Shown: positions 1 through 36,737 of the stretch, piece after piece
Numbering within the stretch: position 1 is the first letter of the stretch
Layout: each line of letters opens with the position of its first letter
NCBI GenBank assembly: GCA_016841045.1
Contig: JAENZX010000030.1
Coordinates: forward strand, 7,055-43,791
Direction of reading: 5' to 3'
Length of the DNA: 36,737 nucleotides
From: Thermincola carboxydiphila
Lineage (GTDB): Bacteria > Bacillota > Thermincolia > Thermincolales > UBA2595
Made by a program: the position numbers and the translations under genes
Notes under the pieces: model-generated
What the model was told of the DNA's origin: nothing
Database searches by the model: none
What the model saw: the letters and a program-made list of their open reading frames with translations, nothing else

Positions 1-822
<822 letters not shown>

Positions 823-851
823 ATAATAGCACAATTATGTCTTACTAACAA
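823..851 (-). promoter_or_regulatory. Probable sigma-A promoter for por
   Basis: On the minus strand TTGTTA (846-851) and TATTAT (823-828) are separated by exactly 17 bp. Both match the vegetative consensus reasonably and point towards por. This was assigned by eye. Confidence 0.45.
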
Positions 852-891
852 TGCCTATGTAGAAATTTCAACTTTACTCACAAAGCACAAG

Positions 892-950
892 GGAACCGGC
901 CGATTAACTAGCTATTCGACAATTTTGGGCCGTTTCCTTTATTTTTTAGC
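892..950. terminator. Rho-independent terminator downstream of bofA
   Basis: An imperfect 10-bp inverted repeat, GGAACCGGCC at 892-901 and GGCCGTTTCC at 928-937, forms a GC-rich stem with one mismatch. A T-rich tract follows on the plus strand and a weaker one on the minus strand. It lies just past the end of the leftward yaaL-bofA unit and probably ends it. Confidence 0.5.
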
Positions 951-971
951 ACTGTATACATAATACGCTTC

Positions 972-1238
972 TTATTTCATAATTATCTGCTGAATTACAA
1001 TTAAAATAATAATTCCCGGAACGCCAAGGAAGCCAACAGTTAACGCTGTTATTGGGTTTAGTGGAATATGAAAATTAACTATGGCGCCAAAATAGTTCAC
1101 AACCCAAAGAACTACCGCACCTACAACCGCATTGACGATGAGCTTTATCACCCATTTAAATGGAAACATCATAACTTTTCCTATAATATAGATAAGAACC
1201 AAACCTAAACCAAAAGCAATTAAAAAATTAGTATCCAT
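972..1238 (-). CDS. bofA: Pro-sigma-K processing inhibitor BofA family protein
   Basis: An 88-residue, almost entirely hydrophobic protein with membrane segments at about 5-25, 28-55 and 62-86. B. subtilis BofA has nearly the same length. BofA holds the SpoIVFB protease inactive in the outer forespore membrane until the sigma-K checkpoint is passed, so its presence suggests endospore formation. The identification rests on the length, the C-terminal stretch ALTVGFLGVPGIIILIVIQ and its place at the end of the dnaX-ebfC-recR-yaaL-bofA order. The ATG at 1238 has a GGGGG-type SD. The start follows yaaL by 19 nt, so the two are probably co-transcribed. Confidence 0.85.
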   Translation of the reverse strand: MDTNFLIAFGLGLVLIYIIGKVMMFPFKWVIKLIVNAVVGAVVLWVVNYFGAIVNFHIPLNPITALTVGFLGVPGIIILIVIQQIIMK

Positions 1239-1257
1239 AATAATACCCCCGAATAAA

Positions 1258-1539
1258 TTAATCCAAAACCGGCAAGTTGGCCGTCATCTTTTCCTTTTGA
1301 GCCAACTTAATCAGACACATATATTTCTTTTCGGCCGCCTCGATATTATAGATTGAATAATCAATCAAATCAGGATCAACGCAGTAATTAAAGTTATTAA
1401 TAGCAATTTGCCACTCCCTGTGGGCCTTGTCTATCAATTCTATTAATTCTGCATCATGATTTTCGCCTTTATTTAATTTCTGTCCGATTGTTAAAAGTGT
1501 ACCTAAAAAACGTTTTATTTTCAAGATATATTCTTCCAT
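1258..1539 (-). CDS. yaaL: YaaL family protein (DUF2508)
   Basis: A 93-residue soluble, mainly alpha-helical protein of unknown function. It contains AHREWQIAINNFNYCVDPDLIDY, with the REW and DPDLIDY residues typical of the YaaL family. In B. subtilis yaaL lies between recR and bofA; here aroF-pheA has been placed between recR and yaaL. The ATG at 1539 has a very strong SD (GGAGGGGG). That SD is inside a GC-rich hairpin described separately at 1540-1584, so translation or read-through from pheA may be controlled. Confidence 0.8.
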   Translation of the reverse strand: MEEYILKIKRFLGTLLTIGQKLNKGENHDAELIELIDKAHREWQIAINNFNYCVDPDLIDYSIYNIEAAEKKYMCLIKLAQKEKMTANLPVLD

Positions 1540-1584
1540 AAAAAACCCCCTCCCGTTCTTTACTAAAAATATATGAGAGGGGGT
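1540..1584 (-). promoter_or_regulatory. Hairpin covering the yaaL SD, terminator-like
   Basis: On the minus strand ACCCCCTC (1577-1584) pairs perfectly over 8 bp with GAGGGGGT (1545-1552), and the stem is followed directly by a run of six Us. It therefore has the form of an intrinsic terminator between pheA and yaaL. The 3' arm is also the yaaL ribosome binding site, so the same hairpin would block translation of yaaL. Confidence 0.5.
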
Positions 1585-1606
1585 ACAAGTTATTCTTCTT
1601 TTTTAA

Positions 1607-2755
1607 TTATTTGTTGTCAGCTTGTCGAGTCGCTTGTAGCTTCTGTAATTCCACAAAATAATCGAAAAAATATTCATAAACATTCTCCAGCAAATGAGGG
1701 CTTACACCTTTTTTAGCCGCTATAGTTTTTACCTTAGCCAAAACTTCCTGTTCACGCTTTCTGTCTCGAATTAACATTGGGTCGGGTTTAAGTGAACCAA
1801 TCATTGAGACTAATTGGGTCCTTTTGGCCAGTAATTCAACAAGCTGATAATCTATAATATCAACATCTTGTCTCAATTCATTAAGGTTCAATTCTTTATG
1901 ATAAGTATTTTCGTGTCCAGGGTTTGACTCCCTATTCCAAACCGGATAAGATCCCAGTATTTTAAAAGATGCAGACATGTCTTCCACGTTTTCAAGGCAT
2001 TTTTTTACCTCAGGCTGCTTGGGATGACCAGCCATATCAATGAAGAATAAATAGTCCCCGAGGCTTTTCTTAGCTGGTCTGGATTCAATTTTTGTTAGGT
2101 TTATGTTTGCCAGGGCAAATTCTCTAAGAATTTCATACAGCCCGCCCGGCCTGTCAGTTATTGAGACAACCACGGAGGTTTTAGCCGGTCCTGTTAGTTC
2201 TTTATCCTGTTTTGATACAACAATAAACCTCGTATAATTCTCCTTACAATCATGAATACTTTCTTCCAGTATTTGAAGTCCATAATGCTCCGCAGCTTTG
2301 TGATTTCCTATTGCGCCGACCCCCCCGCATTCTGCTGCAATCCTCGCAGCATCTGCGGTGCTGCCCACCGGACAAAATTCTGCTTCAGGGAAGTTTTGGT
2401 TTAAATAGTTTCGGCACTGTGCCAATGCCTGCGGATGGGAAATTATACGCTTTACATCATCTTTAACGGAACCGCGTTTTACAAGTATATTGTGCTTAAT
2501 TTGGAGCACTACTTCTCCTACAATCTTAAGTGTCTTCTCCTGGGCCATTAAATCTAAAGTAAGATTCACTGTTCCTTCTATGGAATTTTCAATCGGTATT
2601 AATCCATGTGTTATGATACCATCTTTTACAGCTTGTAAGACCCGATCTATGCTTACATAAGCCTCTGCTTTAACATCGGTTGACCCCAGGTAGGTATAAA
2701 GTGCTTCCTCAGAATTTGTGCCTTTAGGTCCAAAATAACCGTATTTTACATTCAT
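1607..2755 (-). CDS. pheA: Prephenate dehydratase with ACT domain and C-terminal chorismate mutase
   Basis: A 382-residue bifunctional enzyme of phenylalanine synthesis: chorismate to prephenate, then to phenylpyruvate. Residues about 1-185 are the prephenate dehydratase domain, ending in the conserved NYTRFIVVSK with the catalytic TRF motif. Residues about 195-270 are an ACT domain with the Phe-binding motif IESRP. Residues about 290-375 are an AroQ-type chorismate mutase with the expected Arg (LRQDVDIID), Arg (AKRTQL), Lys (GSLK) and RDRKREQE. In the classical enteric P-protein the mutase is N-terminal; here it is C-terminal. It lies 14 nt downstream of aroF under the same T-box leaders, and the ATG has SD AGGAGAGG. 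Confidence 0.93.
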   Translation of the reverse strand: MNVKYGYFGPKGTNSEEALYTYLGSTDVKAEAYVSIDRVLQAVKDGIITHGLIPIENSIEGTVNLTLDLMAQEKTLKIVGEVVLQIKHNILVKRGSVKDDVKRIISHPQALAQCRNYLNQNFPEAEFCPVGSTADAARIAAECGGVGAIGNHKAAEHYGLQILEESIHDCKENYTRFIVVSKQDKELTGPAKTSVVVSITDRPGGLYEILREFALANINLTKIESRPAKKSLGDYLFFIDMAGHPKQPEVKKCLENVEDMSASFKILGSYPVWNRESNPGHENTYHKELNLNELRQDVDIIDYQLVELLAKRTQLVSMIGSLKPDPMLIRDRKREQEVLAKVKTIAAKKGVSPHLLENVYEYFFDYFVELQKLQATRQADNK

Positions 2756-2769
2756 AATATTTACCTCTC

Positions 2770-3786
2770 CTAATTGACTTTTCGACCCATTAATTCAGAT
2801 AATTGGATCAACTCTTTCATCAGCTCTGCAAAATTGTCAGGAGTAAGCGACTGTGGTCCATCACATAAGGCTTTGACCGGATCTGGATGAACTTCAACCA
2901 ACAAGCCATCTGCCCCGGCTGCAACAGCCGCTCTGGACAATGGGGCTACTAATTTCCACTCTCCTGTAGCATGACTGGGGTCTACCATTACCGGAAGATG
3001 ACTCAACTGTTTTATTAAAGGTACCGCACTAATGTCAAGAGTATTTCTCGTATATGTCTCAAAGGTACGAATACCCCGTTCACATAGTATAACATTATAA
3101 TTCCCTTCTGACATTATATATTCTGCTGCCATGAGCCATTCCTCAATTGTAGCTGACAAACCCCTCTTAAGGAGAACAGGTTTTTCAATTCTGCCTACAG
3201 CCCTTAATAATTGAAAGTTTTGCATATTCCTCGCGCCAATCTGAATTATATCTACATATTCAACTGCAACATCGAGGCTCTTTTCATCGATGACTTCCGT
3301 AATTGTAGCCAGCCCGGTTTCATTCCCTGCTTTAGCCAGTAATTTTAGCCCCTCGTCTTCAAGTCCCTGAAAACTATATGGTGAAGTCCTTGGTTTATAC
3401 GTGCCTCCCCTGATAGCTGTAGCCCCAGCCGCCTTCACAAGACTTGCAGTTTCCATTAATTGTTCCCAGCTTTCGACAGCACAAGGACCGGCAATAATTC
3501 CCAATTCCTCTCCACCTATCGAAAAATCCTTAACCCTGATAATTGTGTTATCGGTTTTGACTTCCCTACTTACCAGTTTAAAAGGCTTCATAATAGGTAC
3601 AATCTTTTCAACACCTGGCATTACTTCAATTCCAGATGAAAGTATTTGCTTGCGGTCTCCTATTGCACCAATAACAATTCGCTCAACACCCTTAATTAGA
3701 TGAGTCTTGAAGCCTAGTTCCTCCAAGCTTTTTGTTACATTTGTGATTTGTTTTTCATCTGCTCTTAAATCCATAACGACAATCAT
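2770..3786 (-). CDS. aroF: 3-deoxy-7-phosphoheptulonate synthase, type I-beta with N-terminal regulatory domain
   Basis: A 338-residue DAHP synthase, which condenses phosphoenolpyruvate and erythrose 4-phosphate in the first step of the shikimate pathway. Residues about 1-70 are a ferredoxin-like regulatory domain as in the Thermotoga enzyme. The barrel follows, with GPCAVES (metal Cys), [28 protein letters not shown] (metal His) and LLVEVHPDP (metal Glu). The ATG at 3786 is preceded by AAGGAGGG. It heads a two-gene unit with pheA behind two tandem T-boxes, so flux into Phe synthesis should respond to uncharged tRNA-Phe. Feedback by Tyr or Phe through the N-terminal domain is likely by family. 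Confidence 0.95.
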
Positions 3787-3810
3787 TCAAAAACCCTCCT
3801 TACTTTTTTT

Positions 3811-4118
3811 AAAAAAATAAAAGCCTTCGTCCAAAGGGACGAAAGCTCTGCTTCCGCGGTACCACCCAAATTGATAAATCAAGTAATCCACTCTTAAAGT
3901 ACGAGTTTACATGCTTACTAAAAGATGCAAACCGATACCTCCTTCTTTTTAACGGTAGAAGTTCCGACCCAGCCTACCAGAATACCCTTCAGCCGGCTGC
4001 TCTGGAGAGAAATTTCAACTACTCTGTCCTGACAAGGCTTCCAATCAATGACCCCGTCTCCCTGGGAGGAACTTTTGAATAATCTACAGACTCCATCACT
4101 GCATTTCCCAAATATTTA
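3811..4118 (-). promoter_or_regulatory. T-box leader B (proximal), probably tRNA-Phe responsive
   Basis: The T-box sequence GGGTGGTACCGCGGAAG lies at 3851-3867 on the minus strand. It is followed by a terminator stem at 3822-3846 and a U-run at 3811-3821. The 5' end has GCAGTGATGGAG (Stem I base and S-turn side). The 3' side of the specifier loop reads GAAA then UUU/UUC (4009-4012) before CUCUCC. Both frames give a Phe codon, which fits the aroF-pheA genes downstream; Ile AUU is the main alternative. The UGGU bulge calls for a tRNA with discriminator A. Confidence 0.9.
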
Positions 4119-4149
4119 GCTTTTCTCTAAAAGACAAACAAGCCTTTAG

Positions 4150-4448
4150 ACAAAACAAAAAACTTTCATCCCCTTACAGGGACGAAAGTTATATACTTCC
4201 GCGGTACCACCCTAAATTGATTCACGATCCTCTCATGCAGGTACAGGTAAATGTAACCGATACCCTCTTCCTAATAACGGTGGAGTTCCGGCCAAGTCTA
4301 CTAGGCGTTGCTTTTCAACCGGCAGCTAAGGAGTGAATTTCAGCTTGTCGTGTTTTAAGAGGCTTTCAGTCTATGACCCCTATTCCCTGTAAAAAACGAT
4401 TTTTAGCTTACTTATCTCCGTCATTGCATTTTTAAAATAATTTATATT
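4150..4448 (-). promoter_or_regulatory. T-box leader A (distal), specifier UUC (Phe)
   Basis: A second complete T-box precedes leader B. It has the T-box sequence at 4196-4212, a terminator stem at 4161-4190 followed by a U-rich tract, and a Stem I base GCAATGACGGAG that matches leader B. In Stem I GGAG pairs with CUCC and AGCU with AGCU. This leaves a specifier loop reading GAAA-UUC-A on its 3' side, with the codon at 4335-4337, hence Phe. RNA enters this leader first from the promoter at 4455-4483, so two consecutive antitermination decisions are needed to reach aroF. Confidence 0.9.
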
Positions 4449-4454
4449 GCTGAT

Positions 4455-4483
4455 ATTTTATCATAAATCGTTTTACAAGTAAA
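4455..4483 (-). promoter_or_regulatory. Promoter of the T-box/aroF/pheA unit
   Basis: On the minus strand TTTACT (4478-4483) and TAAAAT (4455-4460) are spaced by 17 bp just upstream of T-box leader A. No comparable promoter is seen between the two T-boxes. Confidence 0.5.
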
Positions 4484-4526
4484 TACCAAAATTTAAAACT
4501 TTGTAAGGAAATAAACGGAAAACTAA

Positions 4527-5126
4527 TTATAGTTCCCTTCTCCCCTCAAAAGCCTTTGATAACGTTACCTCGTCAGCATATTCTAAATCCCCGCCAACAG
4601 GCAGTCCGTGAGCAATCCTGGTCACTTTAACACCCAGAGGTTTAATCAGCCTAGCCAAATACATTGCTGTTGCTTCACCTTCAATGTTGGGATTTGTAGC
4701 TACAATAATCTCTTTTACCAGATTGTCATGCAGTCTGGATAGTAGTTCTTTTATTCTTATCTGCTCTGGACCTATACCCTCCATCGGCGATATGGCACCT
4801 TGAAGCACGTGATAAAGCCCCTTATAATCTTTGGTTCGTTCAATTGCTACAATATCCCGAGGTTCTTCGACAACACAAATGACCGCCTTGTTTCTGGACT
4901 CATCCCTGCATGTATGGCAGGGGTCAATATCAGTCAGGTTGCTGCATACCGAGCAATACCTGATTTTTTCTTTAGCATCTACAATTGACCTTGCCAACTC
5001 GAGCGCTTCCCCGGAATCATTATTGAGTATATAAAAAGCGAGCCTTTGAGCCGTTTTGGGGCCTATCCCGGGCAGCTTGCTCAATTCCCCGATGAGTCTA
5101 GCCACCGGCTCCGCATAGTAAAGCAA
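4527..5126 (-). CDS. recR: Recombination protein RecR
   Basis: A 199-residue protein of normal RecR length that acts with RecF and RecO to load RecA at gaps. Seen in order are the helix-hairpin-helix [20 protein letters not shown], a C4 zinc finger ([16 protein letters not shown], about 57-72) and a Toprim domain with CVVEEPRD and the C-terminal [12 protein letters not shown]. The start is TTG at 5126: the SD AGGAAGGTG lies 7 nt upstream and no ATG fits. It follows ebfC closely (14 nt) in the dnaX-ebfC-recR operon. Confidence 0.96.
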
Positions 5127-5140
5127 AAATTTTCACCTTC

Positions 5141-5455
5141 CTAAAATAACCCTGGGATATTCATACCGCCGGTGATCTTGCTCATTTCCTTCGCAACCAT
5201 TTCCTGTGATTGCCTGAGCGCCTCATTGACAGCAGCAAGTACCATGTCCTGAAGCATTTCAACATCTTCGGGATCAACTGCCTCAGGTTTAATGTTAATA
5301 GACATAATTTCTTGCTTTCCATTGGCAACAACAGTAACAACTCCACCGCCAGAGCTAGCTTCAACCGTTTTGTTAACTAATTCTTCCTGCATTTTAGCCA
5401 TATCAGCCTGCATCTTTTTGACCTGTTTCATCATATTACCCATATTACCTAACAT
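5141..5455 (-). CDS. ebfC: Nucleoid-associated protein, YbaB/EbfC family
   Basis: A 104-residue DNA-binding protein whose homodimer binds duplex DNA. It shows the family N-terminus [19 protein letters not shown] (coiled coil), then the strands [13 protein letters not shown] and the C-terminal [12 protein letters not shown]. It sits between dnaX and recR, as in most bacteria. SD GGAGAGG precedes the ATG. Confidence 0.95.
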
Positions 5456-5491
5456 GTATTATCCTCTCCTTCATTTTCTTATATTTTATGG

Positions 5492-7150
5492 TTAATCATT
5501 TATTTCAATTACTTCCTCACCAAATAACCTGACAGCCTCGTCTATGAGCCCTCTCGATTTAGTCGGTTCATCAGACTCCGGCATTGAAATTTCATTCTCA
5601 AACTTGCACTTAATCTTAAGCCCTGCTCCCGTCACCTCTTTAATTACCTGTTCAATAGCGTCCTTGTTTTCCGGCTGCTCCACTTTTTCTTTATGAAAGG
5701 TATATTCGGGAGGAAACGCCAAAAATAAGTTTCCTTCATTAATATGTACAGGACGGCCTTCAATTAAAAATGCTTTTGCAGACATGCGGACTTTTTTGAT
5801 CCGATTTAAAATGTCCTGCCAACAGTTCTTTATATTTTCAATGTCTACATTTGCTGTTTCCGCCGCCACATCAGAAGTTCCGCCGGAGGAAATTTGTTTT
5901 GCGTGCTTCTTTACTGAACTTACCGAAACCTTGGAAGCACCGGATGAAGTTGGAGTATCAATAATAGTGGGGGCTGTGCGCTCTGAACGTACAAAACTTC
6001 CTTTTGCAAACTCATTTTCAAGTCGCCCGATTCTCGCTTCAAGTTCGTCATAATTAGCTGATGCTACTTTCTCACAGGCCTTTATCATCGCCAACTCAAG
6101 GATTAACCTAGGTTGAGATGCCCATTTTATTTCTCTTTCAGCGGATGTAAAAAGTTCTATTAACGCAATTATTCTATTTCGACCTAACCCGGATGCCATT
6201 TTACGCAGTTCCGTCAATAAATCCACAGAGACCGGTATAAGCTCTTCGGCTTGCCCGCAAACTTCTGCTAATAGTAAGTTCCTGAAATGCTGAGTAAGGT
6301 CTTTAGTAAACTGCCTTACATCTTTTCCTTCTCTCACCAGGTTATCTACTAATTTTAGTCCTTCAGTAATATCACAATTTATAAAACTCTTAGTTATCCT
6401 AAACAAAAATTCTGAATTGACGGTACCCAGAACCAAATTAACATCTTCTGTAGTTATTGAATTACCACCAAAAGAAATACACTGATCCAAAATACTCAAA
6501 GCATCTCTCATTCCGCCCTCCGCGGATCGGGATATCAATTGTAATGCTTCTTCATCGGCATCAATTTTTAACTCATTGACAACAGTTCGAAGTCTTCCGA
6601 TAATATCGATGATTCCTATGCTGCGAAAATCGAAGCGTTGACAGCGCGACAATACCGTCATTGGAATTTTATGAGGTTCCGTGGTAGCCAGAACAAAAAT
6701 TACATGAGCCGGAGGTTCCTCTAATGTTTTCAGCAGAGCATTAAACGCTTCTGTAGTTAACATGTGAACTTCGTCTATAATATATATTCTGTACCTTCCC
6801 TCAGAAGGCGCAAATTTCACCTTTTCACGTAAGTCTCGGATCTCATCAATTCCCCTGTTGGAGGCAGCGTCAATTTCCATTACATCCATGGAAGTGCCTT
6901 CTGTTACCCGCCGACAATTCTCACACTGATTGCACGGCTCAAATTCCTTGCTATTCTGGCAATTTAGAGTCTTAGCAAGTACTTTGGCTGAAGTTGTTTT
7001 ACCGGTACCTCTTGGTCCACAAAACAGATACGCATGAGCAATTCTATTAGCAGCAACTGCATTTTTTAAGGTTCGGCTGACGTGTTCTTGACCAACAATC
7101 TCAGAAAATTTTTGGGGTCTCCATTCACGGTAAAGAGCCATGTAGCTCAT
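5492..7150 (-). CDS. dnaX: DNA polymerase III subunits gamma and tau
   Basis: A 552-residue clamp-loader ATPase. It has the N-terminal YREWRPQKFSEIVGQEHV, Walker A GPRGTGKTT (about 45-53), a zinc module with CNQCENCRR, Walker B and DEVHML, and the SRC sensor in LSRCQRFDF. The C-terminal part is variable and lysine-rich, as expected for tau domains. The ATG at 7150 has AGAGGTG upstream. It is the first gene of the leftward dnaX-ebfC-recR group, with the SRP RNA and tRNA-Ser beyond it. I did not find a clear programmed frameshift signal. Confidence 0.96.
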   Translation of the reverse strand: MSYMALYREWRPQKFSEIVGQEHVSRTLKNAVAANRIAHAYLFCGPRGTGKTTSAKVLAKTLNCQNSKEFEPCNQCENCRRVTEGTSMDVMEIDAASNRGIDEIRDLREKVKFAPSEGRYRIYIIDEVHMLTTEAFNALLKTLEEPPAHVIFVLATTEPHKIPMTVLSRCQRFDFRSIGIIDIIGRLRTVVNELKIDADEEALQLISRSAEGGMRDALSILDQCISFGGNSITTEDVNLVLGTVNSEFLFRITKSFINCDITEGLKLVDNLVREGKDVRQFTKDLTQHFRNLLLAEVCGQAEELIPVSVDLLTELRKMASGLGRNRIIALIELFTSAEREIKWASQPRLILELAMIKACEKVASANYDELEARIGRLENEFAKGSFVRSERTAPTIIDTPTSSGASKVSVSSVKKHAKQISSGGTSDVAAETANVDIENIKNCWQDILNRIKKVRMSAKAFLIEGRPVHINEGNLFLAFPPEYTFHKEKVEQPENKDAIEQVIKEVTGAGLKIKCKFENEISMPESDEPTKSRGLIDEAVRLFGEEVIEIND

Positions 7151-7188
7151 ATGTATACACCTCTATAATAAAGTTTGAGGTCAAATAA

Positions 7189-7215
7189 ATGTATATACTT
7201 AAACTGTATATACAT
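7189..7215. repeat. Perfect 10-bp inverted repeat upstream of dnaX
   Basis: ATGTATATAC (7189-7198) and GTATATACAT (7206-7215) form a perfect inverted repeat with a 7-nt spacer. The core GTATATACTTA occurs again around 7302-7312. It lies in the dnaX promoter region and could be an operator or a hairpin. The 7,151-7,358 stretch holds no gene. Confidence 0.4.
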
Positions 7216-7358
7216 TCGCTGCTGAAATACTAATTTCCTTTTTAATAAAAATTTTGTACTCACAAATCACCCAAGCAGCGATTTGTAGAATATATTTTTA
7301 CGTATATACTTAATTATTATTATTGCACCAATTTAATTTATACAGCAGGAGGCACGAA

Positions 7359-7640
7359 ATGTTGTATAAAGAATTCCACAATGGGTAAGATGCTTGCCCT
7401 GATGATGAGTATGGGTATCGTCATGGGAATAGTATTCCCAATTTATGCAGGGTTTTTTGTCAATTGGATTACTGAGCGAAAAACTTTTTTACCAGTGAAA
7501 GTTCTTTGGCCGTAAAGCAAGTAAGTGGATTAGTGACAGAGATTAAGGCTTCAAATAAAAATATATTCGAAAGAGCTCAGCTGTTATCAGAAACAGTATC
7601 AAAACTTGAAAAAGCAGTTAACAAATTTATAGTAAGCTAA
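7359..7640 (+). pseudogene. Frameshifted remnant, methyl-accepting chemotaxis protein-like
   Basis: A strong SD (GCAGGAGG) precedes ATG 7359, but that frame stops after 9 codons. The next frame, from ATG 7381, encodes a hydrophobic segment containing MMSMGIVMGIVFPIYAGFF and then stops at 7500-7502. A third frame continues with SSLAVKQVSGLVTEIKASNK and a helical heptad-rich tail to TAA at 7640. Joined, these parts look like the membrane segment and end of a methyl-accepting chemotaxis or sensor protein that has lost most of its middle. At least two frameshifts mean it is very likely dead. Family assignment is by resemblance only. Confidence 0.5.
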
Positions 7641-7654
7641 AATACTTAATAAAA

Positions 7655-7677
7655 AAGCAGCTGTATTACAGCTGCTT
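7655..7677 (+). terminator. Hairpin after the pseudogene
   Basis: A perfect 10-bp stem, AAGCAGCTGT (7655-7664) and ACAGCTGCTT (7668-7677), with a 3-nt loop. It is followed by AAAATTTTAG. It lies between the ffs 3' end (minus) and the pseudogene end (plus), so it could serve both. Confidence 0.5.
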
Positions 7678-7686
7678 AAAATTTTA

Positions 7687-7952
<266 letters not shown>

Positions 7953-7975
7953 AAAATCTATTATCTTGTTAATAA

Positions 7976-8038
7976 TGGCCAGTTGCCAGTAGTTTATCTC
8001 CGGCGAATACCGGCACCCACCACTGGCCACTGGCCATT
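7976..8038. repeat. Long imperfect inverted repeat 3' of tRNA-Ser
   Basis: TGGCCAGT and GCCAGT at the left pair with ACTGGC and ACTGGCCA at the right, with an inner CCGGCGAATACCGG hairpin. It lies just downstream of tRNA-Ser in the direction of transcription and may act as its terminator, although no strong U-run follows. A small palindromic repeat unit is an alternative. Confidence 0.4.
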
Positions 8039-8050
8039 TAAAACTCATAA

Positions 8051-8144
8051 TGGCGGAGAGCGAGGGATTCGAACCCTCGAGCCAGGTTGTGCCCGACTAC
8101 ACGATTTCCAGTCGTGCTCCTTCGACCAACTCGGACAGCTCTCC
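8051..8144 (-). tRNA. tRNA-Ser (GGA anticodon)
   Basis: A 94-nt class II tRNA on the minus strand with 7-bp acceptor GGAGAGC/GCTCTCC, discriminator G and encoded CCA. The anticodon stem is CACGA/TCGTG with loop CTGGAAA. There is a long variable arm and the T-loop TTCGAAT. All arms fold. It belongs to the conserved block with ffs and dnaX. Confidence 0.97.
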
Positions 8145-8185
8145 AAGGGCGAAATAAAAAAATACTTAACCGATTTCGCTTAATC

Positions 8186-8214
8186 ATTATACAATTAAAT
8201 TTTTCCCGATGCAA
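8186..8214 (-). promoter_or_regulatory. Promoter of tRNA-Ser(GGA)
   Basis: On the minus strand TTGCAT (8209-8214) and a perfect TATAAT (8186-8191) are separated by 17 bp. The -10 ends about 40 nt before the tRNA 5' end. Nothing else is seen between the tRNA and the terminator at 8295. Confidence 0.7.
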
Positions 8215-8294
8215 GTATTTTTAGCATTTATGTTGAGTTTTGAGCTGCAAAATTAATGGCAAAACTGTAACATCCTAGGTGTTAACGGAGACTA

Positions 8295-8332
8295 ACCAAC
8301 AAAACCTGGCGCTAAAACCAGGCTTTGTTGGT
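8295..8332 (-). terminator. Terminator of the GntR/ABC transporter operon
   Basis: ACCAACAAA and TTTGTTGGT form a stem extended by CCTGG/CCAGG with an A-rich loop. It lies immediately beyond the permease stop codon. The U-run is weak on the minus strand. Confidence 0.6.
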
Positions 8333-8340
8333 GTTATGGG

Positions 8341-10461
8341 TTACTTTACTTCAAACATTTGAGATATTGTCTCTCTGACATAATTACTACCGTCAAGCAT
8401 TACGAACAGAAAACTACCGTCTTTCTTTATAATCTTACCGTAAAACCCAGTATTATACATAATTTCAGTAGCGTTTTGTTTCACTATAAACCCTTTACGG
8501 TCATCTATATTACACCAGTCCAGAAGCTTACTTATTTTATTCTTGTCTTTTATTTCTACAGTTTCCTCAGTGCCAGCCTTTTTTATAACTATAGCTGAAA
8601 CTTCTTCCGGATCCATGAAGAGCTCCCGTAAATAGCCATATCTGGTAAGAAACGCCTCAAAATTTTTGAATTCGGAATAGTAGTTTAAATTGTAGAAACC
8701 CAGCCTTCTGTCATATTCCGTTTCAGTAATGAATTCTATCATCGCTTTAGAGGGCACTTTGTTTTCGATAACAGATTCGTAAGAGACATAAAGGACATCT
8801 TTCCGCAAAGCATCTAATGCTTCCTTTAGCTCAACAGGCTTGTAAATACGGATGTTTTTATTCAAATGATAGTTGTGAATGTTTATTTCGTCAATTTTTC
8901 CTTCATTCATTTTAAAAAGGCGCCCATGCATTAGCTTTTTGGCTTCCGTTGAGTTGAATAAAGGGTACAGGAACTGGCGGTACTGTGATATATCAATAGC
9001 GTATGTTCTTTTGACCTTCTTTCCACTGCTTAAAGTGTAGGCTAAATCCATAGAAACAAGTTGAGGCATCTGCTGCATAGGAGCTACACTACTGTATTGT
9101 GTTGCCTTTACCCGATTCATTTGCTGTTGCCTTATAAATATTTCTCTGGCCTTATTGTTGTCCTGCATCTTTATGATCTGCTGGTGAAGTTGTCTGACTA
9201 ACTGTATGTTTTCTTTTTCTTTTAGTCCTTCATCAGGTCTATAACCATCTCTGTTCATAATACTGATATAGACTTCTTCAATGTTCTTCTGATCAGGAAC
9301 GTACTTCTCTACCCCTAAAATGTCAAGGTTGATGCTTGTAATCAATAATATGAATACAGCTCCAAAAATTGCCATACCCTTCCACCGCTTATAGAAGTGA
9401 AAAGATTTATAGGCTATCATGTCTGAAATAATGTAACCAAGTACCGCCCCAATGGTATATCCAGAATATAAGATTCCTACACTGTTTTGATTGAAGGAAC
9501 TGAAATATACCCCGCCTGTCAATGCAACACAGAAGGTTACCCCGTACTTGAATAACAAGCGAATCCAATTCGCCGCTAAAGTTTCTCCAGCAGCCTCAGT
9601 CTGTCTCTTTTTGTAAAAGTAAATTCCCGCTCCACATATAATCACCGCCGCGACAAGGTACCACAGATACCACGACAGGGTTTGCTGAGGAAGCTGGTAA
9701 TAACTGGTGTCTAAATAGTTGACGATTGGAGATAGCCATGTAGCTATCTTGTTGTCTACATCTTTTGGAAGTCCGTACAACATTAACCCAAGGTTAAACT
9801 TAACCAGTACATACAGGCCAAGGGGCAAAAATAATCCGATAAATGTAAGCGCCCCCTGTAGCAGGACATTACCTGTTAACATCCCAATAAAAACCGTAAA
9901 GATATAAAACAACCCTGTCATCAAAAGACTAAGATAAAGCCAATAGGCTACAACCTTCCACATATTAATCGTGCTGGGAATATCCATTAACTCTTCCTGC
10001 ATAGGAATTGAGTATTGTGTAAGCCACTGGACTTGACTGATTCCAAACAATTTAAAGACTCCATATATCAGAAAACCATTAATTATTATAGGAAGCCAAA
10101 TAAGCGTTAATCCTGCTAAAAGATTCTGCAAATAAAGGAAACTTCGTTTGATTGGAAGACTATGAAAGAAAGTACTTTCCCTATCCTTTTGAAGATAGTG
10201 AAAAAGAATCAAACCAAAGACTACAGCAACAGCCAAATTAATAAAGTTTGCAAGTGGATTGAACAATATATTCGGATTATAGTTTTTGGCGAATTCTGCC
10301 CAAAATTCACCCTGCAAAGACTTTTGTTTATTAAGCTCCATCCAGATAAAAAGAGGCAATTCCAAAAACATTGTTACACAGTATAGAATACCCAGCCATT
10401 TAAATCTTTTCAGGGCACTTTTGAACACAACCCAACTCTTAGAGGATGTTACGGATGTCAT
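8341..10461 (-). CDS. ABC transporter permease, large YtrC/D-like type
   Basis: A 706-residue membrane protein. Residues about 1-410 carry around ten hydrophobic segments, at roughly 22-40, 70-90, 110-135, 165-215, 225-245, 280-300, 315-335, 345-365 and 375-395. Residues about 410-706 form a large soluble part rich in charged residues. The start ATG has a strong SD (GGGAGGGG) and lies 23 nt inside the end of the ATPase gene, so the two are translationally coupled. With the ATPase and the GntR regulator it resembles the ytr-type transporters induced by cell-envelope stress in Bacillus. The substrate is unknown, and antimicrobial-peptide response is inference. Confidence 0.8.
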   Translation of the reverse strand: MTSVTSSKSWVVFKSALKRFKWLGILYCVTMFLELPLFIWMELNKQKSLQGEFWAEFAKNYNPNILFNPLANFINLAVAVVFGLILFHYLQKDRESTFFHSLPIKRSFLYLQNLLAGLTLIWLPIIINGFLIYGVFKLFGISQVQWLTQYSIPMQEELMDIPSTINMWKVVAYWLYLSLLMTGLFYIFTVFIGMLTGNVLLQGALTFIGLFLPLGLYVLVKFNLGLMLYGLPKDVDNKIATWLSPIVNYLDTSYYQLPQQTLSWYLWYLVAAVIICGAGIYFYKKRQTEAAGETLAANWIRLLFKYGVTFCVALTGGVYFSSFNQNSVGILYSGYTIGAVLGYIISDMIAYKSFHFYKRWKGMAIFGAVFILLITSINLDILGVEKYVPDQKNIEEVYISIMNRDGYRPDEGLKEKENIQLVRQLHQQIIKMQDNNKAREIFIRQQQMNRVKATQYSSVAPMQQMPQLVSMDLAYTLSSGKKVKRTYAIDISQYRQFLYPLFNSTEAKKLMHGRLFKMNEGKIDEINIHNYHLNKNIRIYKPVELKEALDALRKDVLYVSYESVIENKVPSKAMIEFITETEYDRRLGFYNLNYYSEFKNFEAFLTRYGYLRELFMDPEEVSAIVIKKAGTEETVEIKDKNKISKLLDWCNIDDRKGFIVKQNATEIMYNTGFYGKIIKKDGSFLFVMLDGSNYVRETISQMFEVK

Positions 10462-11335
10462 ATCCTACCCCTCCCATCTCGTAAACGAATATTTCCTCAA
10501 ATGTTAACGGAAGTACGTCTAATAATAAGGGTTGAAATTTTTCAACCTGAGCCTTAATCTCTCTTTCATCTCCCCGCATAATTAAGAGATGAACACTTCC
10601 TCTGGTTTCGTGATACAAAATATTTCCATCATTTTTCAATTCTTCTGGCAAATCTTTATTAAAAGCGGTCTGTACTTTGTTTATTCCGTTTTTTAATTTA
10701 TCCAACTCACTTTCGATAATTATCCTTCCGTCATGAAGAATCCCCATGTAGTCGCAGACATCCTCTAATTCCCGCAGATTGTGGGACGATATTAATATGC
10801 TCATTTCGCGCTCTGCTACATCTGCCATGAGAAGCTTTTTAACCTTGCTTCGTATCATAGGGTCCAATCCATCTAAGGGCTCATCGAGAATTAGCAGCTG
10901 GGGCTTAACGGAGAGAGCCAGCCAAAACGAAACCTGTCGCTTCATCCCTTTTGAAAGTTTAGTTACCCGACGTTTAACATCAATTGCGAATACCTTCGCA
11001 AGTTCCTCGAATCGTCCTTCGTCCCAAGTAGGATAGACCTGTTTGAAGAAATCAGCCATTTCTCTGATTGTATATTGGCTAAAATAATATAATTCGTCGG
11101 GAATAAATACTGCAGCTTCTTTTACATAGTTATTTTCAAAGACCGACTGCCCATTCATCATAATACTTCCTTCATCAGGCCTATATATTCCAGCCAACAA
11201 TTTCAGTAAAGTGGTCTTTCCGGCTCCGTTAGAACCTACAAGTCCATATATTGAGCCCTTATGTACATTAAGGTCAAGTCCCTTAAGAACATCTACCTGT
11301 CCGAACTTCTTAGACACTTGGCGTACTTGAATCAT
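10439..11335 (-). CDS. ABC transporter ATP-binding protein (YtrB-like)
   Basis: A 298-residue ATPase with Walker A GSNGAGKTT (about 35-43), signature LSKGMKRQVS, Walker B LLILDEPLDGLD, and the switch His in ILISSHNLREL. The C-terminal 80 residues are an accessory region typical of exporter-type ATPases. Its ATG overlaps the end of the GntR gene (ATGA), and SD AGGAGGAGGGG precedes it. It should energise the 706-residue permease. Confidence 0.93.
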   Translation of the reverse strand: MIQVRQVSKKFGQVDVLKGLDLNVHKGSIYGLVGSNGAGKTTLLKLLAGIYRPDEGSIMMNGQSVFENNYVKEAAVFIPDELYYFSQYTIREMADFFKQVYPTWDEGRFEELAKVFAIDVKRRVTKLSKGMKRQVSFWLALSVKPQLLILDEPLDGLDPMIRSKVKKLLMADVAEREMSILISSHNLRELEDVCDYMGILHDGRIIIESELDKLKNGINKVQTAFNKDLPEELKNDGNILYHETRGSVHLLIMRGDEREIKAQVEKFQPLLLDVLPLTFEEIFVYEMGGVGYDIRNIL

Positions 11336-11709
11336 TTTTCCCCTCCTCCTTTTTTCGTCTTCTGAATAGTCGCCAGTATTTCCTCAATTGATGTACCCAG
11401 ATATAATAACTCAGCAGTAATTTTTCGCAGCTGTTCCAGTAGTTCTTCTTTCTGCCGAGTGTTATCAATTTGTTCTATTGGTTTTACAAAACTCCCTTTT
11501 CCCGGCGCGGAATAAATGTAACCCTGTCGTTCTAGCTCTCTGTATGCCTTCTGGATTGTGTTCGGGTTAACTGTCAACTCAAGTGCCAGCTCTCTAACCG
11601 AAGGCAGCTGTTCATCACTCGCTAAAACTTTATGGACTATCAGCTCCTTAATCTTTTCTGTTAGCTGTTCATAAACCGGCACTCTGCTCCGAAAATCCAA
11701 CTGAAGCAT
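11332..11709 (-). CDS. GntR family transcriptional regulator, YtrA subfamily
   Basis: A short GntR protein of about 125 residues. An N-terminal winged helix covers roughly 5-72, including PSVRELALELTVNPNTIQKA and the wing GYIYSAPGKGSFV. A short helical dimerisation tail replaces a large effector domain, which is the YtrA pattern. An ATG at 11715 lies only 3 nt from the SD GGAG. The ATG at 11709 has 9-nt spacing and is preferred. It probably represses its own operon through the inverted repeat over the -10 at 11774-11796. Confidence 0.9.
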   Translation of the reverse strand: MLQLDFRSRVPVYEQLTEKIKELIVHKVLASDEQLPSVRELALELTVNPNTIQKAYRELERQGYIYSAPGKGSFVKPIEQIDNTRQKEELLEQLRKITAELLYLGTSIEEILATIQKTKKGGGEK

Positions 11710-11773
11710 CCTCATTCACTCCTTTCTGAATACTTCTATGTGTATTGCTGTTTATATGTGTATTAATACGCAT

Positions 11774-11816
11774 AGTACAGTTAGTTATATTGTACTATAT
11801 TTTTAGGATTTGTAAA
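11774..11816 (-). promoter_or_regulatory. Promoter with overlapping GntR operator
   Basis: On the minus strand TTTACA (11811-11816) and TACAAT (11789-11794) are 16 bp apart. AGTACA (11774-11779) and TGTACT (11791-11796) form an inverted repeat that covers the -10 box, so binding would block transcription. A second palindrome, GTATTAATAC, lies just downstream near 11757-11770. The spaced half-sites resemble those described for YtrA-type regulators; that comparison is from memory. Confidence 0.6.
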
Positions 11817-11854
11817 GAGAATTTTTGTAAATTACATAAAAAGTTATAAATGGT

Positions 11855-11892
11855 CAAAAATAAAGGACTCCGGCCATTCAGACCGGAATCCC
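11855..11892 (-). terminator. Terminator of the tnaA-GNAT unit
   Basis: On the minus strand GGATTCCGGTC and GGCCGGAGTCC form a stem with a short loop, followed by TTTATTTTT. It lies 18 nt past the GNAT stop codon. Confidence 0.75.
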
Positions 11893-11909
11893 TATACTGG
11901 TGCCTGTTA

Positions 11910-12371
11910 CTATTTAATCTTTTCTTTCATCATAAGGAACTCTGCTGTACCCTTTTGATATAAGTTAGGTATTTTCCCTACTACTTTGTAGCCAATTCTT
12001 TCATATAAGAACTTAGCTCTTTCATTAAATTCACTAACCAGCAAAAACACTTTATCACTGTTTTCAAAACCCAAACCCTCATAAAACTTCAACATTTTTG
12101 AACCAAATCCGTGGCCTCTATAGTTTTCCTTAACTGCGATTACACGCAATAAGGGAAACTTGGCAAATGCACCAAATAAATCAACTCTCATGAATCCAAT
12201 AAACTCACCAAGGGAATTAAGAGCTATTAATATCTCTCCTTTATTAAAGCCTTCTGTGAGAAATTTTAACGTATGATTAGTATCATAAAAATACCGTTCA
12301 CCTAGTACACAGTTAGCCAAAGACTGCCTGCAGTCATCCAATAGCTCGATGGTCCCTTGTTCAACATTCAT
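11910..12371 (-). CDS. GNAT family N-acetyltransferase
   Basis: A protein of about 153 residues that would transfer an acetyl group from acetyl-CoA to an unknown amine. The acetyl-CoA loop is visible as NYRGHGFGSKML (R/Q-x-x-G-x-G form), preceded by the strand LLRVIAVKE. The C-terminal part FLYERIGYKVVGKIPNLYQKG is also typical of the fold. A longer reading frame would start inside tnaA, but the ATG at 12371, one base after the tnaA stop, fits a coupled start better, with GGAGAT about 12 nt upstream. Its position suggests co-expression with tnaA and a possible role in handling amino acids or their products. Confidence 0.8.
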   Translation of the reverse strand: MNVEQGTIELLDDCRQSLANCVLGERYFYDTNHTLKFLTEGFNKGEILIALNSLGEFIGFMRVDLFGAFAKFPLLRVIAVKENYRGHGFGSKMLKFYEGLGFENSDKVFLLVSEFNERAKFLYERIGYKVVGKIPNLYQKGTAEFLMMKEKIK

Positions 12372-12372
12372 T

Positions 12373-13821
12373 TTACAGACTATCTCCAAAATCAGCTTTA
12401 AATTTTTCAACTAATTTTACTTGCCAGTCAGAAACAGGTTCCAGTTTACCAAAGAAGAAGCGCAGTATCTGTGGTTCATCCACAAAGTTTAATCCTCCAA
12501 CCAGGTCACGATTTTCGTATAACCATGCTATACGGTCAACAGCATATTTTACCTGCGACAGGGTGAAGACACGCCGAGGCATCGCCAAACGCAGAAGCTC
12601 CATATGAGCTAAAGTTTCATTTCCATCTTCATCTCTTTGTTCTGATAAGGTTCCTCTTTCCATACCACGTACACCACTTATCAGATAAACTGCTGAAGCC
12701 AGGGCACCTGCAGTGTATTGGGTTTGCGGAACATGACTTAAGAATTGCATTGCGTTGATATGACAGCCCAGACCACCCGCAGGAGTTACAACAGGAACTC
12801 CTTTTTTGCGTAGTTCGTCAACCATAAAGGCAATGAACTGAGGTCCCTGGTTAATCATATTTTCATCCATAGTCTCTTCTAAACCAACAGCCATGGCTTC
12901 CATCTCACGAACAGACATTCCTCCATATGTCAGGAAACCTTCATAAAGAGGTATCAATTCACGTAACTTCATATATACATCAGTGCTGTCGGTACAGATA
13001 CCTCCACCACGGGCACAACCGATTTTACGGGCCGAAAAATATATAATATCAGAGAGATCTGCCATTTCACGGGTAATCTCTCTAATGCTCATCTCTTTGC
13101 ATTTTGGCTCCCGTTTCTTAAGGAAATAAAGGTTATCTGCCAATAAGCTGGCATCTAACACAATCATAAGACCAAATTCGTCACATACTTTACGGACTTC
13201 TCCCATATTCTCAAGGGAGAATGGCTGCCCGCCAATAAGGTTGGTCCCCGCTTCTAAACGAACAAATGCAATTTTCTCAGGACCATGTGTATTAATAAGA
13301 GACCTGAGTTTATCTATGTCCATATTACCCTTAAAAGGGTTCTCACTATCTACCTGAAGTGCCTCATCTATGAAAATTTCTTCAACCACCCCGCCCGCCA
13401 AAACAATATGAGCTTTTGTAGTGGTAAAATGGTAATTCATTGGGACTATTGAGCCCTCTTTAACAAAAACCTTGGCAAGAAGGTGTTCACATGCTCTTCC
13501 CTGATGAGCGGGAAGGAAATATTTCTTACCAAATATATCGTGAAGCTTACTTTCCAGTTTAGTAAAAGTTTCTGAGCCAGCGTAACTATCATCAGCTTCC
13601 ATCATGGCAGCCATCTGCTTGTCACTCATGGCGTTTACGCCACTGTCAGTAAGCATATCCAGGTAAACATCACGATTTTTAAGCAAAAATGTATTATTTC
13701 CAGCTTCAGTAATAGCTTCTAAACGACGGTCAATAGGTACAAGATCCAATTTCTGTACAATGCGTACCTTATGCATTTCCAGTGGAACATTCTCTCCATA
13801 ATAGAATTTTACATTTGACAT
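12373..13821 (-). CDS. tnaA: Tryptophanase / tyrosine phenol-lyase family beta-eliminating lyase
   Basis: A 482-residue PLP enzyme that splits an aromatic amino acid into indole or phenol plus pyruvate and ammonia. Features are FLPAHQGRACEHLL (PLP phosphate region), LDASLLADN (the Asp that binds the pyridine nitrogen) and SARKIG with the Schiff-base Lys. Then come MSVREMEAMAVGLEE and the C-terminal RRVFTLSQVKYAVDRI with the substrate-carboxylate Arg region. The usual S-x-K-K-D around the active Lys is changed to SARKIG, so substrate choice between Trp and Tyr is open. SD AGGAGTG precedes the ATG. A terminator in its leader (13964-13988) suggests attenuation. Confidence 0.85.
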   Translation of the reverse strand: MSNVKFYYGENVPLEMHKVRIVQKLDLVPIDRRLEAITEAGNNTFLLKNRDVYLDMLTDSGVNAMSDKQMAAMMEADDSYAGSETFTKLESKLHDIFGKKYFLPAHQGRACEHLLAKVFVKEGSIVPMNYHFTTTKAHIVLAGGVVEEIFIDEALQVDSENPFKGNMDIDKLRSLINTHGPEKIAFVRLEAGTNLIGGQPFSLENMGEVRKVCDEFGLMIVLDASLLADNLYFLKKREPKCKEMSIREITREMADLSDIIYFSARKIGCARGGGICTDSTDVYMKLRELIPLYEGFLTYGGMSVREMEAMAVGLEETMDENMINQGPQFIAFMVDELRKKGVPVVTPAGGLGCHINAMQFLSHVPQTQYTAGALASAVYLISGVRGMERGTLSEQRDEDGNETLAHMELLRLAMPRRVFTLSQVKYAVDRIAWLYENRDLVGGLNFVDEPQILRFFFGKLEPVSDWQVKLVEKFKADFGDSL

Positions 13822-13963
13822 GTTTCACTCACTCCTATGTTTATAATCTTTTTTCTAAGTTTTGACTCCGTTTTGGTTAAAATTGTGAATCTATAAGGAC
13901 CGAGGGTTCTACTCTTCTACTATACCTCCTTTACTTGAATGGAATGTTTTGGTAGAAGGAGAA

Positions 13964-13988
13964 AATAAAAAACACCCCCGGAGGAGTG
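13964..13988 (-). terminator. Attenuator-like terminator in the tnaA leader
   Basis: On the minus strand CACTCC and GGGGTG form a stem with a short loop, followed by TTTTTTATTTT, about 140 nt before the tnaA start. A second stem, GCAGT/ACTGC, lies directly upstream and shares one base with it. A 42-codon open frame across this region has no Trp codon and no convincing SD, so a TnaC-like peptide is not supported. Confidence 0.55.
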
Positions 13989-14021
13989 CAGTGTAATAAA
14001 AATAAAGTACTGCTTTTTTCT

Positions 14022-14083
14022 ACCATCCTACCGTCCAACTGTCCTACAAAGTAAACCATTTGTAAACCAACTTTATCCTACAA
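14022..14083. repeat. Direct repeats in the tnaA upstream region
   Basis: CCAACTGTCCTACAA (14035-14049) and CCAACTTTATCCTACAA (14067-14083) are direct repeats, and a shorter related ACCATCCTACC lies at 14022-14032. On the minus strand they read as spaced UAGGA/UUGG units. They could be operator sites, for example for the nearby Lrp-type regulator, or RNA-binding repeats. Confidence 0.4.
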
Positions 14084-14099
14084 TATTAATTATATAATG

Positions 14100-14400
14100 A
14101 ATAGTCATTCGGTGTAAAGATAAAGTTGCTATTATAAGTTTGGAGATACAATTTCGCAACAATGTCTTATATAATAAAACTAGGTATAGGGTTGTAACCA
14201 AATCAACCATCTTTAGAACAGTCAGCCCTGTTTTTGGAGATAACAGGCTACTCTGATATGGTAGTTAGTTTTCCTAACTACTGGACCTTGGACCTAAACG
14301 GAAAACGTCTTTGACGGGTTTACAACTTACCTTTACAAGAATATTTTAATACAAATTGAAAAAGGGATTCCCGCCCATATAAAAGGCAGGACTCCCTTTT
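14100..14400 (+). ncRNA. Candidate structured RNA ending in a terminator
   Basis: No gene covers this stretch, but several stems follow one another on the plus strand. They are GTTGC/GCAAC (about 14125-14160), an outer GTTGTAA/TTACAAC pairing (14191/14320 region), AGCCCTGTT/AACAGGCT (14224-14249), GTAGTTAG/CTAACTAC (14261-14282) and CGTC/GACG (14306-14316). The terminator at 14359-14400 ends the series. A TATAAT lies at 14093-14098, without a convincing -35. It could be an untypical 6S-like RNA, a leader element, or chance. I match it to no known family. Confidence 0.35.
14359..14400. terminator. Bidirectional intrinsic terminator
   Basis: GGGATTCCCGCC and GGCAGGACTCCC form a long stem with an AT-rich loop. 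A run of seven Ts follows on the plus strand and five on the minus. A close copy occurs at 16803-16840. Confidence 0.8.
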
Positions 14401-14438
14401 TTATTGTAAGATGCATAGAACGCGCGCATCCATATTTG

Positions 14439-14460
14439 GAGAATTTTATTCTCTTTTTTA
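14439..14460 (+). terminator. Small hairpin with T-run before the lrp promoter
   Basis: GAGAA and TTCTC pair around TTTTA and are followed by TTTTTTATT. It immediately precedes the TTGACA box of the regulator gene and may insulate it. Confidence 0.45.
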
Positions 14461-14490
14461 TTGACAATACCTTATGTTGTTCTGTATAAT
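14461..14490 (+). promoter_or_regulatory. Strong sigma-A promoter of the Lrp-type regulator
   Basis: A perfect TTGACA (14461-14466) and a perfect TATAAT (14485-14490) are separated by 18 bp. An upstream in-frame start codon at 14474 lies inside this promoter, which supports the start at 14543. Confidence 0.85.
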
Positions 14491-14542
14491 TACCGTATTG
14501 CGAAACATCCTACCGTTAACCATCATGAAAGGAGTTACAAAT

Positions 14543-15016
14543 ATGCCATTGGACTTTGATACTTATGATAAGGAAATACTCGATATACTTCAAAACGACT
14601 CGTCAATATCTAATGTAGAACTATCTAAGAAAATCGGGTTGTCGCCTTCTGCTTGCCTCAGTCGAACAAAACGTCTAAAAGAACTGGGGGTAATAAAACA
14701 GTATGCAACTATTATTGATGAGAAAAAAGTTGGATTAGAAATCATTGCTTTTACTTTTGTAAATTTATCTCCGCATAATAGAAATACAGCAAACGCTTTT
14801 TTATCAAAAGTTAAAGAAACACCTCAAATTCTGGAATGTTATAATATCACAGGGAGCTGGGATTATTTGTTAAAGATAGTATCGCATGATATTTCATCTT
14901 ATCGTAATTTTATTATGGATTCACTCTTAGAATTTCCGGGTGTTAATAAAATTGATACAAACCTGGTTTTAGGAACTGATAAGCAGTGTTTTTATTTGCC
15001 TATTGACCATATATAA
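14543..15016 (+). CDS. Lrp/AsnC family transcriptional regulator
   Basis: A 157-residue regulator. Residues about 4-60 form the helix-turn-helix (LSKKIGLSPSACLSRTKRLK). Residues about 65-150 are the RAM effector/oligomerisation domain with PQILECYNITGSWDYLLKI and FPGVNKIDTNLVLG. Lrp proteins usually bind amino acids and control their metabolism. The ATG at 14543 has SD AAGGAG. It is followed after 29 nt by a radical SAM gene, probably in the same transcript, and faces away from tnaA, so control of either is possible but unproven. Confidence 0.92.
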   Translation: MPLDFDTYDKEILDILQNDSSISNVELSKKIGLSPSACLSRTKRLKELGVIKQYATIIDEKKVGLEIIAFTFVNLSPHNRNTANAFLSKVKETPQILECYNITGSWDYLLKIVSHDISSYRNFIMDSLLEFPGVNKIDTNLVLGTDKQCFYLPIDHI

Positions 15017-15045
15017 CAGTACAAAATTTAAGGAGGTCTTAATAG

Positions 15046-16179
15046 ATGAGCAATTATCTTTTATTGAAAGCAGCACTGCTTACAGAGGGAATACGTTCTG
15101 ACATCGAAAGTCTTAAAGGGGTAGGTTTTAAATATAAAGAGCAGAATCACGGGTTGTTTGGTTGGGATTTTGAAAATCATATTGATGCAAAACTTCCTGA
15201 TGATTTTTATCTACCAGATGGTACGGTTGTTCAGTTTCGTTTCAATTCAAAATCACAATATCATGTAAAAACGTATAAAAGTAAATTAAAATTACATTTT
15301 AACGATAATGAAATTTGTGAGATAAAATGGATAGAACGTCCCGCTTTTTATAACAGGCAAACAACTCAAAACAATGATATGGTTAAAATTGGTCAAATTG
15401 GTGGAAAGGACTGCTTGTTTTTCTGTTATCAAAATTATTGCTCTCATTTTAGCAGCAATAAACAATGTTCATTTTGCAATCTTGTTGCAACATCAAAAGT
15501 ATACGACTCTGTAATCAGGAAAAAGGAGATCAATGATATTGGTGAAGTAGCTAAAGCAGCGTGGTCGGAGGGAAATGTTAAACACATATTACTTACTGGC
15601 GGATGTTTTCGGCACGAAAAAGAAGTTACGTTGATTTCCGAAATAATAGAATCTATAAAAAATCACACTGGATTCGAGAGAGTTCCAGGAGTAGTACTAC
15701 CCTCTCCCGCTAAAGGAGACGATATTAAACGTTACTTTGAAACTGGCATAAAAGCAATTGGGTATAGTATGGAAATATGGGATGAAAAACTGTATAACGC
15801 AATATGTCCAGGAAAATCTGAAAATACTTCACACGAAGAATTTGTTGATTCAGTTAAAACAGCGGTAAAAATCTTTGGAGACGGAAACGTATTTGTAGCT
15901 CTGGTCATGGGTTTAGAGCCCAAAGAGACATTTTTACAGGGAATTGATACACTATCTGCTATAGGTGCAAATGTTGTTCCATTTGTATGGTCGCCAAATC
16001 CAGGTTCAAAACTAGAAGGTCATAGAGCCCCCTCGGCGGAATGGTATTTCGATGCGATTTCAGAGGCCGCAGAAATTGTATATAAGAACGATATTCCTTC
16101 GGGTACGGAAAATCATTGCTATCAATGTGATGGAAATTCATTATTACATGACGCTCTAAGACTTAAAGGTATTGAATAA
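15046..16179 (+). CDS. Radical SAM protein with an atypical Cx8Cx2C cluster motif
   Basis: A 377-residue protein. The [4Fe-4S] cysteines are read as Cys132, Cys141 and Cys144 (CSHFSSNKQCSFC), a Cx8Cx2C spacing instead of the common Cx3Cx2C. LLTGGCF follows as the SAM-binding GGE-like motif, and barrel strands include GYSMEIWDEKLYNAI and PFVWSPNPGSK. About 130 residues precede the cluster, and a C-terminal CYQC could hold another cluster or metal. SD AGGAGG lies before the ATG. The substrate is unknown; its partner is the Lrp-type regulator. I do not place it in a named subfamily. Confidence 0.8.
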   Translation: MSNYLLLKAALLTEGIRSDIESLKGVGFKYKEQNHGLFGWDFENHIDAKLPDDFYLPDGTVVQFRFNSKSQYHVKTYKSKLKLHFNDNEICEIKWIERPAFYNRQTTQNNDMVKIGQIGGKDCLFFCYQNYCSHFSSNKQCSFCNLVATSKVYDSVIRKKEINDIGEVAKAAWSEGNVKHILLTGGCFRHEKEVTLISEIIESIKNHTGFERVPGVVLPSPAKGDDIKRYFETGIKAIGYSMEIWDEKLYNAICPGKSENTSHEEFVDSVKTAVKIFGDGNVFVALVMGLEPKETFLQGIDTLSAIGANVVPFVWSPNPGSKLEGHRAPSAEWYFDAISEAAEIVYKNDIPSGTENHCYQCDGNSLLHDALRLKGIE

Positions 16180-16250
16180 TAAGCAAATACGAAAGACCGG
16201 AAATTCTCTGTATCCTTTTTTATCCCAACATAAATCGCTATTCCTGAGGT

Positions 16251-16284
16251 TAAAATAATATTGGAGTTCAAAAATATTATTTTA
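16251..16284 (+). promoter_or_regulatory. 12-bp perfect hairpin just upstream of an SD
   Basis: TAAAATAATATT (16251-16262) and AATATTATTTTA (16273-16284) form a perfect AT-rich stem with a 10-nt loop that contains GGAG. The SD GGGGGT of the next gene follows directly. It could be an operator, or an RNA element controlling stability or temperature-dependent translation. Confidence 0.45.
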
Positions 16285-16299
16285 GGGGGTAGATAATTC

Positions 16300-16794
16300 T
16301 TGAAGAAACTTTTAGGTGGCGTCATGGCTCTGCTTTTGACTGTTTCAGTGAACACCGGTTCATTGTCTGCAGCACCTATACAGAATTTCAAAACCCATAG
16401 CAGCCATGTAAACCAAAAGTGTCTTAAAGAGAAACATCAAGGCTTGGAAAATTTAATAAGAAGCTCGTTACAGAAAAATAACGGTGATCTAAATAAAGTC
16501 AAGAAAGATGTTAATCAGTATTTAGCAAAGAAACGTGCTTTGCGAGGCGAGAAACTGGCGAGAATAGCCAAGAAAAAAGGTATAAGTGTTGAAGAACTTA
16601 AAACCCGAATTTCTGAAAAACGCCAGGAAAGACTTGAACGCAGGGCAAAAGAAATAGGCGTAACAACGGAAGAGTTAAAAAATCAAATGATTAATAGACA
16701 TCAACAAAAAATGGAATCAATGGCTAAAAATCTAGGCATTACCACTGAACATCTGAAACAGATACTTCCTGACCATCCAGCAAACAAATCTTAA
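16300..16794 (+). CDS. Small secreted helical-repeat protein
   Basis: A 164-residue protein with a signal peptide (MKKLLGGVMALLLTVSVNTG, cleavage probably after SLSAA, about residue 25). The rest is very basic and helical. Residues about 88-160 hold three copies of a roughly 24-residue unit with the cores AKKKGISVEELK, AKEIGVTTEELK and AKNLGITTEHLK. The start is TTG at 16300, chosen because GGGGGT lies 9 nt upstream and the signal peptide begins there. The function is unknown. Such units occur in secreted Clostridia proteins, and a cell-wall or DNA/RNA-binding role would be a guess. Confidence 0.7.
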   Translation: MKKLLGGVMALLLTVSVNTGSLSAAPIQNFKTHSSHVNQKCLKEKHQGLENLIRSSLQKNNGDLNKVKKDVNQYLAKKRALRGEKLARIAKKKGISVEELKTRISEKRQERLERRAKEIGVTTEELKNQMINRHQQKMESMAKNLGITTEHLKQILPDHPANKS

Positions 16795-16802
16795 CTTTTC
16801 AA

Positions 16803-16845
16803 AAAAGGGATTCCCGCCCCTCAAAAGGCAGGAATCCCTTGACTT
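16803..16845. terminator. Intrinsic terminator, near copy of the one at 14359
   Basis: GGGATTCCCGCC and GGCAGGAATCCC form a stem with a CCTCAAAA-type loop. On the minus strand it is followed by TTTTTTG. It can end both the secreted-protein gene and leftward transcripts from the tRNA remnant. Confidence 0.75.
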
Positions 16846-16860
16846 TATACATAAGTATAG

Positions 16861-16940
16861 CGGAGAGAGTGGGATTCGAACCCACGTACGGTTCATCACC
16901 GCACACTCGATTTTGAGTCGACCGCTTTCAACCAACTCAA
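16861..16940 (-). pseudogene. Degenerate tRNA (Ser-like body, CAA anticodon), 5' acceptor strand missing
   Basis: On the minus strand a D-arm, an anticodon arm with loop CTCAAAA, a long variable arm, a good T-arm (GTGGG TTCGAAT CCCAC) and the 3' acceptor strand TCTCTCC with discriminator G are present. The matching 5' acceptor strand GGAGAGA is absent, CCA is not encoded, and one anticodon-stem pair is mismatched. G73 and the acceptor suggest tRNA-Ser, but the loop would read Leu UUG. It is probably a dead remnant and overlaps the end of the acyltransferase gene. Confidence 0.65.
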
Positions 16941-17936
16941 ACTTTTAATCCTAAAAGAAGCTAAAACCGATCTTATATAACCGGGCGTTAAAGTTAATAC
17001 AAAAGCACATACTACAGCAAAAAATATTAGAATTATAATTTCTAAATTTGTATTTATCTTAGTCCATAAGTCAAAATAATGAAACAAAAGGATTAAAAAT
17101 CCATGAAGCAAATAGGGAGCCATTGTTTTAGCTCCGAGGGCTGAATAAAACTTTCGTTCATTGGGGATAAGGAGCAGAAAAAAAGCTGATGATGTAAGTT
17201 GAAAGATTAAAAGTATTAGACGATAAAAACCTGCATACCACTCTGAAAAACCAATATTTTCATAAGAAAGGTATCCAAATAATAGTTCTCGAACCGGCTG
17301 TGGAGGGTTTAAATAATAAACCGAAAGAGCTAATGTCAAAAAGTAAATAATTGAATTAAATTTGTTCCTATATGATATCATCTGAAATATTCGATTATTG
17401 TCTAAGTAATATCCCATCAAGAAGAATGGCAGAAACGTAATTGTCCTGGAAAGGCTCATAATTATACCAATATAACTACAATATCCTGCTATTATAGAAA
17501 GTACTATGGAGAAAAATATTGGGTGTTTTAGTTTTATAATAAAAGGTAAATATAACCTCCATAATAATAGACTAAGTAAAAACCACATTATCCAGTGCGG
17601 CAGCAATATTAAGCTTGCCAGATTGAACTTAAGAGCAAATATATAATTATTGGCTAGATAATAGAGTAATTGAAATAATAAAAATAGCGGTACAAATCTA
17701 AAGATTAAATCTTTTGGCTTTTTTAATTTCTTGGAAAAATATCCTGCTATCAAAACAAAAACAGGCATATGAAAAGTATAAATAGTTATAAAAATAACAT
17801 TTAGAAAACGACTGTAATTTAATAGTGGCTCAATAAAATGCCCCATCACTACCAATATAATTAATATAAACTTGGCGTTATCTAAGAAATTATTACGGTT
17901 TCTCTGTTCAGGTAGTCTCGAAGCTATTTCTGCCAT
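16896..17936 (-). CDS. Acyltransferase 3 family membrane protein
   Basis: A 346-residue integral membrane protein with about ten hydrophobic segments. The family N-terminus is present: NNFLDNAKFILIILVVMGHF, with the conserved His, then FHMPVFVLIAGYFSKK. Members O-acylate cell-surface sugars or other acceptors. The ATG at 17936 has GGGAG about 10 nt upstream. The last 14 or so residues (ending VDSKSSVR) are encoded by the tRNA remnant, so the original C-terminus may have been lost at a junction. AT-rich codon use fits the chromosome rather than the element to the right. Confidence 0.85.
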   Translation of the reverse strand: MAEIASRLPEQRNRNNFLDNAKFILIILVVMGHFIEPLLNYSRFLNVIFITIYTFHMPVFVLIAGYFSKKLKKPKDLIFRFVPLFLLFQLLYYLANNYIFALKFNLASLILLPHWIMWFLLSLLLWRLYLPFIIKLKHPIFFSIVLSIIAGYCSYIGIIMSLSRTITFLPFFLMGYYLDNNRIFQMISYRNKFNSIIYFLTLALSVYYLNPPQPVRELLFGYLSYENIGFSEWYAGFYRLILLIFQLTSSAFFLLLIPNERKFYSALGAKTMAPYLLHGFLILLFHYFDLWTKINTNLEIIILIFFAVVCAFVLTLTPGYIRSVLASFRIKSLSWLKAVDSKSSVR

Positions 17937-18148
17937 ATTAATCTGTCTCCCTCATTTATTGAATCTCCTTCTTTAATTCGACCAGAAATGGCAATTCCCT
18001 CCAACTGCTAAATTGAATCGTTTGGTTTGCCGCCGACTTCCTTCAGATTCCACCTCACGGCAGATACCCTTGTCTTAAGCTATGGCTGCTACTGCCTGAC
18101 CATTCGGGACTTTAACCCTATAGATAGCGCCCATGCCGCATGCAAAAA
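17937..18148. other. Gene-free stretch between acyltransferase and tRNA-Ser remnant
   Basis: I see no supported gene. An open frame across 18027-18302 runs through the tRNA remnant and is not credible. The middle part (about 18027-18140) looks like a dispersed non-coding or insertion-derived sequence, but I cannot name it. Confidence 0.4.
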
Positions 18149-18174
18149 CGGGTTACAGCAAAAAGCTGTAACCC
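18149..18174 (-). terminator. Terminator of the former tRNA-Ser(CGA) gene
   Basis: GGGTTACAGC and GCTGTAACCC form a perfect 10-bp stem with an AAAAA/TTTTT loop. On the minus strand it is followed by GTTTTTG. It lies 16 nt beyond the tRNA 3' end. Confidence 0.75.
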
Positions 18175-18189
18175 TTGATATATCTTTTA

Positions 18190-18249
18190 TGGCGGAGGAG
18201 AGGAGATTCGAACTCCTGGTAGAGCAAAACCCTACAATTGATTTCGAGT
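18190..18249 (-). other. Attachment site: 3' half of tRNA-Ser(CGA)
   Basis: On the minus strand the sequence runs from the anticodon loop CTCGAAA through a variable arm, a T-arm with TTCGAAT, acceptor CTCCTCC, discriminator G and encoded CCA. Upstream of the loop the anticodon stem and the whole D-arm and 5' acceptor are missing, and the foreign sequence begins. This is the classic scar of site-specific integration in a tRNA gene. The 5' half with a restored 3' half should lie at the far end of the element, beyond the window. Confidence 0.8.
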
Positions 18250-18398
18250 TATTTGAAGGCAAGTCCTTATGGATTCACGAGAGTAACTTTAAGAGAAGAT
18301 GAAATCCCGCAAACCCGCATAAATAAAGGCTTTTCAGGCACAAACGCCGATATTTCCCCGCAGGGGCATACCACACTGATTTAGCGGTTTTCAGGGCA

Positions 18399-18420
18399 AA
18401 GTGTAGAAAAAGTGTAGAAA
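18399..18420. repeat. Tandem 11-bp direct repeats near the element end
   Basis: AAGTGTAGAAA occurs twice head to tail, about 150 bp inside the attachment site. This is a likely place for integrase arm-type or excisionase sites. Between 18250 and 18578 there is no gene. Confidence 0.45.
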
Positions 18421-18581
18421 AACAACCGGCGAAATAACCTTAAGATACTTTAGTTTCCCGGCGATTTGAAAAAGCAAAACCAAGCGTACCCTACCATTGA
18501 CATTGATTTTTAACAGAACATCCTGCAGCAGACAGAGCATAATTCTCTGTCCTAAGGATCAATGTGATGGGAGGAACGATG

Positions 18582-19142
18582 ATGGCAACCGACTACTCTT
18601 ACCTTCTGGCTGAATATCCGGAGAAGATAAGTCAAGACCAGCTTTACAGAATTTGCCGCATAAGCAAACGAAAAGCCACATGGCTTTTGGAGAACGGATA
18701 TATCCCCTGCGAGGATACCGGCAAAAAGACCCGCAGGTTTAAAATCCAAATAACCGACGTTATTGCATACCTTACCCGCTTGGAAGAATCTCCTGAGACC
18801 CTGCTGACACCACCGGGGATATTTTCAAGCGGAATAAAATATAAACCGAAGCGCCAAACGGCGAAGGCAATCAACTCCGAGAAGTTTATGGCAATGCTTA
18901 AGAACAAGTGGCACACTTTTCCGGATGCCCTCACGGTAAATGATGTCACAAAGCTAACGGGATACTGCCAAACCACAGTATCCGAGTGGATAAAGACAAA
19001 AAAGATAACTGGGGTATGGTATTACAACAAATACTTAGTGCCAAAGGAGTGCCTGATAGAATATATGGCAACTAAAGCGCACCGTATCCATCAGAAGTCC
19101 AAGAAGCACATGGAGCTGTTGGAGCAGTATCAAAATCCCTAA
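18582..19142 (+). CDS. Excisionase-like double helix-turn-helix protein
   Basis: A protein of about 186 residues with two MerR/excisionase-type DNA-binding modules. The first is at about 12-58 (QDQLYRICRISKRKATWLL, then the wing TRRFKIQITDVIAYL). The second is at about 115-165 (LTVNDVTKLTGYCQTTVSEW, then YYNKYLVPKECLIEYM). The ATG at 18582 is chosen because GGGAGG lies 7 nt upstream; GTG 18564 and ATG 18579 are alternatives. As the gene nearest the attachment site it may direct excision or control the integrase. The role is inferred from fold and place. Confidence 0.65.
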   Translation: MATDYSYLLAEYPEKISQDQLYRICRISKRKATWLLENGYIPCEDTGKKTRRFKIQITDVIAYLTRLEESPETLLTPPGIFSSGIKYKPKRQTAKAINSEKFMAMLKNKWHTFPDALTVNDVTKLTGYCQTTVSEWIKTKKITGVWYYNKYLVPKECLIEYMATKAHRIHQKSKKHMELLEQYQNP

Positions 19143-19151
19143 ATGACATAG

Positions 19152-19184
19152 GCCCACCGAAGTCATATCCAACGGTGGGCTATT
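19152..19184. terminator. Bidirectional terminator between convergent genes
   Basis: GCCCACCG (19152-19159 region) and CGGTGGGC (19173-19180) pair and are followed by TATTTT on the plus strand. It separates the excisionase-like gene from the convergent DUF4143 gene. Confidence 0.75.
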
Positions 19185-19185
19185 T

Positions 19186-20400
19186 TCAATTCCAATCATC
19201 GGTCAGAAGAAATTCACGTATGTTCCGATGCTTGAGGCCATCCCTGCTCATATCAAATTCGTCATAGGACACAACATACTTGGGATAGTTATCTTTTATA
19301 GCATCATATGCTCCGAATTCACGCTGGATCGTTTCCTCAGAGGCAAGCAGATAGGCCACTTGAACATAGAGCTTTTGCCCTTGCTTTTCAGCGATAAAAT
19401 CAATCTCTTTTTCTCCTGCTTTTCCAACGGTAACTTTATAGCCCCGGCGCAGCAACTCCATAAAAACAATATTCTCAAAAATGAGATTGATATCTTTCAT
19501 ATTCCCGCCGAAAACAGCCTCCCTGATTCCGTGGTCAGCAATGTAGTATTTTTCATTGACAGTGAGGATTTTCTTCCCCTGCAAATCCTGTCTGCGGACA
19601 CGGTAGAATAAAAAAGCATCCTCGCAAGCCTTGATGTAGTTCAATATGGTTTCCGGCGCAACGGTGCGGCCCTCGCTTTTGAGATATTTGGAAATTGCCG
19701 TAGCGGAAAAGGTCGTACTGACATTTGCCGTAATATAGGCAATGATGCGCTCCAGCAAATCAACATCCCGGATATTGTTGCGTTTCACAATGTCTTTCAG
19801 GACAACGGAGTTGTAGAGATCCTGCAGATACTGACGGCTCGGCTGTTCGGCATAGCGGAGATTGCTCAAATATGGCATCCCGCCATCAGTCAGATACCGG
19901 GTAAACATCACTCTCGAATCGGCATTGGGAAAAACCTCTTGATACAGCTTTGAAAACTCTTGAAAAGAAAAAGGATAAATCACAAACTCTACATACCTTC
20001 CTGCAAGGTATGTGGCCAGTTCTCCCGAAAGCAGCTTGGCATTGGAGCCGGTAATATAAATATCACAGTCAAATTCAACCCGAAAGGAATTGATGCACTT
20101 TTCCCAGCCGGCAACTTCTTGAATTTCATCAAAAAACAGATATGCCTTGCCGGAGATGTCCTTCACCCGCCTGGTAATTTCCTCATGCAAGGCGTTTGCA
20201 AAGCAAAGGTGTGCGTTGCTCATATTCTCAAAATTGATAGAAATAAACTGATTTTCATTTACACCGGAGGTGACCAGTTCTTGCTTAATTAATTCCAGCA
20301 TAACAGATTTTCCGCTGCGCCGGATGCCGGTTAAAACCTTAATGAGCTCGTTTCCTATAAAGGGACGAATGCGGCTCATATATAACTCTCGTTTGATCAT
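19186..20400 (-). CDS. AAA ATPase with DUF4143 domain
   Basis: A 404-residue protein. Residues about 15-150 are an AAA_14 ATPase with Walker A TGIRRSGKSVML, Walker B AYLFFDEIQEV and the sensor YITGSNAKLLSGE. Residues about 195-360 are a DUF4143 domain with DIVKRNNIRD and EIDFIAE, the latter nuclease-like in appearance. The ATG at 20400 has SD AAAGGAGG; a longer frame to 20451 lacks a better SD. It is the only leftward gene in this part of the element, which suggests an inserted cargo gene. Its biological role is unknown. Confidence 0.85.
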   Translation of the reverse strand: MIKRELYMSRIRPFIGNELIKVLTGIRRSGKSVMLELIKQELVTSGVNENQFISINFENMSNAHLCFANALHEEITRRVKDISGKAYLFFDEIQEVAGWEKCINSFRVEFDCDIYITGSNAKLLSGELATYLAGRYVEFVIYPFSFQEFSKLYQEVFPNADSRVMFTRYLTDGGMPYLSNLRYAEQPSRQYLQDLYNSVVLKDIVKRNNIRDVDLLERIIAYITANVSTTFSATAISKYLKSEGRTVAPETILNYIKACEDAFLFYRVRRQDLQGKKILTVNEKYYIADHGIREAVFGGNMKDINLIFENIVFMELLRRGYKVTVGKAGEKEIDFIAEKQGQKLYVQVAYLLASEETIQREFGAYDAIKDNYPKYVVSYDEFDMSRDGLKHRNIREFLLTDDWN

Positions 20401-20451
20401 AAACAAAAGACCTCCTTTGTTATACCTGATACCATAACAGCACAATATCAC

Positions 20452-20501
20452 AGATACATCTTAAAATCAAGTTTATTTATATGATTTTATAAGATATATC
20501 T
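20452..20501. repeat. Long near-perfect inverted repeat upstream of the DUF4143 gene
   Basis: The arm AGATACATCTTAAAATCA (20452-20469) pairs with TGATTTTATAAGATATATCT (20482-20501), allowing one mismatch and a 2-nt bulge. It lies in the gap between divergent transcription units and contains the palindrome AAGATATATCTT. It may be an operator of the ATPase gene. Confidence 0.45.
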
Positions 20502-20551
20502 TACAAAAACTATATTTCTACAAAATTCAACACATAAAGTGAAATTCAATT

Positions 20552-20610
20552 AAAGCACCGGGGAATCGGAGTGCAGAAATGCACTTCAATTCCCCGGCTT
20601 TTCTTTTTCC
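20552..20610 (+). terminator. Strong hairpin with T-run ahead of the first rightward element genes
   Basis: CCGGGGAATCGGAGTGCA and TGCACTTCAATTCCCCGG form a very long stem with a GAAA loop, flanked by AAAGC/GCTTT and followed by TTCTTTTTCC. No plus-strand gene lies upstream, so it is either a leader attenuator or a terminator kept from an earlier arrangement. Confidence 0.65.
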
Positions 20611-20626
20611 AGAAGGGAGGAAAGAT

Positions 20627-20857
20627 ATGTTGGTACGCTACAAGAAAAACAAGAAACCTGCCTGTTATGATTCTGATGTCCTTGTAACAACAGGTCCGAT
20701 ACCGGCAGCTGAACGGCCTAAGGGACCATTTAAAAGCTGCGGAAACTGCCCCTACCCCTCTCATGGTTTTATCTGCTACAGTTCCGAGGGAGATTGCCTT
20801 AGAACCGATATGCAGAAAATAAACAAAAAACCCAATACAAAACAAAAGCCCATATGA
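20627..20857 (+). CDS. Small cysteine-containing protein of unknown function
   Basis: A 76-residue, basic, soluble protein. Four cysteines in the middle and C-terminal part (SCGNCPYPSHGFICYSSEGD and the following CL) could bind zinc. The ATG at 20627 has GGGAGG 8 nt upstream. It is followed 13 nt later by the DUF4314 gene, so the two are co-transcribed. I do not recognise it. Confidence 0.6.
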   Translation: MLVRYKKNKKPACYDSDVLVTTGPIPAAERPKGPFKSCGNCPYPSHGFICYSSEGDCLRTDMQKINKKPNTKQKPI

Positions 20858-20870
20858 AGGAGGAACAAAT

Positions 20871-21596
20871 ATGAGATATGACAGTGAATTTCTGAGATTG
20901 CTCAAGGAGAAGTATCCGCCCGGTACACGAATCTGTCTCACAAAAATGAACGATCCCTATGCCCCCATACCACCCGGTACAGAAGGTACGGTGGATTTTA
21001 TTGACGATGCGTGCGGAATTCACATGCAATGGGACAACGGGCGCTCCCTTGCCCTCATTCCTGGGGAGGACTCGTTCTCAAAAATATCTCCTCCGCTCCA
21101 GACTCTCAAGCTATATATGCCGCTTACTGTAAAGGAATACGAGCGCAACGAATGGGGAGATTGGGAGGATTATCCCTCGGAGCTGGATCAAGACACTATC
21201 CTCTCCTATCACGATTCTATCCTTGCAGCTATTGTGAAAGAGCGAAGGCCTGAGGAAACAGAACGCGGACTCATGAAATACTATCCTAAAAATGACACCG
21301 TAAATCAGAAAGTTCAGTCCTTCTTTTTTACAGTGGAACAGATTGGCAGCAAGCTGATGGGTGTGGCCGAATGCCGCATACAAGGGAGTTTGAGTGATTC
21401 AGAGCTGGAGCAGCTTAAGGATTATGTTTCCGGTCAGGCATCAGACGGCTTTGGTGAAGGTTTTGAGCAGCATCCCATAAAAACAGGCAATGGTGAAATC
21501 TATGTCAGCCTATGGAGCAGTGATAAAAACTGGAGCATCATGACGCCGGATGAGTTGGCGCAAAGTCAACAGATGGGAGGAATGCAGCTTGGATAA
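20871..21596 (+). CDS. DUF4314-domain protein
   Basis: A 241-residue protein of unknown function. Residues about 15-70 form the DUF4314 domain, a small beta-barrel-like unit with GTRICLTKMNDPYAPIPPGT, GTVDFIDDACGIHMQWDNGR and SLALIPGEDSF. Residues about 80-241 are an acidic region with no motif I recognise. SD AAGGAGGAA precedes the ATG. DUF4314 is common on clostridial conjugative elements and plasmids, which supports the element assignment. Confidence 0.7.
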   Translation: MRYDSEFLRLLKEKYPPGTRICLTKMNDPYAPIPPGTEGTVDFIDDACGIHMQWDNGRSLALIPGEDSFSKISPPLQTLKLYMPLTVKEYERNEWGDWEDYPSELDQDTILSYHDSILAAIVKERRPEETERGLMKYYPKNDTVNQKVQSFFFTVEQIGSKLMGVAECRIQGSLSDSELEQLKDYVSGQASDGFGEGFEQHPIKTGNGEIYVSLWSSDKNWSIMTPDELAQSQQMGGMQLG

Positions 21597-21705
21597 TATC
21601 TTGACCGTTCTGACCGGAGATGAATAGCAGAATTTCTTTTGGTATTTGGTATAGCTTTCCTATAAAAAGTGTGGCATTGTGTTGTAATTGAAGGAGGTGG
21701 ACAGA

Positions 21706-21993
21706 ATGGAGTTATGGAAAGAGACCTTACAAACTGCATTAGAAGAACGTCTTGACGCAGCGTTTGCGGAATTGGCAGAATCCAACCCTGCTGTCCGGGA
21801 GGCTGTCAAACAGCAGCGGGATGCATCGGTGCTGGTGAAGGATCATCCGAAATACGATGACGAATTGAAGCAGATAGTGGACTCATATTTTGAAGCTATG
21901 CAGCTTTTGCTCGGTGAATACAGCCGACATCTGTACATCCAAGGCGCCAAGGACTGTGTGGTGGTTTTGAGAGAGCTTGGCGTAATCAAGTAG
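21706..21993 (+). CDS. Small helical protein of unknown function
   Basis: A 95-residue acidic, all-helical protein (MELWKETLQTALEERLDAAF; later YFEAMQLLLGEYSRHLYIQG). A very strong SD (AAGGAGGTGG) fixes the ATG at 21706. It stands alone between a promoter-less gap and a terminator at 21993. Similar small proteins occur on Clostridia mobile elements; the function is unknown. Confidence 0.55.
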   Translation: MELWKETLQTALEERLDAAFAELAESNPAVREAVKQQRDASVLVKDHPKYDDELKQIVDSYFEAMQLLLGEYSRHLYIQGAKDCVVVLRELGVIK

Positions 21994-22018
21994 CGCAGGC
22001 AATGATGCCTGTGCTTTT
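21993..22018 (+). terminator. Terminator after the 95-residue protein gene
   Basis: GCGCAGGCA and TGCCTGTGC pair around ATGA and are followed by TTTTTT. Confidence 0.85.
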
Positions 22019-22033
22019 TTAGATTCAAAATCA

Positions 22034-22077
22034 AAACAGGGCCGTTTCCCCAAACAGGAGGCGGCCCTGTTTTTTAT
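22034..22077 (+). terminator. Second strong terminator-like hairpin
   Basis: AAACAGGGCCG and CGGCCCTGTTT form an 11-bp stem followed by TTTTATC. Coming only 16 nt after another terminator, it isolates the next operon and may instead be a leader element of it. Confidence 0.75.
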
Positions 22078-22126
22078 CATTTGTCCTGCCTTTCTTTCCG
22101 GGGAAGCGGTCGGAAAGGAGGTAAAC

Positions 22127-22459
22127 ATGTTGAAAAAACAGCTTGCGGAATATCTGCACCGCTATCATCACGGTGCGGAAAATGCCGTCACCAGCAAAGA
22201 ACTGGAACACACCTTTTGTGTTTCCGGTAAGGAACTGCGCGACATTGTCAACAGCCTGCGTCGCGAAGGCATCCCTATCGCCAGCGATCAAAGCGGATAT
22301 TTTTACGCAAGAACCGAAGCGGAAATCCGGCTGACCATCCGTCATATGAGAAGCCGTATCAGCGGGATCAGCGCCGCAATCGGAGGGCTCAGGCATTCCC
22401 TCACGGCATTTGACGATACGCAGATATGCCTGCCGCTGGAGGGAGGTGATGACTCCTGA
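22127..22459 (+). CDS. Small winged-helix-like protein
   Basis: A 110-residue basic protein. Residues about 5-60 look like a winged helix: AVTSKELEHTFCVSGKELRD, then IVNSLRREGIPIASDQSGYF. The end is helical. SD GGAAAGGAGG lies before the ATG. Its stop overlaps a CTG that may start the methylase gene, so the two should be translated together. It may regulate or recruit the methylase; this is inference. Confidence 0.65.
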   Translation: MLKKQLAEYLHRYHHGAENAVTSKELEHTFCVSGKELRDIVNSLRREGIPIASDQSGYFYARTEAEIRLTIRHMRSRISGISAAIGGLRHSLTAFDDTQICLPLEGGDDS

Positions 22460-22467
22460 ACAGCTTT

Positions 22468-23298
22468 ATGTCATGGATCGGCGGCAAAAAATCCCTGCGT
22501 GAGCTGATCGTCACACTGTTTCCCCTCTACTACGAAAGATACATTGAAGTATTCGGCGGAGGCGGCTGGATACTGTTTCACAAGCCGCCCGGTAACGACT
22601 TTGAGGTATATAACGATTTCAACGGACTGCTGGTTAACTTGTACCGCTGTGTACGGGAAAAGCCGGATGAACTGATAGAAGCACTGCGTTATGTCCTCAA
22701 CGCCCGCGCAGACTTTGACCTTGTTAAAAATACCCTCGCCCGTGACAGTCCTGCTTCCGATGTACAGAAGGCAGCCTGGTTTTACCAGCTTATCCGCTAC
22801 AGCTACGCATCGGGACTTACCAGCTATGGCAGTCAGCCCCATGATATGTGGTCCAATTTTCCACTGATTGAACAGGCTCACAGACGGCTTGCCAAAGTGG
22901 TGATCGAAAACAAGGACTTTGAGAAGTTGATTGGGCAATACGACCGCCCCGTCAGCTTTTTCTACTGTGACCCGCCGTACTTTGAAACCGAGGGCTACTA
23001 CAAAAACGTGGGTGAGGACGGCTTTACAGAAAAAGATCACATCCGCCTGCGGGATGCTCTGCTGCGAATTGAGGGCAAATTCCTGCTGTCCTACAATGAC
23101 TGCGATTTTATCCGCAATTTGTATGATGCGCCGGGTATCCAAATTGATTCCTATACCCGCATCAATAACATCAAGCAGCGGTATGACAACGGAGCGCAGT
23201 TCCCCGAAATCCTCATTGCCAATTACGATATGGGGGAACGGACGAGGGAGGCCCCGGCGCAACTCAATTTATTTGACAACGGCGGGATTGAGTTCTGA
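22468..23298 (+). CDS. D12-class DNA adenine methyltransferase
   Basis: A protein of about 276 residues that transfers a methyl group from SAM to N6 of adenine. Motif X/I is seen in MSWIGGKKSLR and the FGGGGWILF loop. The catalytic motif IV CDPPYF is at about residue 170. LSYNDCDFIRNLY follows, then the C-terminal LNLFD. The alpha arrangement and length match Dam-like orphan enzymes of phages and mobile elements. The ATG at 22468 has no nearby SD. CTG 22456, 8 nt from GGGAGGTG and overlapping the upstream stop, may be the true start and would add LNSF. No restriction endonuclease is adjacent. The target site is unknown. Confidence 0.88.
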   Translation: MSWIGGKKSLRELIVTLFPLYYERYIEVFGGGGWILFHKPPGNDFEVYNDFNGLLVNLYRCVREKPDELIEALRYVLNARADFDLVKNTLARDSPASDVQKAAWFYQLIRYSYASGLTSYGSQPHDMWSNFPLIEQAHRRLAKVVIENKDFEKLIGQYDRPVSFFYCDPPYFETEGYYKNVGEDGFTEKDHIRLRDALLRIEGKFLLSYNDCDFIRNLYDAPGIQIDSYTRINNIKQRYDNGAQFPEILIANYDMGERTREAPAQLNLFDNGGIEF

Positions 23299-23363
23299 CC
23301 GAAAAACCAAAAAAGGAACACCGTACCTATCTGGGCAAATATTTAAAGGAGAGGATAGATTCC

Positions 23364-23936
23364 ATGAAAAACAATCAGAAGGAAAATGAGCAGGCCCTGC
23401 AAATCCCCATAGATATTCAGCAGCGTTGCGGCTTTGCCGATGCGGAAACCCTTGCGGTGACAGCCGTCGAAGGCGTATGCGTCATTCACAAGGGTGAAAT
23501 GACGGCGCTGGAGCTTATTCGAGTTATTGCCACACTCAGCGAGTTGGCGAGCGATATGACGGTTCTCCTTGCCGGAGCCTGCGGTCTTTGCAACAACTGC
23601 GAGGATGAAAATCCGGAAACAAACAAGAAAGGCGGCTGCAATCACAACCCCGCTGAATGGGTAGCAGACTGCTCCCTTTGCCGTGATCTGCTGGACGAAA
23701 ACCAGGACATCCGCATCCCCGACTATCTGCTGGAGGAAGCGGGTATCCCCAAGGGTACCAGATTAAAAGCCTATACCGATGATGACAGCGGCGAAATTAC
23801 AGTCGTAAAGGCAGACATCCAACAAGATATTCGCGATGTACCGGCCTGCATTCTTTCGCTGCTGGCGCAAAACGGTATCTGCCTTGCAGCATTGGATGAA
23901 TTGATCATGCAGGAAAGCATCATCTATGGCAAATAA
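23364..23936 (+). CDS. Cysteine-rich protein of unknown function
   Basis: A 190-residue acidic protein. Residues about 10-40 look like a swapped-hairpin AbrB-like strand region (IPIDIQQRCGFADAETLAVT). Residues about 70-112 carry CGLCNNC, GGCNHNP and CSLCRD, which look like metal-binding cysteines. Residues about 120-150 again resemble an AbrB-type hairpin (IPDYLLEEAGIPKGTRLKAY). SD AAAGGAGAGG precedes the ATG. The function is unknown; a DNA-binding or regulatory role is possible. Confidence 0.6.
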   Translation: MKNNQKENEQALQIPIDIQQRCGFADAETLAVTAVEGVCVIHKGEMTALELIRVIATLSELASDMTVLLAGACGLCNNCEDENPETNKKGGCNHNPAEWVADCSLCRDLLDENQDIRIPDYLLEEAGIPKGTRLKAYTDDDSGEITVVKADIQQDIRDVPACILSLLAQNGICLAALDELIMQESIIYGK

Positions 23937-23977
23937 CCTACCCTCATTCTTTAAGACATTATCCGGGAGGTGGGAAG

Positions 23978-24529
23978 ATGTCGGGGATTTCCCTGAAAAA
24001 CGGCCTCATTTCCTACTATGGAAACCCGGCCGGTTATACTGATAAAGAAAAAGCCATTGTGGACAGCATTTTTCAAAATGATGAGCTGACCATCTGGCTC
24101 CAAAGCCGCTCCTTAACGCCGAAGTGGACAGATGGCGTGATGGAGCGGCTTCTTGCTGGCGAACGTGCGGATGGCATGGAAGGCGTACTGCTGAAAAATG
24201 TTCGCATCTGGCAGTTAAAGCCGGACGTGGACGTGCACATGAAATTTATACCCTATGAAGAAATGGTGCGGCGATTTGGAGAGCCATCTCTCGAAAACTA
24301 CAACATCGTCTATGACGGTCAGCTCGACACCAACGACCTCGAAGCCATCTACACAAGGTGCAATGCAAATCACCCGCCCGGCTATAACGGACACTCTCTT
24401 TCCATGTCTGATGTGGTGGAGCTGTATGACGCCCAAGGCAGCGAATATCACTACTGCGACCGTTTTGGATTCCAGAAAATCAGCTTCGGGGGCTCAGAGC
24501 AGACCCAAGCAATGAAAATGAATATGTAG
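23978..24529 (+). CDS. YodL-domain protein
   Basis: A 183-residue protein. The C-terminal part (about 105-172) has the YodL-type pattern: NYNIVYDGQL, LEAIYTRCN, PPGYNGHSLSMSDVVELYD, then YHYCDRFGFQKISF. The N-terminal half is not recognised. Such domains accompany conjugative-element proteins in Clostridia; the function is unknown. SD GGGAGGTGGG lies before the ATG. A terminator overlaps the stop. Confidence 0.7.
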   Translation: MSGISLKNGLISYYGNPAGYTDKEKAIVDSIFQNDELTIWLQSRSLTPKWTDGVMERLLAGERADGMEGVLLKNVRIWQLKPDVDVHMKFIPYEEMVRRFGEPSLENYNIVYDGQLDTNDLEAIYTRCNANHPPGYNGHSLSMSDVVELYDAQGSEYHYCDRFGFQKISFGGSEQTQAMKMNM

Positions 24530-24550
24530 GCAGCCTTGGGCTGCCTTTTC
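24528..24550 (+). terminator. Terminator after the YodL-domain gene
   Basis: AGGCAGCC and GGCTGCCT pair around a 3-nt loop and are followed by TTTCTC. It marks the upstream boundary of the surface/pilus gene cluster. Confidence 0.8.
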
Positions 24551-24584
24551 TCGCCCAAAAAACAATAGAACGGAGGAAAACTAC

Positions 24585-24848
24585 ATGGTTCAGGTTATCA
24601 AAAAAATGAAAAGTACAGCTTCACACAAGATTACAGCGGCAAAGGATGCCGCAGCCAATCTCGCTTTCCGTGGCAGGAACCTTCTCTCAGGTAATGCCGG
24701 AGAAGGTTATATTGACACAGCCATCAAAATCTTGCTGGCGGTTGTCATTGGCGCCCTGCTCCTTGCGGGGCTCTATGCCCTGTTCGGGGAAACGGTACTC
24801 CCGACCCTGACCCAGCGCATTAAGGAAATGTTCAACTACGCCGGTTAG
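24585..24848 (+). CDS. Pilin-like small membrane protein, copy 1 (DUF6133-like)
   Basis: An 87-residue protein with a basic 39-residue leader, then GEGYIDTAIKILLAVVIGAL and a single hydrophobic segment (about 45-66), and a short tail LTQRIKEMFNYAG. If cut after Gly39, Asp44 is at +5, where type IV pilins have Glu. This fits processing by the prepilin peptidase encoded at 29422. The predicted 48-residue mature part is identical at 47 positions to copy 2 (29202-29432), while the leaders are unrelated. SD CGGAGG precedes the ATG. The pilin role is inferred; the family name is from memory. Confidence 0.75.
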   Translation: MVQVIKKMKSTASHKITAAKDAAANLAFRGRNLLSGNAGEGYIDTAIKILLAVVIGALLLAGLYALFGETVLPTLTQRIKEMFNYAG

Positions 24849-24881
24849 AAATACCGGAAATTTTGAGAAGGAGGAATAAAC

Positions 24882-25241
24882 ATGCCTAAGAATACAACAT
24901 CGCCAGTTCCCAAGTACGATGTGAAAATTCATTCCATCCGTCCAGCTGGAAGCTGCAAGGCCACCGCCTCGGTCAATATTTACGGTGTTTTCGCCGTTCG
25001 GGGCATCAAGATTATGGAGGGCTCCAAGGGGCTGTTCATTTCCATGCCCAGCTACAAGGCCGGAAACGGCGAGTACAAGGATATCTGCTTTCCTTGTACC
25101 AAGGAGTCCAAAGCGGAATTTGACAAGGCGGTTATCGGGGCTTACCAGCAGACGCTCACTCAAGGACAGTCCGCCGCACAGAAACAGGAATCTTCCGAAC
25201 TCCAGCAGGAGAAAAGTCAGCCTGTCATGGGCGGGATGTAG
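24882..25241 (+). CDS. SpoVG family protein
   Basis: A 119-residue protein. Residues about 14-90 match SpoVG: KIHSIRPAGSCKATASVNIY, FAVRGIKIMEGSKGLFISMP and GEYKDICFPCTKESK. SpoVG is a DNA/RNA-binding regulator of septation, sporulation and cell-surface genes in Firmicutes. This copy differs from chromosomal versions in its Cys-containing FPCTKE stretch and a Gln/Ser-rich tail. SD AAGGAGGAA lies before the ATG. Placed just ahead of the large surface protein, it may regulate the cluster; that is inference. Confidence 0.88.
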   Translation: MPKNTTSPVPKYDVKIHSIRPAGSCKATASVNIYGVFAVRGIKIMEGSKGLFISMPSYKAGNGEYKDICFPCTKESKAEFDKAVIGAYQQTLTQGQSAAQKQESSELQQEKSQPVMGGM

Positions 25242-25251
25242 GAGGTAGCCA

Positions 25252-28200
25252 ATGAACGAGAAAATGAAAAAGCCTCTCGGCATCCTTCTTGTGGTTTGCT
25301 TGGTGGTTTCCCTGCTTGCGGGCAGCGCCTATGCGGTAAACCGATATTTTGAGGATGCCAAAGGTCATTGGGCGGAGGAAGCTATTCAAATTCTTACAGA
25401 TAAAGGCGTCATCAGCGGTTATCCCGATGGCTTGGTACACCCTGATGCCATCATCACCAGAGGCGAGTTTGCAGCCTTGATCGCAAGAACCATGGAACTG
25501 CCAGAGCCGAATGAAAACCAAATCACCATTCATTTCACCGACATTGCCGGCCACTGGTCAGAGAAGCATGTGGAAGCACTCACTATTGCAGGAATCATCC
25601 AAAAGGATGATTTCGGCACAAAGTTTCTACCAGACGAGCCCATCACCCGCATAGAAATGATCCGTATGCTGGTAAGAGCCATCGGCAAAGGCGACCATGA
25701 CGCATCCTGCTCCTGCGCAACCGGCTTTTCAGATGACAGCGAACTTGGTGACGCAGACAAAGCCTGCATCTGCGCCGGTAAAAAATATGGTATTGTAGAC
25801 GGCTATCCGGACGGAACGGTTAAACCGAACGGCAATGCCACCCGCGGAGAAGCCTTTGAAATGCTGGTGGATGCTGATAAAGCAAAGGAGCAGATCAAGA
25901 AAGAGGAAACAGCGAAGCCGCCAGCAAACACCAAACCGAAGGATAAGCACTCAAACTCCGACAGTAGCGGCGGATCTTCCTATGTTCCTGCTCCGCAGTT
26001 CAGCTTTACGCTGCCCAAAACCGCTTATACTGCCGAGGAAATTGAGATCAAGCCGGAAAGCCGCTATGTAAGCGGCGTGACATGGTCGGCTCTTAAAAAC
26101 GGGCTCCCTGCAGAGCTTTCCGAGCTGGCAGAGGGTACGCTGGACGCAAACGGCGGCAAAGTCAAATTTACGAAAGCAGGCAGCATTACCCTGATTGCCA
26201 CAGCAAAAAACAGCCGGGGCATTACGGTAACCCATGAGCAGACAATCAGCATCTATCCGGTGGTAAAGGCTGCTTTTTCATTGCCTGAAACCGCCCACAC
26301 CGACACGGCCGTGTCGGTGGAACTTGCTACTGAAAACCTCGGCGCTAATTCGGTAGTGTGGTCCCTTCAAAAAGATGGAGCTGCCGCGGATCTGGAAAAA
26401 GCTCTCTCTGGTGAGTTAAACTCTGCTGGCGGTACGGTTTTGTTTAAGGAAAAAGGCAGCTATACGCTGACCGCCTCCATAACAGACGAGCTGGGCAAAA
26501 CCGTTACTGCACAAAGCAACATCACCATCTATCCTGTGGCGGAGGTAAAGCTTACCCTGCCGGCGGTTTCCCATACGGATAAAACCATCACTCTACAGAC
26601 AGAAACAAAAGAAACGGATGGCCTCGCTTTAATCTATACCCTGACCAGAAACGGTGAACCTGCCGACATCGGCACATTTATCGAAGGCAGTCCATCCGAT
26701 GGCAGCATCCGCTTTAAGGAAAAAGGCGTGTATGTGCTGACCGCTTCTGTCACAGACGCTACAGGCAGAGTGTTTGCCGATACAGCGGATATCACCGTCT
26801 ATCCGGTGGGATCAGCGGGATTTTATCTGCCTGAAATCTTCCATACCGATAAAACCGTTACGGTGGAAGCGGTGTTCGGCGAAATCGGAAGTCATACCGC
26901 CACATGGTCGCTGCTGCATGACAGCAAGGAGGTATCCCTCACCGACGCGGCGGAGGGCACGCTGGGCAACAGTGGCGGCAAGCTGAAGTTTCACTCCAAG
27001 GGCAGCTATGTCCTGAAAGCGGAATTCACCGATGATGGCGGCAGAACCTACCGCTATGAACAGAAATTCAAGGTTTATCCTGTGCCGGCCGTAAGCTACA
27101 GTCTGCCAAAGTACGCTCATACCGATACCGATGTTGTAGTCAAAACGGAAACCGACAATCTGGACGACCTTACCATCGAATGGCTGGCGGATAACACATT
27201 TGGCTTTCAAGACTGGCCAACCTATGTAAGCGGCAGGCTCACAAACAACGGCGGCACAATCCGATTTAAAAGAGCCGGTATCTATGAGCTGGTGGCGAGG
27301 GTTACCGATGAAACAGGACGGGTATTTTTGTATGAAAGCAAGGACAGGTGCGAGGTGCTTCCCGTTCTGACCATTGACTTTGAGCTTCCTGCCTTTGCCT
27401 ACACCGATACCGACCTTGACATCAGAACCCACGGCAACAACAATGTTCTGCCGGTAGAGTGGTCCGTCAGCAAGGACGGCAAAAATATTCCGCTCTCAGA
27501 GGCATTCAGCGGAAGTCTCACCCCGCAGGGAGGAAAAATTACTTTCCGAAGCGATGGCGAATATGTTCTAACCGCCATGATGACCGATTATCTGAAACGC
27601 AGTTACTCCCACAGCGAAAGTATACGCATCCTGCCGGTGGTGCAGTACACATTCACCATACCGCAGACCGTTCACTACGGTGCGGAGTTTGATGTTGTCG
27701 CAAAAGATGTTCAGCATATCGGCAGCTATACCGTAGTTTGGACGCTGCAAAAGGACGGCAATGCGGCACAGTATCAGGGAACGCTGGACAATGACGGCGG
27801 CAAGATTGCCATCCGTGACACCGGCGACTTTATCCTGACCGCTTCTGTCATAGACAGCAAAGGGCGTGTAACCACTCATTCGGAGAGCATCGCGGTAACC
27901 AATACTGCGCCGAATGCCCCTGTGGTAACGGCAATTCCCTCTCGTACCGCCAAGGACGGCAAGTTCCTTGTAGACATTACCGCCAGTGCTGACGATCCCG
28001 ATGGCGATTCGGTGACATTGGAGTATGAGGGTACTGCGTCTGACAGCTACTATGCACCGGGTACCCATACCATCCGCATCAGAGCAAAGGATATCGCCGG
28101 GGATTATTCACCGTGGACGGAAAAAACCTTCACCGTGACCAATTCCGCTCCCACTGTTACCCTGACAGTTGAACCAACCCGCACGGTCAAGGACGGCAAA

Positions 28201-29190
28201 TTCCTTGTCAATATCAGCGCTGCAGCCTCTGATGCGGATGGCGACCCAACCACGCTGGAATGGGAAAACAAGGCGGCGGACAATTATTACGCCGCAGGTA
28301 CTCACACCGTGCGTGTCCGTGCAAAAGACATTGCCGGAGCTTATTCCCCCTGGGCAGAAAAGACATTTACCATCACCAGCTCTGCACCTGTTGTCACACT
28401 GACCGCAGCTCCCACCCGAACAGCGAATAACGGCAAGTTCCTTGTCGATATCAGCGCCACAGCGTCCGATGCAGACGGCGATGCAACCACGCTGGAATGG
28501 GAAAATAAGGCGGCTGACAACTACTATGCCGTTGGTACTCACACCATCCGTGTCCGTGCCAAGGATGCAACCGGGCTATATTCGCAATGGGTATCCAAAA
28601 CCTTTACCATCGCAAACTCTGCGCCGACTGCGCCAGTCATTACCAGAACGCCAAGCGGCAATAGCGTACCGCCGGGAACGCCAGTCACCATCAAAGCGAC
28701 CAGCTCCGACCCCGATGGCGATCCTGTCACTCTCGTTTGGGAGGGCCGAAACGCAGAAACACAGACCTACCCGCTGGGAAGGAATGTGGTTCGTGTCAAG
28801 GCGGTGGATTCTGCGGGTGCTGAATCTTCCTGGTCTGCCATCGTGTTCTTTGTGGCGGACTCCAACGGCAGCGGCGGTATGACGCTCACCGGACCCGATT
28901 CGGTTATTCTCGAAAACGGACTTGAAGGCGCAACCATCACGGAGTATACCTTTACCGTACCTCCGGTCAGCGGTCACAGTGGCTCTGACTTTGGCAGAGT
29001 GCGCGGTTACAACAAGCTGACCAGCCAGTGGGATCAGCTTGACTATGGTACCACCTCAAATGGCATTACTTTCAAGAGGACGCTGGGCGCAGGCGTATAC
29101 AGCAAGCTCGAATTTTATTACTACACCAACCATAATTGTATGTATAACAAGTCCAACATCACCTACTCGGTGACCTACCACTTTGAATAG
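25252..29190 (+). CDS. Giant S-layer-homology surface protein with eleven Ig-like repeats
   Basis: A 1312-residue secreted protein. A signal peptide (about 1-29, ending AGSAYA) is followed by three SLH domains at about 32-82, 96-146 and 155-205 (YFEDAKGHWAEEAI, HFTDIAGHWSEKHV, and a degenerate third with GYPDGTVKPNGNATRGE). These bind pyruvylated cell-wall polymers. A Lys/Ser linker follows. Then come seven roughly 90-residue repeats (about 244-885) with AHTDT, GSYTLTASITD and YPV cores, and four roughly 80-residue PKD/cadherin-like repeats (about 886-1205) with SDADGD and GTHTVRVRAKD. The last 100 residues form a separate domain. SD GGAGG fixes the start. It lies between the two pilin-like genes and is probably an adhesin displayed with the pilus. 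Confidence 0.9.
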   Translation: MNEKMKKPLGILLVVCLVVSLLAGSAYAVNRYFEDAKGHWAEEAIQILTDKGVISGYPDGLVHPDAIITRGEFAALIARTMELPEPNENQITIHFTDIAGHWSEKHVEALTIAGIIQKDDFGTKFLPDEPITRIEMIRMLVRAIGKGDHDASCSCATGFSDDSELGDADKACICAGKKYGIVDGYPDGTVKPNGNATRGEAFEMLVDADKAKEQIKKEETAKPPANTKPKDKHSNSDSSGGSSYVPAPQFSFTLPKTAYTAEEIEIKPESRYVSGVTWSALKNGLPAELSELAEGTLDANGGKVKFTKAGSITLIATAKNSRGITVTHEQTISIYPVVKAAFSLPETAHTDTAVSVELATENLGANSVVWSLQKDGAAADLEKALSGELNSAGGTVLFKEKGSYTLTASITDELGKTVTAQSNITIYPVAEVKLTLPAVSHTDKTITLQTETKETDGLALIYTLTRNGEPADIGTFIEGSPSDGSIRFKEKGVYVLTASVTDATGRVFADTADITVYPVGSAGFYLPEIFHTDKTVTVEAVFGEIGSHTATWSLLHDSKEVSLTDAAEGTLGNSGGKLKFHSKGSYVLKAEFTDDGGRTYRYEQKFKVYPVPAVSYSLPKYAHTDTDVVVKTETDNLDDLTIEWLADNTFGFQDWPTYVSGRLTNNGGTIRFKRAGIYELVARVTDETGRVFLYESKDRCEVLPVLTIDFELPAFAYTDTDLDIRTHGNNNVLPVEWSVSKDGKNIPLSEAFSGSLTPQGGKITFRSDGEYVLTAMMTDYLKRSYSHSESIRILPVVQYTFTIPQTVHYGAEFDVVAKDVQHIGSYTVVWTLQKDGNAAQYQGTLDNDGGKIAIRDTGDFILTASVIDSKGRVTTHSESIAVTNTAPNAPVVTAIPSRTAKDGKFLVDITASADDPDGDSVTLEYEGTASDSYYAPGTHTIRIRAKDIAGDYSPWTEKTFTVTNSAPTVTLTVEPTRTVKDGKFLVNISAAASDADGDPTTLEWENKAADNYYAAGTHTVRVRAKDIAGAYSPWAEKTFTITSSAPVVTLTAAPTRTANNGKFLVDISATASDADGDATTLEWENKAADNYYAVGTHTIRVRAKDATGLYSQWVSKTFTIANSAPTAPVITRTPSGNSVPPGTPVTIKATSSDPDGDPVTLVWEGRNAETQTYPLGRNVVRVKAVDSAGAESSWSAIVFFVADSNGSGGMTLTGPDSVILENGLEGATITEYTFTVPPVSGHSGSDFGRVRGYNKLTSQWDQLDYGTTSNGITFKRTLGAGVYSKLEFYYYTNHNCMYNKSNITYSVTYHFE

Positions 29191-29201
29191 GAGGAAAATC
29201 C

Positions 29202-29432
29202 ATGAAATATCTGTTTTGCAAGCTGAAAAGCAAGACTGCCACAGCCATCTCTAAAACTCATGGCATGCTTTCAAGCAATTGCGGGGAGGGCTATATTGAC
29301 ACGGCCATCAAAATTCTGCTGGCGGTTGTCATTGGCGCCCTGCTGCTGGCAGGGCTTTACGCACTGTTCGGAGAAACGGTGCTCCCGACATTGACCCAGC
29401 GCATCAAGGAAATGTTCAACTATGGAGGTTAA
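29202..29432 (+). CDS. Pilin-like small membrane protein, copy 2 (DUF6133-like)
   Basis: A 76-residue protein with a 28-residue leader unlike that of copy 1, then the same GEGYIDTAIKILLAVVIGAL core and tail. The predicted mature part differs from copy 1 only at the penultimate residue (Gly for Ala). DNA differences between the copies are mostly third-position changes, which implies selection on the mature sequence. Its stop overlaps the start of the prepilin peptidase gene by 11 nt, which ties it to that enzyme. SD AGGAGG precedes the ATG. Confidence 0.78.
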   Translation: MKYLFCKLKSKTATAISKTHGMLSSNCGEGYIDTAIKILLAVVIGALLLAGLYALFGETVLPTLTQRIKEMFNYGG

Positions 29433-29874
29433 CAACACCCTTCAAACGGTGCTTTTTTCTTTCCTGCTTATAGCAGCTTCTGTGTGGGATATCCGCAAAC
29501 GGATCATCCCGGACAGTACCTGTATCTTGATTGCATTGACGGGGCTGATTGATTTCAGTCCCGTCAATTTTTTGGGAATCCTTGCGGCGCTTCCGTTTTT
29601 GACCGCTGCTTTATGTAAGCCTGACAGTATTGGAGGCGGGGATATAAAGTTCACTGCCGCCGCTGGCCTTGCCATCGGCTTTTGGGGATGCGTGGTCGGA
29701 CTGATACTCGGTCTGACCGCCTCCCTCATTTTTTACATCTTAAATCAGGCTATCAGAAAGCTCAAAAAACTGGAGCCGCAGAGAGCGTCACAGTTAACCC
29801 TGCCTATGGCACCGTTTTTATCCCTCGGCTTTCTTGCTGCAGCCATTATGAATATTGGAGGAACCATCCTATGA
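29422..29874 (+). CDS. Prepilin peptidase, A24 family (TadV/CpaA type)
   Basis: A 150-residue membrane aspartyl protease without the N-terminal methylase domain, as in TadV/CpaA. The two catalytic Asp motifs are visible: WDIRKRIIPD (about 22-31) and GGGDIKFTAA (about 72-81, the GxGD motif). About five hydrophobic segments are seen. It would remove the leaders of the GEGYID-type proteins of this cluster at the membrane. The start overlaps pilin-like copy 2 and the stop overlaps a mini-ORF, so translation is coupled. Confidence 0.9.
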   Translation: MEVNNTLQTVLFSFLLIAASVWDIRKRIIPDSTCILIALTGLIDFSPVNFLGILAALPFLTAALCKPDSIGGGDIKFTAAAGLAIGFWGCVVGLILGLTASLIFYILNQAIRKLKKLEPQRASQLTLPMAPFLSLGFLAAAIMNIGGTIL

Positions 29875-29918
29875 AAAAAATCCTTACCGATAGGAGGAAA
29901 ATTTATGAGCCTATTTAA
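29871..29918 (+). CDS. Possible 15-residue coupled mini-ORF
   Basis: An ATG that overlaps the prepilin peptidase stop (ATGA) and follows GGAGGAACCATCCT opens a frame encoding MKKILTDRRKIYEPI. It runs across the SD of the next gene and stops 14 nt inside that gene. It may serve only to couple translation. Whether the peptide has a role is unknown. Confidence 0.3.
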   Translation: MKKILTDRRKIYEPI

Positions 29919-30729
29919 AAACCGCACGGTTGTCGGCGTAATCTGCATTCTTTTATCCCTTCTCATCTGTTTCGGAGTGACACCGCTATTCAATAAATCC
30001 ATCAGCCAGAAAACAGAGATTGTCCGTGTAACAAAGGAAATTAAAGCAGGTGATGAAATCACCAAAGACATGATTCAAACCGTGGAAGTGGGCGGCTTCG
30101 GACTTCCCGAAAATGTCATACGCCAGAGCGAAACAGTTATTGGCAAGTACGCTAAAGCCGACCTTTCCGTTGGTGACTATATTCTGAATACCAAATTGTC
30201 CGACACTCCCGCCGCTGAGAACGCCTATCTGTACAATCTGGACGGCACCAAACAAGCCATGTCGGTGACCATCAAGAGCTTTGCAAACGGCCTTTCCGGA
30301 AAGCTTCAGAGCGGCGATATCGTGTCGGTCATAGCACCTGACTATAAAAAGCAGGGTGCCACCGTTATCCCTGCCGAGTTGAAATATGTTGAAGTAATCA
30401 GCGTAACCGCATCCTCCGGCTATGACGCTAATACCGGGGAAGTTCCTGCAGGGGATGATGAACGGGAACTGCCCTCCACGGTGACCCTGCTTGTCTCTCC
30501 CGAACAAAGCAAGATACTGGCAGAGCTGGAGTCTGACGGCAAGCTCCACCTGTCCCTTGTTTACCGGGGCTCCCATGCCAACACCACCAAATTTTTAGAA
30601 GCACAGGACAAAGTGATCGCCGCCCTCTATCCTGCAGAACAGACAAAAGACAGCCCTTCTGACTCTCATGCCGAGGGAACGGAAGAAAACCCCGTATCCG
30701 AAGCGCCTGCAGAAAGCGAGGTGCAGTGA
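29905..30729 (+). CDS. CpaB/RcpC-like Flp pilus assembly protein with SAF domain
   Basis: A 274-residue protein with an N-terminal membrane anchor (about 9-28). A SAF domain follows (about 40-102: VTKEIKAGDEITKDMI, VIGKYAKADLSVGDYIL). Then comes the RcpC-type beta domain with LSGKLQSGDIVSVIAPDY and STVTLLVSPEQSKIL. The C-terminal 35 residues are acidic and disordered. In Tad systems CpaB helps assemble the pilus at the envelope. SD AGGAGG fixes the ATG. The stop overlaps the next start (TGATG). Confidence 0.85.
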   Translation: MSLFKNRTVVGVICILLSLLICFGVTPLFNKSISQKTEIVRVTKEIKAGDEITKDMIQTVEVGGFGLPENVIRQSETVIGKYAKADLSVGDYILNTKLSDTPAAENAYLYNLDGTKQAMSVTIKSFANGLSGKLQSGDIVSVIAPDYKKQGATVIPAELKYVEVISVTASSGYDANTGEVPAGDDERELPSTVTLLVSPEQSKILAELESDGKLHLSLVYRGSHANTTKFLEAQDKVIAALYPAEQTKDSPSDSHAEGTEENPVSEAPAESEVQ

Positions 30730-31544
30730 TGCTGAACTTCAAGAAAAAGAGCATCTTCACACGACAATCTGCCGAGGAAGATATCACGCAGGAGATGGAA
30801 CCTCAGAGCGGCATTCTTGCCGTTTGGGGCTCACCCGGCAGCGGCAAGACGACCGTGGCGGTCAAGCTGGCGAAGTATCTTGCCGACCGGAAGAAAAACG
30901 TGGTGCTTCTGCTGTGTGACATGACCGCACCCATGCTGCCCTGCATCTGTCCGCCCTCGGCGCTGGAATGCGAGCATTCACTGGGCAGCGTCCTTGCAGC
31001 GGCTCATGTGACGGATGCTCTCATCAAGCATAATCTGGTGACGCTAAAAAAGCACAGACATCTCACCATCCTCGGCATGAAAAAGGGTGAGAACGAATAC
31101 ACCTACCCGCCTTATGAGCAGGTACAGGTACTTGAACTGATGGATGGTCTGCGGAAAATTGCGCCATTTGTGGTGGTGGATTGCGGCAGCTATATTGCCA
31201 ACGACATCCTCTCCGCCGTGGCGCTCATGGAAGCCGACAACGTTTTGCGACTTGCCAATGCCGACCTAAAATCGGTGAGCTATCTCTCCAGTCAGCTTCC
31301 TCTGCTTCGGGATTCCAAATGGGATGCGGATAAGCAATATAAGGTTGCAAGCAATGTAAAACCCCAACAGGCCGGCGAGCAGATCGGACAGGCGCTGGGA
31401 TCGGTGGCCTTTACCCTGACCCATTCGCAGGAATTGGAGGAACAGTATCTTGCAGGCAATCTGCTTGCCGATCTGTCCCTGAAGGACAGCCGTCAATTCC
31501 GCAGAGAAATTGAAAAAATTGCAAGGGAGGTGTTCGGATGTTAG
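30729..31544 (+). CDS. CpaE/TadZ-like P-loop ATPase
   Basis: A 271-residue MinD/ParA-like protein. The P-loop is GSPGSGKTTVAVKLAKYLA (about 34-52) and lacks the deviant ParA KGG form. CDMTAPMLPC follows, then FVVVDCGSYIANDIL as the Walker B region. TadZ/CpaE proteins place the Tad machine at the membrane or pole. The ATG overlaps the cpaB stop (TGATG), and its own stop overlaps the next ATG. A GTG one codon earlier is the only alternative start. Confidence 0.78.
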   Translation: MLNFKKKSIFTRQSAEEDITQEMEPQSGILAVWGSPGSGKTTVAVKLAKYLADRKKNVVLLLCDMTAPMLPCICPPSALECEHSLGSVLAAAHVTDALIKHNLVTLKKHRHLTILGMKKGENEYTYPPYEQVQVLELMDGLRKIAPFVVVDCGSYIANDILSAVALMEADNVLRLANADLKSVSYLSSQLPLLRDSKWDADKQYKVASNVKPQQAGEQIGQALGSVAFTLTHSQELEEQYLAGNLLADLSLKDSRQFRREIEKIAREVFGC

Positions 31545-33064
31545 GGAAAAAGAGAAATGCTCAGGCATTTTCCAAGAAGAATAAGCCGCAGGCCGAACAG
31601 AAAAAAACGGTCGAAACCCATTTATCCATAGCCCCTTTGACAAAACCTGCGGCTTTAAACAGCATCTCAGAGCAGGAACCCACGGTCAGACGCCCGGTAG
31701 ATTTTGCAGGCGCGAACCGTGCGCATACGCTGTTCTTTACCCCTGAAGCCGAGGGAAAGAGCTTTTCATCAGTACTTGCCGATGTGCAGGAATATATTTC
31801 CGAAAACTACAGCACTCTCATCACAGCGGGCGGCGAGGATGCCAAAGCACAGCTTAAACGCTATATCGCCAAGTATGTACAGGATCACCGCATCTCGGTA
31901 AACGGCTTAAGCGGAAAAAAGCTTACAGATGCCCTCTACACCGAAATGGCGGAGTTTGGGTTTCTAACTAAATATATCTTTGGCACAGGCATTGAGGAAA
32001 TCGACATCAACTCATGGCGGGATATTGAGGTACAGTATTCGGACGGACGAACCGTCAAGCTGGAGGAACGTTTTGAAAGCCCCCAGCACGCTGTCAATGT
32101 CATCCGAAGGATGCTTCACATCAGCGGGATGGTCTTAGACAACGCCAGCCCCATCGTGCTGGGACATTTGAGTAAGAATATCCGCATAGCCGTACTCAAA
32201 AGTCCCATTGTGGACGAGGATGTTGGCGTAGCAGCCTCCATCCGTATCGTAAACCCTCAGAGCATGAAGAAAGAGGACTTTGTCAAAAGCGGCACGGCAA
32301 CAGATTCCATGCTGGATTTTTTATCTCTCTGTATCCGCTATGGCATATCAATCTGTGTGGCAGGCGCCACCAGCTCCGGCAAAACCACTGTGGCTGGCTG
32401 GGTGCTGACCACTGTCCCGGACAACAAGAGAATCTATACCATTGAAAACGGCTCCCGTGAGCTTGCACTGGTACGGGAAAAAGACGGTAAGGTGGTCAAC
32501 TCGGTTATCCATACCCTGACCCGCGACAGCGACAATGACCGTCAGCGTATTGATCAGACCGATCTTTTAGACTATGCGCTCCGCTTTAATCCGGATATCA
32601 TCGTGGTAGGAGAAATGCGCGGTGCAGAGGCGAATGCTGCGCAGGAAGCTGCCCGGACCGGCGTAGCGGTATTGACCACCATCCACTCTAATTCCTGCGA
32701 AGCCACTTACCGCCGCATGGTGTCTTTGTGCAAACGTGCCGTGGATATGTCCGACCAGACCCTCATGGACTATGTCACGGAGGCCTATCCGATTGTGGTG
32801 TTCTGCAAACAACTTGAAAACAAGCAGCGGCGCATGATGGAGATTCAGGAATGCGAAATTCTGCCGGACGGCACAAGACACTACCGCCCGCTCTTTCAGT
32901 ATGTGATCACTGAAAACCGTATTGAGAACGGCAAATTTATCATCGAGGGACATCACGAACAGGTGAACACCATCTCAGACAGCCTTGCCAAACGACTGCT
33001 GGAGAACGGTATGACTCAGGCACTCATTGAAAGTCTTCGAAAAAAGGAGGTGCGAAGTGCATGA
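31538..33064 (+). CDS. TadA/CpaF secretion ATPase
   Basis: A 508-residue type II/IV secretion hexameric ATPase that powers pilin extrusion. An N-terminal linker of about 60 residues is followed by the CpaF N-domain (FGTGIEEIDINSW). Walker A is AGATSSGKTTVAGW (about 275-288). An Asp box lies near RDSDNDRQRIDQTDL. Walker B is IIVVGEMRGAEANAAQEAAR (about 352-371), and the His box is LTTIHSNSC. The length is normal for CpaF. The start overlaps the CpaE-like gene by 7 nt, and the stop overlaps the TadB-like gene. Confidence 0.94.
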   Translation: MLGKKRNAQAFSKKNKPQAEQKKTVETHLSIAPLTKPAALNSISEQEPTVRRPVDFAGANRAHTLFFTPEAEGKSFSSVLADVQEYISENYSTLITAGGEDAKAQLKRYIAKYVQDHRISVNGLSGKKLTDALYTEMAEFGFLTKYIFGTGIEEIDINSWRDIEVQYSDGRTVKLEERFESPQHAVNVIRRMLHISGMVLDNASPIVLGHLSKNIRIAVLKSPIVDEDVGVAASIRIVNPQSMKKEDFVKSGTATDSMLDFLSLCIRYGISICVAGATSSGKTTVAGWVLTTVPDNKRIYTIENGSRELALVREKDGKVVNSVIHTLTRDSDNDRQRIDQTDLLDYALRFNPDIIVVGEMRGAEANAAQEAARTGVAVLTTIHSNSCEATYRRMVSLCKRAVDMSDQTLMDYVTEAYPIVVFCKQLENKQRRMMEIQECEILPDGTRHYRPLFQYVITENRIENGKFIIEGHHEQVNTISDSLAKRLLENGMTQALIESLRKKEVRSA

Positions 33065-33990
33065 CAACAATACTTTTAATTGCTTGCATCGGAATGATTG
33101 CAGGCTTTTTTATTCTGTTCGGTCTTACGCCAATGGAATTTACTTCCGCCGTATTCACAAAGCTCACCGGCAGACCCAAATCCCTCCGTGATGAGCTGGA
33201 CGAGTTCACCCGCAGAAAAAAGAAGTCCTATTTGCGCCGTGAAATAGACGAAGTGCAATCGATTCTTAGAGTAACCGGAAGGACGGAACGCTTTCCCATG
33301 CTCTGCGTCCTGTCCCTGTTATTTTTTGCCGTGGGCGCATCCATCGCCATCATGCTCTCAAACTTTTTTCTTATTCCTGTAATGGCGATAGGCTGTATGT
33401 TCCTGCCCTTCTGGTGGGTAAAGCTCACTGCCGGCCACTTCAAAAAGGACATTGCGGCGGAGCTTGAAACGGCACTTAGCATCATCACCACGGCCTACCT
33501 TAGAAACGAGGATATTCTGACGGCGGTGGAGGAAAATCTCCCATACCTGAACCCGCCTGTGCTGTCCGTATTCAAGGAATTTGTATCCCGTATTAAGTTA
33601 ATAGACCCGGATGTAATGGCGGCTCTCCATGATCTGAAAAGCCGGATTGACAACACTGTATATGCCGAGTGGTGCGATGCCCTCATTGCTTGTCAGCATG
33701 ACCGCAGTCTCAAAACCACCCTGACTCCCATCGTCAGCAAGCTCAGCGATATGCGTGTGGTCAACGCTGAGCTGGAAAACATGGTCTTTGAGCCCCGAAA
33801 GGAATTCATCGTCATGCAGGTTCTTGTCATCGGCAATATACCGCTCCTCCATTTTTTGAATCAGGACTGGTATCACACGCTGATGCACACACCATTGGGG
33901 CAGATTATCCTGACCATCTGTGCCGCCGTGATGTTTGTTTCCACAGCCTTTGTCATTAAGCTGACCCAGCCCATCGAATATCGAAGATAG
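33061..33990 (+). CDS. TadB-like type II secretion F-domain membrane protein
   Basis: A 309-residue inner-membrane platform protein. An N-terminal membrane segment (3-24) and a basic cytoplasmic stretch come first. Two further hydrophobic segments lie at about 80-120. The cytoplasmic F domain (about 135-245: ELETALSIITTAYLRNEDIL) follows, then C-terminal segments at about 250-300. It overlaps the TadA stop (ATGA), as in other tad operons, and is followed after 10 nt by TadC. Confidence 0.85.
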   Translation: MTTILLIACIGMIAGFFILFGLTPMEFTSAVFTKLTGRPKSLRDELDEFTRRKKKSYLRREIDEVQSILRVTGRTERFPMLCVLSLLFFAVGASIAIMLSNFFLIPVMAIGCMFLPFWWVKLTAGHFKKDIAAELETALSIITTAYLRNEDILTAVEENLPYLNPPVLSVFKEFVSRIKLIDPDVMAALHDLKSRIDNTVYAEWCDALIACQHDRSLKTTLTPIVSKLSDMRVVNAELENMVFEPRKEFIVMQVLVIGNIPLLHFLNQDWYHTLMHTPLGQIILTICAAVMFVSTAFVIKLTQPIEYRR

Positions 33991-34000
33991 GAGGACGCCT

Positions 34001-34873
34001 ATGACAATCTATCTCTTTCTATTTGGAGTCCTCCTGTCGGCGGGGCTCTTTTTCATTGCCGCCGATCTGCTGCGGCTGCCCACTCTCGCCACCCAAAAGG
34101 CGATTCTGTCGTCAGGAAAGCAGACTAAGGAGAAGCCCAAAACCATCGATATGCTTCTGCGCAATGCAGCTATCCGGCTATGCCACTACATCCGTATGGA
34201 TGAATATAAAAAAAGCCGAATGGCAAATGCCCTGTCGGCAGCAGGATTTTTCGACTCACCAGAACTGTTTATGGCAATGGCAATTGTCAAGGCGATGAGT
34301 ATTGCGCTTTGCATCATTCCATGCCTTATCGTCCTGCCGCTGCTGGCCCCCATTGTGCTTTTTATTGCCATACTGTTCTACTTCAAGGAAATCCGTAAGG
34401 CAGATGAAGCTCTGGCGGCCAAGCGAGGTAAAATCGAGCAGGAACTGCCACGCTTTGTTGCAACCATCACCCAGGAACTGAAAGCCAGCCGGGATGTGCT
34501 GTCCATATTGGAAAATTTCAAAAGAAATGCAGGCGAGGACTTTGCGGCAGAGCTTGATATTCTTACGGCAGACATGCGTTCCTCCAGCTATGAAGCGGCT
34601 CTGACTCGCTTTGAAGCAAGGTTTAATTCGCCAATGCTCTCGGATATTACAAGGGGGCTGATCGGTGTACTGCGCGGGGATGATGGAGTGATGTACTTTC
34701 AGATGCTTTCGCACGATATGAAGCAGTTAGAGCTCCAACGTCTGAAATCACAGGCTATGAAAATTCCGCCGAAAATCCGTGTGTTCTCTTTTGCCATGCT
34801 CATGTGCTTCATCATGACCTACATGGCGATTATCGTCTATGAAATCATCACATCCCTCGGCGGAATGTTTTAA
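34001..34873 (+). CDS. TadC-like type II secretion F-domain membrane protein
   Basis: A 290-residue membrane protein paired with TadB. Membrane segments lie at about 3-22, 85-105, 107-128 and 262-285. The F domain (about 140-250) includes LPRFVATITQELKASRDVLS and RFNSPMLSDITRGLIGVLRG. With TadB it forms the platform through which the TadA ATPase acts. SD AGGAGG precedes the ATG. Confidence 0.87.
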   Translation: MTIYLFLFGVLLSAGLFFIAADLLRLPTLATQKAILSSGKQTKEKPKTIDMLLRNAAIRLCHYIRMDEYKKSRMANALSAAGFFDSPELFMAMAIVKAMSIALCIIPCLIVLPLLAPIVLFIAILFYFKEIRKADEALAAKRGKIEQELPRFVATITQELKASRDVLSILENFKRNAGEDFAAELDILTADMRSSSYEAALTRFEARFNSPMLSDITRGLIGVLRGDDGVMYFQMLSHDMKQLELQRLKSQAMKIPPKIRVFSFAMLMCFIMTYMAIIVYEIITSLGGMF

Positions 34874-34888
34874 GTTGGAGGTGGCCAC

Positions 34889-35284
34889 GTGCTGAAAATC
34901 CTGAAAAGTAAGAATGGCGAGGGATATATCGATGTAGCGGTGCTGGTTTTATGTGCTATGCTGGTCATCGCCCTTGCCGTGAATGTGTTTCCTGTCTACA
35001 TTCAAAAGCAGCAGATTGACACCTTTGCCGCAGAGCTCATTCGAGAAGCGGAAATTTCCGGCCAGGTCGGCAGTGAAACCGAACGCCGTGAACAGTATCT
35101 ACGGGAAAAGACCGGTCTGAGCCCTACAGTGGCATGGTCGAAAACCGGAAGGATTCAGCTCAACGAGGAAGTCACGGTAACGGTCACCTATCAGACTAAT
35201 ATCGGACTGTTCGGAGGATTCGGCTCCTTCCCGATAACGCTCAGGGCTGATGCCGCAGGAAAATCGGAAGTCTATTGGAAGTAG
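34889..35284 (+). CDS. TadE-like pseudopilin (DUF4320 family)
   Basis: A 131-residue protein. A 10-residue basic leader ends MLKILKSKNG, followed by EGYIDVAVLVLCAMLVIALA. Cutting after Gly10 puts Asp15 at +5, the same motif as in both pilin-like genes. One hydrophobic segment is followed by a soluble domain of about 95 residues. It resembles TadE minor pilins in design. The start is GTG at 34889, with SD TTGGAGGTGG. The DUF4320 name is from memory and fits well. Confidence 0.8.
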   Translation: MLKILKSKNGEGYIDVAVLVLCAMLVIALAVNVFPVYIQKQQIDTFAAELIREAEISGQVGSETERREQYLREKTGLSPTVAWSKTGRIQLNEEVTVTVTYQTNIGLFGGFGSFPITLRADAAGKSEVYWK

Positions 35285-35292
35285 GTGATGAG

Positions 35293-35838
35293 ATGGAAAA
35301 AATCAAGCGTATCTTTAAAGATAAAAACGGCTCAGGCTTTCCGCTCATCATTGCCATAACCCTGTCGCTCTTGATTGTCTTTACCGGCATTTCGGAATAT
35401 TTCCGGCTTATGATTGTGGCACAGGGTGTGCGGGATGCATTACAGGCTGCCGTCATCTCCACCGTCAACGACAACTATGACGATGTGTACCACGGTGTGC
35501 GGGAAGGCTACAGCGGAGCCTACCAGCCCATTGCGGAGGATTTTGAAGAAAGTCTCGATTACGGCGATATATATAACAGGCTGGACGGTATCCTCGGTCT
35601 TTCCTACAGTGGTGGCTATCATGAAAAACGCACTTCTGACGGAAAGCTGGAATTTAAAATATGGAATCTGGATGTGGATATTCGAAATGCTCCTTTCGCA
35701 TCAAGTGACCAAGTCTCTGCCCGCTTTAAAGCTGACAGCACCATCATGCTGGAGGTTCCGGTATCCTTTGGAGGAAAACTGCTGCCGCCTATGCGTATCA
35801 AAGTCAAGACCAGTGCCGGGTATACGCCGAGATTTTAA
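35293..35838 (+). CDS. TadE/F-like minor pseudopilin
   Basis: A 181-residue protein with a 13-residue basic leader (MEKIKRIFKDKNG), then SGFPLIIAITLSLLIVFTGI as a hydrophobic segment, and a large soluble domain with many Tyr and Asp residues. There is no acidic residue at +5, as in GspK-type minor pseudopilins that cap a pseudopilus. The ATG at 35293 follows GTAGGTGATGAG; a longer frame into the previous gene has no SD. It ends the tad-like operon before a terminator. Confidence 0.75.
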   Translation: MEKIKRIFKDKNGSGFPLIIAITLSLLIVFTGISEYFRLMIVAQGVRDALQAAVISTVNDNYDDVYHGVREGYSGAYQPIAEDFEESLDYGDIYNRLDGILGLSYSGGYHEKRTSDGKLEFKIWNLDVDIRNAPFASSDQVSARFKADSTIMLEVPVSFGGKLLPPMRIKVKTSAGYTPRF

Positions 35839-35847
35839 TTTTTTGTG

Positions 35848-35880
35848 AAAGTCTATTTTGTAAGGATAGACTTTTTGAAA
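35848..35880 (+). terminator. Terminator of the tad-like operon
   Basis: AAAGTCTAT (35848-35856) and ATAGACTTT (35866-35874) pair around a 9-nt loop and are followed by TTG. The remaining gap to 35946 has no gene. Confidence 0.65.
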
Positions 35881-35945
35881 AGTTCGTGGTAGGGTGTGAC
35901 TTAACAAGGTAAATCTCAAAATTTTACAAATAGGAGGACACTCTT

Positions 35946-36506
35946 ATGAATAATAAAATGAAGAAATGGCTGACTGTCATCGGTTGTCTCGCCATCTGTG
36001 CAGTATTGGTGGTACTGATTGGGCAGCAGTTCAAAAGTCCAAAACCGGTGGACAATCCGCACCCACCTCAAAGCTCCGATGTGAGCAATGTGACAGTAGA
36101 CCCGAAGGTTCCGCAAAATACAGAGAAAGAAAAAGATGTCACCATAGCCCCTTCTGACACCACCCAGCCGACAAGCACCGACAATGGTGCGGTTTCCAGT
36201 GGTACCGAGCAGACTATCCAGGGTGATGTATCCAAGCCGGAATATACCGAGGAACAGCTCAAAAATCCTGAACAGAAGCCCAACGGCGATGAAGTTACGG
36301 AACAGGATAAGCCTGTCGACCATGATAAAGTGGAAAAGCCCAAGACTACTCCAAAAAGCGACGGCCAGCCGCAAGGCGGCGATACCAAGGACGGTAAAAT
36401 CTACGTGCCGGGTTTTGGATGGATTAATGATCAAGGCGGTGGTGGACAGGGTACCGTTGGTAAAAGCGATGGCGATATCAATAAGCAAGTTGGTACAATG
36501 GACTGA
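35946..36506 (+). CDS. Membrane-anchored low-complexity protein (DUF6550-like)
   Basis: A 186-residue protein with one N-terminal membrane segment (about 8-27). A long disordered outside region rich in Pro, Thr, Asp, Glu and Lys follows. It ends in a conserved-looking tail, DGKIYVPGFGWINDQGGGGQ. The tail may be the working part and the rest a spacer across the wall. SD AGGAGG precedes the ATG. I associate it with the DUF6550 family from memory. Its role with the pilus is unknown. Confidence 0.65.
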   Translation: MNNKMKKWLTVIGCLAICAVLVVLIGQQFKSPKPVDNPHPPQSSDVSNVTVDPKVPQNTEKEKDVTIAPSDTTQPTSTDNGAVSSGTEQTIQGDVSKPEYTEEQLKNPEQKPNGDEVTEQDKPVDHDKVEKPKTTPKSDGQPQGGDTKDGKIYVPGFGWINDQGGGGQGTVGKSDGDINKQVGTMD

Positions 36507-36522
36507 ATAGCAGAGATCTAAA

Positions 36523-36555
36523 AGGCACGGTTGAAAGTTACCGTGCCTCAATTTT
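36523..36555 (+). terminator. Intrinsic terminator
   Basis: AGGCACGG (36523-36530) and CCGTGCCT (36541-36548) pair and are followed by CAATTTTTG. It separates the previous gene from the last, interrupted one. Confidence 0.75.
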
Positions 36556-36574
36556 TGAAAAACAGGAGGACAGG

Positions 36575-36703
36575 ATGAAAAAAGTAATTAGAATCACATT
36601 CATACTACTGCTGACACTGTCCATGCTTTTTCCCATAAATGCTTTTGCAGATACAGGCGGCAGTGGAAACATTGACGGCGGCGCTGCGTCCGTAAGGGCA
36701 TAG
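36575..36703 (+). pseudogene. Interrupted secreted-protein gene (signal peptide only)
   Basis: A strong SD (AACAGGAGG) and an ATG start a good signal peptide, MKKVIRITFILLLTLSMLFP, ending INAFA. The Gly-rich DTGGSGNIDGG follows. The frame then reads AASVRA and stops at TAG 36701. A strong signal sequence followed by only 17 residues suggests a larger surface or secreted protein cut by an insertion near 36680. Directly after lies a perfect hairpin, GGGCATAG/CTATGCCC (36696-36716). The window ends too soon to identify the inserted DNA. Confidence 0.5.
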
Positions 36704-36737
36704 AGATACTATGCCCGCGGGCTGTTAAGAAATCTGC

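Follow-up and report, generated by a model that had tools for sequence, protein, structure and literature searches.

A conjugative element at a split tRNA-Ser(CGA) gene of Thermincola carboxydiphila probably makes up for the cut with a tRNA gene of its own

Positions 18190-18249 of the window, the whole 36,737-nucleotide stretch of Thermincola carboxydiphila DNA that was analysed, very probably represent the left attachment junction of an ICE that recombines at a core of 8-9 bp, cuts the host tRNA-Ser(CGA) gene and compensates for the cut with a complete tRNA-Ser(CGA) that it carries. We further consider it fairly likely that this element stands for a widespread clostridial ICE family in which the carried tRNA is a self-renewing site, element-borne genes replace the host's only tRNA-Ser(CGA) one after another, ICEs nest in each other and the isotype follows the target. 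The interpretation given in an earlier note on this DNA is partly supported by these results.

The half tRNA and the left junction

The window corresponds to positions 7055-43791 of a contig (C34, 43,791 bases) in an assembly of 4.16 Mb and 75 contigs, and its right edge coincides with the contig end. This genome contains the half tRNA, a left end that is shared with other insertions and the continuation of the element onto a second contig, C33, which bears conjugation genes. The half tRNA (18190..18248, minus strand) is a stranded 3' half of a tRNA-Ser(CGA) that extends from the anticodon loop CTCGAAA to the CCA end. Read on the minus strand from 18248 to 18190, it has the order CTCGAAA-TCAAT-GTAGGGTTTTGCTCTACC (variable arm)-AGGAGTTCGAATCTCCT-CTCCTCC-GCCA and comprises the anticodon loop, the 3' anticodon strand, a long class-II variable arm, the T-arm, the 3' acceptor strand and CCA; a terminator-like hairpin follows downstream (18150..18174, minus strand). 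ARAGORN did not call the segment 18190-18248, because half of the molecule is missing. A covariance model, for which 12 tRNA-Ser genes from T. carboxydiphila and relatives were used, recovered it despite the missing half with an E value of about 1e-5 genome-wide, and chance is thereby excluded. Sequence and covariance model thus confirm the earlier description of a tRNA-Ser half that ends at the anticodon loop, with T-arm, acceptor and terminator to the left.

Similarity to the tRNA breaks off exactly at the anticodon loop, and the left end of the ICE begins to the right of it. The 150 bp next to the tRNA half, the conserved left end of the element (18250..18400, minus strand, ACTTGCCTTCAAATAA...), can be aligned, as far as ...TCAAATAACTCGAAAT, to the corresponding end of about 11 other insertions; beyond this point each of them runs into a different host tRNA-Ser(CGA) 3' half. 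The left end is shared by G366, Caproiciproducens (G398), Sinanaerobacter (G399), C. viride (G405), C. sporosphaeroides (G406), G407, G408 and G410. Comparison of left and right junctions in the relatives defines the recombination core ACTCGAAAT (18241..18249, minus strand), which is common to the tRNA and the element end. The proposal of a left attachment junction within the anticodon loop of tRNA-Ser(CGA) is therefore borne out by a junction that other insertions have in common, and the supposed foreign DNA to the right of 18249 turned out to be the left end and the genes of an ICE.

No second copy of the 60-bp segment 18190-18249 was found in the 4.16-Mb assembly by BLAST and pattern search. 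Its absence does not refute the junction, since this element family repeats only 8-9 bp and the far end is unassembled; the direct repeat of about 60 bp that had been expected is replaced by this short core in the relatives.

Genes of the element

A HTH_17 DNA-binding protein (18564..19142, plus strand, PF12728) adjoins the left end and is possibly an excisionase or a regulator. When 398 genomes of the phylum were searched with it, a 78% identical homologue was found at the same place in G366, a one-contig genome. It is followed by an AAA_14/DUF4143 ATPase (19186..20451, minus strand, Pfam) and, all on the plus strand, by DUF4314, D12 DNA methylase, YodL-like and SpoVG genes (20871..25241; Pfam and nucleotide similarity to the G366 element), a large surface protein with SLH and Ig-like/PKD domains (25252..29190; Pfam) and a Tad/Flp-like pilus set (29422..35284; domain matches). 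The latter consists of a prepilin peptidase, CpaB/RcpC, a ParA-like ATPase, a T2SSE ATPase, a weak T2SSF protein and DUF4320; such pilus genes on a conjugative element possibly serve mating contact.

Window positions 18240-36686 align with G366:C1 78186-56372 at 74-83% identity over most of the length, and the alignment stops exactly at the tRNA half. At its other end an insertion has interrupted an element gene, of which the 5' part lies here (36575..36686, plus strand; comparison with G366) and the remainder at the end of C33. This contig holds the rest of the element and is colinear with G366 at 66-80% identity, below that of the window. C33 end 46032 and window position 36686 meet at a single base of the G366 element, 56372. 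The break between the contigs splits one protein, with the N-terminal 36 residues on one side and the remainder on the other, and unassembled inserted DNA separates the two parts. The ends of this insertion are seen at window positions 36687-36737 and at C33:46039-46088, with a possible 5-bp duplication CTGCG; neither end recurs in the assembly or matches an Rfam family above the gathering score.

C33 contributes a MobL relaxase (PF18555), a VirD4-type coupling protein and Toprim. The complete G366 element encodes MobL, VirD4, a VirB4-like AAA_10 protein, TrbL and NlpC/M23 proteins. Given MobL, VirD4 and Toprim on C33 together with VirB4-like and TrbL proteins in G366, the element is an ICE: relaxase, coupling protein and components of a T4SS are all present, the T4SS parts being taken partly from G366. 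Phage structural genes were absent from the Pfam-scanned element proteins of the window, C33 and G366, and the element is not a temperate phage but carries conjugation genes instead. Between its junctions it measures 61-66 kb in G366, Caproiciproducens, C. viride and C. sporosphaeroides. C33 further holds an IS256-type transposase at its start and, on the same contig as the conjugation genes, a large serine recombinase (6115-7680, L096) that may belong to a nested element.

The far end of the element in relatives

Split halves, carried tRNA, integrase and nesting were all observed in relatives. At the far end of the G366 element, an intact tRNA-Ser(CGA) lies at a distance of about 200 bp from the stop codon of a tyrosine integrase gene. 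Searching one genome per species with this integrase yielded 42 loci, and almost every locus that combines a closely related integrase with intact ends has a complete tRNA-Ser(CGA) at equal distance. Similarity between the loci extends 160-170 bp upstream of the carried tRNA, up to CTCGAAATC; the tRNA-Ser 5' half outside this point differs from locus to locus and is host-specific. The order in the relatives is integrase, complete tRNA-Ser(CGA) and, about 165-190 bp further out, the host 5' half that ends with CTCGAAATC. Since the similarity ends there, beyond the complete tRNA, this tRNA lies inside the element, and it is the host tRNA that is cut in two.

The cut through the host tRNA-Ser(CGA) occurs in the relatives at the 8-9 bp core ACTCGAAAT and strands both halves; a long direct repeat is absent from relatives with this left end, as is any rebuilding of the host tRNA. 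If the outer 5' half is joined to the 3' half of the left end, a normal tRNA-Ser(CGA) with 7/7 acceptor pairs results for seven insertions (six genomes and a nested copy). Such empty-site joins were obtained for G366, G398, G399, G405, G407, G408 and G410, whereas mismatched halves from different hosts mostly give 4-6 acceptor pairs. Several draft genomes of relatives have the halves on separate contigs, and the pairing there rests on complementarity. The earlier note had predicted an integrase gene and an intact tRNA-Ser(CGA), completed by a 3' half of the element, at the right end. A tyrosine integrase and an intact tRNA are indeed found there in the relatives, with the right end unassembled in T. 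carboxydiphila itself; the idea of completion by a 3' half has to be given up, as the relatives show a whole carried gene and two stranded host halves.

Among 12 right ends, the carried tRNA is variable in 5 of 91 columns, all of them in the variable arm. Its flanks vary more, in 36 of 151 columns upstream and in 89 of 203 columns downstream towards the integrase, which makes the carried tRNA the most conserved part of this element end. Conservation of both halves indicates that it is more than a mere recombination site, which would not need it. A block TTGACTT...TATTAAAAT is conserved upstream of the carried tRNA and might suggest a promoter for it; a consensus promoter scan gives no score. 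More distant integrase relatives with about 58-65% identity (L125, L126, L127 and L138) carry a tRNA-Ser(GGA), and in L125, L126 and L138 the outer stranded 5' half is also that of a tRNA-Ser(GGA). To judge from these sequences, the carried isotype tracks the target of the integrase, which is Ser(CGA), or Ser(GGA) for the sister integrases.

The right end in Thermincola carboxydiphila

The tRNA/integrase end of the T. carboxydiphila element falls in an assembly gap, and we assume that this copy has the same type of right end as the relatives. Neither tRNA-Ser(CGA) nor tRNA-Ser(TGA) nor tRNA-Ser(GCT) is present in intact form in the assembly according to our covariance model, with 150 of the first-look candidates scored. 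The full tRNA-Ser(CGA) for which the earlier note had proposed to look was also not found in this assembly by BLAST, pattern search, the Rfam tRNA model or the tRNA-Ser covariance model, within the same scope of 150 scored candidates for the scans. Contig C18, which bears serS, ends inside tRNA-Ser(TGA). This break and the lack of the three intact genes would be expected if the tRNA cluster and the right end of the element share one gap. A close homologue of the G366 integrase was not detected in the contigs of this genome, the best match (32%) being located at tRNA-Leu(TAA), and the integrase of the present element could differ from that of G366. Searches of a plasmid collection gave ATPase matches and short right-end matches and nothing else.

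Four candidates were rejected. The half tRNA on C18 is not the 5' half of the right end but the tRNA-Ser(TGA) that follows serS and is cut by the contig end; a match on C60 is tmRNA-like (its 3' end), C13:49822 is a 5'-truncated tRNA-Leu copy and C28:28863 is a tRNA-SeC. On G000:C13, a 5'-truncated second copy of tRNA-Leu(TAA) (49831-49905) is located about 20 kb from the intact gene (70074-70159), and an integrase-like gene (69372-69869) lies near tRNA-Leu(TAA). This contig probably harbours a further tRNA-integrated island whose attachment site is close to the 5' end of the tRNA.

Earlier history of the locus

A second tRNA remnant (16857..16951, minus strand), labelled tRNA-Leu(caa) by ARAGORN, was recognised by comparison with G008 and by the covariance model as a decayed older tRNA-Ser(CGA), the displaced host copy. 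It is 89% identical over 84 nt to the intact tRNA-Ser(CGA) of G008 and retains the terminator of the relatives; its first ~12 nt are replaced, the 5' acceptor strand is missing, the anticodon is changed from CGA to CAA and CCA is lost. We reject an identity as tRNA-Leu; the gene is the orthologue of the relatives' tRNA-Ser(CGA). A cluster of tRNA-Ser(TGA), Ser(GCT), Arg(ACG), Arg(CCT) and Ser(CGA) is present, whole or in part, in G003, G004, G005 and G008; the radical-SAM/Lrp genes and tRNA-Ser(GGA) of the window recur in G008 behind its Ser(CGA).

As the host orthologue is the decayed gene at 16857-16951, the tRNA that is split at 18190 must be a second tRNA-Ser(CGA), a gene of the second generation, which the earlier note had overlooked. 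It was probably brought in by an earlier, now decayed element. Between the two remnants lie an acyltransferase gene (16896..17936, minus strand, PF01757), which runs with its 3' end into the decayed tRNA and is probably left over from an earlier insertion, and part of a group II intron (D1-D4; 17990..18064, minus strand, Rfam RF02001). Fragments similar to the intron region 17990-18130 occur in the relatives G003, G007 and G008. Remnants of a displaced tRNA-Ser(CGA) are found at this place in G003, G004 and G005, too; the locus is an insertion hotspot that has been hit before.

Nested arrays

The right ends of L099, L110 and L112 contain two successive cut 5' halves that are 192 bp apart, in the order of the host's 5' half, the cut carried tRNA of one copy and the intact carried tRNA of the next. 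L113 and L128 provide the matching left ends: here the 3' halves lie inside a carried tRNA, and the integrase of the older copy follows beyond. These cut carried tRNAs mean that with each element the existing tRNA-Ser(CGA) is lost and its successor brought in. G366:C1 12329-95640 is an array of tRNA-Ser(CGA) insertions, with two intact genes and three displaced 3' halves in 84 kb. A 2.6-kb insertion at G004:C16 3521-3588 (L085) has the identical TCAAATAACTCGAAATC junction and otherwise unrelated end sequence, and is possibly a small satellite that borrows the same integrase.

Proposed mechanism and alternatives

We propose that a tyrosine recombinase integrates the ICE into the anticodon loop of tRNA-Ser(CGA) via the 8-9 bp core ACTCGAAAT, with an intact tRNA-Ser(CGA) as predicted attB and ...TTCAAATAACTCGAAATCCACTCGGTC... 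as predicted attP. Integration would leave the host tRNA gene as two dead halves, and the complete tRNA-Ser(CGA) of the element, situated between its other end and the integrase gene, would replace the loss. Provided that it is expressed, the carried tRNA may take over decoding and so allow the host to survive the cut. It would also double as a fresh attachment site into which later copies enter, giving rise to nested arrays. Excision of the element is presumably possible.

That only half of a tRNA is there would fit a resemblance to tRNA by chance or a tRNA pseudogene, with no element junction involved. Such an explanation has next to no probability: the covariance model score speaks against it, and it is already refuted by the shared junctions, which match many independent insertions to the base. 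A second alternative is classical integration, in which attP carries the 3' half of tRNA-Ser(CGA), the host tRNA is rebuilt at the right and 18190-18249 is the displaced original half. Other elements do use the same tRNA in this way, as is evident from two near-identical 59-bp copies of the 3' half in G366 (12362-12420 and 93554-93612) and from an intact host tRNA there at 12329-12420. For the present element we regard it as improbable, because the 60-bp segment lacks a second copy in the assembly, every relative with this left end has the 8-9 bp core and a complete carried tRNA, and the host-orthologous tRNA-Ser(CGA) is the decayed gene at 16857-16951 and not 18190-18249.

It is rather unlikely that the half tRNA is an old, inactive scar of a fossil element that can no longer excise, with an intact tRNA-Ser(CGA) elsewhere in unassembled DNA. 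The interruption of the element within a gene at the C34/C33 break, the IS256-type transposase at the start of C33 and the lack of an integrase close to that of G366 in the assembly would all agree with this. However, the left end shows no more decay than in the relatives, conjugation genes exist on C33, and the missing integrase belongs where the assembly is missing, too. We favour an ICE with a compensating carried tRNA.

Comparison with known systems

In classical integration, as reportedly described by Williams in 2002, a tyrosine recombinase crosses over in the anticodon loop, the tRNA is reconstituted by a 3' half and the displaced 3' half is found at the distal end. The present element shares the type of recombinase, the anticodon-loop crossover and the distal position of the displaced 3' half, but its attP lacks a tRNA 3' half and both host halves are lost. 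Acidithiobacillus ICEs reportedly target the anticodon stem/loop of tRNAs (Castillo and others, 2018); they resemble our element as ICEs that recombine at this part of a tRNA.

The closest parallel is found among phages. For actinobacteriophages a tRNA-dependent lysogeny was described that features a short core, no reconstruction of the tRNA and a carried cognate tRNA that was shown to be required; Lactobacillus prophage Lj965 is cited as a further case (Guerrero-Bustamante and Hatfull 2024, PMC10865867). Similarly, attB is here situated in a tRNA gene, the core ACTCGAAAT is short, reconstruction does not occur, with both halves stranded in the relatives, and in nearly all close relatives with intact ends a complete tRNA of the same isotype is carried; for the T. 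carboxydiphila element, whose right end falls in the assembly gap, such a tRNA is predicted. In contrast to these phages, the present elements are conjugative (MobL relaxase, VirD4, VirB4-like, TrbL), their hosts are Clostridia and relatives, and they cut their target, tRNA-Ser(CGA) or, with the sister integrases, tRNA-Ser(GGA), within the anticodon loop. Their carried tRNA adjoins attP and serves as a landing site, which leads to nested arrays. The requirement for the tRNA was demonstrated for the phages; here it is putative, the observation being constraint on the carried tRNA sequence.

If our model is correct, the tRNA-dependent logic of phages recurs in conjugative elements of numerous genera among Clostridia and their relatives, and a tRNA gene can be used as a target without a long tRNA-matching attP. 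Such an element would be hard to lose unless the tRNA is recreated, stacks of ICEs at one tRNA would be explained, and a core host tRNA gene could be swapped horizontally. We found no description of tRNA-dependent integration by ICEs in the literature searched, the limited coverage of which makes this weak evidence of absence. What looks new in comparison with the phage systems is the conjugative version, its spread over clostridial genera, the reuse of the carried tRNA on the attP side as a landing site and the switching of the isotype with the target.
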